Source: a virus
Direction: 5' to 3' (one strand)
DNA: 49,381 nt
Virus record (IMG/VR): IMGVR_UViG_3300027985_000864
Location: 1 to 49,381 of that record
Shown: one piece after another, positions 1 through 49,381 of the stretch
How the letters are laid out: every line of letters begins with the position of its first letter
Numbering within the stretch: position 1 is the stretch's first letter
Program-made: the position numbers and the translations under genes
Notes under the pieces: model-generated
The model's database searches: none
What the model was told of the DNA's origin: nothing
Seen by the model: only the letters and a program-made list of their open reading frames with translations

Positions 1-144
1 AGTGGCCCCTGCAATTGCACCTTGTTCTGCAACAACTAATAAATCGGTTACATTTTTCCAATCTGTCCCGGTCGAAATAGCGATATATGAAGCATTATTG
101 ATTTTGTCTATAGCACTTGTCGAGTCTTGAGCAAATGTTTGTAT
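1..144. repeat. 144-bp direct repeat of the contig ends
   Basis: Bases 1-144 are identical, base for base, to 49238-49381. The repeat lies inside the tape-measure gene and keeps its reading frame (144 = 48 codons). This is what an assembler leaves when it closes a circular or circularly permuted genome. A true packaged terminal repeat inside a tail gene would be unusual, so I read it as assembly overlap. The unique genome length is 49,237 bp. Confidence 0.95.
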
Positions 145-438
145 ATTTGCCCTTAATTGATTGCTTTGTTCGCTTGTAGCGTCGAATAATGTGCCAATTT
201 CATTAACTTTAGAAACCATTTGGCCAGCTTCATTAACTGCGAAACCGACCATTGCAGTTCCAAGGGCAATAACTGCTAATTCAGTTTTCTCAGCATATCT
301 TGCTAAATTAGCTAATGGCTCAGTTGCAACACTAACGACATTAGAAACCGATTCAACACCATCGTGAATTGACTTAAACCCTTCTGTATTATCAGTTGAG
401 TTAAATACTATTTCAATCGTTTTTCTAATATCAGCCAT
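1..438 (-). CDS. Tail tape measure protein, N-terminal part (cut by contig end)
   Basis: This is the 5' part of the tape-measure gene. ATG at 438-436 is preceded by AAGG about eight bases upstream and by the stop of the tail-chaperone frameshift product at 443-441. The 146 codons (beginning MADIRKTIEIVFN) run in frame off base 1 and continue at 49237 on the circle. The helix-rich start, with a hydrophobic stretch (LAVIALGTAMVGFAV), is typical of tape-measure N-termini, which contact the chaperone during tail assembly. Order tube, chaperone, tape measure is the standard siphophage order. Confidence 0.93.
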   Translation of the reverse strand, partial: MADIRKTIEIVFNSTDNTEGFKSIHDGVESVSNVVSVATEPLANLARYAEKTELAVIALGTAMVGFAVNEAGQMVSKVNEIGTLFDATSEQSNQLRANIQTFAQDSTSAIDKINNASYIAISTGTDWKNVTDLLVVAEQGAIAGAT

Positions 439-440
439 AA

Positions 441-1060
441 TTATTGCCTTGGTGGTTTCATATTATTGGCTTTATCATCGTAATGTAATTGCCAAAGTAC
501 AATTTCTGTTCCAGTCAATCGCCCTTCTGGAAATATATCAGGGAAAACCTGGAACAAGAATCCCCCTTTAATATCAAGCAGCCTTAATGCTGATCTGATA
601 TCTGCTCTGTTCCAGAGGGTTCTGGCTTTTTTAAATCCATACCCAAGCCTGTTAATCGAATAATCTCATTTGTTAATTGATAAAATTCGATTGGATAAAC
701 TTCCTGTAATTTTAAAACGACACGCCTTTCCAATTTTGGCTCAATAGAAGCGATTATTAATTGCTCAATTCTTTTCGCAATTTCATATGGAATATCAACC
801 GATATTCCTAGTGCTTCACGCATAATTTCAATTTCTTCTTGGCGGTCTGTTATTGCTTGTATGGCATTATCTTTCCTTTGATTTGTTATGGCTGCTTCAT
901 TAGTATTTGCTATTTCAACAGCATTTAACCCCCTAAGTTTAAATAATGGTTGTGCCCCATTTGTAAAAAAGCCTTTTAGGGCTGGCAGTAATATTTCGCC
1001 CGTCCTTGGGCGAAACTCTGCCTTCATAAAATCCTTAGCATTGAAAGCAGATGTCGTCAT
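441..1060 (-). CDS. Tail assembly chaperone, -1 frameshift fusion (G-GT type)
   Basis: Ribosomes slipping -1 at the heptamer T TTA AAA (635-629) leave the upstream frame after residue 144 and read a further 62 codons (629 to 441), giving a 206-residue fusion. The extension contains DIFPEGRLTGTEIVLW and ends PPRQ just two bases before the tape-measure ATG. The extension frame is open over its full length, has no independent start, and fills a gap that would otherwise be empty between chaperone and tape measure. In lambda and many siphophages the analogous gpG/gpGT pair coats and delivers the tape measure during tube polymerisation. The heptamer and open frame are seen; slippage itself is inferred. 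Confidence 0.88.
584..1060 (-). CDS. Tail assembly chaperone, unshifted product (G)
   Basis: Encodes 158 residues, starting at ATG 1060-1058, which shares one base with the stop of the tail tube gene (TAATG), so translation is probably coupled. The protein is helical with several Leu/Ile/Glu-rich segments and sits between tail tube and tape measure, the fixed place of tail chaperones. The last fourteen codons after the slippery site (KPEPSGTEQISDQH) are specific to the unshifted form. Sequence identity to a named family was not checked; the call rests on position, size and the frameshift architecture. Confidence 0.88.
   Translation of the reverse strand: MTTSAFNAKDFMKAEFRPRTGEILLPALKGFFTNGAQPLFKLRGLNAVEIANTNEAAITNQRKDNAIQAITDRQEEIEIMREALGISVDIPYEIAKRIEQLIIASIEPKLERRVVLKLQEVYPIEFYQLTNEIIRLTGLGMDLKKPEPSGTEQISDQH
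629..635 (-). promoter_or_regulatory. -1 programmed ribosomal frameshift site (T TTA AAA)
   Basis: On the minus strand the zero frame reads GAT TTA AAA AAG, so the heptamer T TTA AAA has exact X XXY YYZ phase. A shift back by one base opens a 63-codon frame ending at 441. TTTAAAA is a well-known slippery heptamer. It is followed by a G/C-richer stretch (AAGCCAGAACCCTCTGG) that could fold weakly; I did not find a strong pseudoknot by eye. Confidence 0.85.
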
Positions 1061-2046
1061 TATGAAGCCCTTTCAACAGATTTTTGACTAGCAGAAAGAG
1101 TACAAGTGACTTTCGGTTCATTTGCTGCGCCGAACGTTCTTGAAACTGCCAATTTGGCTTGCGTCAAAATGTTAGCGGTTTTAAGCCTGTCTTGATAATA
1201 TCTGACGAAAATAGTTTGGTCTGCCTTCGTCAAAATATCATCTGTAATACCGTCTGTCAAAATAGCGGTAAATGAACCTTGCTTAATTGAGCCTGAAACC
1301 GAGCCACGAGTGTCGTTATATACTTGCTCTGAGGACACTGAGTGAGAAACCTCAACTGGAACGAAATCATTTGCAGCTTCCTGCTCAACAAAGATTGGCT
1401 CTGCATAAGAAGCGTAAACTGCTTTTGGCAAATCACCGGTATGGACTAGTGGCAATGCTGTCTTCATTTGAACCTGGCCCGTAAAATTAAGGGCTTTGAA
1501 AGAAGGGTATGAAGAAGTTTCGCGGTGCGTACCAACCGTTGCTTTAATTTGATCTGCTGTAATTGGCGCTGCTACAGAGCTTGTTACCCTTACTTGAAAC
1601 AATTCAATTGAACCGACCGGAATATATGGAGCAGAACCTGCTACACCACGGGCTTCACTAAAGTTTGCATCTGTACCATCGGTACCAGGCAAAACAGCAA
1701 TTGCTCCAGCAGAAGTAATTGTTACAGAATTAACTTTTGCAACATTAGTTGCTGGGCGTGTAATTGCCTTATCGATGCCTGCTGAGACTGAAGTTTTAAC
1801 GCCAGCCAAATAGCACGTACCTGCTGAGACATCAACTGCATCGTTTGCGCCGGAAACCGCTACTGCCCCGACTAGACCAGTCAAAACTCCATCAGGGCGA
1901 ATATCTGGTGAATATCCGTCTGCTTCTGAAAATAATTCTGCTTGCGAATTGAATAAAGTCGCATCACCAGAATCTGTTAATGCCGACATCAAAAACGGGG
2001 TTACATTCGTTTCATATTCGACTAATGATCTTGAATTAGAAGGCAT
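1060..2046 (-). CDS. Major tail tube protein
   Basis: A 328-residue, beta-rich, Ala/Thr/Ser/Val-rich protein beginning MPSNSRSLVEYETNVTPF. It lies directly before the tail chaperone and after the tail terminator, which is where the major tail protein of siphophages is found. A good ribosome site (AGGAGA) precedes the ATG at 2046. Major tail proteins polymerise as stacked hexamers into the tail tube. It is longer than minimal tube proteins (about 150-250 residues), so an extra surface domain is possible. The assignment is by gene order and composition. Confidence 0.8.
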   Translation of the reverse strand: MPSNSRSLVEYETNVTPFLMSALTDSGDATLFNSQAELFSEADGYSPDIRPDGVLTGLVGAVAVSGANDAVDVSAGTCYLAGVKTSVSAGIDKAITRPATNVAKVNSVTITSAGAIAVLPGTDGTDANFSEARGVAGSAPYIPVGSIELFQVRVTSSVAAPITADQIKATVGTHRETSSYPSFKALNFTGQVQMKTALPLVHTGDLPKAVYASYAEPIFVEQEAANDFVPVEVSHSVSSEQVYNDTRGSVSGSIKQGSFTAILTDGITDDILTKADQTIFVRYYQDRLKTANILTQAKLAVSRTFGAANEPKVTCTLSASQKSVERAS

Positions 2047-2061
2047 TTTAAATTCTCCTGT

Positions 2062-2547
2062 TTATTTAATTGTAAATGGGTCGTATAAATCTGAAAAATA
2101 ATTAGCAAGGGCTATAACCAAAACGCCGCAGTATGGACTTTGCCCTTGACCGATTATCGGTGTAATTTCATCGATTGATAACGAACTAACCAAACCGCCC
2201 AAATCAGGCGATACTACATCAGTGACAGCCGGGGCTGTCTTATCGCGATTCAGCGCAATCCAAATATCGGATGCGACTTGAAATGCTAAATCTGTATATG
2301 AATAATCACGGCTTCTAACGAAAGTTGTAATTGGAACATATAATCTTCTTTTATTTCTTCCATACTCATCTTCCTGTTTAACATCGGATTCGCCGTGGTA
2401 GAAACAAACTGGAATATCTTTACCGCCAAATTCAGTTACCCTTTCACGCTTGAATCTATCAATCGTATTTTGGTAACCATTACCCGCTTTAATCAATCTG
2501 AGCCTTTCTTCGATTTTATCCAATATTTGTTCTTGAGAAGTTTTCAT
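2062..2547 (-). CDS. Putative tail terminator protein
   Basis: Encodes 161 residues with an N-terminal helix (SQEQILDKIEERLRLIK), a central beta region and a C-terminal beta strand. Size, mixed alpha/beta pattern and location between the gp10-like neck gene and the tail tube fit tail terminator (tail completion) proteins, which cap the tube and dock it to the head. Its start shares base 2547 with the stop of the preceding gene. Family membership is inferred from context. Confidence 0.65.
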   Translation of the reverse strand: MKTSQEQILDKIEERLRLIKAGNGYQNTIDRFKRERVTEFGGKDIPVCFYHGESDVKQEDEYGRNKRRLYVPITTFVRSRDYSYTDLAFQVASDIWIALNRDKTAPAVTDVVSPDLGGLVSSLSIDEITPIIGQGQSPYCGVLVIALANYFSDLYDPFTIK

Positions 2548-3194
2548 TATTCTAAGCTCATATTGTTGAATTCAGTTGTTAAATATTCTAGCTGTTTATA
2601 TGCTGCGTCAACTAATCCCAAACGTGCCTTAACAGTTACACTCTTCTTTAAAACAAACATAGGTATAAGAATATTGTCTATATTCCAAGTTTGTTTATTC
2701 TCTTTTATACCGCTCAAACAAACTAGCCAATTTCCAGCCCTACTTTTAACAATAAAACTGCCCATATTAAATACTTCGGTCGCACTATACCTCATGACGC
2801 CTGCTGCAGTTTTGTTTGGTTTTAACGGTATATTCAAATATGGGCCACCTGGAACGCCAAGATATTTGTCTTTAGCGTTAATTGTACCGCCAGCTTCATG
2901 CAGCGGTGCGTATAAAGAGTTTGTATAAATCGAAGAACCAACATTTGAAAGCTGGCTGCCATGGGATTCGATTCTAATTGAACGTCTCAAATTGCCAGTT
3001 CTTGAATATAATTTATCATCGCTTAAGCTAGATTGGCCATTGTTAAAACTATTATCCAAAACTTCTTTTTGGGCCTTTACAGCTGCATTTTCCAAAATCC
3101 TTTTAGCATCTTCAAACAAACGATTTGGCAAGGCATTGGTGAAGCCCTTTAATTCTTCTGCCCCAATAATCTCTGCGCTAACGTTAGTTGTCAT
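2547..3194 (-). CDS. HK97 gp10-like neck / tail completion protein
   Basis: A 215-residue protein with the features of the HK97-gp10 family: an N-terminal helix (ILENAAVKAQKEVLDN), then a typical TGNLRRSIRI motif followed by YAPLHEAGGTI, which resembles the family Y-A-x-x-x-E-x-G signature. These proteins sit at the head-tail neck. It overlaps the preceding connector gene by four bases (ATGA at 3194-3191). At 215 residues it is longer than many members (110-150); the extra portion lies between the EAGG motif and the C-terminal helix. Confidence 0.82.
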   Translation of the reverse strand: MTTNVSAEIIGAEELKGFTNALPNRLFEDAKRILENAAVKAQKEVLDNSFNNGQSSLSDDKLYSRTGNLRRSIRIESHGSQLSNVGSSIYTNSLYAPLHEAGGTINAKDKYLGVPGGPYLNIPLKPNKTAAGVMRYSATEVFNMGSFIVKSRAGNWLVCLSGIKENKQTWNIDNILIPMFVLKKSVTVKARLGLVDAAYKQLEYLTTEFNNMSLE

Positions 3195-3721
3195 ATTGTT
3201 GCTTTAAGAATATTCTTGTATCCCTTAATTAATCTTACAACTTCAGGCAATAATTGAAGCGAAGGGGTTTGAACACTGCCGCCTTCATTAGTGACCGAAG
3301 AAGCACCAATGTGATCGTGATTTTGATATTCGTAAACCGTCTGCAACAAAATTGCCCTGTAAAGGTCACCTGGAAGCTTTGAATATCCGCCTGTATATAC
3401 GATTGTAACAGATTCATCTAAAACGACCGGGCTTAATAACTCAATGCCCCAATCTCGAATTCTATAATCACTTGCAACATATTCATAGCCTGATTCGGTG
3501 ATTATCGATGTTACACTAATTACAGGAAGAGCATCGACTTCAAGCAACTGAGTATAATAATTCAGCTTTTTGGTATAGGTCGATTTTTTGAGTATTGTTT
3601 TCGTGTAACTCTCAATAGCAGATATAACAGACGATTCCAAAATAGAAATTACAGGATAATCCACTTCATCCTTTTCCAATTCGCCTAACGACTTAACATC
3701 TTCAAAAGATAAGAATTGCAT
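3191..3721 (-). CDS. Head-tail connector (gp6-like adaptor)
   Basis: A 176-residue protein with the arrangement of gp6-like adaptors: helices rich in acidic and Ile/Leu residues, the segment VISAIESYTKTILKKSTYT, a beta hairpin with LEVDALPVISVTSI, then VTIVYTGGYSKLPGDLYRAI and a C-terminal helix. The VxYxxGY...P.x...AIL pattern is characteristic. The protein binds below the portal to extend the DNA channel. It is followed immediately by the gp10-like neck gene. Confidence 0.82.
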   Translation of the reverse strand: MQFLSFEDVKSLGELEKDEVDYPVISILESSVISAIESYTKTILKKSTYTKKLNYYTQLLEVDALPVISVTSIITESGYEYVASDYRIRDWGIELLSPVVLDESVTIVYTGGYSKLPGDLYRAILLQTVYEYQNHDHIGASSVTNEGGSVQTPSLQLLPEVVRLIKGYKNILKATI

Positions 3722-3725
3722 AATA

Positions 3726-4226
3726 TTACCTTTGGGCTTTAACCGGGATTATTATTGTTCTTCTAATTTTCAAATCTGTAGTTCCATACGTTATTAGATT
3801 TGATAAGACCAATTGAGAAACCCCTGCTGTAATTAGATTCGTTTGTACTTCTGCATAATCATTTGTAAATGAAGGGGTTAAAAGAGTCGCTCCATCACAA
3901 TCGAATTCTGATGCAGTTATATTCATACCTGGAAGCAACAAATAATCATATGGCTCTGCTTTCCAATCTGCTTGATTATCTGATGTAATCTCTTTGCTAA
4001 TGTGTCCCCAAGTCGGCTCGGTTGCCCCTGAGAAACCGCCACTATTACAAGGATATTGAAAGCCATTAAAAACACTTGGAATAATAATGTCGCGTTTCTC
4101 AATATACGCTTTGTTTGCTTCCCAAATTGGCGGTCTATATACAAAGCGAATTAATACGCTGTCTTTTTCCGAAATTGGATATGGATACTCAAATGCTTCT
4201 TCCGAATCTGGTTTAATAACTAACAT
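3726..4226 (-). CDS. Structural protein with carbohydrate-module-like W/Y repeat motif
   Basis: A 166-residue protein. Residues 34-90 carry the pattern W-x5-Y...D-x-x-x-P....G-x-x-Y-x-C-x..GG-x-SG-x-TEPTW....D....W, a short beta module seen in many phage structural proteins and resembling type 5/12 carbohydrate-binding modules. The C-terminal half (MNITASEFDCDGATLL onward) looks like a separate strand-rich domain. The gene starts inside the end of the 674-residue repeat gene (14-base overlap) with AAGGTGG ahead of its ATG. Its place between head and connector genes suggests a neck or head-surface protein; function is inferred only. Confidence 0.6.
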   Translation of the reverse strand: MLVIKPDSEEAFEYPYPISEKDSVLIRFVYRPPIWEANKAYIEKRDIIIPSVFNGFQYPCNSGGFSGATEPTWGHISKEITSDNQADWKAEPYDYLLLPGMNITASEFDCDGATLLTPSFTNDYAEVQTNLITAGVSQLVLSNLITYGTTDLKIRRTIIIPVKAQR

Positions 4227-6237
4227 TTTCCACCTTTATTTCTGATTCAGTTACATCGACAGAAACTAATGCTTCACTGCCTTTAACAAATAATGAATTA
4301 ACATTAGCTTTTGTCGATACAAAATTGCCGTGTCCATTAACATTGACTTCAAAATAAAATTCATTCCCTAGACTATCACCTAACAATATAGCATTAAGTG
4401 ATAAAGACATTCCAATATTTTTAAGCAATTCAGAATCAATGCCAGTTTGTATATTGCCAAGCAATACTAAGGTCGCGTCAACACCTGCTGATAATGCAAT
4501 CGTCTTTTTAAGCAACGAATCAAATGAAGTCCCAGAAGAAACCAATACCATTAAAAGCGAATCGACGAAAACCGATTTAGAAGCCCCGGAAGACGCGACT
4601 AAAATAGAGTCCATAGAGATATACAGCTCACCTAAAACCGACAGCGCTGCATCAAGATTTACACTTATTTCCAGCGATTCCCGGCTAAGTCTAGCGTCGA
4701 ATAACGAAGTCACGAAGTTTGAGCCGATTTGCGTCAGTATCGAATCGAAAGAAGTTGACAAAGTTATTGCTGCTTGTAAAATATTCGCGTCAATACCGGT
4801 CGTGCCGTTAATTGTTTTTTGTAAAATTGAATCTGCAGAAGTTGCTATGCTTTCCGTTTTTTGTAAATTAGAATCGACTCCAGAAGAAATTGAAACAGCC
4901 TTACTAAGCAATGAATCAAGGCCAATATTCCCTTCCAAAAATATAGCAAGAGCAGCGTCAAAGTCTGAATTTAATAGCACGCCATTCTGCAAATATGAAT
5001 CCAAATTAGTTGTTGCTGCGGTAATTCCGACCAATACTGCATCCAAATCAGAATTAAGGATTGCAGCATTTTGTAAAAGAGAATCCAAGTTTGCATTATT
5101 TTCATTTGCTAGCTTCTTAATCAGCAAATCGATAGAAGCAGAAAGCACTAGGGCTTTTTGTAAATAAGAATCTGCTGATAATTGCTTTGTTATCTCTTTC
5201 TGTAGCCTAGAATCTAAGATTGTATTTATAACGTGATTTGCTGAAAGCCTAGAATCGAAGCCTACATAATTAAAAACTGTTTTTCGCAGATTAGAATCTA
5301 GCCCTATTGTTTTGCCAATTCCTTGTTTTAATATTATCGAATCAACTGAAAGAGTTTTAAGAATTTGAGATGCTAAAAGACCATCAACGCTAGTTTGATT
5401 TAATATCCCTGATCTTTGTATTTGTGCTTGTAATCCGGCATTAACTTCGATTGCCTGTTTTAATAATTGTGCTTGTAATCCGGTCGTTTTCGATACTGCT
5501 TTTTGTAATATCGAGTTTAAATTTGCTGTTTTCGTTTGAGTTACAACTGCTACTTCATAAAGTGTAATATAAACAGAAGCACTATCAGATGCAAATAAGG
5601 TTGGGTTAGAAGCAGCAGTTGTAGCAGTGATAATTCTAAATTCACCACGGACTCCCATATTGGCATTAGATTGGCCACCAGAAGTTTGGTTTCCTTCGAA
5701 TGCCGTCCAACCAGAAGTAACTGTTAAGCTTGTTGTGGCAGAATCTTCGCAAGCAATACCACGGACTCGCAAATGTTCTGAATTTGGACTTGTATAATCT
5801 AAACTTCCAGGATCAGCGTTGGTTTCACCACTAACACTTGAGCCCCTTAATTGTATTGTGCCGGTCGTTGAAAAAGAATAAGCAGAGATAGCTGCAGCAT
5901 CATGGTTTGTTGATATGCTAAAATTAGCTGTTATAGTTGCGCCAGCTGATATTCCAGTCGTTAACTTTGAATACCAAATGGAACATACTGCTCCAGACTT
6001 TGATCCCCCTTCTGAATTTGTATATTCGGCTGCTTTTACCCAAACATTTAACCCGGTATCAACGATGGAAATTACATCTGAATTATCACCATCAACAGAA
6101 GATTCATTATCAACTGCAATTATTAAAACAACAAGCTGGCCTATCGACGCTGAAGCCGAAGTTGTCATGGAAACTGAAGTCTGATTATTATTATTCGCTT
6201 GTCCGCTTCCAAGATTATTGCCAGCTGTAATCGACAT
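4213..6237 (-). CDS. Large virion protein with about 26 degenerate 14-16-residue LDS repeats
   Basis: A 674-residue protein. Residues 1-232 look like a beta-sandwich domain rich in Ser/Thr/Gly. From about 235 to 625 there are some 26 tandem degenerate units of 14-16 residues with consensus [S/G]-hydrophobic-D-[S/A]-x-L-x-K-x6-8, for example GLDSLLSKAVSISS and GVDSNLQKTESIAT. The last 45 residues form a different C-terminal segment. The regular period suggests a stacked solenoid or an extended fibre-like rod. It lies between small head genes and the connectors, so a neck fibre or head appendage is plausible. I cannot name the family with confidence. Confidence 0.7.
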   Translation of the reverse strand: MSITAGNNLGSGQANNNNQTSVSMTTSASASIGQLVVLIIAVDNESSVDGDNSDVISIVDTGLNVWVKAAEYTNSEGGSKSGAVCSIWYSKLTTGISAGATITANFSISTNHDAAAISAYSFSTTGTIQLRGSSVSGETNADPGSLDYTSPNSEHLRVRGIACEDSATTSLTVTSGWTAFEGNQTSGGQSNANMGVRGEFRIITATTAASNPTLFASDSASVYITLYEVAVVTQTKTANLNSILQKAVSKTTGLQAQLLKQAIEVNAGLQAQIQRSGILNQTSVDGLLASQILKTLSVDSIILKQGIGKTIGLDSNLRKTVFNYVGFDSRLSANHVINTILDSRLQKEITKQLSADSYLQKALVLSASIDLLIKKLANENNANLDSLLQNAAILNSDLDAVLVGITAATTNLDSYLQNGVLLNSDFDAALAIFLEGNIGLDSLLSKAVSISSGVDSNLQKTESIATSADSILQKTINGTTGIDANILQAAITLSTSFDSILTQIGSNFVTSLFDARLSRESLEISVNLDAALSVLGELYISMDSILVASSGASKSVFVDSLLMVLVSSGTSFDSLLKKTIALSAGVDATLVLLGNIQTGIDSELLKNIGMSLSLNAILLGDSLGNEFYFEVNVNGHGNFVSTKANVNSLFVKGSEALVSVDVTESEIKVENVSY

Positions 6238-6238
6238 A

Positions 6239-6541
6239 TTATCTTAACTCGCCATTTTTAGTCATTATGAATTTATTATCTTCTGTTACATAAAGAAAAA
6301 CACCGTCCAATTCACAAACCAAAATAGATTGATTATTCTCAGGTGCAAATGGTTTAATAATTCGTCTCATAAATAATGACGATTTAATTCCATCTTCTTT
6401 CTTTACAATTAAGACTAAGCCAGAGCCATCGACTGCGGCAGCATAATGTCCTTCGTCATCTTCAGTTCTAAAAAACAAATCGTTTTTATTATCAGCTGAA
6501 TCGACTAATTGCAAATCTTTTTCAGCAATACTATCAGTCAT
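6239..6541 (-). CDS. Hypothetical protein, 100 residues
   Basis: A small acidic alpha/beta protein (MTDSIAEKDLQLVDSADN...) in the head gene block, one base upstream of the 674-residue repeat gene on the coding strand. Strands such as YVTEDNKFIMT suggest a compact beta fold. I recognise no family. Co-expression with head and neck genes suggests a minor virion or assembly role. Confidence 0.6.
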   Translation of the reverse strand: MTDSIAEKDLQLVDSADNKNDLFFRTEDDEGHYAAAVDGSGLVLIVKKEDGIKSSLFMRRIIKPFAPENNQSILVCELDGVFLYVTEDNKFIMTKNGELR

Positions 6542-6544
6542 ATA

Positions 6545-7036
6545 TTAAATCTCATCATAACTAAATGTTGCTGTTTCAGCTGTTAAACTACCTTGCGTTG
6601 CCGTCGATGCAACTTCCATTAATAGTACGGCATGATCACCCTTTTCGCCTGTTCCTGTATATGGGCCTGCCCCCAAACTTAACGGTGCGCCGGAAGTATA
6701 TCCAAATGCATCAGCGTAACCTGCTGACCCAGTTCCTTCTGCTGGAGTCGCATAGGCTGCTACTGCTTTGGCCCATAGACTAACCCCAGTGCCAAAGTTA
6801 TTCGCCCCGTCCATATAAAACTTTAAATTTGAAATTTGAACAGCTGGTGCTACAGTAACGTTAAGACGAAGCCATTTTTCAAAACTCCAGTCTGAGCCTG
6901 AAGGTGGAATAACCATTGGATTGTTATTATCAACGTTTGCATCGTCTGCATTCTTGAATCTAACTGTTCCGCTAGTCTTATCAGTTGGAGTTCCACCTGC
7001 GCCATTTTTCTCGATAATTTGTACTGTTGCTACCAT
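6545..7036 (-). CDS. Putative virion structural protein, 163 residues
   Basis: A beta-rich, Gly/Ala/Thr-rich 163-residue protein with AAGGGG ahead of its ATG. Segments such as SFEKWLRLNVTVAPAVQISN followed by LKFYMDGANNFGTGVSLWAK look like a jelly-roll decoration or minor head protein found near capsid genes of siphophages. Location downstream of the capsid gene and composition support a structural role; the exact one is not known. Confidence 0.6.
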   Translation of the reverse strand: MVATVQIIEKNGAGGTPTDKTSGTVRFKNADDANVDNNNPMVIPPSGSDWSFEKWLRLNVTVAPAVQISNLKFYMDGANNFGTGVSLWAKAVAAYATPAEGTGSAGYADAFGYTSGAPLSLGAGPYTGTGEKGDHAVLLMEVASTATQGSLTAETATFSYDEI

Positions 7037-7048
7037 TTTAATAACCCC

Positions 7049-7183
7049 TTAAAAACAATTCTTATTTGAACCAAGCCAAAACAAGTGATAAAAAGTATTA
7101 AAGCCAAAGAAAGCAGTTAATATAAGCAATAGTCCCAAAATATTGGCAAATACAAATATTAATACTTTCTTGACCTTCGTCAT
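7049..7183 (-). CDS. Small single-span membrane protein, 44 residues
   Basis: An ORF of 44 residues starting MTKVKKVLIFVFANILG and ending GSNKNCF. It has a basic N-terminus followed by one long hydrophobic span (VLIFVFANILGLLLILTAFF). Its ATG overlaps the stop of the upstream membrane-protein gene (ATGA at 7183-7180), so translation is probably coupled. Two adjacent tiny membrane proteins in the head block could be lysis, injection or exclusion factors; nothing in the sequence decides this. Confidence 0.6.
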   Translation of the reverse strand: MTKVKKVLIFVFANILGLLLILTAFFGFNTFYHLFWLGSNKNCF

Positions 7184-7467
7184 TTATTTATAGACTTTGC
7201 TAATACATCACTGACTAAAAAATCGTATGCCAATTTACCAATGCCGCCAATAGTAGCAATTAACAACCAACCTAATACATTCTGCGTTATGTTGTCGATA
7301 ATTCTTTTGCGCCTTTCATCTCGTTCTTTTTGAAGTTTTACATATTCGGCAATTTCAATAATCAAATCTTCATTTATACAAATCGTACAATTATCTTTGC
7401 GCCTTTCTGCAACTCTTCGCCTTTCAATATTGGTTCTATTTTCACAGCTTGTCTCGGCACCATCCAC
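7180..7467 (-). CDS. Membrane protein with charged N-terminus, 95 residues
   Basis: Encodes 95 residues: a very charged N-terminal part with many Arg/Glu (ERRRVAERRKDN, KLQKERDERRKR), probably helical, then one hydrophobic segment near residues 66-86 (VLGWLLIATIGGIGKLAYDF) and a short tail. Small proteins of this plan are frequent in phage structural operons and are sometimes annotated as holin-like, but the true holin candidate here is at 40724-40963. It is coupled to the 44-residue membrane protein downstream. Confidence 0.65.
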   Translation of the reverse strand: MDGAETSCENRTNIERRRVAERRKDNCTICINEDLIIEIAEYVKLQKERDERRKRIIDNITQNVLGWLLIATIGGIGKLAYDFLVSDVLAKSINK

Positions 7468-7480
7468 TGTAGTCCTCCAA

Positions 7481-7732
7481 TTAAGCAGTTTTTACTTCAA
7501 CGGTTTTTCCTGTGGTTTCCAATTTATTACTGCCTTCTGGAGTTTCAACCTTTTTGTCTTCTGGAGTTTCAACCTTCGAAACTTCTTTATATTTAGCACA
7601 CTTCAATTCTTCGACGAATAACCGGGCAAGATTATCATCAACAGTATATTCCTCGCCCTTTTTGAATTCTTCGACTTTAACGCCATTGTTAGAACCTTTT
7701 TCAGTTCTTATCATTGTAATTACTTTTGCCAT
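7481..7732 (-). CDS. Hypothetical protein, 83 residues, head gene block
   Basis: An 83-residue, Lys/Glu/Thr/Val-rich protein beginning MAKVITMIRTEKGSNNGVKV with AAGGGG before the ATG. The N-terminal half resembles short SH3-like or beta head-block proteins; the C-terminal 35 residues are low complexity with an imperfect repeat (KVETPEDK, KVETPEGS). No family recognised. Confidence 0.6.
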   Translation of the reverse strand: MAKVITMIRTEKGSNNGVKVEEFKKGEEYTVDDNLARLFVEELKCAKYKEVSKVETPEDKKVETPEGSNKLETTGKTVEVKTA

Positions 7733-7762
7733 TTCAAACCCCTTTTATTTTTAATTAAATGC

Positions 7763-7780
7763 CGCTGGGATTAACCAGCG
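7763..7780 (-). terminator. Weak hairpin between head genes
   Basis: Inverted repeat CGCTGG / CCAGCG with a six-base loop in the gap after the 141-codon head gene. It is followed on the minus strand by an AT-rich tract but lacks a clean U-run, so partial termination or mRNA stabilisation is more likely than full termination. Confidence 0.35.
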
Positions 7781-7807
7781 ACAATAAATAAAGTTGTGAT
7801 TTGGTTA

Positions 7808-8200
7808 TTAACCAGCATCAATACTTCTTAACGGGCCTGAAACAGAAGTGGTGCCAAATACACAGGCATCGGTAGCGATTGTTGCAACAACTCTTGAATA
7901 CCGGCCACGTGGGTTAGGGATATTCAATTGGGCTGTGCCTGCCGCCGTTAATTGCGTAATTGCGTTATCATTCCCTGCTTCGTCGTTAACAGGGTAATCA
8001 GTCCAGTTTGTGTCGTCGTCTGAATATTGAGTTTTCATATCCAACGTTCCACCAACGCCCACGCCGCTCAAACTTGTAAAAAACGATACACTTGAAACAT
8101 CTGCGTGATCGACCGAAGCCCCGTTAACAGTCCCTACAGCGTGAGAAGCAGAAGCGATTGCGGCTGCAATCAATACATTTGATTTAATATCTTGTCTCAT
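7808..8200 (-). CDS. Putative head decoration / structural protein
   Basis: A 130-residue protein starting MRQDIKSNVLIAAAIASASH at ATG 8200, chosen because GGAG lies eight bases upstream; an upstream in-frame TTG (8233) falls inside the terminator after the capsid gene and is unlikely. The protein is small, Ala/Ser/Thr/Val-rich and beta-like, and follows the capsid gene directly. This size and position suit a capsid decoration or cement protein. No motif proves it. Confidence 0.6.
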   Translation of the reverse strand: MRQDIKSNVLIAAAIASASHAVGTVNGASVDHADVSSVSFFTSLSGVGVGGTLDMKTQYSDDDTNWTDYPVNDEAGNDNAITQLTAAGTAQLNIPNPRGRYSRVVATIATDACVFGTTSVSGPLRSIDAG

Positions 8201-8231
8201 TTTTGATACTCCAAAAAATAAATTTAAACCC

Positions 8232-8255
8232 AAAAAAGAGCCAGCCTAAACTGGC
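8232..8255 (-). terminator. Intrinsic terminator after the capsid gene
   Basis: On the minus strand GCCAG-TTTAGG-CTGGC is followed by TC and six T residues. It lies between the capsid stop and the next gene and could set a high capsid to downstream mRNA ratio, as in many phages, by partial termination. Confidence 0.6.
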
Positions 8256-8277
8256 CCAGTCGCATGGGAGGGGCGAA

Positions 8278-9495
8278 TTAAGTGGAAACTTTCAAGCAAA
8301 CAAATGCTTCAGGCATAACGACTTGGCCTGCCAAGCGTTTTTTAACCAGGAAGCCAGTTTGATCATATTCAGCGTAACGTTCGATCAATCTACTAACAAC
8401 TAAGCCTTTGCGGTCACGGATTCGATACCCTTTGCGAAAATCACCTAAAACAATTGGAAAGGCATTTGCAGCAACGTCGGGCATCCCTTCTGGATTTGCC
8501 AATGGTCTTCCTAGTAATGTAGCAGGAGAACCGGCTTGTACTGGAGGTTGCCACAAATAATCGCCGTTAGAGTTTTTGAGTTTTCTCACGTCACCTTCGG
8601 TCGTCGAATTCATGGCCCAAGTCGCATTTCGGCGATATGTTTTTTTCAAGGATTGAAGCATACCGATAAGAGCGTCAACACCATTATTGCTAGCATCAGA
8701 TAATGCGCCGGCAACACCTGTAACTTTGAAATTAGCCAAAACGCGAGAATCAGCAATAATACCTTTCGGAGAATTATTGCCAGCCCCGGTCGCAAATGCG
8801 TCGTCTTCTGCTTCTGCTACAGCCATTGAAAAGGCATCGCTCAATTCTGCCCAAATATCTGAGTCTGAATCATCCAGAGTATTGTTATGAATAAGAACCA
8901 GCGCTTTTAAATCGTGAACTTCAAGACGTTCGCCGCCAGCAGACAATTGCTGTTCCGATATGGCCAAATTAGTAGTTCCCCAAGCAACGACCGGCTTTTT
9001 CAAACTTGGCGTATAAACAGAATCACGACCGGTGGTGCCAACATTACATAATGGGCGCAATTCGGCTTCGTTATAGGCTTTAACCAATAAGCCTGATTCC
9101 CAAGCTGTAGGAATCAAAAATCCACCGTCTTTGTCTGCAGAATCGGACAATGCTCTGTACTCTTCTGGACTCATAATAGCACGACCGGATTCGCCGATGC
9201 CACGACGCAGATATTTGATAAATGCGGATTTATGGGTGCGGGTTTCTTCGGTTTCAATCTCGTGAGATTCGCCGATATTCATTGGACGATTCAATTTGAC
9301 GGTGATATCGTCATATGATTTGCGCAAATCAGTAATCGCCGCTTCCAACTTGTTTACAGTTTCGTCGGTTTCGCTTTTGCTGTAGCCTGCTGAACGGACT
9401 TCTGCAATTTGAATATCGACTGCTTTTTTGAACTCTTCGTGAGTCGTTCTTAACTCATCGAAGATTTGTTTTTGAATCTCTTGTTGCGATGCCAT
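8278..9495 (-). CDS. HK97-fold major capsid protein
   Basis: A 405-residue protein. Residues 1-75 form a coiled-coil-like delta domain (EEFKKAVDIQIAEVRSAGYS, NKLEAAITDLRKSYDDIT) of the type that serves as internal scaffold and is usually removed by the prohead protease. The rest carries HK97-capsid hallmarks such as GRAIMSPEEYRALSDSADKD and GGFLIPTAWESGLL, and a C-terminal region with RIRDRKGLVVSRLIERYAEY and KRLAGQVVMPEAFVCLK. A strong GGAGG precedes the ATG. It follows the protease gene in the usual portal-protease-capsid order. Confidence 0.93.
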   Translation of the reverse strand: MASQQEIQKQIFDELRTTHEEFKKAVDIQIAEVRSAGYSKSETDETVNKLEAAITDLRKSYDDITVKLNRPMNIGESHEIETEETRTHKSAFIKYLRRGIGESGRAIMSPEEYRALSDSADKDGGFLIPTAWESGLLVKAYNEAELRPLCNVGTTGRDSVYTPSLKKPVVAWGTTNLAISEQQLSAGGERLEVHDLKALVLIHNNTLDDSDSDIWAELSDAFSMAVAEAEDDAFATGAGNNSPKGIIADSRVLANFKVTGVAGALSDASNNGVDALIGMLQSLKKTYRRNATWAMNSTTEGDVRKLKNSNGDYLWQPPVQAGSPATLLGRPLANPEGMPDVAANAFPIVLGDFRKGYRIRDRKGLVVSRLIERYAEYDQTGFLVKKRLAGQVVMPEAFVCLKVST

Positions 9496-9509
9496 GGTAT
9501 TCCTCCAAA

Positions 9510-10610
9510 TTAAGAATTTTCAGTTTTATTAAACTTGCTTCTGATGTCTTCGAAAACGCTCTTGAAATTCTCAAGTAATTCTTCGTCAACATCTGCTTCA
9601 ACGTTAATCTGCTTTGACTCTGTAAATCCTAGTAAAGCAGCAACTCTGCGTTTTTCAGTTTCGGTCAAATTCGACCTTAATTCAGCACACAGCTCTTCGA
9701 CTTTTTTACAACGAATCCTTTGATGTGCTTCTTTAATTGCGGTGTCTAATTCATCGAGTTTTCCCCGATTTTCAATTAAACGGCCTAATCTCAAATTGTT
9801 TGCCTCAGAAAGAGTCAGCGAAGTATTTGCGGCAATATATTCGGCTGTTTCTCTCATTTCGAAAAACGCATTTGATAATTCGTTAGCAAACGGGCTTCTG
9901 CGATAGTATGTGCCATCTTCCCGTTTCCAAAATTTGTCAACCCAATTTGCGGCAAACTCAATATAAGCCGCATGGAATTTGCTTAATGCTTCGTCAAGCC
10001 TGCCGATAACATTTTCATTCGTAGTTTCTTCAGACCACCAAACGTCGTCAATAGTTTGATTCAAGGCATTGAATATCGCGTATGTCTTTTGATAAAGCTC
10101 TTGCTCATCTAACGATTCGTCAAAATCAATGCTTCTAACACTTGTTATAATTGCGTTATCGTTAGCAGGAAAAATAACCGGGCCATACTCATACAGTGCG
10201 ACTTCTTTAATCACTCTGACTCCTGATTCAAATCCTTCTTTGATCGTTCTAAATCCAAATGATAGGCCGTCAAGCGTTCCGTCTTTCATTAGCTCATACA
10301 CTTCACGCGCCTTTTCAACATTCAGATTTAATCTTCCCCTTCCAAGCATCCCATAATCGTCTTCCTCAAGGCTGATACTTGAGCCGACTAACTCTTCATG
10401 GTTGTACATGATTTTTACTTTTGAACCACGCTCTTGAATCGTCTTTTTGAAACAACCACGTTTAAAAGTTGAATTATAATCGTCAACAGTATCCCAAACA
10501 GTCAAATATCCCTCGAATATACCATCATCGGAAATTGACCGAATTTCACCTGAGTTACGGGTTTCTTGTTTTTGGCCGGATTTTGAATTTCTGGTTTCTA
10601 ATTTTAACAT
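9510..10610 (-). CDS. HK97-type prohead protease with long C-terminal extension
   Basis: Residues about 20-150 match the prohead serine protease (U35) fold: GYLTVWDTVDDYNSTFKRGC, the catalytic-type His in YNHEELVG, and Ser in DGLSFGFR, followed by YEYGPVIFPAND. Prohead proteases are usually 180-220 residues; here about 210 more residues follow, largely helical and acidic (for example LDELDTAIKEAHQR). They may act as a scaffold fused to the protease or be cut off during maturation. The first residues contain a doubled ETRNS. The enzyme would cleave the capsid delta domain. Confidence 0.87.
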   Translation of the reverse strand: MLKLETRNSKSGQKQETRNSGEIRSISDDGIFEGYLTVWDTVDDYNSTFKRGCFKKTIQERGSKVKIMYNHEELVGSSISLEEDDYGMLGRGRLNLNVEKAREVYELMKDGTLDGLSFGFRTIKEGFESGVRVIKEVALYEYGPVIFPANDNAIITSVRSIDFDESLDEQELYQKTYAIFNALNQTIDDVWWSEETTNENVIGRLDEALSKFHAAYIEFAANWVDKFWKREDGTYYRRSPFANELSNAFFEMRETAEYIAANTSLTLSEANNLRLGRLIENRGKLDELDTAIKEAHQRIRCKKVEELCAELRSNLTETEKRRVAALLGFTESKQINVEADVDEELLENFKSVFEDIRSKFNKTENS

Positions 10611-10626
10611 TTTTCTACCCTATTTA

Positions 10627-12606
10627 TTATGCGATTTCAAAACTCATCGAGCATCGGCAGTTAATTCTATCGGCTGCTGCGATATTTGGGTCACCAGGAT
10701 ACATCGGGCCAACGTTACCGACTTGAACGCTAAATGGCTCATCAATCCTTCTTCGTTCTCCAGATCGATGTACATGTGCTTCCCTAACCTCAAAACCGGA
10801 AGTGTGCCAAACTTTATGAGTCGCTCCAACGTTAATTGCTGAAGCCATTTGGCCTATACTCGATGCTGTAGCGGTTTCTGTTCTAGCAATTCTTAATGCT
10901 CTTTCACTGCTAAATATTCCGCTATCAAGAATTGATTGTTTTATACTTTCTACTGTTCCGCCTTCTATTACAGAGTTTTTAACAATATCAATTATTTTCG
11001 AAACTGTAAATTCATCAATTGCCGATTTCTCAATAAGAATTGATGCCTGGCTCTCAAGCAGCCTTGTTATACTATCAACGATATTTTCATTTGTTTCTGC
11101 AGCTCTATTCTCGACATTAATTGTTTTGTAAAATAATTTGGCAGTTTCTATAGCCAGCTTATTCATCTTATCAACCCAAATATCGTGAGACTTCTTAACA
11201 GCAGTTTCAATATCACCTTCGTTATCCAGCGCTTCAAAAACATCTTCTCTCTGAATATCTAACAACTCTGAAAATAATTCGTGCGCTATTCCAGAACCAA
11301 TTTTGTCTTTCAGCTCGAATTCCTTCTCAACATTCCTTTTTTCAAGTTTAAGGGCAGAGCGCCCATCAGACTTTTTTCCAACATCACCATCCAAATTTTG
11401 ACTACCGTCGATATTTATACCGGAATTGTTATTTGTTTTAACATATGACTTATCCCAGCCATCATATTCGTCGATGCCCAAATCCAAATATTTATTTAGC
11501 ACCGAGACTGGCACGCCCATATCGAAGTATGTTTTTGCGACTTTTGATTTTTTCTCTTCGTTATCGCGCAACGCTTCAATATTGCCAGCATCATATCCTA
11601 TGCTATAATTATCTCCCAATTCGTTTGCAAATGAGTGGTTAAGAGAATCTGCTATATCATCAAGCAATGGAATTATCGTCGATTCCCAAAAGATTTTGTT
11701 TGATTCGCTGTAATTGTTATACGTCATATTATCGCCAACCCCGGCCAAAGGCAACGGGATTCCGAATATGATGAATATTTCTTCGCGGTTGAATTTACGG
11801 GATGCCAAAAAGTCCATTTCAACGGGGGATAAGCTCATTTGTTGATATTTCGCTGCGCTACCAATAATGCCAGGTTCACGCGCTCTTTTTGACCCACCAA
11901 ACCTTTCTTTAATCATCCGTTTCAAAAGTTGAAACGTACTTTCGTCAATATCCCGATCAAAAGTAAAGACACCATCTAGCACCCCGCGATTCTGCATCGC
12001 AGATTTGTTCCATGATTTTTGATCGTTATCGATATCAACTGCTTTTGCAGCAGCCTTCAACGGCGATATTCCCCTAATTGGATCAGAAGGGTCAATCAAC
12101 TTAAGCTGAATCATATTTTCGATTGTATAATCATTAGTCTTCTGCTTCGATCCGTTCTCTGCGATTATTTCATAAGACGCGATTATTTGATCAAATTCCT
12201 TACTTGGAACAGGTGCAATTCTATCAGGGCAAATCGGCCAAATCTCTTTTGTTTGCATTCCAGTTCCGTAAACTTTCTTGATATAAGATTCACCGCCCAA
12301 TTCTAACCATGCTACAATTAATTCAAACACGTCTTGGCGGCTTAAAGCCGGATTTGGGCGTTTAAATACCTTGGATAAATAATGCTCTGGAATGGGCTTC
12401 CCTTCTTGGTCATATACTAACCACGGTACAGAAGCAGCAGCCCTGCTAATAATCGATATGGCCCTATATACCCAACCAGAAGCCTCATAGCCTTCTTTTA
12501 CAGATTTACGAATAGTCCAAGACGACCAATTTGCAACCGGCATATTGTTAAATATCGGACTGCTTGATATCATGTTTCGAATATTTAACTGTTTCATATT
12601 ATCCAA
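10627..12606 (-). CDS. Portal protein fused to a C-terminal MuF-like domain
   Basis: A 659-residue protein. Residues 1 to about 400 are an HK97-type portal (WVYRAISIISRAAASVPWLV; SPLKAAAKAVDIDNDQKSWN; FGIPLPLAGVGDNMTYNNY). The linker from about 400 to 490 is charged. Residues about 500-659 resemble SPP1 gp7/Mu gpF head-morphogenesis proteins: ALRIARTETATASSIGQM, then the ending PGDPNIAAADRINCRCSM, the Asp-Pro and Asn-Cys-Arg-Cys signature. In most phages the MuF protein is a separate gene after the portal. It overlaps the terminase gene by eight bases. Confidence 0.9.
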   Translation of the reverse strand: MDNMKQLNIRNMISSSPIFNNMPVANWSSWTIRKSVKEGYEASGWVYRAISIISRAAASVPWLVYDQEGKPIPEHYLSKVFKRPNPALSRQDVFELIVAWLELGGESYIKKVYGTGMQTKEIWPICPDRIAPVPSKEFDQIIASYEIIAENGSKQKTNDYTIENMIQLKLIDPSDPIRGISPLKAAAKAVDIDNDQKSWNKSAMQNRGVLDGVFTFDRDIDESTFQLLKRMIKERFGGSKRAREPGIIGSAAKYQQMSLSPVEMDFLASRKFNREEIFIIFGIPLPLAGVGDNMTYNNYSESNKIFWESTIIPLLDDIADSLNHSFANELGDNYSIGYDAGNIEALRDNEEKKSKVAKTYFDMGVPVSVLNKYLDLGIDEYDGWDKSYVKTNNNSGINIDGSQNLDGDVGKKSDGRSALKLEKRNVEKEFELKDKIGSGIAHELFSELLDIQREDVFEALDNEGDIETAVKKSHDIWVDKMNKLAIETAKLFYKTINVENRAAETNENIVDSITRLLESQASILIEKSAIDEFTVSKIIDIVKNSVIEGGTVESIKQSILDSGIFSSERALRIARTETATASSIGQMASAINVGATHKVWHTSGFEVREAHVHRSGERRRIDEPFSVQVGNVGPMYPGDPNIAAADRINCRCSMSFEIA

Positions 12607-14038
12607 TCAGTATCTGTGTTTTTTGGCTAACCCAATTAAGGAATTGGGATGTGCTATCCACTTGGTCATCGTGTTTTGCCCTTGGAAAAGCAAATAACTC
12701 TTCTTCATACTCTACAAGCCAATTAGCATTCTCAGGAAGCCAAACCAATCCTGATTCCATAAGAGAAGACGAACTGCTTGCCCTTGTTACTTTATCTGCG
12801 CAAGGGTTAATTGCTATTACAGGGATTTTAGTTTCAGCCTTCAAATCTTGAATAAGAGATGCGCCACTTGATTTATCCTCGATAAGCACCGCAGCTGGGA
12901 ATTTGTTAAACATATCGAACCGGGAAAAATGGTTTTTAACAGTTCGTTTTAATGCCGGATATTCACCCTTGAATACCAACACGTGAATCAAATAATATCC
13001 AGTTTCGGTTTCAGCCCAAGTTGTACAAACAGACGGGTCATTAATATCTTTTGCCTTTTGCGCGGTGTCCCAACTTTGAACGATTCGAATTGGCATAGCA
13101 GGTGCGACATTATATCGACGGCCTTCAAACCATCCACGTTTTATCATCTCACCCTCAATTATTTTCGGGTTTTGTTGATATAACGATTCCCAAGAAGGCT
13201 GCGACATTGTGCTTTTCCTTTCTAGCAGAAAAGCCTTTGATTTATGTTCTGGGAATAATGGATCACCTTCTTTACGGTTTGGCTCATCAGATTCGGCGAT
13301 AGCCTTATATGTAAATACTTTTAATGCCTTTCCAAGTTTCTCTTTTAATCTGCCAATTGGGTCGTCGATATGCCAGCGAGTTAATATTGTAAGCATCCCG
13401 GCATCGTCTGCGAAACGGGTCAAAAAATCGTCAGTAAACCAATCCCAAGTCGCATTTCTTATCGCTTCCGAATTTGCCTGTTCACGGCCTTTTATCGGGT
13501 CATCAATAATACCCAAATCAAGTGATTCCCCGGTAATTGCGCCCCTGACAGTTGTATTTCGAATAAAGCCATCGCAGCCAATATACTCAATTAATTCACG
13601 ACTGCGCGTTGCGTTTTTATGAACGTCGAATGGCACTCCAGGTGCGTTTATTTGAAACACTGGAAAAACCTTTTTGAATTTATCAGAGTCATAAATTCTT
13701 TGTAATAGCAAATTTGCCCTAATTCCAAGACGTTCTGAAAATGACGTGTAAATAGTTTTCAGCTCTGGATTTTTACCTGAAGCCCAAGCAATAAAATGGA
13801 CAATCATTTTAGATTTGCCGTGTTGTGGCGGGGCTTCGATAATATATTTGGGGCGCAATCCTTCATTTAGCTCTTCGAAAAACTGCTGTAATACTGCCGC
13901 GACTTCTTCTTGAAACCAACCTGTTTTAAATTTTGGATTCAAATATCGATAGAAACTCCAAAACGATTCCCTAGCACTTGCGATAACCGCCATTTCAATT
14001 AAATCAGCTGTGCTATATTCGGAAAGGTCTGGTTTCAT
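12599..14038 (-). CDS. terL: Terminase large subunit
   Basis: A 479-residue packaging motor. The ATPase domain has a Walker-A-like APPQHGKSK (residues 69-77) and a Walker-B-like LGIIDDP. The nuclease domain shows SWDTAQK, IEDKSSG and HDDQVDS, the acidic metal ligands of the RNase H-like fold. It cuts concatemers and drives DNA into the prohead through the portal. The gene lies downstream of the small subunit and overlaps the portal start by eight bases. It matches the gp17-like branch; headful packaging is possible but not shown. Confidence 0.94.
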   Translation of the reverse strand: MKPDLSEYSTADLIEMAVIASARESFWSFYRYLNPKFKTGWFQEEVAAVLQQFFEELNEGLRPKYIIEAPPQHGKSKMIVHFIAWASGKNPELKTIYTSFSERLGIRANLLLQRIYDSDKFKKVFPVFQINAPGVPFDVHKNATRSRELIEYIGCDGFIRNTTVRGAITGESLDLGIIDDPIKGREQANSEAIRNATWDWFTDDFLTRFADDAGMLTILTRWHIDDPIGRLKEKLGKALKVFTYKAIAESDEPNRKEGDPLFPEHKSKAFLLERKSTMSQPSWESLYQQNPKIIEGEMIKRGWFEGRRYNVAPAMPIRIVQSWDTAQKAKDINDPSVCTTWAETETGYYLIHVLVFKGEYPALKRTVKNHFSRFDMFNKFPAAVLIEDKSSGASLIQDLKAETKIPVIAINPCADKVTRASSSSSLMESGLVWLPENANWLVEYEEELFAFPRAKHDDQVDSTSQFLNWVSQKTQILIG

Positions 14039-14149
14039 AAAAAATCGTTTCTAATGGGCTTCTTATTAATGGGCTGTAGGGTTATAGGGCTTAAGGTCTA
14101 CTCGTCGAATCTAGCTATGTTTTCGTTTGTAATTTAGCCGTTTTTAGGT
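14039..14149. other. 111-bp non-coding gap between terminase genes
   Basis: There is no ORF with a start here. The gap holds two copies of TAATGGGCT (14052, 14068) and one AGGTCTACTC at 14092; a second AGGTCTACTC starts at 14145 and runs into the end of the terminase small subunit gene. Such a gap between terS and terL is unusual in a block where genes otherwise overlap; a packaging site or a regulatory RNA element is possible. Confidence 0.5.
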
Positions 14150-14878
14150 CTACTCTTCCCCGGTTTCGTCTTCGGGGAAATCGAACCCTGTGCGCTTTTC
14201 AGATTTTGGCTGTGGTATCGTCGGAACTGGCGCTGCTTTCAATCTAGGGTTAAATATGTCAACTGGCACTCCACGCCTTTCTAGCTCTGCAAACAAATCT
14301 TCGTCTGTTATTGAAGCATCGGTTTTTATTTCTTGTTTAACAGAAATCGGGTTATTTTGGTCACCAGATAATTCATTTCTATTCCTCCAGCCAAACCGAT
14401 TCGTCATCGTGAAAGCCCACGCTGAAGACTTCCCGTGTGTGTACGCGCCAATAGTCAAATTCCTTCCAGCCTTTTCCCACCAGATGGTTGTCCTAAGCGT
14501 GAACTCCGCGTATTTATCAGCGAACTCAGGAAACTCTTCAAGAAGTATGCGAAATTTTTGCCGGGTTAATCCTAAAGCAAGAATAATCGCAGCATCAGAT
14601 GCGCCTTCATCACCTTCTTTTTCAAATATTTCTCGCCAATTTTCTGGGAGCACGTCAAGTGTTAATGTTTCTCTGAAAGTTGCCATTTCTTCTCTTGTCC
14701 TAAACCTGCCATGTTTTATAGAAGCCAATATACATGGGCTTTTAGTTTTAAATTCAGACTCTAATTCTTCACCTGGTTTCGGTGCTCCAGCAGGCTTTTG
14801 CCCTGGTCTTAATCCGCCGCCAATATTTTGCCCTTCTTTTATCCAATGAGGCTTTAATTGGTCAAATTCACCCGCCAT
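14150..14878 (-). CDS. Putative terminase small subunit
   Basis: A 242-residue protein starting MAGEFDQLKPHWIKEGQN. I chose ATG 14878 rather than the upstream in-frame start at 14971 because the upstream 31 residues have no family character and a promoter-like element lies between. The central part contains TNRFGWRNRNELSGD, a pattern common in phage DNA-packaging small subunits, preceded by a helical region. The C-terminus is Pro/Lys-rich and acidic. Position directly before terL supports the call. No clear Shine-Dalgarno sequence precedes the ATG. Confidence 0.72.
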   Translation of the reverse strand: MAGEFDQLKPHWIKEGQNIGGGLRPGQKPAGAPKPGEELESEFKTKSPCILASIKHGRFRTREEMATFRETLTLDVLPENWREIFEKEGDEGASDAAIILALGLTRQKFRILLEEFPEFADKYAEFTLRTTIWWEKAGRNLTIGAYTHGKSSAWAFTMTNRFGWRNRNELSGDQNNPISVKQEIKTDASITDEDLFAELERRGVPVDIFNPRLKAAPVPTIPQPKSEKRTGFDFPEDETGEE

Positions 14879-14908
14879 GATATTGTCTAAATTGTTTAAA
14901 TGGCCTCT

Positions 14909-14937
14909 AATATACTCTAATTCCACAAAAAAATAAA
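14909..14937 (-). promoter_or_regulatory. Candidate late promoter
   Basis: On the minus strand: -35 TTTATT (14937-14932), a 17-base spacer, -10 TATATT (14914-14909). It resembles in layout the tandem promoters at 27.0-27.1 kb (TTTACT-N17-TACAAT, with TTTGTG in the spacer and GAG before the -10). It would start transcription about 24 bases before the terminase small subunit ATG. Inferred by eye. Confidence 0.4.
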
Positions 14938-15858
14938 GTGTTATATTTGTATATAATATTCCAGAATACAAAACAAATTAATCAAATGTAGCACCGCAAT
15001 ATATTATTTGTCTTCACATGCTTAATTAACGTCTAATTTAATTCGATTCTATAAAAAAGTCGGCGGAGTCTTGTGACCTTCTTAATTAATAAAAAGCGTT
15101 AAGTTGCTGATTTTACTAAAAACAGCGGTCTATGACCGAATTAAAACCGTGTGATATACGGAAAAATATAAATTAATAAAAAAACGGTCTATAAACCGTT
15201 ATAAGGCCGTATTTTAAAGTATTTCTATTTCTCTTTTATACGATAGTTTTTAAATTAATTTTAAGGCCGTGCTATTCTTAAAAATCATGGGTTTATAGCC
15301 TACCCACGAAAAACGCCCCCTTATAGTCCACACACCATTCACCCTTAATCCAATAAAAAATCACGAAAAATCAATGACTTATAAAACACGTCGTATAGCC
15401 TACGTCCTAGAGAAGCCGACTACATTCCAGTGTCTAACCTAAGCGGCTTTTCATCACTGATCCATAAAAAGTCTTTATAAATCATATACTTATATAATTA
15501 AACGCCATTTAATAAAGTCGGCGGATATAAAAGCGGCTAACCTAACGGATAGCATATGACTTTCACAATAGAATCATACACTTATAAATTTTAAAACTCT
15601 AACGGGTCTATAGTCTAATTAGACAGTTATCCTACCAAAAAAGACGTTAATTTATAGCCCAGACTCGATAGACCGCTGATATTAACCGATAGCCGTGTAT
15701 TTTAGGCGTTAGGTTAAAAATAGTCGAAAAATATGAAATCCCCTTAACCTAGCCGATTTTTTCGACCGCTGCAGGCCCACTAGTAAAAACCTTAAGCCGA
15801 CTAAAATAACGGCGAAATTACAAATATTTCACAGAAAATAATTATTTTTAGAGTTTTC

Positions 15859-15878
15859 GGCCTATAAAATTATAGCCC
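15859..15878. repeat. Imperfect operator-like palindrome
   Basis: GGCCTATAAAATTATAGCCC pairs at eight of ten positions and resembles the perfect palindromes at 22064-22085 and 28294-28317 (shared half-site CTATAA). It may be a weaker site for the same DNA-binding protein. Confidence 0.4.
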
Positions 15879-15907
15879 AAACGTTTTTTTATTTCTCTTT
15901 ATACCGG

Positions 15908-15969
15908 GGTCACGCCGTTTTCGAGCGTCTTTTTTCACTAGACTATTAACGGCTAGAATAAGCGTGACC
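15908..15969. repeat. Long inverted repeat near the end of the early minus block
   Basis: GGTCACGC (15908-15915) and GCGTGACC (15962-15969) form an eight-base outer stem; CCGTT and AACGG inside can add to it. It lies just downstream of the last early minus-strand gene, so it could be a terminator-like or origin-like structure. Confidence 0.5.
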
Positions 15970-15985
15970 GCAAATAAAATCGCAA

Positions 15986-16318
15986 TTATTTAAAGAATTT
16001 AACACGACGATACAATGTTATTTTCTTATTGCCAATTCTGAATCTTCCATCTTTAGTATCTGGATTATCAATTCTTTCATATCCAAATATCGACGCAACA
16101 AGCGGCGTTTGTCTACGACACCCCGATTCAGCCGTGCTATCGATTTGGAAAAAGTGTGATGCAACTTCTAATGGCCAATCTGCAGACTTTAATTTATTCA
16201 AAGAGCTTTCCAATAAGTCACAGAAAAATATGTCGGTTTTAATGCGCCATTCAATACTTCGCTTTTTATTTTTATCTTCTGTCTTTTCGACATAGTATAA
16301 AATTTCACTTTCTTCCAT
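15986..16318 (-). CDS. Hypothetical protein, 110 residues, after the primase-helicase
   Basis: A 110-residue basic protein starting MEESEILYYVEKTEDKNKKR with GGAGG before the ATG, twelve bases after the Prim-Pol/helicase stop. The C-terminal part (IGNKKITLYRRVKFF) is strongly basic and strand-like, which would suit nucleic-acid binding. It is the last gene of the early leftward block. Coupling to the primase gene suggests a replication accessory. No family recognised. Confidence 0.65.
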   Translation of the reverse strand: MEESEILYYVEKTEDKNKKRSIEWRIKTDIFFCDLLESSLNKLKSADWPLEVASHFFQIDSTAESGCRRQTPLVASIFGYERIDNPDTKDGRFRIGNKKITLYRRVKFFK

Positions 16319-16329
16319 ATATCCTCCAA

Positions 16330-18522
16330 TTAAAATACTTCTTTTTCCTGTCTGGTTTCAAATATATCGTCTTTTGGATTAATGCCTGGCTCAGTTCCTA
16401 CTCTGGCAAATATAAGGTAATTATACTGTTTTCCATCAACGAAGAATTTCCACCTGCCCAATGCGTCTTCTTGATTTTCATATAATACATAATCCAATCT
16501 TGATAAAGTCGGGCCAATTTTTTTCTTAATGTCCTTTGGGTCATATCCCTTTGCTTCTGCTGCCGATATTAAATGGCTTGTTGTAACGAATCTTGGATTG
16601 TTTAAATCGTTAATAATATCAAGAAGCCATGCGTCAGTTGCACGACCGGATTTGACGACGGTTCGATGCGCTGCTGTCTTTCGCTGGCCATTACTTGGTG
16701 AAAATTTTGATATATCTCTATTGTGTAAATAAGCGGCAACGTGAGTAGCACCGCCTGTGTAGAACCACTCCCATAAATTGGTGAAATATTTCCTTCTTGT
16801 TTCGTCTTCTGTAATACCCATTTCGGCCATAGTTGCTGATTCTATAACATCATATCTTCGGTCGTCTGGGGGAATATAGATGCCTGATGCCAAATGATTT
16901 GTCGTTATAATGACTCCACAAAATCGTCTTGCGGTAAATTTTTGGCCATATTTGGGATTGATTGTACAATTATCCGGTGAACCAGCAATTAATACTTTTG
17001 TCTTTTCATTAAAGGCCCATTTTGTCATTTCATGTAAATTAGCAGCTTCAGATATTCTAACCAAAACAGCAGATTCATATTCATTAAAACTAGACTCCAA
17101 ATCAGCAGGGTCGATATTGGCAACATTCCAATTTCCGATAGCAGGACAGCAGAATTCAATTGCTGTATCTTTACCAACGCCTTGTCCACCTGATATCAAT
17201 AAAGCAAATCGCGGCTTTTCCCAAGGCCGTTGTACCCGGTGGGCCATATAATCGAGAAATTGGTCAGCATCCCCGTCTTTGTTAAATAGCTTTGAAATGT
17301 GTTCAAGAAAGGGTTGTGCTAGTTTATGGTCACCTAATTCTATGGTTGGCGGTCGATATGTATTGAAAACCGCTGCGCCTTCTACCTTTATCAATTCGCC
17401 GTCTTTACAATCGATGCCCTTTGTATAATCTTCCAATATTCCTGGGTCGCATGTTAGACTTGTCGCTAATTGATTTTGCTTTAACCATTCTGAAGCATCT
17501 ATAATCTTCCCGGCATCATTTACCTTAGAAACTGCCGCATCAACAGCAGACGCTATCCAATAACTCATCGTTGGTCGATATATGTAGTTATTCCCTGGGC
17601 CGTAATATACAAAGTGGCCAATAGGAGTTTCCCCGGACTTTGGAACCCACCCATTATCGATAGCAGCCTTTACAATCGTTGCCAGCGTTAATTCTTTCGA
17701 ACTACTTTGTTGACTTATATCGTAAAATGCCTCACGCATAATTTCATCGTGATTTCGGCCTTTTTTCTTACAATCCTTTTCTGCCCATTCAGTATACAGT
17801 TCCCATGCTTCTTCATTCCTAGCAAATTCTCTTCCGAGAATAATACCGACGTGACGCCATAAATCTCGATCTTCAGATGGAACGACATCGAGCATCGACC
17901 TTACTTGAGCAATTGTATATTTGTTTCTGTAATAATCGTCTTTTCTTGTGCGCCCACGGGTCTCCTTTTTTCTGCTCATATTCTTAGGCAGGTTGGCCAG
18001 AGCTGTGCCCCAATTACTCCACTTGTATATACCTCCAGAGCGATGTAAAGACGGGGCTGCTACAACATATCCTCCATCGTTTCGACAATCAACACCTTTC
18101 CCTAATGTATTTGAAGATGTTTTTAGGGCTGAATTGTATTTGAAAAATACGTGTATTCCACCTGAACCTGTTTCGGCCATAAGCGTATTTGGCTCACCAT
18201 CTTCGGCGATTAATTCTGCCCAAGTTTTATCGCCAAATTTACCTTCGCCAATGTCTACGTCGATAATTGTAATACCAGACTTTTCACCAGTAACAATTCC
18301 AATATTAGATTTCGGGCTATTTTCTCCGAACCAAAGCTCAATATCTTCTAATTTGTTACTAGCACCTTTAACGCCCCGCTCAAGCCTGGGGTGCTTTCCG
18401 GCATCTGAGCAGCCCTTTTTCATACAAGTACATTCACCATGCGAGTCGATAGAATGTAATGGAAAAACGAACCAACCTTGCTCTATATATTGTTTTGCAT
18501 AATCGAATAATTCTTTATTCAT
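16330..18522 (-). CDS. Bifunctional Prim-Pol (AEP) primase and SF3-like helicase
   Basis: A 730-residue replication protein. The N-terminal Prim-Pol domain has the metal-binding DVD at 88-90 (ITIIDVDIG), GSGGIHVFF (His124) and GVDCRNDGGYVVAAPS. A Cys/His cluster near residues 28-44 may bind zinc. A PriCT-like linker (VRSMLDVVPSEDRDLWRHVG) follows. The C-terminal ATPase has Walker A GGQGVGKDT (445-453), a later acidic segment (AVLVRISEAANL) and a sensor-like GVIITTNHLAS. It would prime synthesis and unwind the fork, replacing host DnaG/DnaB. Start ATG 18522 follows AAGGGA. Confidence 0.9.
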   Translation of the reverse strand: MNKELFDYAKQYIEQGWFVFPLHSIDSHGECTCMKKGCSDAGKHPRLERGVKGASNKLEDIELWFGENSPKSNIGIVTGEKSGITIIDVDIGEGKFGDKTWAELIAEDGEPNTLMAETGSGGIHVFFKYNSALKTSSNTLGKGVDCRNDGGYVVAAPSLHRSGGIYKWSNWGTALANLPKNMSRKKETRGRTRKDDYYRNKYTIAQVRSMLDVVPSEDRDLWRHVGIILGREFARNEEAWELYTEWAEKDCKKKGRNHDEIMREAFYDISQQSSSKELTLATIVKAAIDNGWVPKSGETPIGHFVYYGPGNNYIYRPTMSYWIASAVDAAVSKVNDAGKIIDASEWLKQNQLATSLTCDPGILEDYTKGIDCKDGELIKVEGAAVFNTYRPPTIELGDHKLAQPFLEHISKLFNKDGDADQFLDYMAHRVQRPWEKPRFALLISGGQGVGKDTAIEFCCPAIGNWNVANIDPADLESSFNEYESAVLVRISEAANLHEMTKWAFNEKTKVLIAGSPDNCTINPKYGQKFTARRFCGVIITTNHLASGIYIPPDDRRYDVIESATMAEMGITEDETRRKYFTNLWEWFYTGGATHVAAYLHNRDISKFSPSNGQRKTAAHRTVVKSGRATDAWLLDIINDLNNPRFVTTSHLISAAEAKGYDPKDIKKKIGPTLSRLDYVLYENQEDALGRWKFFVDGKQYNYLIFARVGTEPGINPKDDIFETRQEKEVF

Positions 18523-18531
18523 AATAATCCC

Positions 18532-18963
18532 TTATATTTGAATATTTGAAGTTGTATTTAATTCTTTTACAATTAATTTTACGGCCAATTCTGCTCCATC
18601 TAAATATTCGTCATATTCAAACTCTGCGCATATATCTTTTTTGTTAACGTCAGGCTCATATTTAAAATTGAGCAGATCCATAGCGGCCAAATATAAAGCA
18701 CCAGCTCGAATTAGGTCTGCAATCCTGTCCTTTGGTTTCCAATATATCGGTTCAAATGGCCAATCAATTGGTACAAAATCATTATTAAAAAGCTGGCTAT
18801 TTATATAACAACTTCCAGCGATAGCAAGGCCAAATGGAGTATGGCACGTATCGTGCTCTTCGTCATATCCTTCAATATATATTTGACGCATTCTTTCCGA
18901 TAATATTGCATTCATAATATCATCTTCGCTATCCAATTTCATTGTCTTTATTGGTATATTCAT
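18532..18963 (-). CDS. MazG-like / NTP-pyrophosphatase-like phage protein
   Basis: A 143-residue protein with the pattern ERMRQIYIEGYDEEHD, then YINSQ..WPFEPIYWKPKDR and ADLIRAGALYLAAMDLL. This ER-R-QI-EG-D-EHD...WxPKDR-DLI-AGAL layout is widespread in phages and resembles all-alpha NTP pyrophosphohydrolases, which clean nucleotide pools; the Glu/Asp residues could bind Mg. Its start overlaps the stop of the preceding gene (ATGA, 18963-18960). Enzymatic activity is an inference from pattern memory, not a search. Confidence 0.6.
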   Translation of the reverse strand: MNIPIKTMKLDSEDDIMNAILSERMRQIYIEGYDEEHDTCHTPFGLAIAGSCYINSQLFNNDFVPIDWPFEPIYWKPKDRIADLIRAGALYLAAMDLLNFKYEPDVNKKDICAEFEYDEYLDGAELAVKLIVKELNTTSNIQI

Positions 18964-19265
18964 AATTCAACTCCATCGTCGATTATTAATGTTGAATTGG
19001 TAATAACGGCCCAATTTGTTGATGTTATTATGACAAAGTCTTTTAGCTTATGGCCGCTTTTTTCTGCTTCTTTGAATTGATATTCTGGAGTTCTATGCCT
19101 CATAGCATTACAGCGAATAGCACGCTTGCCAGCAACCGGGGATGCACCTTCAATTAGTTGAATTTCTTTTTCGTATTGAGCAACTATTTTATCAAGGGCT
19201 TTATGTAAATCTTCATTGTCTTCATATTCGTCGATAAGATGACGAAAGGCAGTGAAATCAACCAT
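18960..19265 (-). CDS. Hypothetical protein, 101 residues
   Basis: Begins MVDFTAFRHLIDEYEDNEDL. The N-terminal half is a charged helix pair (LHKALDKIVAQYEKEIQLIE), followed by a small basic region (GKRAIRCNAMRHRT) and a beta-rich end (LKDFVIITSTNWAVITNSTL). It overlaps both neighbours by a few bases and so is part of a tightly coupled early operon. No family recognised. Confidence 0.6.
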   Translation of the reverse strand: MVDFTAFRHLIDEYEDNEDLHKALDKIVAQYEKEIQLIEGASPVAGKRAIRCNAMRHRTPEYQFKEAEKSGHKLKDFVIITSTNWAVITNSTLIIDDGVEL

Positions 19266-19407
19266 GATAATTACCGTCTTTGAATAACGATTTTAACCCT
19301 GATAATAGCGCAAGAACAGCAGCAACAAACATTAGTATGATAATTAATTCACAGGCTATGCCTAGAAATAAATTGACTGATTTTACACTTTGTATAAACT
19401 CTAACAT
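19258..19407 (-). CDS. Small membrane protein, 49 residues
   Basis: Starts MLEFIQSVKSVNLFLG at ATG 19407, selected because AAGGGG is seven bases upstream; the longer frame to 19554 lies inside another gene. One long hydrophobic span (IACELIIILMFVAAVLALLS) followed by a short polar tail (KSLFKDGNYHG). It overlaps the next gene by eight bases. One of three tiny membrane or lipoprotein genes in this early block. Confidence 0.6.
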   Translation of the reverse strand: MLEFIQSVKSVNLFLGIACELIIILMFVAAVLALLSGLKSLFKDGNYHG

Positions 19408-19408
19408 G

Positions 19409-19837
19409 TTATGCCCCTTTTGAATATTTGTCTGTAACTTCCCAATTTTCACCATTCCATATCGTAGTGTGGTATCTTCCCGTTTGCTTTGATAGTTTTT
19501 TTGATTTTTCATTTTTATATTCAAAATCGTTATAAACCATGTTAGCATTTTCAATTACATGGTTGATTAATTCGAGATATGTACCGTCGAAGTTTCTGCC
19601 ATCGAAGTTGCCCATTAAAATATAATAGTTTGCATTTGATAATACTCTAACACCAGTTTCAATATCCCTTATTCTATTACCTGCTTGATCTGTATAACCT
19701 GTTAGCAGGTCGTTTACATGTAGGTGATATTTGTTTTCGATATTTAATATCAACCAATAATAATTATCATCAATAATATCAAGCTCTGTTCTTCCAGCTT
19801 CTTTGAAGTCATCTGGGCTTACTTTTTCATTTAACAT
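19409..19837 (-). CDS. Hypothetical protein, 142 residues
   Basis: Starts MLNEKVSPDDFKEAGRTELD with AAGG ahead of the ATG. Acidic and aromatic rich (NYYWLILNIENKYHLHVNDL; NANYYILMGNFDGRNFDG). No motif of a known enzyme is visible. It lies after the intrinsic terminator that follows the ssDNA-binding protein gene, so it probably depends on read-through or its own promoter. Confidence 0.6.
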   Translation of the reverse strand: MLNEKVSPDDFKEAGRTELDIIDDNYYWLILNIENKYHLHVNDLLTGYTDQAGNRIRDIETGVRVLSNANYYILMGNFDGRNFDGTYLELINHVIENANMVYNDFEYKNEKSKKLSKQTGRYHTTIWNGENWEVTDKYSKGA

Positions 19838-19855
19838 AATATCGACCTTATTATC

Positions 19856-19894
19856 AAAAATAAAAAGCCAGCCGGGAAGTTAGCCCCGGCCAGC
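19856..19894 (-). terminator. Intrinsic terminator after the ssDNA-binding protein gene
   Basis: On the minus strand GCTGGCCGGG pairs with CCCGGCTGGC (ten pairs with two G-U) and is followed by TTTTTATTTTT. It is among the strongest terminators in the genome and would limit transcription into the downstream early genes relative to the SSB-like gene. Confidence 0.8.
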
Positions 19895-19918
19895 TCGATT
19901 TTAAGCAGCTAAAAAATG

Positions 19919-20743
19919 TTAAAATTTACCGTCTTCAGCAGTATCAGGGGAAGTATCCTGTGAAGGTTGCTGGACTTCGACTGCACCAGAATTTACAGCC
20001 TTATTAAAGGCTTTCGCAGCAGCGTAAACGCCGACTTCAGCCACAGGGCAGTCAAGTTCAATATCAAATGACCACCATTCGCCTTTTTGGTTTTTCTCTT
20101 TAACAGCACCGATTGTGTAAATGTGTGAAAAGCTAGGTGGATTGAATAACTTGCCACCTTGGCCTTGAATTTCCAAGCCTTGGATACGGCTCACCCAACG
20201 TTTTGAGCGTTTAATCTGCGTGCTACTCAAACTTATTAAAGCTGGATGCCAAGCACCGGCTTCGGTTTCGTATAACACATAATGCATTCTAGTATCAGCA
20301 AGATGGTCATACAGCGGTCTTCCGTCTTTATCAAAAGCATTAACGCCGTCTGGAACATCCATGAGATAATAGCCGTTGATTAGTTTCATCCCTTCAACTG
20401 ATCCAGTTTCGACGTCAACGGGGTTATATTCGCCCTTGAAACCGCCACCTTGAGAACGTGGCGTCCAACGAATAAACCGACGTTGATATGCGCAAGGGAT
20501 GACTCTAACAACTTTTGAAACTTCGTTTGTTATTGTATTGAGAATCAGGCCAGGTTTTGCTTCATCGATAGTTTCACATTGTGGAGATAAACCTTGTAAC
20601 ATAACAAGGAATGGAATTGCATAAGACGATTTATCAGCCCCTTCTAAACCTGCACCAGCATCTTCTTCGAACATTGAAATAGCAGGCAGGTTTTCTTCTT
20701 TTTCAACCAATTCTTGGTTATTTTCTTTTGATTTTGTAGCCAT
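19919..20743 (-). CDS. Putative ssDNA-binding protein
   Basis: A 274-residue protein. The N-terminal 45 residues are charged; the core (SSYAIPFLVMLQGLSPQCET, KVVRVIPCAYQRRFIRWTPR, GGGFKGEYNP) matches a widespread phage protein next to replication genes, thought to be an OB-fold ssDNA-binding protein of the gp2.5 kind. The C-terminus ends in an acidic tail (SQDTSPDTAEDGKF) with a final Phe, a typical feature of ssDNA-binding proteins that recruit partners. The strong downstream terminator and AGGA before the ATG fit high expression. Family assignment is by pattern and context. Confidence 0.62.
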   Translation of the reverse strand: MATKSKENNQELVEKEENLPAISMFEEDAGAGLEGADKSSYAIPFLVMLQGLSPQCETIDEAKPGLILNTITNEVSKVVRVIPCAYQRRFIRWTPRSQGGGFKGEYNPVDVETGSVEGMKLINGYYLMDVPDGVNAFDKDGRPLYDHLADTRMHYVLYETEAGAWHPALISLSSTQIKRSKRWVSRIQGLEIQGQGGKLFNPPSFSHIYTIGAVKEKNQKGEWWSFDIELDCPVAEVGVYAAAKAFNKAVNSGAVEVQQPSQDTSPDTAEDGKF

Positions 20744-20791
20744 GTTTTTAATCCTATAATTGAAAGTTTTAAATTTTACAGCAATTATTTG

Positions 20792-21307
20792 TTACTTCGA
20801 CTTTTTAAGTTTTGCCTCCATTACAGGTTTTGCTCCAAATAAATCGAGCGGAATGTTTTTGCCCTTTGTAATTTGTTCTCTTAAAAAGGCTTTTAGTGTT
20901 TGCGGGTGTATATCTTCTGTTAATAATACACCGCTGTATTCGGCATTTAATTCTTGAAACAAATTAACTGCTTCTTCCTGGTCGCCTTTTCCGAATTGAA
21001 TTGCAACCATTACTTTGATTAAACCGCCAAACCCGTTATCGTTAAGCCATTCACAAATTAGTGGCTTATCTTCTTTTCTTGGCTGGGCATAAACTTCTTG
21101 CTTGATTTCAATAATTTCGCCGCTATCCAATTGAATCGAAGTTACACCAATTTCAGTCATGATATTTGGTATCGTTTCTTCTTTAAGCACTCGCAGCTTT
21201 TCTTCTGCTTCTGCGACACGATCTTTGCAATCGTCGATATTTTGCTTATATTCACCCATCTTTCGGGCGAGCATTGCTAATTCATCAAGTGTTATTTGTT
21301 GTGTCAT
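20792..21307 (-). CDS. Conserved phage coiled-coil protein next to the SSB-like gene
   Basis: A 171-residue protein. Residues 1-50 form a coiled coil (MGEYKQNIDDCKDRVAEAEE; KLRVLKEETIPNIM), then VTSIQLDSGEIIEIKQEVYA, a helical domain with EWLNDNGFGGLIKVMVAIQFG, and HPQTLKAFLREQI...LPLD-like end. This layout is common in phage replication modules, generally beside an SSB-like gene, with no established function. Co-transcription with the SSB-like gene suggests a partner role. Confidence 0.65.
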   Translation of the reverse strand: MTQQITLDELAMLARKMGEYKQNIDDCKDRVAEAEEKLRVLKEETIPNIMTEIGVTSIQLDSGEIIEIKQEVYAQPRKEDKPLICEWLNDNGFGGLIKVMVAIQFGKGDQEEAVNLFQELNAEYSGVLLTEDIHPQTLKAFLREQITKGKNIPLDLFGAKPVMEAKLKKSK

Positions 21308-21316
21308 GGTTAGTCC

Positions 21317-21544
21317 TTATTTTGATAACTCGTTTAGGATTTCGCCATTTGCCGAATCGACATTGGCCTTTGTTTGTTCGTACTGATCCAACATGCATTT
21401 TCGATATTCATCGCGCTGATGCTGGTTGGTTATGGCTGAGCAATATTCGTTATATGTCTCAATATACAAATTGTTTATCGTAGCACAGCCTGCTATCGTT
21501 AATAGAGCAATTAAAATTGCGCCAAGTTTATTACTCTTATTCAT
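21317..21544 (-). CDS. Small predicted lipoprotein
   Basis: A 75-residue protein with a short basic N-terminus, a hydrophobic stretch and a lipobox IAGC ending at Cys20 (GAILIALLTIAGC), the signal for lipid attachment and signal peptidase II cleavage. The mature part is hydrophilic and helical (YRKCMLDQYEQTKANVDS). It sits in the early block, not with lysis genes, so a superinfection-exclusion role, as for Cor- or Llp-type phage lipoproteins, is plausible; an Rz1-like role is less likely. The upstream membrane-protein gene overlaps it by eight bases. Confidence 0.7.
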   Translation of the reverse strand: MNKSNKLGAILIALLTIAGCATINNLYIETYNEYCSAITNQHQRDEYRKCMLDQYEQTKANVDSANGEILNELSK

Positions 21545-21677
21545 GGCCTCTCCATTCTATAAAGTAGTTAGGACAATTATTTGATATACTTTCAAATAAT
21601 ACGATTCCAGCAAGTGTAGCTGTAAATGATAATAAAACAATTAAAATTAAATCAAATACAGCTTTTAGGAATTTCAT
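21537..21677 (-). CDS. Small membrane protein, 46 residues
   Basis: Starts MKFLKAVFDLILIVLLSFTA and ends FIEWRGHE. One hydrophobic segment covers roughly residues 8-28. Its ATG overlaps the stop of the upstream gene (ATGA, 21677-21674) and its stop lies inside the lipoprotein start, so the three genes are translationally coupled. It may act with the lipoprotein at the inner membrane. No family recognised. Confidence 0.6.
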   Translation of the reverse strand: MKFLKAVFDLILIVLLSFTATLAGIVLFESISNNCPNYFIEWRGHE

Positions 21678-22006
21678 AGGATAATAGTTGACTGGGTGTA
21701 TCTTTTGATATTTTTGTCCCAGCGCAAAACCCTAAAATCACCACGTTTGCCTAGAATTGCGCAGGCAGCGGCTAATAATACCGGATCACCTAATGGCAAA
21801 AGCGAATCACCATTATCAAAGTTATAATCATTCAGCTTTTCTTCCAGTTGTTTAACTAGAATATTTGTTGCGAAGAAGTTTGCCCTTGGTGGAAACATAA
21901 TTTCAATTTCACCAAATTCAGACGCTGGGCCAATATTAATAGCAGGAATTAAAGTTTGCCCATCAAGGCGATGCGGTATTTGAGTAACAAATACTTTTTT
22001 GCTCAT
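21674..22006 (-). CDS. Conserved phage early protein, 110 residues
   Basis: Starts MSKKVFVTQIPHRLDGQT at ATG 22006, preceded by GGAG eight bases upstream; the in-frame TTG at 22018 overlaps this ribosome site. The layout KVFVTQ-P-R...PAINIGPASEFGEIEIM.PP...LGDPVLLAAACAI...LRWD is conserved in many phages as an early gene of unknown role. It is the first gene of the leftward early operon, just after the palindromic control region. Confidence 0.7.
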   Translation of the reverse strand: MSKKVFVTQIPHRLDGQTLIPAINIGPASEFGEIEIMFPPRANFFATNILVKQLEEKLNDYNFDNGDSLLPLGDPVLLAAACAILGKRGDFRVLRWDKNIKRYTQSTIIL

Positions 22007-22174
22007 TTTATTCTCCAATTTGAGTTTTAATTTATAGCCCGATTTATTTTTTAGACTATATTATAGTCTATAAATTTATAGACTAAAAATATTTTTATTT
22101 ACTTTCGGCCTATAATATCCGATAATTTAGCCCCGGTAAACTTAAAATTTAAAATTATTTCTTTGGCGATATAA
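22007..22174. promoter_or_regulatory. Divergent control region between the two early operons
   Basis: A 168-bp non-coding tract between divergent early genes. It contains overlapping palindromes at 22052-22085. A perfect -10 hexamer TATAAT for rightward transcription lies at 22111-22116, and another TATAAT for leftward transcription at 22065-22060, inside the palindromes; clear -35 boxes are missing. A protein bound to the palindromes would control both directions. Exact promoters need mapping. Confidence 0.65.
22052..22085. repeat. Overlapping operator-like palindromes
   Basis: A perfect 22-bp palindrome (22064-22085) with core GTCTATAAATTTATAGAC overlaps a 19-bp inverted repeat (TAGACTATA-T-TATAGTCTA, 22052-22070). 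Three half-sites of the form TATAGAC/GTCTATA result. The 18-bp core recurs exactly at 28297-28314. This is the pattern expected of a dimeric repressor or activator that binds cooperatively. Confidence 0.75.
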
Positions 22175-22372
22175 ATGATAAGCGAAGAAGATTTACAAAA
22201 ATTAACGGATTCTATTATTCACCTTTCAGCATGTTTCAATTATCACCCTTATTATGTAGCGGGTGAATTGCTAAAATCGTTAATTCAGAATCCTACTGAA
22301 AGGATTGAGTATTATAATGTTGTAAAAGTTGAATTGGTTAAACGTGAACGTGAAATACCTTGGGACTTATAA
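22175..22372 (+). CDS. First rightward early gene, 65 residues, hypothetical
   Basis: Starts MISEEDLQKLTDSIIHLSAC; mostly helical, acidic at the start and Lys/Arg-rich at the end. As the first gene of the rightward early operon, directly downstream of the palindromic control region, it is a candidate regulator or host-takeover protein. It has no recognised helix-turn-helix. The ribosome site is weak. Confidence 0.6.
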   Translation: MISEEDLQKLTDSIIHLSACFNYHPYYVAGELLKSLIQNPTERIEYYNVVKVELVKREREIPWDL

Positions 22373-22373
22373 A

Positions 22374-22607
22374 ATGTTATCACAAGAAGAAGCTGAGCAA
22401 ATGCGCGAAGATTTAATCAATATACTTCAACAATTAACCGGTGTTGGTGAAGACTTTAAAGAAGAAGAAATGGAAATCTTATTACTTCTTGCAAAAGGAA
22501 TGTTTTGGAGTGAGCAGTTCGATTTATCAATAAGGGGAATTGCTGCTGCAATTAGGATTGAATTTGATAGTTTATATTCTGAATATGATGCGTTGGAGGG
22601 TGAATAA
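22374..22607 (+). CDS. Hypothetical early protein, 77 residues
   Basis: Starts MLSQEEAEQMREDLINILQQ at ATG 22374, one base after the stop of the previous gene, which suggests reinitiation; a clear Shine-Dalgarno sequence is missing. It is acidic and helical throughout (EEEMEILLLLAKGMFW). No family recognised. Confidence 0.55.
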   Translation: MLSQEEAEQMREDLINILQQLTGVGEDFKEEEMEILLLLAKGMFWSEQFDLSIRGIAAAIRIEFDSLYSEYDALEGE

Positions 22608-22608
22608 T

Positions 22609-22743
22609 ATGGCTACAAAAGGTCAAAATAAGGCTTTTGATAGAAGACGTTTGAGAAAATCTGAAAAAAGAAGTGACTCGATGAGAGATACAATGCTTGG
22701 CAACGCTTGCCGCCGGAATTATCGTGGAGGAAGAATAAAATGA
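22609..22743 (+). CDS. Small basic protein, 44 residues
   Basis: Starts MATKGQNKAFDRRRLRKSEK with GGAGG upstream. About a third of residues are Arg or Lys, ending RRNYRGGRIK. Such small basic early proteins often bind nucleic acid or host factors; the sequence gives no more. Its stop overlaps the next start (ATGA, 22740-22743). Confidence 0.55.
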   Translation: MATKGQNKAFDRRRLRKSEKRSDSMRDTMLGNACRRNYRGGRIK

Positions 22744-22985
22744 AACTAAGGGCTTGTAAACATTTAGACTACGATGAAACCAAATATACATCTTGTCAAT
22801 TAATCGATAATCCAATCATTGGAGTAAAGTTTTGGAGAAGAAAAAAAGAAGCTGAAAACAATACCGAAAACCCGATAAATATTCAATTTTGTAAATTACA
22901 TGGTCGCATTAATTTGGTTATCGATTGCTATGAGCCTGGATTTATGGATTGTTATGAACCAATCGAAGAAGGAGAAGAAAAATGA
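22740..22985 (+). CDS. Cys-containing early protein, 81 residues
   Basis: Starts MKLRACKHLDYDETKYTSCQ at ATG 22740, with GGAGGA upstream; its start overlaps the previous stop and its end overlaps the next ATG. Six Cys residues (CKH, SCQ, FCK, DCYEP twice and an N-terminal one) suggest metal binding or a redox site. No family recognised. Confidence 0.6.
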   Translation: MKLRACKHLDYDETKYTSCQLIDNPIIGVKFWRRKKEAENNTENPINIQFCKLHGRINLVIDCYEPGFMDCYEPIEEGEEK

Positions 22986-23908
22986 TTATAGTTGGTGCTG
23001 GCCTAGCAGGACTATTAGCGGGGTGCCACTTTCAAAATGCGGCGATTATCGAAGCAGGGCCAAAAAGACAAAGTCACAAAGCACTATTAAGATTCAGAAG
23101 CAGCTCAGTTGGTGATTCAGTCGGCGTTGAATTTAAAAGTGTTAAGGTTTATAAGGGGATTTATGTTGATGGCAAATTCGAATCCCCGAATATAAAACTA
23201 GCGAACCAATACTCAAAAAAAGTAATTGGCAGTACAACAAATAGATCGATTTGGGACATTAATACTGTTGAGCGCTATATTGCTCCAGAAGATTTCATTG
23301 ATATTCTAATTGACAAATGTAGAAATCGAATATCTTGGAATGAACCGCTAAATCGAAATCTGCTATTAAGCCAACGCATTTCTAATTCATCACCAATTAT
23401 AAGCACGATGCCGCTTCCCATTTTAATTGGCATGTTAAAAGAGTTTGATGAATTCACAAATTACAAATTTCCAGAATTCAAATACTCAGACATCAACGTC
23501 GTTAGATGGAGAATAAATAATTGCGACGTAAATCAAACAATATATTTTCCTGACCCAGATTTGGCTTTATATCGAGCAAGCATAACTGGAAGCCTATTAA
23601 TTGCCGAGTTTAAAGGCAAGATGCCTATCGACAATGATAAAGGCTTAATCTGCGAAGCATTTGGAATCTGCGGTGAAAACTTAGAAAAGATCGAATATGG
23701 CTCTCAGCAGTTCGGTAAAATTCTTGAAATAGACGATAACTGGCGAAAGGCATTTATACATCGGTTAACGAATGATTACAGCATTTTTAGCCTTGGCAGG
23801 TTTGGCACTTGGAGGAATATACTGTTGGACGATGTGATCCACGATATAAGTGTTTTAAAGCGGCTTATTGGTGCAAGCAAGTATGATATAAGAATGAATA
23901 GCATATGA
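22982..23908 (+). CDS. FAD/NAD(P)-binding oxidoreductase
   Basis: A 308-residue protein beginning with a Rossmann dinucleotide fold: MIIVGAGLAGLLAG (GxGxxG) followed by an acidic residue at the end of strand two (AAIIEAGPKR). The rest resembles phage flavoproteins of unknown substrate: LANQYSKKVIGS, TVERYIAPEDFIDIL. It overlaps its neighbours by four bases on each side. It is two genes upstream of a ThyX homologue that would itself use FAD. A role in pyrimidine or base modification is a hypothesis; the fold call is firm, the substrate unknown. Confidence 0.75.
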   Translation: MIIVGAGLAGLLAGCHFQNAAIIEAGPKRQSHKALLRFRSSSVGDSVGVEFKSVKVYKGIYVDGKFESPNIKLANQYSKKVIGSTTNRSIWDINTVERYIAPEDFIDILIDKCRNRISWNEPLNRNLLLSQRISNSSPIISTMPLPILIGMLKEFDEFTNYKFPEFKYSDINVVRWRINNCDVNQTIYFPDPDLALYRASITGSLLIAEFKGKMPIDNDKGLICEAFGICGENLEKIEYGSQQFGKILEIDDNWRKAFIHRLTNDYSIFSLGRFGTWRNILLDDVIHDISVLKRLIGASKYDIRMNSI

Positions 23909-24132
23909 GCAAAAATAGAAGAAAGTTTCAAAAGTTAGTGTTACAAAATAATATTGCTTTGGAGGAATTTTTGTGGAAACATAAAGATAAAGGCTGCACG
24001 GCAAAAAAGGGCACTCCAGCTGTGTCTAATATTGATCTAATATTTGACGTTGATTTTCCTATTAATATTGAATATCAATCAAATGAAACTGGTGAAGTAT
24101 TTAAACTTGATTGGAAAGTAGTTTATAAATGA
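23905..24132 (+). CDS. Hypothetical protein, 75 residues
   Basis: Starts MSKNRRKFQKLVLQNNIALE, overlapping the previous stop (ATGA). A basic helical start is followed by a beta-rich C-terminus (INIEYQSNETGEVFKLDWKV). No family recognised. It is coupled to the FAD protein gene. Confidence 0.55.
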   Translation: MSKNRRKFQKLVLQNNIALEEFLWKHKDKGCTAKKGTPAVSNIDLIFDVDFPINIEYQSNETGEVFKLDWKVVYK

Positions 24133-24168
24133 ATCTGAAATAAAGCACAAATCTTGATGGAGAAAACG

Positions 24169-24366
24169 ATGAATAAAAATAATCCAAAAAATAGTATCGA
24201 GTGGCAACGCCATATGGCTTATCATTGTGAAGAAAATTCACATGCTTTAAATGATTGGGAGTGTGATTTTATTGAATCTATTAAAAATCGATTATTCAAC
24301 GATAAGCCATTAACTGACAATCAGTTAGAAATTCTTGAACGCATATACAATGAGAAAGTAATATGA
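24169..24366 (+). CDS. Conserved small phage protein, 65 residues
   Basis: Starts MNKNNPKNSIEWQRHMAYHC at ATG 24169 with GGAG six bases before it. The pattern DWECDFIESIKNRLFNDK, then LTDNQLEILERIYNEKV is shared by many small phage proteins of unknown function (two helices with a central turn). The stop overlaps the ThyX start (ATGA). Confidence 0.6.
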   Translation: MNKNNPKNSIEWQRHMAYHCEENSHALNDWECDFIESIKNRLFNDKPLTDNQLEILERIYNEKVI

Positions 24367-24971
24367 GCCCAAAGTTTCCGATAATTCAATTTGACTCTAT
24401 AGTCACATTAACCGATTATACATCAGAGCCGTTAGTCAAAATGGGTTTAAACGCTGCCATTTGTTACGACGGGAAAACAGACGAAGAAAGCAATAAAAAA
24501 CGGTCCAAGAGCTGTAAGGATAAAAGCCACTTAATGGTTGCTCGGTTCGCCTATGCTACTTTCAATATTAAGCAGATATCGAGAGTTTGTACACACCAAT
24601 TAGTTAGGATAGCGCACGCGGGTATCCTCCAAGAATCTCAACGATATGTTAAGCATTCAAGGGTTGAATTCGTCAATCCGGGCCAACTTTATAATATGTC
24701 TGAAGCATTTATTAAAAGGTGGAATGACCATTTACTGGCTGGAGAATTAATATATGAAGATGGTATTGGATTAGGAATGAAGAAAGAAGATGCTAGATAC
24801 ATATTATCACAAGCATGTACGTCCCAAGTTAATCTTTGCTTAAACTTTCATGGCTGGTCTGATTTTTTACATAATCGTCTTTCAAAAGCTGCGCAAAGCG
24901 AAATTAGAGCTGTTGCTGTGAAAATAAAAGATCAGCTAAACTCAATTTCAAATAATTATTTCGGAGAATAA
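24363..24971 (+). CDS. ThyX-family protein 1 (flavin-dependent thymidylate synthase homologue, diverged motif)
   Basis: A 202-residue ThyX fold. THQLVRIAHAGILQESQRYV (77-96) aligns with the ThyX signature HQLVRHRxxSxxxxSQRY, but the RHR becomes R82-I-A while Ser92 and the following QRY are kept. The C-terminal part has ARYILSQA and NFHGWSDFLHNRLSKAAQSE as in ThyX substrate-binding helices. ThyX makes dTMP from dUMP with FAD and methylene-tetrahydrofolate. Loss of His and the second Arg of the RHR motif could change substrate or reaction. A second, differently diverged ThyX is at 29863. Confidence 0.85.
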   Translation: MSPKFPIIQFDSIVTLTDYTSEPLVKMGLNAAICYDGKTDEESNKKRSKSCKDKSHLMVARFAYATFNIKQISRVCTHQLVRIAHAGILQESQRYVKHSRVEFVNPGQLYNMSEAFIKRWNDHLLAGELIYEDGIGLGMKKEDARYILSQACTSQVNLCLNFHGWSDFLHNRLSKAAQSEIRAVAVKIKDQLNSISNNYFGE

Positions 24972-24972
24972 A

Positions 24973-25194
24973 ATGTCTAAATGGGGCTTTGATGTGATGA
25001 ATCCTAATAAAACAATAATTTGCGGCAAAGGCAATGGCAAAGGTTGCGGAAAGGAATTTGTCACTAATTCAAGGACAAGAATATACTGCGACGTTTGCGC
25101 TGCAAAAAACAAATTAGAAACTAGAAATAGAAGCAATAAGAAACAAACGGCACTAAAAAAGAAAAAGCGAGAAAATGCTAAAGCAAATTCTTAA
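24973..25194 (+). CDS. Small zinc-ribbon-like protein, 73 residues
   Basis: Starts MSKWGFDVMNPNKTIICGKG one base after the ThyX stop. Cys residues in ICGKGNGKGCGKEF and YCDVCAAKN can form a four-Cys zinc site. The C-terminus is highly basic (NKKQTALKKKKRENAK). A nucleic-acid-binding role is likely by composition. A short imperfect repeat of TAACTCAA follows the stop. Confidence 0.6.
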   Translation: MSKWGFDVMNPNKTIICGKGNGKGCGKEFVTNSRTRIYCDVCAAKNKLETRNRSNKKQTALKKKKRENAKANS

Positions 25195-25232
25195 ATAACT
25201 CAATAACTAAATAACTCAAATTGGAGATTAAA

Positions 25233-26000
25233 ATGATATTTTTTAAAGTTGGCAAACAACTTGAAGTTGATAAAACTAAATTTGTAAATGTCATTATTAA
25301 GTTGTATCATATTCCAGCTGATGTGATTGCAGATGTTTTTATCAAAACAAAAAACTTTGAAGAAAGAAATGATGCAATTATAAATATTGGCTTCGTCGTA
25401 TATATGAATAAAATATTCGATATCAATCTAATAGGGATGAACAATGATGAACTTGAATATCACACTAACAAGAATATTCATGAATACATTCTAACGACTA
25501 TGAAATGTATTCAATATCTAGGATATAGTCTCAGCTACTTAGGTGCAGGCGGAAGTTGGGATAATTATTTCAGGATAAATAAGCCAAAAGGTAACGTCAA
25601 AGAAAGGTGCCGAAAAATAATTCCATTAAACATCACAGAAAATCAGATGTTGGCGTGGAAGATTGCTGATGTATTTTTAATGCCTGAAGAAATAAGGTCA
25701 AAAATAATTCGTGAATCGAAGGATAAAAAGGATCAAGTTTCAAGAATAATTGACATTTCATTTAAGTTTTGGCTATGCTCAAAGTTAAAAAGAGTGCCAA
25801 AAGATATTAAAGAGTTTGAAGAGCTTCTTTTTATCCACGCTGAAGCCTTCTTTGACTACGCATTATTGTCAGTTGAAAAAACCGGCTTCAATATGGATAA
25901 AATATATTGCAATGGACTTCACAATAGAAGCACGGCTGTTGCCATTATAAAAAGCAGACTGGAAGATTTAAAACTTAAAAGTGGAGATACAAATGAATAA
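25233..26000 (+). CDS. Hypothetical protein, 255 residues
   Basis: Starts MIFFKVGKQLEVDKTKFVNV at ATG 25233 with GGAG before it. Largely helical; a notable segment is YLGYSLSYLGAGGSWDNYFR, which looks like a ligand-binding loop, and the C-terminal YCNGLHNRSTAVAIIKSR. No family recognised. It overlaps the nucleotidyltransferase-like gene by eight bases, so the two are probably made together and may function together. Confidence 0.6.
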   Translation: MIFFKVGKQLEVDKTKFVNVIIKLYHIPADVIADVFIKTKNFEERNDAIINIGFVVYMNKIFDINLIGMNNDELEYHTNKNIHEYILTTMKCIQYLGYSLSYLGAGGSWDNYFRINKPKGNVKERCRKIIPLNITENQMLAWKIADVFLMPEEIRSKIIRESKDKKDQVSRIIDISFKFWLCSKLKRVPKDIKEFEELLFIHAEAFFDYALLSVEKTGFNMDKIYCNGLHNRSTAVAIIKSRLEDLKLKSGDTNE

Positions 26001-26895
26001 TATTCACTATGGTCGCAAACGTAAAAACATAATTGTCGCATTGAATCGCAAAATCGACGATTTTTTAAAAAGCATCGGCGATAAAGAAATCGGCCAAATA
26101 TTAAGTGATAATATAATTGTCACAGGCGGCTCAATTGCCTCGATGTTTATGGGAGAAAGGATTAATGATTATGATATTTATTTCAGAACAAAATACGCTG
26201 CTCTTATAGCGGCAAACTATTTTGTAAATAAATTCGCAGAATTGAATCCAGAAACATTTAACGTACCATTTGTCATCGAAGAAGAAGACAGAGTCAAGAT
26301 AAGAATCCAAAGCAGCGGTATTGCTAGCGAATCCGGCATTGTTAGCGAAATGTTTGCAGAAGATAAAGAAGAATTTGAAGTTGACGATGATTCAGAATCT
26401 TTGACTAAGCCGGAAACAAAAAGGCCAAAATATAGACCAGTTTTTATTTCGGCCAACGCCATAACCCTATCTGATGGAATACAAATCATCATTCGATTCT
26501 TTGGAAACTACGAAGAAATCCATAAATCATTCGACTTCGAGCATGCCAAGGGTTGCTTCGACTATTCCAATCAAAAGCTAATCGTTTCAAATAACACGCT
26601 GGAGTGCTACCTAAGCAGAACACTTGTGTATGGCGGGTCACTTTATCCGATTGCTTCGATATTCAGAGCAAAGAAGTTTATTCAACGTGGCTGGAGAATT
26701 AGTGCCGGTGAACTGTTAAAAATAATGTGGCAGATTTCAGAGTTAGATTTGACTGACTTCGACGTTTTGGAAGAGCAATTGACTGGCGTTGATATGGCCT
26801 ATATGTGGCAACTTATCGCTGCCCTTAAATCGGTCGATAAGGACAAGATAAATTCGACGTATGTCGCAGCAATTATCGATAGGATTTTCCAATGA
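25993..26895 (+). CDS. Nucleotidyltransferase-fold protein (phage family)
   Basis: A 300-residue protein starting MNNIHYGRKRKNIIVALNRK (ATG 25993 with GGAG). Residues 42-63 read as a pol-beta-type nucleotidyltransferase core: VTGGSIASMFMGERINDYDI, with GGS at 45-47 and acidic D59 and D61 as metal ligands. An acidic insert (EDKEEFEVDDDSES) interrupts the middle; IIIRFFG may supply the third strand. Similar proteins occur in many phages, with unproven substrate (RNA 3' end, tRNA or protein). It may modify host tRNA or be a counter-defence enzyme; that is speculation. Confidence 0.72.
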   Translation: MNNIHYGRKRKNIIVALNRKIDDFLKSIGDKEIGQILSDNIIVTGGSIASMFMGERINDYDIYFRTKYAALIAANYFVNKFAELNPETFNVPFVIEEEDRVKIRIQSSGIASESGIVSEMFAEDKEEFEVDDDSESLTKPETKRPKYRPVFISANAITLSDGIQIIIRFFGNYEEIHKSFDFEHAKGCFDYSNQKLIVSNNTLECYLSRTLVYGGSLYPIASIFRAKKFIQRGWRISAGELLKIMWQISELDLTDFDVLEEQLTGVDMAYMWQLIAALKSVDKDKINSTYVAAIIDRIFQ

Positions 26896-27025
26896 CGATT
26901 GCGCAGGTTGCTTTTTAACGAATTAGCCATGTATTCGTATGGCTTGGGCCGTGCATTGTGGAAATCCAAAATTTGCTATTAAAATCATAGACTTACAAGT
27001 GATAAAATTTCTGTAAAAATTTTTG

Positions 27026-27054
27026 TTTACTTTTGTGAAAAGGTGGAGTACAAT
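27026..27054 (+). promoter_or_regulatory. Tandem sigma70-like promoter P1
   Basis: -35 TTTACT (27026-27031), 17-base spacer, -10 TACAAT (27049-27054). The 30-bp unit from 27026 is repeated 88 bp downstream with one mismatch. Confidence 0.75.
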
Positions 27055-27093
27055 GTACACACGCTTAGGAAATCAGGAAGATTTAATAAAGCA

Positions 27094-27118
27094 GTAAAGC
27101 TGAAATAAAAAGCTTTAC
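27094..27118 (+). terminator. Attenuator-like hairpin between tandem promoters
   Basis: GTAAAGCT and AGCTTTAC form an eight-base stem with a nine-base loop, followed by TTTTG. It would weakly terminate transcripts from P1, and its right arm overlaps the -35 box of P2 (27114-27119). Confidence 0.45.
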
Positions 27119-27142
27119 TTTTGTGAAAAAGTGGAGTACAAT
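27114..27142 (+). promoter_or_regulatory. Tandem sigma70-like promoter P2
   Basis: -35 TTTACT (27114-27119), 17-base spacer, -10 TACAAT (27137-27142). Spacer sequence is the same as in P1 except for one base, which is more conservation than promoter function alone requires; the shared spacer may bind a regulator. Confidence 0.75.
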
Positions 27143-27198
27143 GAACCCACCCTTTGGGGATAGCCTGAAGGGATTAAAACTCAAAACTGGAGAAGACC

Positions 27199-28281
27199 AT
27201 GAAAACTTTAATTGAAACCCGTACCCGTAAACAATCTGCTGAAAAATTAGCAAAACAATATAACAAAGAACACGTAGAAGACGGTGGAAACATTGAATCT
27301 TATTATGCTGTTGAAAAAACCGAAGACGGTGTTTTTGGAGTTTTTAAAGTCGAAAACTCTGGTTTGATCGAAAGCCAACAAAATGAACCATTAAACCCAA
27401 ATTTGGAGAATGATATGCCAGAAGCATTTAAAGTAACGACCGAAGAAGAAGTTGTAATTGAAGCAACGGAAGAAGGCCAAGAGCCGACCACTGAAACCAA
27501 AACTGTTGAAACGATGTTTTTGGATGAAGACGATGCTAACGACTTTGCCGGTGAAAATGGCAGTGTTGAAAAGGTCGAAATCACCCAGGAAGAGCTTGAA
27601 GAATTAGCACGCCAATCCGTCGAAGCCGAAAAACAAAAAGAATTAGCGCGTGCGCAACATAACGCCAATATCGCAGAAGGCGTTAAAAAATCATGGGAAG
27701 ACAAAGAAGTGCGAGCTGCAAGAACAAGCCGAATCGGTATTAAAGTTGCGCCTTGCAAAATCGTTACAGAAAACGAAAAAACAACTGCTGTTCCGGTCGA
27801 AGGTGAAGGCTTTGAATTTACTGAATTTGCTTCTGTTAAAAAAGCATTCGATAAATTTGGCTTAAACGTTTCAAAATTCGTAGCATTCCGGGCACAATTG
27901 CGCTGCGCAGGTTCACTGGTATACCAAGAAGGCGAAAAAGCATATCTGTTCGAAGTAACATCAATTACATCTGCAGAAGATCGTGAAAAGGTCGCAGCTG
28001 CTAAAAAGGAAACTAAGAAAGCAGAGCCGAAAGAACAAGCAGAAAGCGGCAAAGCAGAAAGCAAAAAAGCCGGTAAAAAACGTGGTGGTAAAAAGTCTGC
28101 CGATAAAAAGGAAGAAAAGCCAGAAGCAGTTGACGGCGAATCAACTGACGAAACCGAAATTGCAGAAGCAGTTGACGGCGAATCAACTGACGAAACCGAA
28201 ATTGCAGAAGCAGTTGACGGCGAATCAACTGACGAAACCGAAATTGCAGAAGCCGCAGGTGAAGAAGTTTCTGGCGAATAA
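27199..28281 (+). CDS. Abundant acidic early protein with tandem repeats, unknown function
   Basis: A 360-residue protein under two tandem promoters, with GGAG before its ATG and a terminator after it. Residues 1-150 are acidic with a Glu-rich segment. Residues about 155-180 (NIAEGVKKSWEDKEVRAART) resemble short DNA-binding helices seen in phage homing proteins. About 205-255 form a compact domain (FASVKKAFDKFGLNVSKFVA). Residues 270-306 are Lys-rich (KKAGKKRGGKK), and the end has three identical 14-residue repeats EAVDGESTDETEIA. Basic plus acidic tail suggests a nucleic-acid or DNA-organising protein; unproven. Confidence 0.7.
   Translation: MKTLIETRTRKQSAEKLAKQYNKEHVEDGGNIESYYAVEKTEDGVFGVFKVENSGLIESQQNEPLNPNLENDMPEAFKVTTEEEVVIEATEEGQEPTTETKTVETMFLDEDDANDFAGENGSVEKVEITQEELEELARQSVEAEKQKELARAQHNANIAEGVKKSWEDKEVRAARTSRIGIKVAPCKIVTENEKTTAVPVEGEGFEFTEFASVKKAFDKFGLNVSKFVAFRAQLRCAGSLVYQEGEKAYLFEVTSITSAEDREKVAAAKKETKKAEPKEQAESGKAESKKAGKKRGGKKSADKKEEKPEAVDGESTDETEIAEAVDGESTDETEIAEAVDGESTDETEIAEAAGEEVSGE
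28123..28248 (+). repeat. Three perfect 42-bp tandem repeats
   Basis: Three contiguous 42-base copies encode three identical 14-residue units in the C-terminus of the 360-residue protein. I see no base differences between the copies, so the expansion is recent or is being homogenised; copy number may vary between isolates. Confidence 0.9.
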
Positions 28282-28293
28282 ATCCGGTAATAA

Positions 28294-28317
28294 TTGGTCT
28301 ATAAATTTATAGACCAA
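28294..28317. repeat. Perfect 24-bp operator-like palindrome
   Basis: A 24-bp perfect palindrome with core GTCTATAAATTTATAGAC, identical over 18 bp to the palindrome in the divergent control region. It lies thirteen bases after the stop of the 360-residue gene and before the terminator and the DUF932 gene. Confidence 0.75.
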
Positions 28318-28321
28318 ATCA

Positions 28322-28353
28322 GAAAGCCCCGGTATAATATCGGGGCTTTCATT
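28322..28353 (+). terminator. Intrinsic terminator after the 360-residue gene
   Basis: GAAAGCCCCG and CGGGGCTTTC form a ten-base stem with a nine-base loop, and the T residues of the right arm run into ATT. The loop itself contains TATAAT, so a promoter for the next gene could overlap the terminator. Confidence 0.7.
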
Positions 28354-28388
28354 AAAACTTAAAACTTAAAACAATCTGGAGAAATATC

Positions 28389-29381
28389 ATGGCACACGAA
28401 TTAGACATGAGTAATGGCCGGGCTAACGTTGTTATATTTAACGCAAACGGTCAAAATGATGCTTGGCATAAAATGGGCCAAGTATTAACTGATGGCGGGA
28501 ATATAGACCAATGGCGAGTCGAAGCCGGCTTGGATTGGACTGCTAAAAAAGTCCCTGTCAAATTCAACGTTAATTGCGCAGTTCATTCGATGGATGATAA
28601 ATGTGTTATTTACAGAGAAGATACTAATGCTGCTTTGGGAATTGTTTCTCCAAAGTATAAAATCGTTCAGCCTGGTGAAATTCTCGAATTTTTCCGTGAA
28701 TTAGTTGAATTAGGTAATTTCAAAATGGAAACTGCCGGAAGTCTTTTTGGCGGTACAAAAATATGGGCCCAAGCAAAAACCGGTGATAATTTCAAATTAA
28801 AAGGCGTTGATGAAATTAAGCCTTATTTATTGCTTGGCACTTCGATGGACGGAAGCCTAGCGACCGTTGGCCACTTTACAACTACAAGAGTTGTCTGTAA
28901 TAATACGCTTAGGATGGCAATAGGCGATTCAGGGCAAAAAGCTCAAGTAAGAATAACCCATTTATCAGACTTTAATGCAGACCAAGTAAAAGCGCAACTA
29001 GGGCTGGCAGACGACTCATTTCAAAATTTTATCGAGAAAGCGACTATTTTGGCAAACTACAAAATATCGCGCAATGATGCTATAGATTTTATGGCTGAAC
29101 AATTGAAACTCGAAAAAGACGGTGATGATGAAGAAAATGGGGCATTATCTTCTTCAAAAGAACTAAAGCAAATTATCGAATTATTCCAAGGCCGTGCAAA
29201 AGGGGCGAATCTTGAAACGTCAAAAGGCACCGCGTGGGGACTTGTAAATGCTGTAACGCAATTTTATGATCACGAAGTCGGAAGACGTGGCGATGGAAGC
29301 AGGGCATTTGATCGCGGCCAATTCGGAGATAGAGCAGGGTTCAAAGTAACAATTGCAAATCGGCTTCTTGAAGCAGCGTAA
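28389..29381 (+). CDS. DUF932 (phage/plasmid-like) protein
   Basis: A 330-residue protein matching the DUF932/TIGR03299 plan: AWHKMGQVLTDGGNIDQWRV near the start, VVSP-like ALGIVSPKYKIVQPGEILEF, ETAGSLFGGTKIWAQAK, and TTTRVVCNNTLRMA. The family is common in phages and plasmids; its function is not established, with links to DNA metabolism suspected. The gene has GGAG before the ATG and sits between two intrinsic terminators, so it forms its own transcription unit. Confidence 0.88.
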   Translation: MAHELDMSNGRANVVIFNANGQNDAWHKMGQVLTDGGNIDQWRVEAGLDWTAKKVPVKFNVNCAVHSMDDKCVIYREDTNAALGIVSPKYKIVQPGEILEFFRELVELGNFKMETAGSLFGGTKIWAQAKTGDNFKLKGVDEIKPYLLLGTSMDGSLATVGHFTTTRVVCNNTLRMAIGDSGQKAQVRITHLSDFNADQVKAQLGLADDSFQNFIEKATILANYKISRNDAIDFMAEQLKLEKDGDDEENGALSSSKELKQIIELFQGRAKGANLETSKGTAWGLVNAVTQFYDHEVGRRGDGSRAFDRGQFGDRAGFKVTIANRLLEAA

Positions 29382-29385
29382 ATGG

Positions 29386-29413
29386 AAGGGGCTTTATGCC
29401 CCTTTTGTTTTTT
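29386..29413 (+). terminator. Intrinsic terminator after the DUF932 gene
   Basis: AAGGGGC and GCCCCTT form a seven-base stem with a five-base loop, followed by TTGTTTTTTG. It begins five bases after the DUF932 stop. Confidence 0.8.
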
Positions 29414-29429
29414 GGTAAATGTGTATATT

Positions 29430-29627
29430 ATGAAAATAACAGAAAATAAAATTATTGAATTGTGTATCGAATATCCAACTTTGGAGTCTGAAAAGGTTCA
29501 TGAATATCTTAAAGATAGATTTGGTGATGGCAATTATAAAATAATTGAAACTGGGCCAAAAAGAATTTCTGCTAATAAGGCAGATTGCTCTAAAAGAGTT
29601 ACAATTATTCACGCAATTATTGATTAG
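29430..29627 (+). CDS. Hypothetical protein, 65 residues
   Basis: Starts MKITENKIIELCIEYPTLES at ATG 29430. An in-frame ATG at 29382 was rejected because it would place the coding frame through the terminator stem. The protein is a small alpha/beta unit ending SKRVTIIHAIID. The ribosome site is weak. No family recognised. Confidence 0.5.
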   Translation: MKITENKIIELCIEYPTLESEKVHEYLKDRFGDGNYKIIETGPKRISANKADCSKRVTIIHAIID

Positions 29628-29635
29628 GCATTATT

Positions 29636-29833
29636 ATGAATAGACAAACTGATATAAGACCAGAAAGCGAAGAAGAACTTAAACGGCATTTGGAAAATGG
29701 TGAACCGCTATGGACTGAATGCTTACGTTGTAAAAAAACTTTTTCAAGTGAAAATACACATACTAATCTAGGTTGGATGGAAACTCAAATCAGCGGCTTT
29801 TGCGAAGATTGTTTTGACGAAGTAATGCCATAA
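29636..29833 (+). CDS. Small zinc-ribbon-like protein, 65 residues
   Basis: Starts MNRQTDIRPESEEELKRHLE. Two CxxC pairs (ECLRCKKTF and GFCEDCFDEV) form a likely zinc ribbon. An acidic helix precedes it. It lies 29 bases upstream of the second ThyX gene. No function assigned. Confidence 0.6.
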   Translation: MNRQTDIRPESEEELKRHLENGEPLWTECLRCKKTFSSENTHTNLGWMETQISGFCEDCFDEVMP

Positions 29834-29862
29834 TTCCAACTCAATAGAAATAAGGTAACAAA

Positions 29863-30639
29863 ATGAATAAAATATATCCAATCAAAGTCGAATTATTAAC
29901 CTGCACCCCTGATGCGCTTAATCTTTTGCTTAAAACAAAAAATACTCGATTAACAACCGACGATAATCCAGAATTATGGGACGACGAAAAGCGCATTGAG
30001 CATTTAGAGTATATGCGTGATACAATTAAATCATCTTGGGAATTTGTCGATTATACATTCCAGATTGACATTGTCACAAGAGCTTTTACACACCAATTAG
30101 TTCGAACCAGAACAGGCTCATATGCCCAACAAGCAATGCGAGTTGTTGATGCTCGTGAATTTGGAACTACTTGCCCGCCTTCGGTCGAAGCGAATGAAGC
30201 TGCAAAAGCGGTGTGGGAAGACGCTATAACAGAATTGTTTTCGAAATATGGCCAAATCGTCGATCTAGGTGTGCCCATACAAGACGCCAGGGGTATCCTA
30301 CCGACCAACGTGCAGACGCGCATTATGGCCAAATTTAACCTGCGTACTTTACATGAAATGGCCAAACTTAGACTTTGTACCCGTACTCAAGGTGAATATC
30401 AAGATGTTTTCCGGTCGATGCGTGAACTGGTAATCGAAGTTCACCCTTGGGCAAAAGAGTTTCTTGAAGTATATTGTGTTGCCAACGGTACATGCGCTTT
30501 CCCTCGATACGGTGTCAAAGAATGTCCTGTTTATTTCCCAGAATTGGATAATACAGACGTCAAAGAAAAAGCAAAAGAACTATTTTGGTCGATACGGTAT
30601 GAAGCTGCGCCAGTTGCTAAAAACGGAATGGCAATGTAA
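29863..30639 (+). CDS. ThyX-family protein 2 (flavin-dependent thymidylate synthase homologue)
   Basis: A 258-residue ThyX. FTHQLVRTRTGSYAQQAMRV (76-95) aligns with the ThyX signature RHRx7S: the motif is R81-T-R83 and the usual Ser is Ala91. The C-terminal half has ARGILPTNVQTRIMAKFNLR and CTRTQGEYQDVFRSMRE, close to ThyX substrate-binding segments. It keeps both Arg residues, so it is the better candidate for a real dTMP-forming ThyX than the protein at 24363. AAGG precedes the ATG. The gene ends at an inverted-repeat terminator. Confidence 0.87.
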   Translation: MNKIYPIKVELLTCTPDALNLLLKTKNTRLTTDDNPELWDDEKRIEHLEYMRDTIKSSWEFVDYTFQIDIVTRAFTHQLVRTRTGSYAQQAMRVVDAREFGTTCPPSVEANEAAKAVWEDAITELFSKYGQIVDLGVPIQDARGILPTNVQTRIMAKFNLRTLHEMAKLRLCTRTQGEYQDVFRSMRELVIEVHPWAKEFLEVYCVANGTCAFPRYGVKECPVYFPELDNTDVKEKAKELFWSIRYEAAPVAKNGMAM

Positions 30640-30653
30640 TTAAACTAAAATTG

Positions 30654-30686
30654 GAAGATTCTTGGATAATTTCTCGAATCTTCTTT
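30654..30686 (+). terminator. Intrinsic terminator after ThyX 2
   Basis: GAAGATTC and GAATCTTC form an eight-base stem with a fourteen-base loop, followed by TTT. Moderate strength. Confidence 0.55.
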
Positions 30687-30717
30687 AATTTGAATCATGA
30701 ATATTGAGGGATAAATT

Positions 30718-31134
30718 ATGTTAATTGGACAATTCACAATTTCACTTGATGGCGATAATTTTTCTTGTCAATTTGACGTAGAAGAAGATGCGATTGAGCA
30801 TGGCAAACTAATGATGGATGCTGCAGGCACAAATTCTTTTTTCGTAGGCAAAACAATTCACCCAATTAAAAAGATTGGTGAATTAAAGGCAAATTTGAAT
30901 ATAGTTTCAATGGTCGTTATCGATAAATTGGACGAAATCATTTCAATTGATTTTGAAATTGATAAAACTCAAATTATTAATATGACGGCAGAACAAAAAC
31001 TTGATTTGGCAAATTTGATATTCCGTTATATCGAAGACAATGTTTCAGTTTCTTGGGTTACCGTCGATGAAATATCAAAATATAAAATTGACGAAGAAGG
31101 AAAGCCTGTAAAATTGGAGGTTGGAAATGTTTAG
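30718..31134 (+). CDS. Hypothetical protein, 138 residues
   Basis: Starts MLIGQFTISLDGDNFSCQFD with GAGGG before the ATG. Alternating strands and acidic helices (IISIDFEIDKTQIINM; ANLIFRYIEDNVSVSW). No family recognised. It overlaps the HAD phosphatase gene by eight bases, beginning a tight operon of nucleotide-related genes. Confidence 0.6.
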   Translation: MLIGQFTISLDGDNFSCQFDVEEDAIEHGKLMMDAAGTNSFFVGKTIHPIKKIGELKANLNIVSMVVIDKLDEIISIDFEIDKTQIINMTAEQKLDLANLIFRYIEDNVSVSWVTVDEISKYKIDEEGKPVKLEVGNV

Positions 31135-31594
31135 AATTATCGACCTTGATAACACAATCTCAGATGATAGCTGGCGAATTCCTAGAATAAATTGGAAAAA
31201 GGAAAATATGATGGAGCGTTATCACAATTACCACACTTCGTGCTTATTCGACGAATTCAAAAACAAACATGTAATTGAAACTGAATCAAAATTAATCGTT
31301 TTTACAGCGCGGCCTGTTTTGTACCGGGAACAAACCGCAATGTGGTTGAATAGAAATAAAATAAATTGGCGAAACATATATATGCGCCCCAATAACGATC
31401 ACACTCATTCAATTGACTTAAAAGAAGGGATGCTGTTACAAATGTTTAGTGATTTTAATATTGGGCCAGATAGCATCGAGCAGGCCTTTGATGACAGGCA
31501 AGACGTTATTGAAATGTTTGTTGGATATGGAATTCCAGCAACTTTGACTAAAATACACGATGTTTGCGCTTATACAAAGCCGGTAGCAATATGA
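31127..31594 (+). CDS. HAD phosphatase, PNKP 3'-phosphatase type
   Basis: A 155-residue HAD-fold protein at ATG 31127 (GGAGG upstream). Motif I is DLDNT (D6, D8), motif II is the Thr in VFTARP (T60), motif III Lys is in DLKEGML (K99), and motif IV is AFDDRQDVIEMF (D122, D123). The layout (FTARP, then WLNRN, then YMRPNND.....DLKEGML) is like the phosphatase domain of T4 polynucleotide kinase, without the kinase. It could remove 3' phosphates from nucleic acid ends or phosphate from a nucleotide; the partner kinase is not seen. Confidence 0.8.
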   Translation: MFRIIDLDNTISDDSWRIPRINWKKENMMERYHNYHTSCLFDEFKNKHVIETESKLIVFTARPVLYREQTAMWLNRNKINWRNIYMRPNNDHTHSIDLKEGMLLQMFSDFNIGPDSIEQAFDDRQDVIEMFVGYGIPATLTKIHDVCAYTKPVAI

Positions 31595-31887
31595 AAGAAG
31601 AAACTGCTGCAGACATTCTCGAAGAAATGAAGCAGATGTATATTAGCAAATCTGCCGAATATGGAGCAAACTTTACAAAGCCGCGTGATATTATCAGGAT
31701 ACTATTCCCAGACGGGGTGCCATCAGAATTAGTCGATTTGACCCAGTGGCATATATTTGAAATGATTATCACAAAGATTGTAAGATTTGCAGATAACAAT
31801 CTTAATCACATTGATTCGATTCATGATATTGGCGTTTATAGCGCAATAACCGAAGAGATAATCAAGAATCCAAAAAAGCATAGGTAA
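31591..31887 (+). CDS. DUF1599-like (nucleotide modification associated) protein
   Basis: A 98-residue protein at ATG 31591, overlapping the HAD stop (ATGA). The pattern KSAEYGANFTKPRDIIRILF....FEMIITKIVRFADN....HIDSIHDIGVYSAI matches small helical phage proteins of the DUF1599/DUF6378 kind, in which a D-x-x-x-D-I-x-x-Y motif closes the fold. DUF1599 has been listed among domains associated with nucleotide modification. This is family-pattern recognition; the reaction is not known. Confidence 0.65.
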   Translation: MKEETAADILEEMKQMYISKSAEYGANFTKPRDIIRILFPDGVPSELVDLTQWHIFEMIITKIVRFADNNLNHIDSIHDIGVYSAITEEIIKNPKKHR

Positions 31888-31891
31888 TAAC

Positions 31892-32581
31892 ATGTCAAAT
31901 ATTTTAATTACAGGATCATCAAATGGACTTGGCAAATTACTAGCTGAAGCATTGGATAAACAGGGGCATAATATATTGTGTTATGATCTTGAAAACTCGA
32001 TGGACGTTAGAAAGCCGCATGATTCATTAATAGTGTCATGCGCTAAATTTGGCGGCGTCGATATATTAATAAACAATGCCGGTGTAAATTCACTTGACTG
32101 GTTTATCAATTTCGAAGAATCAGAATGGGATAGGGTATTTGATACCAATGTAAAAGGAATTTTCAAAATGACACAGGCAACTCTTCCGTTATTAATTGGG
32201 TCAAAAGGAACAATTCTAAATATAAGTAGTGATGCTGCTTGGCGGCCAATGCGTTGTTCCACTGCTTATTGCTCCAGCAAGGCTGCGGTTGAAATGATGA
32301 CAAAACAGCTTGCTAGGGAATTAACAAAAGAGCATGGCATAACAGTATTCGGTATTTCACCAAATAAACTTGCCGGGACAAATATGTCAAAATATGTTGA
32401 CGATATAGTTCCAGAAATTCGCGGCTGGTCTAAAGAATACGCAAAGGAATATCAGCTCAGCGCCTTAGTAACTGGAGAAGAAACTGACCCAAACCAATTA
32501 GTCGAATTCATCTGCTTTTTATTGCAAGATAAAGACCACCACAAATACTTGTCTGGCTGTATAATTCCATACGGGGCTTAA
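31892..32581 (+). CDS. Short-chain dehydrogenase/reductase (SDR)
   Basis: A 229-residue SDR: cofactor motif TGSSNGLG (7-14), NNAG (61-64), Asn86 (DTNVKG), Ser112/113 (NISSD), catalytic Tyr126 and Lys130 (YCSSK). The C-terminus SGCIIPYGA resembles the usual SG-x-x-x-x-DGG ending. All active-site residues are present, so it is likely active with NAD(P)H. SDRs are uncommon in phages; here it is embedded in an operon with the HAD and DUF1599-like genes, so it may act on a nucleotide or cofactor, for example a pterin or a sugar. Confidence 0.88.
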   Translation: MSNILITGSSNGLGKLLAEALDKQGHNILCYDLENSMDVRKPHDSLIVSCAKFGGVDILINNAGVNSLDWFINFEESEWDRVFDTNVKGIFKMTQATLPLLIGSKGTILNISSDAAWRPMRCSTAYCSSKAAVEMMTKQLARELTKEHGITVFGISPNKLAGTNMSKYVDDIVPEIRGWSKEYAKEYQLSALVTGEETDPNQLVEFICFLLQDKDHHKYLSGCIIPYGA

Positions 32582-32582
32582 T

Positions 32583-32807
32583 ATGAAACCTAAACAATTA
32601 ATTGATGATCAAAAAAGCGCCAGAAAGCTTGCAGCAACTCATTTCGAGAAAATGCAGCAAATTGAAAGAAATCGTAAAATATTCAACAGAACGATTTTAG
32701 CATCAATAATTATCACTGTCTTAACCGTTTCAACAACGTGTTATTTCGATAAAGATTTTTGCTCAATTCGATTTAGCGTAAAGATCGAAAACCCGACCGG
32801 AAAATAA
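32583..32807 (+). CDS. Small membrane protein, 74 residues
   Basis: Starts MKPKQLIDDQKSARKLAATH one base after the SDR stop. A basic cytoplasmic helix is followed by one hydrophobic segment (TILASIIITVLTVSTTCYF) and a short C-terminal part with Cys residues, possibly periplasmic. No family recognised. Confidence 0.6.
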   Translation: MKPKQLIDDQKSARKLAATHFEKMQQIERNRKIFNRTILASIIITVLTVSTTCYFDKDFCSIRFSVKIENPTGK

Positions 32808-32841
32808 TTTAAAAACGGCTAAATCCCAAAAATTAACGTGT

Positions 32842-32901
32842 GCCCTGGCTTATCGTATCGGTTAAGCTATCCTACCCTACACCGTAACCGATAGCCTGGG
32901 C
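32842..32901 (+). repeat. Long imperfect hairpin upstream of the exonuclease gene
   Basis: TATCGGTTA (32856-32864) pairs with TAACCGATA (32885-32893), and GCCCTGGC outside pairs with GCCTGGGC with one mismatch and a six-base bulge. It lies in a 119-bp non-coding gap before dnaQ-like, dut and polymerase genes. TAACCGATAGCC and TATCCTACC occur here and in the 15-kb gene-free tract. Confidence 0.6.
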
Positions 32902-32926
32902 TTAAAATCGATTTTTAGCGATTAAT

Positions 32927-33481
32927 ATGAAAAAGCAATTAAAATTTTTGGTGTTTGATACGGAAACGACCGGATTAACACTGCCTAGCGTTTCAGACCT
33001 TTCTAAGCAGCCAAAAATAATAGAATTTGGAGCTTTAATAACAGATGGAAAGGAAATTCTGAAAACTTACAATCAATTAATAAATCCAGGAGAACAAATA
33101 ACAGCAGAGATAATGAAAATAACAGGAATTACAAACGACGATTTAAAAGACAAACCGAGATTTGGAGAAGTTTACAGCGAAATAAAGGATTTGTTTGATG
33201 GTATCGACGTATTGCTAGCGCATAATGCTCCATTCGATACTAGCCTTTTGAAATTCGAATTAGCACGACTTGGTGCTGAAGACTTCATTTGGCCTGAAAG
33301 GATAATTTGTACTGTTGAAGAATATGTTCCTGAATTTGGATTTCGCCCTAATTTACGAAAATTGTATGAGCGTAAATTAGGGATTGAGTTGAAACAAACC
33401 CATAGGGCAATCGACGATGTATTGGCATTATGCGAGTGCTTATTTAAAGATAGTTATTTTGAATACTTAATTGGAGAATAA
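32927..33481 (+). CDS. DnaQ-like 3'-5' exonuclease (DEDDh)
   Basis: A 184-residue exonuclease with the complete DEDDh set: D11 and E13 in FDTETTG, D104 in HNAPFD, H159 and D164 in HRAIDDV. It resembles the proofreading epsilon subunit of Pol III. Two genes downstream is a DnaE-type polymerase with a degenerate PHP domain, so this protein is the likely proofreader. Its stop lies two bases before the dUTPase GTG, which uses the ribosome site inside its last codons. Confidence 0.9.
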   Translation: MKKQLKFLVFDTETTGLTLPSVSDLSKQPKIIEFGALITDGKEILKTYNQLINPGEQITAEIMKITGITNDDLKDKPRFGEVYSEIKDLFDGIDVLLAHNAPFDTSLLKFELARLGAEDFIWPERIICTVEEYVPEFGFRPNLRKLYERKLGIELKQTHRAIDDVLALCECLFKDSYFEYLIGE

Positions 33482-33482
33482 A

Positions 33483-33980
33483 GTGAAAGCAATTATTAAA
33501 TTATCAACACAAGATGAAACAATTATCATTCCAAAATATGAAACAGAGTATAGCTCTGGAATCGATCTGCGATCAAATGAAGATTTGTTTCTATATCCTG
33601 GCGAATATAGGGCAATAAAAACCGGTCTTCGTATGGAAATCCCAGAAGGTATTGAAGGCCAAATAAGATCACGTTCCGGGCTGGCTGCGAAATTCGGCAT
33701 ACATGTTATGACTTCACCAGAAGGCTTAACCGATAAATGTAAACAAGATTGCGTTTTTGTTCTCAACCAGCCTGGAACTATTGATTCAGATTATCGTGGT
33801 GAAATTATGGTAATTCTGAAAAATTCTGGTTATAACTCTTTTGAAATTAAAAAAGGCGATAGAATCGCGCAAATGGTATTTGCCAAATTTGAAAGAGTAA
33901 ATTTGATGGTCGTTGACCAATATTTGCTAAGTGAAACTGGTCGTGGGGCAGGCGGCCTTGGAAGTACAGGAATGAATTAA
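33483..33980 (+). CDS. dut: dUTP pyrophosphatase (trimeric)
   Basis: A 165-residue dUTPase with all five motifs: SGIDLRS (25-31), RSRSGLA (62-68), GTIDSDYRGEI (98-108), RIAQMVF (127-133) and the Gly-rich GRGAGGLGSTG (153-163). Start GTG 33483 is preferred over TTG 33471 because GGAG is six bases upstream of it. Between motifs 2 and 3 there is an insertion (SPEGLTDKCKQDC) with two Cys, not usual in the family. It converts dUTP to dUMP, which feeds the ThyX proteins, and keeps uracil out of DNA. Confidence 0.95.
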   Translation: MKAIIKLSTQDETIIIPKYETEYSSGIDLRSNEDLFLYPGEYRAIKTGLRMEIPEGIEGQIRSRSGLAAKFGIHVMTSPEGLTDKCKQDCVFVLNQPGTIDSDYRGEIMVILKNSGYNSFEIKKGDRIAQMVFAKFERVNLMVVDQYLLSETGRGAGGLGSTGMN

Positions 33981-33988
33981 TTTCCAAA

Positions 33989-34015
33989 TTGCCCCGTTAT
34001 ATATCGACGGGGCAA
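33989..34015 (+). terminator. Hairpin after dut
   Basis: TTGCCCCGT and ACGGGGCAA form a perfect nine-base stem with a nine-base loop. No U-run follows, so it may be an attenuator, an RNA-processing site or a stabiliser. Confidence 0.5.
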
Positions 34016-34037
34016 ACAATCTAATATAGGCAGCAAT

Positions 34038-34199
34038 ATGACATGGCTAGGAAAAGACGATTACAAACGTGCTAGGGCTATAGCAGATAGAAAAAATACA
34101 GAGCATGTAAAAAAATATGGCATCGGAGATTACAACGCTATATATCAAGAAGTTGCGGCAAAAATTAAATATTCAAAGCCGATATATAGAAGAAAATAA
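34038..34199 (+). CDS. Small basic protein, 53 residues
   Basis: Starts MTWLGKDDYKRARAIADRKN at ATG 34038 and ends KPIYRRK. It lies between dut and the polymerase gene, is basic, and has a helical centre (YNAIYQEVAAKIKY). The ribosome site is weak. It may be a small partner of the polymerase; that is a guess. Confidence 0.5.
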   Translation: MTWLGKDDYKRARAIADRKNTEHVKKYGIGDYNAIYQEVAAKIKYSKPIYRRK

Positions 34200-34237
34200 T
34201 TTTTGTAATTAATGAAACTATAATCACGGTATTTCAA

Positions 34238-37012
34238 ATGTATCAATTAAGAATTAGAACAGAATACAGCTTTGGCAGAGTATATGGCCCAATAAATAAA
34301 ATAATTGAACGACTTAAATCAATTAATTGCCTATCAGCAGGGATTGTAGACAATTCAACTTGGGGCCACGTTCCATTTTATAATGAATGCAAAAAGAGTG
34401 GAATTAAGCCTATATTGGGCGTTGAAATAATCGTAACAGACGACGATATTGCTACGAAAATGTGGTTTTTGGCTAGAAACCAAAAAGGATTAAAAGAGCT
34501 ATACAACTATACAACTAAATCACACCAGACACCGTTTATAGACAAAAAGGGTTCAAACCCTAGATTATATAGGCACGACGTGTTGTGTATGTCTCAGGAC
34601 ATATTAAAATTCGCAGGCGACATTACAGATGGCGAGTTTCTCAAAGACTGCGGTGCCTATATAGATTTGAATCCTGGGAGTAATTTGCTTAATATTAAAA
34701 AGAAACGAATGGCGGAACAATATGGAATTGGCGATAAGCTGTTTTCAACTTCTGATAATTATTACCCTAAAGAAGACGACAAAGACATTTTCGAAATATT
34801 GGTACATGGAGGATTAAAGCCTTCAAAACAATATATTCTTGAAACATTAGAAGGCCAAGATATTTCAAAGCAAATTGACGACCTTTGTGAATCATACGAA
34901 TTACCAAAAGCTCCAATGATACATATGGAAGGCGATTTGGAGAAGCTTTGCCGTGACGGGATTAAATTTAGGGAAATGGAAGTAATTTGGGATGAAGTAT
35001 ATGAAACAAGGTTAAAATATGAACTAGACCTTATTCACCAAAAGGATTTTGAAAGTTATTTTTTGGTTGTTGCTGATATGGTTAATTTTGCTAAGCAGCA
35101 TATGCTTGTTGGCCCTAGCCGTGGCTCATCAGCTGGAAGTTTAGTATGTTATCTTGCAAGAATTACCGAGATTGATCCAATTCCTTCAAAATTATATTTT
35201 GAAAGGTTTATTGACGTTAGCAGGTCAGACTTACCTGATATTGATTTAGATTTTCCTGACAATAAAAGAATTCTAATTTTTGAATATATGGCTGAGAAAT
35301 ATGGAATAGATAATACAGCGCATATCGGTACAATATCAAAGCTAAAATCAAAGAGTGCCCTAATTCACGCTTGTAAAGCATTAAATATTCCGCCAAGTGC
35401 AACTGCTGCTGTAAAAGTAGCGATGATCGAAAGGTCTAGTGCTGATGCTCGTGCTAGTAATTGTTTACAAGATACTCTGGAAACTACTGGGCCTGGCAAG
35501 TTATTCGTGCAATCTTATCCGCAAGCAAAATTAGCGATGAATATCGAGGGGCACGCAAGACACACCGGGGTTCACGCAGCAGGTTTATTAGTATGTAATG
35601 ATATTATTTCAAACTATTGTACAGTTGATAATAATGGTATCGCTCATATAGAGAAAAAAGCAGCAGAGCAATTAGGACTTCTTAAGATTGACGTTTTGGG
35701 CCTTCGAACGTTAGGCATATTGGAGGATTCAGGTGTCAATATTGACTGGTATAATTTAAAATTTGATGATCAAGAGACTCTTGATATATTCAATAATAAT
35801 CGCCTTTCTTGCATATTCCAATTTGAAGGACAGGCAATGCAATCTGTGGCAGAATTTGTAAAGTTTAAAAGCTTGACGCAAATTGACGCTGTAACGGCAT
35901 TAGCAAGACCTGGGCCATTTGGCGGTGGGGTAACTCAAAAATATCTCGAAAGAGAAGCTGGAAAAGAATATGAGCCTATTCACCCATTAGTACAAGAGTT
36001 TATGAAAGAAACTCATGGTTTGCCTATATACCAAGAACAAACTATTTCAATTGTTAAGCATATAGGGCTATTTAATTGGGAAGAAACAAATGCTGTTAGA
36101 AAGGGGATGAGTAAATCACTTGGCGAAGAGTTTTTTCATCAATACAAAGAAAAGTTTATACAAGGTGCAGTTTCACAGGGTATCGAACCGGGAAAAGCAG
36201 AAGAAATATGGCTATTGATTAGCACCATGGGTTCATGGCAAATGAATAAATCGCATACATATTCTTATGCTGTAATATCATATTGGACTGCGTATTTAAA
36301 GGCCCATTATTTGCTCGATTTTGCAGCTGCTAATCTTCGAAACGCAAAGGACGAAGAAAGTGCACTATTGCTTTTAAGAGAATTGGTGAAAGAAGGTGTT
36401 GAATATATTCCATTTGATATTAATTTATCAGAAATGAATTGGAGTGTAAAAGACGGGAAACTTGTTGGTGGCTTTATGGCTTTAAAAGGGATTGGTGAAA
36501 ATAAAGCAAAGAAATTAATTGAAGCAAGGAATAATGGTGGATTAACTTCAAAACAAATAGAATCAGTCAACAACAGCCAGTGCGTATTCAACGATATATT
36601 TCCAATCAATACTCTTTATGGCGATATGTATGAAAATCCCGAAAAATACAATATATCAGGTGAAATTATTCATATTGAAGAGCTGAAAGAAGGGATGCCG
36701 CATTGTTGCGAAAGAGTATTCATTTGCGAATTGGTTCATAAAAACCCTAGAAATGCTAATGAGGAAAACGAAATCAAAAAGCGTGGTGGCAAGATCGAAA
36801 CTGGTCAGCTTGAATATTTGGATGTAAGACTTCGCGATGATACCGGGATTATAGGTGGAAGAATTGGAAGAAGAGATTATTTCAGGCTTGATGCACCGGG
36901 AATGATCCAAAACGTTCCAATTGGTTCTTATCTTTTAATCAGGGCGCAATTCTTTAACGGTATTCGATATGCTTTTATCAAAAAATGGAAGCAATTAAAA
37001 TTGGCCAATTAA
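34238..37012 (+). CDS. DnaE-type DNA polymerase III alpha subunit
   Basis: A 924-residue C-family polymerase. The N-terminal PHP domain (MYQLRIRTEYSFGRVYGPIN) lacks the metal-binding His pair of active PHP domains. The catalytic core has GPSRGSSAGSL (292-302), PDIDLDFPD (333-341; D334 and D336) and the third Asp485 in LKIDVLGLRTL. HARHTGVHAAGLLV precedes it. The C-terminus has an OB-like region (YLDVRLRDDTGIIGGRI). It is shorter than bacterial DnaE (about 1,160 residues), lacking much of the tau-binding end. With the DnaQ-like protein it forms a proofreading replicase. Confidence 0.93.
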   Translation: MYQLRIRTEYSFGRVYGPINKIIERLKSINCLSAGIVDNSTWGHVPFYNECKKSGIKPILGVEIIVTDDDIATKMWFLARNQKGLKELYNYTTKSHQTPFIDKKGSNPRLYRHDVLCMSQDILKFAGDITDGEFLKDCGAYIDLNPGSNLLNIKKKRMAEQYGIGDKLFSTSDNYYPKEDDKDIFEILVHGGLKPSKQYILETLEGQDISKQIDDLCESYELPKAPMIHMEGDLEKLCRDGIKFREMEVIWDEVYETRLKYELDLIHQKDFESYFLVVADMVNFAKQHMLVGPSRGSSAGSLVCYLARITEIDPIPSKLYFERFIDVSRSDLPDIDLDFPDNKRILIFEYMAEKYGIDNTAHIGTISKLKSKSALIHACKALNIPPSATAAVKVAMIERSSADARASNCLQDTLETTGPGKLFVQSYPQAKLAMNIEGHARHTGVHAAGLLVCNDIISNYCTVDNNGIAHIEKKAAEQLGLLKIDVLGLRTLGILEDSGVNIDWYNLKFDDQETLDIFNNNRLSCIFQFEGQAMQSVAEFVKFKSLTQIDAVTALARPGPFGGGVTQKYLEREAGKEYEPIHPLVQEFMKETHGLPIYQEQTISIVKHIGLFNWEETNAVRKGMSKSLGEEFFHQYKEKFIQGAVSQGIEPGKAEEIWLLISTMGSWQMNKSHTYSYAVISYWTAYLKAHYLLDFAAANLRNAKDEESALLLLRELVKEGVEYIPFDINLSEMNWSVKDGKLVGGFMALKGIGENKAKKLIEARNNGGLTSKQIESVNNSQCVFNDIFPINTLYGDMYENPEKYNISGEIIHIEELKEGMPHCCERVFICELVHKNPRNANEENEIKKRGGKIETGQLEYLDVRLRDDTGIIGGRIGRRDYFRLDAPGMIQNVPIGSYLLIRAQFFNGIRYAFIKKWKQLKLAN

Positions 37013-37013
37013 A

Positions 37014-37280
37014 TTGAAAAAGAAACGTTATAAACGCAGGCAAATAACGTGTAATTGTTCTGCTTATAATTTCCCGCATCGATTATCAGGTGGCAAATGC
37101 ACATTATCAAAATTCGCAAATAGAACATTTGAAGAAAATTATGGATCAGGAATTTGCGGAAATTGTAATTGTTTTAATAATGGTATTTGCGAAGTTTCAG
37201 AAGGAATAGAAAGCCCGGATTATTGCGAAGCGATAATTGAAATTGAAAGTTTCCATGAAATAAAATTAACTAGAAAATAA
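37014..37280 (+). CDS. Cys-rich zinc-binding-like protein, TTG start
   Basis: An 88-residue protein starting at TTG 37014, one base after the polymerase stop; no in-frame ATG follows before the Cys-rich part, and the frame is open to 37280. Cys residues in CNCSAY, GKCTL, GICGNCNCFNNGICEV and YCEA suggest zinc or Fe-S binding. The N-terminus is basic (KKKRYKRRQ). Start codon is an inference. Overlaps the HNH gene by one base. Confidence 0.55.
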   Translation: MKKKRYKRRQITCNCSAYNFPHRLSGGKCTLSKFANRTFEENYGSGICGNCNCFNNGICEVSEGIESPDYCEAIIEIESFHEIKLTRK

Positions 37281-37630
37281 TGTCTTTCCTAGATTACAAT
37301 CGAAAAAGAACAAAAAGACGAATAATGAACGGTGAACATGTTCGTTGGGTTGAACACAAAACAAAAAGAAACTATATTAGGCAGTGTGTATTATCTTTTC
37401 CATTTTGGATTAAAGACAAAGATTTAAAGCCATTCTTTGATGAGGCAAAAATGCTTACTGCTGAAACTGGAGTGAAACATTCTGTTGATCATATAATACC
37501 TATCAACCATGAATTAGTTAGCGGTCTATCTGTACCTGCAAATTTACAAGTTATTAAATCGAAATACAATTTTGCAAAAGGCAATAAATTTAATCCATAT
37601 CAAACAGATATTTTCGAGGATACGTGGTGA
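37280..37630 (+). CDS. HNH endonuclease
   Basis: A 116-residue free-standing HNH nuclease. The core is VDHIIPINHELVSGLSVPAN (first His of the pair H71), then Asn88 (PANLQ) and N97 in KYNFAKGNKF. The N-terminal half is basic (NRKRTKRRIMNG). Such proteins may be homing enzymes, or helpers in replication or packaging. It lies in the replication module and not next to terminase, so homing or recombination is more likely. Confidence 0.82.
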   Translation: MSFLDYNRKRTKRRIMNGEHVRWVEHKTKRNYIRQCVLSFPFWIKDKDLKPFFDEAKMLTAETGVKHSVDHIIPINHELVSGLSVPANLQVIKSKYNFAKGNKFNPYQTDIFEDTW

Positions 37631-37794
37631 TTGATATTCAAACATTAGATAAAGAACAATTAATAAAACGATTACAATCTCAAGAATTACAAATCCAGCA
37701 ATTAAGAATGGCAATCGTTTGCGTACAAGAACTAATTAACAACTCTGATGGCGTATTCAGCCTTGGAATAGAATTCAATGAAAACAAAGTCTAA
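37627..37794 (+). CDS. Small coiled-coil protein, 55 residues
   Basis: GTG start at 37627 overlaps the HNH stop (GTGA) and has GAGGA seven bases upstream. It reads as a heptad-like helix rich in Leu/Ile/Gln (LQSQELQIQQLRMAI) and ends FNENKV. It overlaps the next gene by 17 bases. A small oligomerising partner is likely; no family. Confidence 0.5.
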   Translation: MIDIQTLDKEQLIKRLQSQELQIQQLRMAIVCVQELINNSDGVFSLGIEFNENKV

Positions 37795-37969
37795 AAAGCG
37801 TTTTGTCCCTGTCACCCCTGGCGGAAGTTATTGCCTTCATTTAGTGGCAAATTCGGAAGCTGAAGCATGGGAATTATTATTAAAAGATGCTTCACATATG
37901 CCATACAAAAATAAAGCTGAATTTCAGCAACGTGGCTATACAGTCGAAGAGTGGTTTGACGATGTCTGA
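37778..37969 (+). CDS. Hypothetical protein, 63 residues
   Basis: Starts MKTKSKKRFVPVTPGGSYCL. A basic start, a beta strand pair and a helix (NSEAEAWELLLKDASHM) followed by QRGYTVEEWFDDV. It overlaps both neighbours. Layout resembles small phage proteins with a YcfA/HicA-like size but no clear family. Confidence 0.55.
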   Translation: MKTKSKKRFVPVTPGGSYCLHLVANSEAEAWELLLKDASHMPYKNKAEFQQRGYTVEEWFDDV

Positions 37970-38396
37970 AAAGAAAGATTATCAAAAATTTAGAAAAGGA
38001 ATTTGGTCACCAAGGGATAGGATTGAAAGAGTTGAAAACATATTAGTTATAGGGATGCCTGATGTTAATTGTTGTATCAATGGCGTCGAATCATGGATTG
38101 AAATTAAATCTCCAACAGAACCAAAACGGCAAACAACAAAATTATTCGGGTCAAACCATAAATTAAGCCAAGAACAAATGAATTGGTTTAAAACACAAAT
38201 TGACGCTGGCGGATACTGCTGGGTGCTAATTATAACGAACCATCGATGGATGATAATTCACGGTAAGCACGCCGATGATATTAATAATTTGACAATTTCA
38301 CAATTGGTTGAAATATCTTCTTGGAATAAAATTGTGCCTGTTACAAAAGCAGATTTCAATGAATTAAGAAAAATAATTGGAGGCAATAATGGATGA
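37962..38396 (+). CDS. VRR-NUC-like nuclease (PD-(D/E)XK)
   Basis: A 144-residue protein at ATG 37962. The nuclease core reads GMPDVNCCINGVESWIEIKS with D34, E47 and K49, the D...ExK signature of VRR-NUC/Holliday-resolvase-like nucleases. The remainder (MNWFKTQIDAGGYCWVLIIT) fits the family. It overlaps the SNF2-type helicase gene by eight bases; a VRR-NUC next to an SNF2-type helicase is a recurrent phage pair thought to process branched or stalled replication intermediates. Confidence 0.82.
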   Translation: MSEKKDYQKFRKGIWSPRDRIERVENILVIGMPDVNCCINGVESWIEIKSPTEPKRQTTKLFGSNHKLSQEQMNWFKTQIDAGGYCWVLIITNHRWMIIHGKHADDINNLTISQLVEISSWNKIVPVTKADFNELRKIIGGNNG

Positions 38397-40194
38397 GTTA
38401 AGTAAATTCAAAACTAGGCCATATAACCACCAGCTATATTATTTAAACAATTATAGCAATAGAAAATATTTTGCTTTACTTTCAGAAATGGGTACTGGCA
38501 AAAGTTGGATGGTCATAAATAATATAGCAGACCTTTGGAGCCAAAAAGAAGTTGACGCAGTTTTAATTTTCGCTCCAAACGGGGTTCATTCTAACTGGAC
38601 TAGATTAGAAATTCCAAAGCATATGCCGGACTGGGTTAATCAAAAATCTGCCCCGTGGATTTCTTCGCCCAAGATGGATGAAAAGAAACGAATTGACGAA
38701 TTATTTGACGTTGCTGATTCTGGTTGTCTTAGAATATTAGCAATGAATTGGGAAGCCTTACAGACAAAAAACGGATTCGAAGCGGCAAAGAAGTTTGCAA
38801 CATTATCAATGCGGCTAATGATAATTTGTGACGAAAGCGACTCAATTAAAAACCCGTCTGCTATTCGTACAAAAAATTTGATGAAATTAAAGCCATATTC
38901 TAAATATAGGCGAATAATGACCGGAACACCAATCAATAATTCGCCATTCGATGCTTTTAGCCAATTCTCATTTCTTGACGAAAATATATTACAAACGACA
39001 AGTTTCTTTGCCTTTAAAGCTGAATATGCTGAAATGATGAATAGCGAATCCCGGCTTATTCAGAAAATAGCAAAAGAAAAAACAAAGATGCCGAAGCATG
39101 AATTGGATTCTCTTCGATTATCAATATTGGAATTGCATACTAGATTATTATCAAATGGAAGAGAGGAATTATATTCAATAAGTGAATATCTAAAAAGCAG
39201 CTTTGAAGAATTTGATTTTGAAAGCATCCCAAAATATACTGAGCTATTGATATCGAGATTTGATCCAAGGCCAAATCGTAAAAAGCAAGAGTGTATCGAT
39301 TTAATTAACACAATAAACAGCATCGTTAAATTACACCTTCAAAAAATATCTAAGGCAGCAGCTAGCAGAAGGATGCCGCAAATAGTCGAAAAGGACAAGA
39401 CGACCGGGAAGAAAAAATACAGAAACTTGGAAAAACTTTCTAAGTTAATTGCCCCGCATTCATACCGTGTACTCAAATCCGAGTGCTTAGATTTGCCTGA
39501 CAAATTATACAAAACAATAACTTTCAAATTAACGAAAGAACAAAAAGAAGTATACAAAAAAGCAGCAGAGCAATATCGGCTTGAATTCGAGGGAAGCACG
39601 ACGGTGTTTAATAAGCTAGTTGCAGTAACAAAATTATCACAAATAACGTCGGGCTATTATCTACACCCAGACGCTTCAGAGCCTGTAAAAATTGAAGGTG
39701 ATAATCCAAAACTAGATTTATTAATTGAAAGAGTTGAAAGAATAGTCGAAGCCGGGGAAAAGGTCATCATTTGGGCGAGATATACCGTTGAAATTAAAGA
39801 TATCGTAAAAGCAATCAAAGAGCGACTTAAATACAGTGTCGTCGAATATTATGGCGAAATTGGCAAGAAAGAAAGAGAATTTGCCATCGATTCTTTTGAA
39901 AACGGTAACGCAGATGTATTTGTTGGCAATCAAAAGGCAGGTGGAACCGGATTGACATTGGTCGCTGCTTCTTATGTAATATACTTTAGCAATGATTATA
40001 GCTTAAGGAATAGGCTACAAAGCGAAGACAGGGCACATAGAATTGGGCAAGTGAAAAATGTTACTTATATTAACATTGTTGGGGAAGATACTATTGATGA
40101 AGCAGTCGTCAAGGCTATAAACGACAAAAAGGATATAGCAGAAACAATAGTTGATAAAGGGCTTGAAATATTTAAAGCTGCTGAAAGGCTTTAA
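38389..40194 (+). CDS. SNF2-family DNA helicase/translocase
   Basis: A 601-residue SF2 helicase at ATG 38389 (GGAGG just upstream; the in-frame TTG at 38377 is less likely). Walker A EMGTGKSW (33-40), motif II DESD (148-151), motif III RRIMTGTPI (174-182), and C-terminal NQKAGGTGLTL and QSEDRAHRIGQ, the SNF2 arginine-finger region. A long insert lies between the two RecA-like lobes. Expected to translocate on dsDNA and remodel forks with the VRR-NUC protein. The stop codon lies within a GGCTTTAAAGCC palindrome (40187-40198). Confidence 0.93.
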   Translation: MDELSKFKTRPYNHQLYYLNNYSNRKYFALLSEMGTGKSWMVINNIADLWSQKEVDAVLIFAPNGVHSNWTRLEIPKHMPDWVNQKSAPWISSPKMDEKKRIDELFDVADSGCLRILAMNWEALQTKNGFEAAKKFATLSMRLMIICDESDSIKNPSAIRTKNLMKLKPYSKYRRIMTGTPINNSPFDAFSQFSFLDENILQTTSFFAFKAEYAEMMNSESRLIQKIAKEKTKMPKHELDSLRLSILELHTRLLSNGREELYSISEYLKSSFEEFDFESIPKYTELLISRFDPRPNRKKQECIDLINTINSIVKLHLQKISKAAASRRMPQIVEKDKTTGKKKYRNLEKLSKLIAPHSYRVLKSECLDLPDKLYKTITFKLTKEQKEVYKKAAEQYRLEFEGSTTVFNKLVAVTKLSQITSGYYLHPDASEPVKIEGDNPKLDLLIERVERIVEAGEKVIIWARYTVEIKDIVKAIKERLKYSVVEYYGEIGKKEREFAIDSFENGNADVFVGNQKAGGTGLTLVAASYVIYFSNDYSLRNRLQSEDRAHRIGQVKNVTYINIVGEDTIDEAVVKAINDKKDIAETIVDKGLEIFKAAERL

Positions 40195-40210
40195 AGCCAT
40201 ATAACACATC

Positions 40211-40272
40211 TAGCTGCTTTCCGACTATATAACCAGTAGGGCTATACAGGCTAGTTTTTAGGAAAGCAGCTA
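40211..40272. terminator. Long hairpin between convergent operons
   Basis: TAGCTGCTTTCC (40211-40222) and GGAAAGCAGCTA (40261-40272) are perfect 12-base arms around a 38-base loop. The structure is symmetric for both strands and lies between the ends of the rightward and leftward transcription units. The rightward side is followed by T-rich sequence. A bidirectional terminator is the simplest reading; the loop length is unusual. Confidence 0.6.
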
Positions 40273-40302
40273 TCAGTATCTAATTTTTGTTATTTTACGT
40301 TT

Positions 40303-40737
40303 TTAATGGTCTTGGTCGATAGTTTTACCGGCTTTAAGGTCTGCGATAGTTAAGCCACCTGAAAATTGTAAATGCGCAAATTCTCTTTTTTTCGCAGGCC
40401 ACCTTCCAGCCCATTGTAAACCTGCCCTTTCGCCAATCTCACCGCATATTCTAAAAGAATCAATATCACCCCAATCGATCTTACCATGTTTATTAATCGG
40501 GGCAAAATCAAATGCAAGTCTATAATTGTGTAAACTTTCGCCGCCACGCGCCCATGTGACAACACGGCCAGGCCTAGTGCGACCTTGCGCAAATAATTCG
40601 TTTTGTGATTCCGGGCTTCGATACGTGCTTGTAATTAAAATATCAAAGCCTTCTTCTTCACACACCTTAATAAATTTGCGACACAACAATTCTACCTTTG
40701 GGTGTAAATCCTCAATTCTTCTACTATTCACATTCAT
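40303..40737 (-). CDS. Endolysin, M15-type peptidase
   Basis: A 144-residue M15 (VanY/L-Ala-D-Glu) peptidase starting MNVNSRRIEDLHPKVELLCR at ATG 40737; an upstream in-frame GTG at 40746 is possible. Zinc ligands are H70 and D77 in SLHNYRLAFD and H122 in FAHLQF; STYRSPESQNELFAQGR is the typical first motif. It would cleave peptidoglycan peptides at lysis. It overlaps the holin gene by fourteen bases and is the last late gene. Gram-negative phages often use such small single-domain enzymes. Confidence 0.9.
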   Translation of the reverse strand: MNVNSRRIEDLHPKVELLCRKFIKVCEEEGFDILITSTYRSPESQNELFAQGRTRPGRVVTWARGGESLHNYRLAFDFAPINKHGKIDWGDIDSFRICGEIGERAGLQWAGRWPAKKREFAHLQFSGGLTIADLKAGKTIDQDH

Positions 40738-40963
40738 TTTCCACACCTTTCGCTTCAGGCTTTAATTTAAGTGATGCTCCAACACCAGCAAATAAAGCTC
40801 CAACGCCAATTCCGAAGTTTTCAATGTCAAAGTGCTTTTCGAAAATAGTCGCATATATAGAAAGGCCAAGGCCAACGACAATTGAAACAAAACATAAATA
40901 TCGGAAAAGATCATGAGTTTTATTATCTGTTTCTGTAAATAGATGCGTTATTATTTTTTGCAT
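40724..40963 (-). CDS. Holin, two membrane segments
   Basis: A 79-residue protein with two predicted membrane spans (about 22-42, YLCFVSIVVGLGLSIYATI; about 50-66, FGIGVGALFAGVGASLK), a basic N-terminus and a charged C-terminus (KPEAKGVENECE). Size, topology and place before the endolysin fit a class II holin. AAGG precedes the ATG. It overlaps the upstream gene by 41 bases. Confidence 0.8.
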   Translation of the reverse strand: MQKIITHLFTETDNKTHDLFRYLCFVSIVVGLGLSIYATIFEKHFDIENFGIGVGALFAGVGASLKLKPEAKGVENECE

Positions 40964-41312
40964 ATTTCACCTTTTTGTAATAGTCATTTAAAGCAATTCC
41001 AATGGCAATTGGAGACCAAAGAAAATGATTTGCTGGAGTTTCAATTGTTATCTTCGGATATTGATATGGAAAATTATCTTCAATTCCGTCGTCGTCGCAC
41101 CCCGAAATGATCACAGGCTTGCGCGGCCATACAAAATCTTTTAATGAACAACCTCCACTAATTGAAAGATAAACAAAATCACCACTTTCTGGCATTGTTT
41201 CTAAAAGATCTGCGTTAAATGATATACACATTTCCCTTATTATCTCCCAATGTAGCCAACGGTTATTTTCATTTGTTAATTTTCTCGCAACGACTTTAAT
41301 ATTCTTTTGCAT
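40923..41312 (-). CDS. Hypothetical late protein, 129 residues
   Basis: Starts MQKNIKVVARKLTNENNRWL at ATG 41312, inside the end of the preceding fibre gene (17-base overlap). It reads as a small alpha/beta protein (HWEIIREMCISFNADLLETM; GDFVYLSISGGCSLKDFVWP). Position just before the holin suggests a tail-tip accessory or fibre chaperone. No family recognised. Confidence 0.6.
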   Translation of the reverse strand: MQKNIKVVARKLTNENNRWLHWEIIREMCISFNADLLETMPESGDFVYLSISGGCSLKDFVWPRKPVIISGCDDDGIEDNFPYQYPKITIETPANHFLWSPIAIGIALNDYYKKVKYAKNNNASIYRNR

Positions 41313-42792
41313 ATCTAATCTTTGAAATTCCTGAATAACCTGGGAAATCACTACCAATTAAATCAGCATGGTAATTACCGCTGCTAGATATCGTATGTGA
41401 ATAGCCGTGATAAATATCTGGTACATTTGCCACTTCTGTGTCAATTCCTGATATTTTTCTTTGTATTGATAAATATCGTCTGTAATATCCACAGACTTGA
41501 GTCCAAGGTTGGGCAACTACTTTATAAACAATAAATGACGGTGGAAATGTTTCATCAACTGCCGGAAGCTGTATTTGAGTTACGGATTTTGTAATATTCA
41601 ATGGATAATCTAGTCCCAATATATCACATTCTGTTTTCTGTAAAGTAAGTTGACCACCCAAGTTAATTGTAATTACTCTTCCAATCCAATCATCTGGAAA
41701 TTCTTCTAACGGTGCGCTATAAACATATGATTGAAGTATCGGGCCTTCGACTATTTGCCAAGAGAAATATAATGGTGCTGCCCCTCTGTTTACAGGCTTT
41801 TTTCTATATCCAACAATTGAACCTGATACTGTATAATCTTTTACAACTTTTTCGCCTGTAAATGGCACACCATTAATTGTGCCAAACCTTATTGGCTGCA
41901 ATGAATTCTTAGGGTCAATAGAGCTAATTAAGCATATCACTTCTGCGCCATTATCTATTCCAGCAGTATTTGGAAGATTATTATGAAATGGTATTTTAAA
42001 GCTTCCAAAAAGAGTGTCTTTCCCAAACCTAGATTTCTTACCATCAAAAAATGTATAGAATTCTGAAGGATTAGTAGGATTATTAAGGCAAGACGGTTCA
42101 GCGGCATTAGTATGTAATATCCCATCTAATAGAATAGGGTGCCACATAGCAAATCCAGGCTCTAATGCTGAATTGAAATATCTAAAACCGTGGCCTTGTT
42201 CATATTTAGTCATCAAATTAAATATTCCATTTTCATTAATGTCTATTGAAAAAGCAGGCAAAAAATATTCCCGATCACAATTATAATGAAGAACATAAAG
42301 TGGAAGTAACTGATTAACAGTATATTGACTATATAAATCGAGTGATTGGCATTCGACTAACGGCTTAGCTTCATTTCCAACTCTTATTAGATTGACCATC
42401 CTTATAACGAGTGCTGCCTTTTTAGCGGCTACAGAGTTATATTTTGTATATGAATCTTGAAATTCATTCCTGGCTTTAAATCCGCTTTCAGTAACTTCTT
42501 TTACAATTTTTCTTTTTTCTTCTATTAATTGTAAATTTTGCGTTTGAATAGCGCTTGCTAAATCATCTATAGCGGAATTGAGTAAAATATAATAACTTTC
42601 AACAATTGACCTTTTAGATTCTCTTTCAGTATATGCTTCAATTAATTCATCATTTAATCTTCTTGAATTTATTTCATTTTGTAGTTTTGTAATTACATCA
42701 GTTCTTACTTTATCATCATATTGTACTTCCACGACGTATTTACCATCGCCCCTAACAGAAACTATTTTACCGGATGATAATTCTGCTATCAT
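41296..42792 (-). CDS. Tail/fibre-associated protein with coiled coil, 498 residues
   Basis: Residues about 30-125 are a long helical segment (NDELIEAYTERESKRSIVES; LQLIEEKRKIVKEVTES), followed by a beta-rich C-terminal domain. The first 25 residues (GKIVSVRGDGKYVVEVQYDD) look like a small beta barrel as in baseplate hub or fibre connectors. It overlaps the upstream fibre gene by four bases. Late position after the tape measure supports a distal-tail role. Family not recognised. Confidence 0.65.
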   Translation of the reverse strand: MIAELSSGKIVSVRGDGKYVVEVQYDDKVRTDVITKLQNEINSRRLNDELIEAYTERESKRSIVESYYILLNSAIDDLASAIQTQNLQLIEEKRKIVKEVTESGFKARNEFQDSYTKYNSVAAKKAALVIRMVNLIRVGNEAKPLVECQSLDLYSQYTVNQLLPLYVLHYNCDREYFLPAFSIDINENGIFNLMTKYEQGHGFRYFNSALEPGFAMWHPILLDGILHTNAAEPSCLNNPTNPSEFYTFFDGKKSRFGKDTLFGSFKIPFHNNLPNTAGIDNGAEVICLISSIDPKNSLQPIRFGTINGVPFTGEKVVKDYTVSGSIVGYRKKPVNRGAAPLYFSWQIVEGPILQSYVYSAPLEEFPDDWIGRVITINLGGQLTLQKTECDILGLDYPLNITKSVTQIQLPAVDETFPPSFIVYKVVAQPWTQVCGYYRRYLSIQRKISGIDTEVANVPDIYHGYSHTISSSGNYHADLIGSDFPGYSGISKIRYAKEY

Positions 42793-44564
42793 GAGATTTC
42801 CATAAATCTATTTGTGCTTGAAATAAATATTACAACATTATAAATTTCTAATGTTACACCGTCTACTTTCACATGGCTATATGGCTGTAATTCAAAAATC
42901 GGTTCAAGCCTTATTCTAACACCTGAAGAGTCTGTGTGTACGTAAAACTGTTTCAAAATAATAACCGAAGACGTATTTTGAAACATTGAATAATTATTAA
43001 TTTCAACTAAATAATAATCTTCACCTTCAGAGTATGAAGTTAATATTCCGCTACATATTATCGATTCACTTGCTTGATAAGTTTTGTATATATTAACTGT
43101 TCCATTCAAATAATCGCTAATTACAATACTTTCTTTTCCTATTTTAAGTCTTATGCTTTCTACAATTCCAGCTCCAAATGGGTCAATATATCTTCTTATT
43201 GTAAAATTTATTATTTTTGGGCTGCCCTTAATTATTCCATTATCAAATTCAGCTGTAAAATATAACAGTCTATAATCAATCTGTTTGGCATAAAGGCTTG
43301 AATTAAATTGGATGCCATTATACCCTACCATGTGAATTGTTTTCAAATTACTAGAAAACAAAAAACCTGATAATGTTAAAGCTGCAGAAAATGAAGGTTG
43401 ATATTCTGTTATCGAAAAAGAAGAAGCAAATGAAAATCCTGATAGCGTTAAAGAAGATGAAAATGATAGCCCTGAAACGCCAAATTGATAATTATTTAAA
43501 AGATGGCCTGATTCATAACTTCCATCTGTAGTTACAACATGGGTGAAATTAAACAATGCATCTATTTCAGATGATGAAGCATTTCTAAATAATATGTTTA
43601 TATTATCTATGTAATTTGAGCCAACTGCTGAATACAGTGTAAGGGTTTCGTTTGTATATTCATAATTGGACCAAGATGCGCCGTCGTGCCTTGCGTATAT
43701 AAAATAAACAACTCTTGGGTTTACATTATAAACTCTTATAAGTCCGACATGAAGAAGATTATTAGCACTATCAAAATAAACCCCTCCATTATTAAAATCA
43801 CCTTGACCTGGCAAAGTAGGCATTTGCCTGAATGTTGTTACAGATATATTTCCAGAGCTGAATGTTATTTTGTGTATAGGTGTATTAGTTGTTGTTATTC
43901 CTATCGCGTATCTTACATTCGATACCTGGTTCCCGCTCATTCCTTTTAACGTTAAATATGGGCCTGAATGGGTATAAGTTGTATGCGTTCCAGATATTAA
44001 ATTTATTCTGTAAAAATAATATGATCCATTCCCTAAAATAACGACGTGGACATTATTATTTAGAGAATCATAAGTCCAAAAAATAAAGTTTTCTGAAAAT
44101 GACGCATTAGAAAAATTCGTTAAAGCACTCCAAGCCCCACCCGCTGATCTTGAATATGCTATTCTCTTATACGTTTGGCCCATCGTAGTATATGAGCCGA
44201 ATGTAACAGCCATTAAATTAGTTCCATCACTAAATATGGCACATTTATAATCGATACTTGCTGGGGTCGCGGTATTTTCTAATAATGTTGCAGTCGCAGT
44301 ATCAAATCTTCCTAGAAAGCCACCTGAAATATGTTGTAATGTATAATATATTATTCCAGAAACAATTGCGATATTGGCATTTCTAGGCTTCGAAGTGGTT
44401 GATATTGAACTTCCGTATTGCGACCATGAAATCCCATCTGCAGACCTCATAACCCTGGTTGTATTTATATCACCAGCAGTATCAGCTTGGGAAAGCCCGT
44501 AATAATAGCCTGAATAATATTCAACGTTTGATATTATTCCATATGTTATTAAAGTTGATGCCAT
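42789..44564 (-). CDS. Putative tail fibre / receptor-binding protein, 591 residues
   Basis: A beta-rich, Ser/Tyr/Asn-rich protein. The N-terminal 330 residues have repeated segments such as MRSADGISWSQYGS and KRIAYSRSAGGAWSALTNFS, which resemble the blades of sialidase-like beta propellers (S-x-D-G-x-x-W). Residues about 350-420 contain repeats of SFSSSLTLSGF type (GLSFSSSLTL, FSFASSFSIT, LFSSNLKT). A C-terminal beta domain follows. Such architecture suits a glycan-binding tail protein; the receptor cannot be inferred. Starts at 44564, sharing a base with the preceding gene. Confidence 0.62.
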   Translation of the reverse strand: MASTLITYGIISNVEYYSGYYYGLSQADTAGDINTTRVMRSADGISWSQYGSSISTTSKPRNANIAIVSGIIYYTLQHISGGFLGRFDTATATLLENTATPASIDYKCAIFSDGTNLMAVTFGSYTTMGQTYKRIAYSRSAGGAWSALTNFSNASFSENFIFWTYDSLNNNVHVVILGNGSYYFYRINLISGTHTTYTHSGPYLTLKGMSGNQVSNVRYAIGITTTNTPIHKITFSSGNISVTTFRQMPTLPGQGDFNNGGVYFDSANNLLHVGLIRVYNVNPRVVYFIYARHDGASWSNYEYTNETLTLYSAVGSNYIDNINILFRNASSSEIDALFNFTHVVTTDGSYESGHLLNNYQFGVSGLSFSSSLTLSGFSFASSFSITEYQPSFSAALTLSGFLFSSNLKTIHMVGYNGIQFNSSLYAKQIDYRLLYFTAEFDNGIIKGSPKIINFTIRRYIDPFGAGIVESIRLKIGKESIVISDYLNGTVNIYKTYQASESIICSGILTSYSEGEDYYLVEINNYSMFQNTSSVIILKQFYVHTDSSGVRIRLEPIFELQPYSHVKVDGVTLEIYNVVIFISSTNRFMEIS

Positions 44565-44962
44565 TAGCTTTCTGGTACTGTAAATGTCAATGAAGTTATA
44601 CTTATAACATCATCTATAGCGACAGTTAATGTTGCGCCATCGACTATGAAATCGCCACCACCACCTGATAGGCTAAATGATCCATCTGCTATAACATTGG
44701 CACCTTGCTTTAGTCTTCCCCAGCCTAAATCGCCTGCTGCTATAGCGGAAGCCGAAACTGGTAAGTTAAGAGAAACTGTTCCTGTGGTTGGGCTTCCAAA
44801 TGCAGGATTTGATAATGTTATTTGCGCTAATAGCGTTCCGGTTTCTGCCGCTTGTGGATCAGAAGGCTGTGTTCCGGTTCTACACTCTAATACTGCAGAA
44901 TTACAATCTGTTCCAAACTTACTTGCTAAATTGTTTCTTTCATATGTTGATAACTTAAACAC
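44564..44962 (-). CDS. Conserved tail-region protein, 132 residues
   Basis: A Ser/Thr/Ala/Gly-rich protein. The pattern TGTLLAQITLSNPAFGSPTT, then GRLKQGANVIADGSFSLSGG and SITSLTFTVPE is seen in small structural proteins next to tail fibre genes in many siphophages, thought to be trimming or fibre components. It overlaps the next upstream gene by eight bases. Call by pattern and context. Confidence 0.62.
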   Translation of the reverse strand: MFKLSTYERNNLASKFGTDCNSAVLECRTGTQPSDPQAAETGTLLAQITLSNPAFGSPTTGTVSLNLPVSASAIAAGDLGWGRLKQGANVIADGSFSLSGGGGDFIVDGATLTVAIDDVISITSLTFTVPES

Positions 44963-45572
44963 TTTTCAAGACCTCAATCTCTAATTTAGACGAATTTCCA
45001 ATGGATATATTTAAACTTGTCCTTTTAATTTCTCCTGATATCCCGCCAATTTGTATCTGAGAATTAATTTCTGTCTTTATAAATTCCAAAGGATTTATGT
45101 TAAATTTATAAAGCTCATCAGTTCCAGGCACTCTACTTTTTGACGCAATTTTATCAATTACAACAGTACCGGATGGCTCTGGAAAACTGATTCTAGTTTG
45201 CGATATGAACGAATAGCTAATTGATTTTGGCCCTTGATCAAAATTAAATTCTGTAACATTAAGATCAAGACTTAATACTAAAATTGAACTAATTTCAGTA
45301 ACATAATTTATTTTGATTATTATTCTGGCAGATGATATATTTGCCAATATATCGCCTATTGTTTCGTCATTTGACGGGCCTTTTATGCTAGTGTAACTGG
45401 AGAATTCCGTTTTTGTTATATGAATTGATTCTAATTTAATTGGTATGATTGTTCCAGTATCAGTTTTTATTTCAGCTTCGATTATAAACCCTTTAAATGA
45501 CTTATCAGCTGGCAAGCTCTTATCAATCTGATTAGTTTTATATGGCAAATTATTCAATTGAATCGATTGCAT
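44955..45572 (-). CDS. Tail-region protein, 205 residues
   Basis: Starts MQSIQLNNLPYKTNQIDKSL. Beta-rich throughout with many Ile/Thr/Ser strands (TGTIIPIKLESIHITKTEFS; ISSILVLSLDLNVTEFNFDQ). No enzymatic motif. Position in the distal tail block suggests a baseplate or distal-tail component. Unrecognised. Confidence 0.6.
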   Translation of the reverse strand: MQSIQLNNLPYKTNQIDKSLPADKSFKGFIIEAEIKTDTGTIIPIKLESIHITKTEFSSYTSIKGPSNDETIGDILANISSARIIIKINYVTEISSILVLSLDLNVTEFNFDQGPKSISYSFISQTRISFPEPSGTVVIDKIASKSRVPGTDELYKFNINPLEFIKTEINSQIQIGGISGEIKRTSLNISIGNSSKLEIEVLKSV

Positions 45573-45573
45573 A

Positions 45574-46341
45574 TTAAATACCGACAGAGAATTTTAATAT
45601 ACCAATATCAGATGGAGTTGATATATCTGTTATAGGCGTTACAGTTCTTTTTATATAAAACCCACATGATTCCCCGACATTTATTAAAAATGATAATCCA
45701 TCTGATTCTAATGTTGGATTAATAAATGTAACATTTTGTGGTGCAGTCTCGTCATTTGTTAATAACTCATCTGTTACACCTGATATTAATTGAGCAGCAC
45801 CAATTTCTAAATAATCAAGACCTGTAAATTGTTTTCCAATAAATAATGTAACTAGAATTTGCGATGAATACGTGTTTTTTATATACAAATGTCTATATTT
45901 TACTATTCCACCCAAAGACTCTTGTTCTGTTACATTATTGAATAAATTTTGTGATATATTGGTTACTGTGTCTATCGTTTTTTGTTGCTGCGAAGCCGGC
46001 AAACTTGCGAACGTACAATATACAGTTATCATTTGATCACCTTCAAAATTACCAACAACATAATAACCATCGCCTGTAAAATATGCTGTTTGTTCTGTTG
46101 TTGGATCAGCTCCACCAAACTTTTTAAATTTTAATGTTTTTGCTGTATTGTTATAGTCCAATATTCCAGCAGTTTCAACTCCTGATCCGTCGACAATTGA
46201 AATGCCAGTAAAATCTCCACCTAATAATGTTATAGTTTGCCCTGTTAATTTGGTAGAAGATATCGTGCCCCCTAAACTTAAATCAGGGTCAGCATTAGAA
46301 GCACCGCCTGATAACATTATATCGAAATATGAAATAGACAT
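45574..46341 (-). CDS. Virion protein of the distal tail block, 255 residues
   Basis: Starts MSISYFDIMLSGGASNADPD, and the segment DPDLSLGGTISSTKL is shared with a family of phage virion proteins found after the tape measure. The rest is beta-rich (YRHLYIKNTYSSQILVTLFI). Overlap of one base with the upstream gene. The role in tail tip is inferred. Confidence 0.65.
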   Translation of the reverse strand: MSISYFDIMLSGGASNADPDLSLGGTISSTKLTGQTITLLGGDFTGISIVDGSGVETAGILDYNNTAKTLKFKKFGGADPTTEQTAYFTGDGYYVVGNFEGDQMITVYCTFASLPASQQQKTIDTVTNISQNLFNNVTEQESLGGIVKYRHLYIKNTYSSQILVTLFIGKQFTGLDYLEIGAAQLISGVTDELLTNDETAPQNVTFINPTLESDGLSFLINVGESCGFYIKRTVTPITDISTPSDIGILKFSVGI

Positions 46342-46697
46342 TATGCTTCCCCATCTATTATAATGCTAAGCCTTAATGCGCCAGAAGAGTATGTTGCCGA
46401 TGAAAACGTGATAAAAAATGCTCCATGCTGGCTGCTTAAAATACCTTTTGAATGATATTTTACAATCCTTAAAATATTATCAGCAATGCTTTCTTCAATA
46501 TTATCAAATGTAAATGATAATTTACTATCAGATGGACTGTACCCATTATCTAAAACATAAGATAATCCGTCCAAAGTAGCAGTTGATGAGACTCTTCTTC
46601 TAATATCAGAATTGGTGCCTTCTTTTGAATTTGTCAAATTTATTTCACCATCTAAATCGAATAATATAGTTGTTATAAATAATGAATATTTTATCAT
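46341..46697 (-). CDS. Minor tail protein after tape measure, 118 residues
   Basis: Starts MIKYSLFITTILFDLDGEIN; its ATG overlaps the tape-measure stop (ATGA at 46697-46694). Beta-rich small protein with SKLSFTFDNIEESIADNILR. In siphophages the gene following the tape measure encodes a distal tail or minor tail protein. It is smaller than a typical Dit, so other tail-tip subunits are possible. Confidence 0.62.
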   Translation of the reverse strand: MIKYSLFITTILFDLDGEINLTNSKEGTNSDIRRRVSSTATLDGLSYVLDNGYSPSDSKLSFTFDNIEESIADNILRIVKYHSKGILSSQHGAFFITFSSATYSSGALRLSIIIDGEA

Positions 46698-49381
46698 GCT
46701 ATTCTCCCGGAACCAAGAAGGAATGCCGACTTATCCCCGACTATTCTTGTTTGTATTCGTTTTAAAACTTCAAACAATAAAGCATCGAGGGCAGGCTCAA
46801 CCCCATCAGTTTCAATTTTTATTATAGTATCTCTCAATAAAGATTCTGCATAAGCATAATTCAATTCTATAATTGATTTATTAAGTTCAGTTTGCGATTT
46901 GACTAATGATTCCTGCATATCGATTTGTCTATCAATTTGCGATTTGAAAAACTCTTTATCGACGGGCTTATCAGTTCCCAAATATGCCTGTATTAAATTA
47001 TCGACTTCTTCCGCGCTTGAAGCAAATACATCTGTTATGCTTTGGAATGCTGATTTAACTTGTTCAGTTTGCGCTTCCAATTCGGCTGTCTTTAATTCAA
47101 CCGTAAATTCCATTGCTTTAATTCTTTCATCTGAAGCCAATTCTAATAGCTTCTCTTGTATTTTTTGAGTATTTTCTATTGCTAATTTTTCTCTTTCAGT
47201 TAATTTATCTACATTATCAGATGCTTTTTTAAGAGAATCAGAAGAATCACCAACAGCTCCATATTTTCTCGCTAATTCTGCCGCAGCATCAATAACATAA
47301 AACATTCCATCGCGCTCTTCCAGTATTAAAGCAGTTCCTTTAGCAGTCTTACCATTCATGTATTCTTGGGCTTCTGCTTTACTTAAAAACGCCAATTCAT
47401 TATCACTTATTGCCCCTGATAATAAATTTTCAGAATTAATTGCTGAATTTGTAGCGTGATGGACTTCATATATTCCATCTGCATAACTTATCCATGCAGT
47501 TTGACCGTTAGATAACAAAGTCTCTTGTGCTGATAATGCATCATTATATTTTTCGAAAGGATAAATTGCTTCATCAGCTGCCTTCCAAGTTTCATTTAGC
47601 CCTAATTTTACACCCTGAACACTTTCAGCTATTAAGTCGCCTTTTATTTTGCCTTCATTAAATGCAGCAGCCAGTTCTTCAATACTTCTTACAGTTGTTC
47701 CGCTATTTGCGCTAATATCGGAAAGAGCTTCATTTAACTCTTGGACGCTTAAATCTGAAAGCCTTTCTTTAAACAGTCTTACAGAGTCTGAAAGGTTATT
47801 TACATCACCTTGGAAATTTGTTATTTCACCTTGGCCTGATTTAAAACTATCAACAAGTTTTTCGAATGAAGGTATAGCACCGCCGGATAAAATATCAATC
47901 ATTTCATCCAAGTCTTGTTTCATCGTCGTTCCACTGATGAAATTTTGCGCAGCAGCCGCGCCTGCAGCTAACACTGATAATAGCCCAGCACTGCCTAAGG
48001 TAGACGTTAGAGCACCAGCTGAAGTCGATAATGTTGCTGCTGCTGTTGCACTTAACCCTAATGATTCTGCTAATTTAATTCCGGCAATAGCAGTCATTGA
48101 AGCTGCAATAATATCCAATGCTTTGCTGCCATCTATTATGGCGCCTTTGAATAACTCGAATTGTTGGGCTATCCCGGCCAAAGCACCTTCCCCTTTCTTG
48201 GCAGCGTCACTTTGTTCATTGAAACTTTGTGTTAATTTCAGCACTGTATCGACTGCTGGGCCCCAAGATTCTACAATACCAGAAACAAACCTTGTTAAAC
48301 TTTCGATACTATCTACAACTAATTGTATCGCATCGGCCAATCCTTTCGGGGTGCTAATATCAATTCCATCAAATAATCCATCCAAAGAGCTGCCCAAATC
48401 TTTAAACGAATCAATTAATCCAGACCAATCAATTAATTGTAAAGCTGCTGGTAAATTCCTAGCAATTGTTTGCAAATTACTTTCAACCAATGCTCCAAAT
48501 TCATTTAATGCTATAAATACAGGTTCAAAAGTCCCTTGGCCAACTGATATAGTAACACCTTTGAATATATCGGTTATTGCTTTAATAATGTCAATCCATT
48601 GTTGTAATAAAGGCTCACCAATTTTTTGCGAAGATATTTCGAAATTGTTAATCATATTTTGAGTAACCAAATCGAGATTAATACGCATTAGTTCATATGC
48701 TTCAGAAACTTTGCCAGCCCTTAATACCATTCTTTCTAAAGTTGAAGCAAATATTCCAGATTTATCATCTGCAAGAGCGATAGCAGCAGCAGCTGCTTCT
48801 GCGCTTCCAAATATACGATAAAACTCTTGTGTATTTCCACCCACAGCAGTTTTTAAAGTGTCCATAACGGCTTTCAAACCGTCTGATTCTAAACTAACAT
48901 TTTTAAGAAGCGGGGCAAGCTCTTTTGGTGGATCAATTAACTCTTTTAAAACTGCTTTCAAAAGAGTCATTGTTTCTTCGGTTTTGAAACCAGCAGCTGT
49001 TAATCCGGCAATTGAAGAAACTAAATCGGGTATTGGTACTTTTGCTGCAGCAGCAGTCGTTGCGACTTTACCTAAATTGTCTGCTAATGCTTGCATTGTA
49101 GTATCGCCGGATTGAACGCCGACAAATAAAGCATCCATTACATCTTTAGCATTAGCAGTTACTGATGCGGCATTACCGGTATTTAAACCATATGCGTTCA
49201 TAGTACGGGAAAGAGCAGCAGTTGTAACTTCTAAATCAGTGGCCCCTGCAATTGCACCTTGTTCTGCAACAACTAATAAATCGGTTACATTTTTCCAATC
49301 TGTCCCGGTCGAAATAGCGATATATGAAGCATTATTGATTTTGTCTATAGCACTTGTCGAGTCTTGAGCAAATGTTTGTAT
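46694..49381 (-). CDS. Tail tape measure protein (5' end wraps to 438..1)
   Basis: The long part of the tape measure. Joined across the circle (438..1 plus 49237..46694) the protein is 993 residues. Tape measures fill the tail lumen during assembly and set tail length, so a tail of very roughly 150 nm is expected at about 0.15 nm per residue. Segments such as NTGNAASVTANAKDVMD and GLTAAGFKTEETMTLLKA match the TP901-type core region, in which repeated Ala/Gly/Thr helices are typical. A central hydrophobic region (about 48120-47930) could insert into membrane at DNA ejection; the C-terminus is coiled-coil rich. Its TGA overlaps the next ATG (ATGA at 46697-46694). No contractile-tail genes are present, consistent with a siphovirus. 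Confidence 0.93.
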   Translation of the reverse strand: MQTFAQDSTSAIDKINNASYIAISTGTDWKNVTDLLVVAEQGAIAGATDLEVTTAALSRTMNAYGLNTGNAASVTANAKDVMDALFVGVQSGDTTMQALADNLGKVATTAAAAKVPIPDLVSSIAGLTAAGFKTEETMTLLKAVLKELIDPPKELAPLLKNVSLESDGLKAVMDTLKTAVGGNTQEFYRIFGSAEAAAAAIALADDKSGIFASTLERMVLRAGKVSEAYELMRINLDLVTQNMINNFEISSQKIGEPLLQQWIDIIKAITDIFKGVTISVGQGTFEPVFIALNEFGALVESNLQTIARNLPAALQLIDWSGLIDSFKDLGSSLDGLFDGIDISTPKGLADAIQLVVDSIESLTRFVSGIVESWGPAVDTVLKLTQSFNEQSDAAKKGEGALAGIAQQFELFKGAIIDGSKALDIIAASMTAIAGIKLAESLGLSATAAATLSTSAGALTSTLGSAGLLSVLAAGAAAAQNFISGTTMKQDLDEMIDILSGGAIPSFEKLVDSFKSGQGEITNFQGDVNNLSDSVRLFKERLSDLSVQELNEALSDISANSGTTVRSIEELAAAFNEGKIKGDLIAESVQGVKLGLNETWKAADEAIYPFEKYNDALSAQETLLSNGQTAWISYADGIYEVHHATNSAINSENLLSGAISDNELAFLSKAEAQEYMNGKTAKGTALILEERDGMFYVIDAAAELARKYGAVGDSSDSLKKASDNVDKLTEREKLAIENTQKIQEKLLELASDERIKAMEFTVELKTAELEAQTEQVKSAFQSITDVFASSAEEVDNLIQAYLGTDKPVDKEFFKSQIDRQIDMQESLVKSQTELNKSIIELNYAYAESLLRDTIIKIETDGVEPALDALLFEVLKRIQTRIVGDKSAFLLGSGRIA
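49238..49381. repeat. 144-bp direct repeat of the contig ends (second copy)
   Basis: Second copy of the terminal overlap, identical to bases 1-144. Joining 49237 to 1 restores a single uninterrupted tape-measure gene. Confidence 0.95.

Follow-up and report, generated by a model that had tools for sequence, protein, structure and literature searches.

Classical ThyX enzymes (Thy1, PF02511, TIGR02170), such as T. maritima TM0449 and M. tuberculosis ThyX, are the described proteins to which the genes considered here are compared, and residue numbering throughout is that of T. maritima ThyX. In the T. maritima enzyme, the substitutions S88A, R90A and Y91A/F slow the consumption of the carbinolamine, Y91A by more than 100-fold, and a 1000-fold slower flavin oxidation has been cited for Y91 (PMC8316439, PMC11940539). 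In polyoxin-producing Streptomyces, PolB has partly lost its substrate specificity and performs C5 methylation of uridylates, methylating UMP for the synthesis of nucleoside antibiotics (PMC5954106). Among phages, the ThyX genes of Pbunavirus, Wifcevirus, Carpasinavirus, Luteibacter phage Pluto, Vibrio phage VA-RY-3 and Rhizobium phage TM61, which are of the type called ThyX2 below, are annotated as thymidylate synthase. In the literature we found no chemical or enzymatic datum for a ThyX2 protein or for ThyX2 phage DNA, nor a report of a ThyX-type hydroxymethylase. Herein we describe a viral record that encodes a ThyX2 together with a second ThyX homologue. The analysed stretch (the window) comprises 49,381 nucleotides, a megablast search found no near-identical named phage for it, and all features given below lie on its forward strand.

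Two ThyX homologues in one viral record

Two ORFs of the window matched PF02511 in profile searches (cut-off 24.8 bits), namely ThyX1 at 24363-24971 (202 aa; E 1.4e-34, 120 bits) and ThyX2 at 29863-30639 (258 aa; E 3.7e-35, 122 bits), as the first-pass annotation had claimed, and they are the only PF02511 genes in the whole record. Such a pair is unusual, as a second ThyX gene was found in 0 of 100 other ThyX-bearing virus records, many of which are fragments. The earlier argument that one phage needs only one thymidylate synthase does not in itself imply a new function, since each gene has its own wide clade of phages with a single ThyX and one of the two belongs to an insertion (see below).

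ThyX1 and ThyX2 are ~27% identical and thus not recent duplicates; this identity, together with their separate clades in the tree, ruled out a recent duplication of one thyX. In the phylogeny, which had been proposed as a check, ThyX1 branches within ThyX whose catalytic residues are normal. ThyX2 falls in a clade (68 tree rows, SH-aLRT 99) that includes Pbunavirus, Wifcevirus and Carpasinavirus. The tree thus shows two homologues of separate origins, each from its own wide clade. The pair had been described as differently diverged in one phage; the divergence did not take place within this phage, as each clade carries its own substitutions as a single ThyX.

Both proteins retain Gln75, Arg78, Arg90, Arg147 and Arg174, and neither matches the RHR(X)7S motif. 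The loop of ThyX1 reads R78-I79-A80, with Ser88, Arg90 and Tyr91 kept, and that of ThyX2 reads R78-T79-R80, with Ala88, Arg90 and Val91, and Ile at position 53; the motifs reported earlier (RIA with Ser and QRY, and RTR with Ala for Ser) are therefore correct. ThyX2 hence lacks His53, Ser88 and Tyr91 and additionally keeps Arg80 and Arg165. The replacements of Tyr91 (Val) and His53 (Ile) in ThyX2, and in ThyX1 the loss of Arg165 (His) and the change E58R, had been overlooked. Judged from the alignments, the substitutions are not random decay, because A80 is common to 17/17 relatives of ThyX1, and the absence of His53 and Tyr91 to 80/80 relatives of ThyX2.

The two sets of defects look complementary, and the ThyX active site is formed between three subunits (PMC5954106), so that a mixed tetramer could be envisaged in which ThyX2 gives the intact Arg78/Arg80 loop and ThyX1 gives Ser88, Arg90 and Tyr91. 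We consider such mutual repair highly improbable, given that the proteins are just ~27% identical. A complementary heteromer was rejected as the origin of the substitutions, since the same ones are fixed in phages where one ThyX occurs alone, with no second one to complement.

ThyX1, an acquired homologue

The clade of ThyX1 is almost exclusively viral and has the pattern R[IMV]A-H-A-G-[IL]-L-Q-[ER]-S-Q-R-Y, with His53, Ser88, Arg90, Tyr91 and Arg174 all present in 17/17 members. The best Foldseek matches of its AlphaFold model (pLDDT 79.2) are ThyX (E 2e-11, TM 0.78-0.82). Its relatives are the sole ThyX in unrelated phages, which have virtually no further gene in common with the window, and their ThyX genes lie near MazG, DUF3310 and PhoH genes. 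No close bacterial relative turned up when 84,980 genomes were scanned by pattern, and an origin from the bacterial host was discarded, the scan having returned just one distant match (36% identity) from a Planctomycetota MAG as well as two weak ones from Bacillota MAGs. Clade membership and gene content show ThyX1 as a gene that came from an unrelated phage lineage, and it is probably an acquired dTMP synthase.

An alternative is that ThyX1 is the changed enzyme, the loss of Arg80 and Arg165 and the gain of Arg58 adapting its pocket to a different nucleotide or form of the cofactor, with ThyX2 making dTMP. In T. maritima ThyX, Arg80 is one of the residues in direct contact with dUMP (PMC3498832). 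E58R, R80A and R165Q/H (His165 in ThyX1 itself) are jointly fixed in 17/17 relatives, and the score of ThyX1 against the TIGR02170 equivalog (82.9 bits) is just under the cut-off of 87.9. Nevertheless, positions 80 and 165 look tolerant, in that the phage ThyX neighbouring this clade combine K, S, P or T in place of Arg80 with full His53/Ser88/Tyr91, and Arg165 occurs in only 22/43 other phage ThyX. The relatives moreover carry ThyX1 alone, without a consistent modification partner beside it, and we regard a changed ThyX1 as unlikely.

Insertion and replication module

In relatives, ThyX2 is mostly adjacent to an upstream flavoprotein gene. The window has an insertion at 23905-29833 that splits this pair and contains ThyX1, small ORFs, a phrog_4400 gene (25981-26895), a phrog_4730-like gene (27199-28281) and a DUF932 gene (28389-29381; E=4e-55, profile search). 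The insertion genes at 25221-26895 were found in 0 other loci, and those starting at 27199 and 28389 in 4 loci each.

Downstream of ThyX2, an ORF at 31121-31594 encodes a HAD phosphatase domain of the polynucleotide kinase/phosphatase type (PF25109, E=5.2e-7), with a homologue in 58/85 ThyX2 loci. It is overlapped by an ORF with a DUF6378/DUF1599-like helical domain (31564-31887; weak Pfam match, C-terminus of phrog_4889; 65/85 loci), and in Carpasinavirus, Wifcevirus and Pluto the two domains are joined in a single protein. The module of these ORFs also includes a short-chain dehydrogenase/reductase (31892-32581; PF00106, E=1.3e-39; 40/85 loci). Further along lie a DEDD exonuclease, the predicted polymerase exonuclease subunit (32927-33481; PF00929, E=7.7e-33; 72/85 loci), and, as part of the conserved replication module, DNA polymerase III alpha (34238-37012; PF07733, E=7.6e-65), which is found in 48/48 ThyX2 loci having more than 7.5 kb downstream. 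A dUTPase (33471-33980; PF00692, E=2e-27), which would supply dUMP, is rare elsewhere (1/85 loci). The dUTPase, the DUF1599-like ORF and the FAD-motif protein pointed out previously are thus all encoded. The ThyX2 module is common to XcP1, Bas101, Pluto and Ab27, and partly to VA-RY-3. This conserved context shows ThyX2 as the resident enzyme of a replication module of the PB1/Wifcevirus type and as the partner of the flavoprotein family phrog_4828.

ThyX2 and its flavoprotein partner

Absence of His53 and Tyr91 sets the ThyX2 clade apart in the alignments: each is present in 0/80 sequences, versus 40/40 and 41/44, respectively, among 44 cellular ThyX sequences. The change of Ser88, singled out by the first-pass annotation, is real but the least telling, as position 88 is Ser in 38, Ala in 21 and Thr in 21 sequences of the clade (Ser88 in 41/42 cellular ThyX). 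Some mycobacteriophage ThyX, with no flavoprotein nearby, also lack His53 and Tyr91, so these losses can have other causes. Against TIGR02170, ThyX2 of the window scores 91.6 bits, barely over the cut-off, with Pbunavirus and Wifcevirus ThyX2 under it (86.9 and 83.1) and a canonical phage ThyX at 181. Its fold model (pLDDT 90.5) has ThyX as best Foldseek matches (E 1e-12), and the protein carries a C-terminal extension of ~55 residues. With the exception of the window, ThyX2-type genes are the lone ThyX in their phages.

The flavoprotein (22982-23908; phrog_4828, E=5e-89; family alignment A3) has a GxGxxG FAD motif and, in comparisons with PDB and Pfam profiles, only weak similarity to amine oxidases and UDP-galactopyranose mutase (PDB E of at least 0.04). 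It lies upstream of ThyX2 in 73/76 testable loci and near other ThyX in 0/133. Across 50,697 phage records, flavoprotein and ThyX2 were found in the same genera and in equal numbers (Pseudomonas 291, Escherichia 27, Serratia 9, Xanthomonas 6), and the flavoprotein was absent from Gordonia, Mycobacterium and Microbacterium ThyX phages. The pair also occurs on a different backbone, in the 203-kb phage TM61.

That ThyX2 might be an inactive remnant, or a part of the replication module without enzymatic function, is suggested by the lack of residues thought to be catalytically important. Such a fate is very hard to reconcile with dUMP- and FAD-binding arginines that are (near-)invariant over 80 diverse sequences, or with a thyX2 that phages of many different hosts retain together with its module, which is unlike decay.

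A far stronger alternative is that both proteins are dTMP synthases, ThyX2 being a divergent one whose missing residues have been replaced and which the flavoprotein supports, for example as electron donor or one-carbon supplier, and ThyX1 a redundant, insertion-borne copy. Both proteins keep the ThyX fold and most of the dUMP/FAD-binding arginines, and each kind is the only ThyX of its phages, as expected of an enzyme that increases dTMP. ThyX can also use formaldehyde directly (PMC8316439), and one without the folate-stacking His could use another one-carbon source, perhaps from an amine-oxidase-like partner. Against this, a total loss of His53 and Tyr91 in 80 sequences combined with a near-obligate flavoprotein exceeds neutral divergence, and mutation of Tyr91 is severely harmful in T. 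maritima ThyX (PMC8316439, PMC11940539). We judge a divergent dTMP synthase almost as likely for ThyX2 as a role in base modification.

Restriction data

Published digests bear on the latter role. Wifcevirus phages resist restriction with no mechanism known (PMC11990801), and a PB1-like phage was the sole sample of its set incompletely cut by EcoRI and HindIII (PMC3634792); 5hmdU phage DNA is resistant to EcoRI (PMC7653180). AA20, a Pbunavirus, is resistant to 10 of 16 enzymes (PMC11945000). Sites in HTN3, a record of equal length, are missing for SmaI and XhoI alone, and several AA20 resistances may reflect just one to three sites per genome. Cutting of Pbunavirus JG024 DNA by SacII into about the expected fragments (PMC3008698) and of AA20/AC20 DNA by MspI, HpaII and HindIII (PMC11945000) argues against cytosine modification, and not strongly against thymine modification. 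Avoidance of six-base palindromes according to A/T content was dropped as a sign of thymine modification, the same gradient being seen in ThyX2, ThyX1 and other phage loci. No known thymine hypermodification enzyme (5hmdU kinase, aGPT-type) was recognised among the scanned window proteins, which cover part of the ORFs of a possibly fragmentary record, and we found no literature report of PB1-like phages with modified bases. That ThyX2 and the flavoprotein act in base modification is plausible and compatible with the restriction data (PMC11990801, PMC3634792, PMC11945000).

A possible division of labour

The reading we favour, at a probability of roughly 0.4, combines different origins with a division of labour, in which ThyX1 would make dTMP and ThyX2 with the flavoprotein another C5-substituted deoxyuridylate. 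The suggestion that one ThyX may do something else thereby survives, the candidate being ThyX2 with its flavoprotein and not ThyX1. ThyX1 would be a normal dTMP synthase that depends on FAD and folate and tolerates R80A and R165H. ThyX2, with Arg78, Arg80, Arg90, Arg147 and Arg174 retained, would still bind FAD and activate C5 of dUMP. It lacks His53, which stacks on folate, and Tyr91, the general acid, both of which in classical ThyX help expel the flavin carbinolamine hydroxyl, and because of this loss ThyX2 and the flavoprotein may form a product other than dTMP, with 5-hydroxymethyl-dUMP or an oxidised or aminated derivative as candidates. Such a modified nucleotide would enter phage DNA and help it to escape restriction. 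The fuller account, in which ThyX2 and phrog_4828 constitute a flavin-based pathway of C5-modified deoxyuridylates for phage DNA that is the source of Wifcevirus resistance, with an ordinary ThyX added in the window for dTMP, is tentative, and the odds lean against it.

The ThyX2 clade is present in some 359 isolated phages and labelled thymidylate synthase despite lacking residues held to be strictly conserved and catalytic, which means that either the classical view of what ThyX requires falls short, or the product in these phages is not thymine. If the latter is true, it would provide a mechanism for the restriction resistance reported without explanation (PMC11990801), and a modification by ThyX2 would be the first base-modification system built on ThyX, hidden under the thymidylate synthase label in hundreds of phages, including therapy-used Pbunavirus. 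The window would then be a natural two-enzyme case, with an ordinary ThyX added for dTMP.

Comparison with known systems

With classical ThyX both proteins share the fold, the PF02511 match and the five residues retained by both. Unlike it, ThyX1 lacks Arg80 and Arg165, and ThyX2 lacks His53, Ser88 and Tyr91 and has the phrog_4828 partner and the C-terminal extension. PolB resembles the present case as a second, neofunctionalised ThyX beside an ordinary one (PMC5954106), an analogy that we draw at this level only; in contrast to PolB, the atypical ThyX here is resident in a phage replication module, has a flavoprotein partner and occurs widely as the only copy. The ThyX of C. glutamicum (PDB 3ge9) is likewise atypical and, according to its PDB title, not required for thymidylate biosynthesis, but it keeps His53, Arg80 and Ser88 and has Phe at position 91. 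The ThyA-type dUMP/dCMP hydroxymethylases of SPO1 and T4, and the thymine hypermodification of M6, ViI and phiW-14, may offer an analogy for the role of ThyX2, in which a phage enzyme of the thymidylate synthase type would make a modified pyrimidine nucleotide, although ThyX is non-homologous to ThyA. The ThyX2 of Pbunavirus, Wifcevirus, Carpasinavirus, Pluto, VA-RY-3 and TM61 share with the window the clade, the loss of His53 and Tyr91, the flavoprotein and, in most, the module. They differ in having Thr88 with Ala, Ile or Val at position 91, where the window has Ala88 and Val91, and in an unsplit pair with a single ThyX, where the window has a pair split by the insertion and a second ThyX.

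Two ThyX genes of separate origin

The window, a 49,381-base virus record of the linear class and possibly a fragment, encodes an HK97-type capsid, portal, terminase and tape measure, together with a replication module of DNA polymerase III alpha, exonuclease, SNF2-type helicase and PrimPol-type primase. Two of its genes, and only two, match PF02511 well over the cut-off: ThyX1 (24363-24971, + strand) and ThyX2 (29863-30639, + strand), for which rechecked ORFs and residues agreed with the coordinates and motifs of the first-pass annotation. The proteins are ~27% identical and are of separate origins. In a tree of 160 sequences, built by a quick method with SH-aLRT as its only support, ThyX2 fell within a 68-row clade (SH-aLRT 99) and ThyX1 within a 12-row clade (SH-aLRT 98) nested in a 21-row group (SH-aLRT 97). 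Long branches link mycobacteriophage rows with the ThyX2 clade, whose outer placement is therefore unsure, the clade itself being well supported. Phages bearing ThyX1 relatives have essentially no other gene in common with the window, and the ThyX1 alignment, used for a pattern scan across 84,980 genomes, returned only three matches, all weak (best, a Planctomycetota MAG at 36% identity). ThyX2 relatives share the window's replication module, with polymerase III alpha in all 48 ThyX2 loci that have enough downstream DNA and exonuclease in 46, and the gene order is the same in Carpasinavirus XcP1, Wifcevirus Bas101, Luteibacter phage Pluto and Pbunavirus Ab27. Of 100 further virus records with a ThyX gene, not one carries two; since many are fragments, the two-ThyX state is rare rather than proven unique.

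A flavoprotein gene accompanies ThyX2

A flavoprotein gene (22982-23908, + strand) precedes ThyX2. It belongs to PHROG family 4828 (function unknown), a family that shows an FAD motif, the conserved motif ALLRFRS and a weak resemblance to amine oxidases and UDP-galactopyranose mutase. Of the 76 ThyX2 loci that have 1.5 kb or more of upstream DNA, 73 carry this family, always on the strand of ThyX2 and in most cases next to it or overlapping it; none of 133 loci with a different ThyX gene has it. Among 50,697 phage records, compared by organism name rather than per record, it occurs in 359, its counts equal those of ThyX2 (Pseudomonas 291, Escherichia 27, Serratia 9, Xanthomonas 6), and it has no entry among the Gordonia, Mycobacterium and Microbacterium phages whose ThyX matched ThyX2. 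The pair also occurs in Rhizobium phage TM61 (203 kb), where the rest of the replication module is absent from the 8.5 kb read around it. In the window, ~6 kb (23905-29833) containing ThyX1 split the pair, which means that ThyX1 arrived by insertion into the flavoprotein-ThyX2 unit.

Directly ahead of ThyX2, the insertion also holds a DUF932 gene (28389-29381), of which just 4 of the 85 other ThyX2 loci have a homologue. At 31121-31887, a HAD phosphatase ORF overlaps a DUF6378/DUF1599-like ORF in a different frame, possibly through a split gene, programmed frameshift or assembly error; in Carpasinavirus, Wifcevirus and Luteibacter phage Pluto the two are fused into a single protein. Vibrio phage VA-RY-3 has a sulfotransferase-like gene (9234-9986 of its own record; PF13469, E 5.8e-7) as the second one past ThyX2.

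Residue changes and predicted roles

In the T. maritima enzyme, His53 makes a stacking contact with the folate and a bond with Tyr91, a role in helping the flavin carbinolamine hydroxyl depart is proposed for Ser88 and Tyr91, and mutation of Ser88, Arg90 or Tyr91 strongly impairs activity (PMC8316439, PMC11940539). Cellular ThyX have His53 in 40 of 40, Ser88 in 41 of 42 and Tyr91 in 41 of 44. Across 80 sequences of the ThyX2 clade, His53 is never kept (Ile 76, Val 3, Leu 1), nor is Tyr91 (Val 36, Thr 31, Ala 7, others), and position 88 is Ser in 38, Ala in 21 and Thr in 21; Gln75, Arg78, Arg80, Arg147, Arg165 and Arg174 never vary, and 79 sequences have Arg90. Read against the T. maritima roles, this pattern implies that FAD binding and dUMP activation are kept, and folate stacking and the methylene-transfer acid lost. 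ThyX2 is modelled with confidence (pLDDT 90.5), and the model matches ThyX structures. The invariance of its binding arginines makes a dead ThyX2 unlikely, and a mixed tetramer of ThyX1 and ThyX2 is likewise unlikely, as the same substitutions occur in phages with a single ThyX. The ThyX of mycobacteriophages Aikoy and SirHarley also lacks His53 (Leu) and Tyr91 (Ala/Phe), with no phrog_4828 gene in the 2-3 kb read nearby, and may represent another atypical group.

All 17 ThyX1-clade sequences keep His53, Gln75, Arg78, Ser88, Arg90, Tyr91, Arg147 and Arg174, and all carry Ala at position 80, Arg replacing Glu at position 58 and Gln or His at position 165. Position 80 is K, S, P, T or A in the nearest outgroups, and other phage ThyX often have a different residue at position 165 (Arg in 22 of 43). 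Where cellular ThyX extend over position 58, Glu is invariant. The gain of Arg58 alongside the loss of both Arg80 and Arg165 looks compensatory. Relatives of ThyX1 neighbour MazG, DUF3310, PhoH and a dATP/dGTP diphosphohydrolase domain, a setting of ordinary nucleotide metabolism, and on the simplest reading ThyX1 is predicted to be a functional dTMP synthase. Two points count against this: Arg80 is among the direct dUMP contacts listed for T. maritima ThyX (PMC3498832), and the thyX equivalog score of ThyX1, 82.9 bits, is slightly under the cut-off of 87.9.

We tentatively favour, at a probability of roughly 0.4, a division of labour in which ThyX1 would supply dTMP and ThyX2 with the flavoprotein would form another C5-substituted deoxyuridylate. 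Almost as likely, ThyX2 is a divergent dTMP synthase that the flavoprotein assists.

Restriction behaviour of relatives

Circumstantial backing, short of proof, for a modification role of ThyX2 and the flavoprotein comes from restriction data on relatives, for which we found no nucleoside analysis in the literature. Wifcevirus isolates resist almost all tested restriction systems, with no mechanism known to protect them (PMC11990801), and a PB1-like phage was the sole sample of its set incompletely cut by EcoRI and HindIII (PMC3634792), although DNA quality can also cause incomplete digestion. 5-Hydroxymethyluracil DNA resists EcoRI and is cut by most other enzymes (PMC7653180). Pbunavirus AA20 resists 10 of 16 enzymes (PMC11945000); in the HTN3 record, probably the same phage given its equal length, SmaI and XhoI have zero sites and five more enzymes one to three, so only part of the AA20 resistance calls for explanation. 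JG024 DNA is cut by SacII (PMC3008698) and AA20/AC20 DNA by MspI and HpaII (PMC11945000), which speaks against modified cytosine. Pbunavirus genomes (Ab27, HTN3) contain 31-38 EcoRI and 30-31 EcoRV sites (~12 expected in Ab27), SmaI and XhoI sites being absent from both. Frame changes break up all three of the flavoprotein, ThyX2 and polymerase genes in the record of Pseudomonas phage WP1, as with many indel errors, of which modified DNA in nanopore reads is one possible cause.

The first-pass annotation was thus right in observing two differently diverged ThyX, and right in part in suspecting that one does something else; the object of interest is the ThyX2-flavoprotein unit rather than the presence of two ThyX genes. 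That unit is a variant within a known family, carried by well-known cultivable phages.
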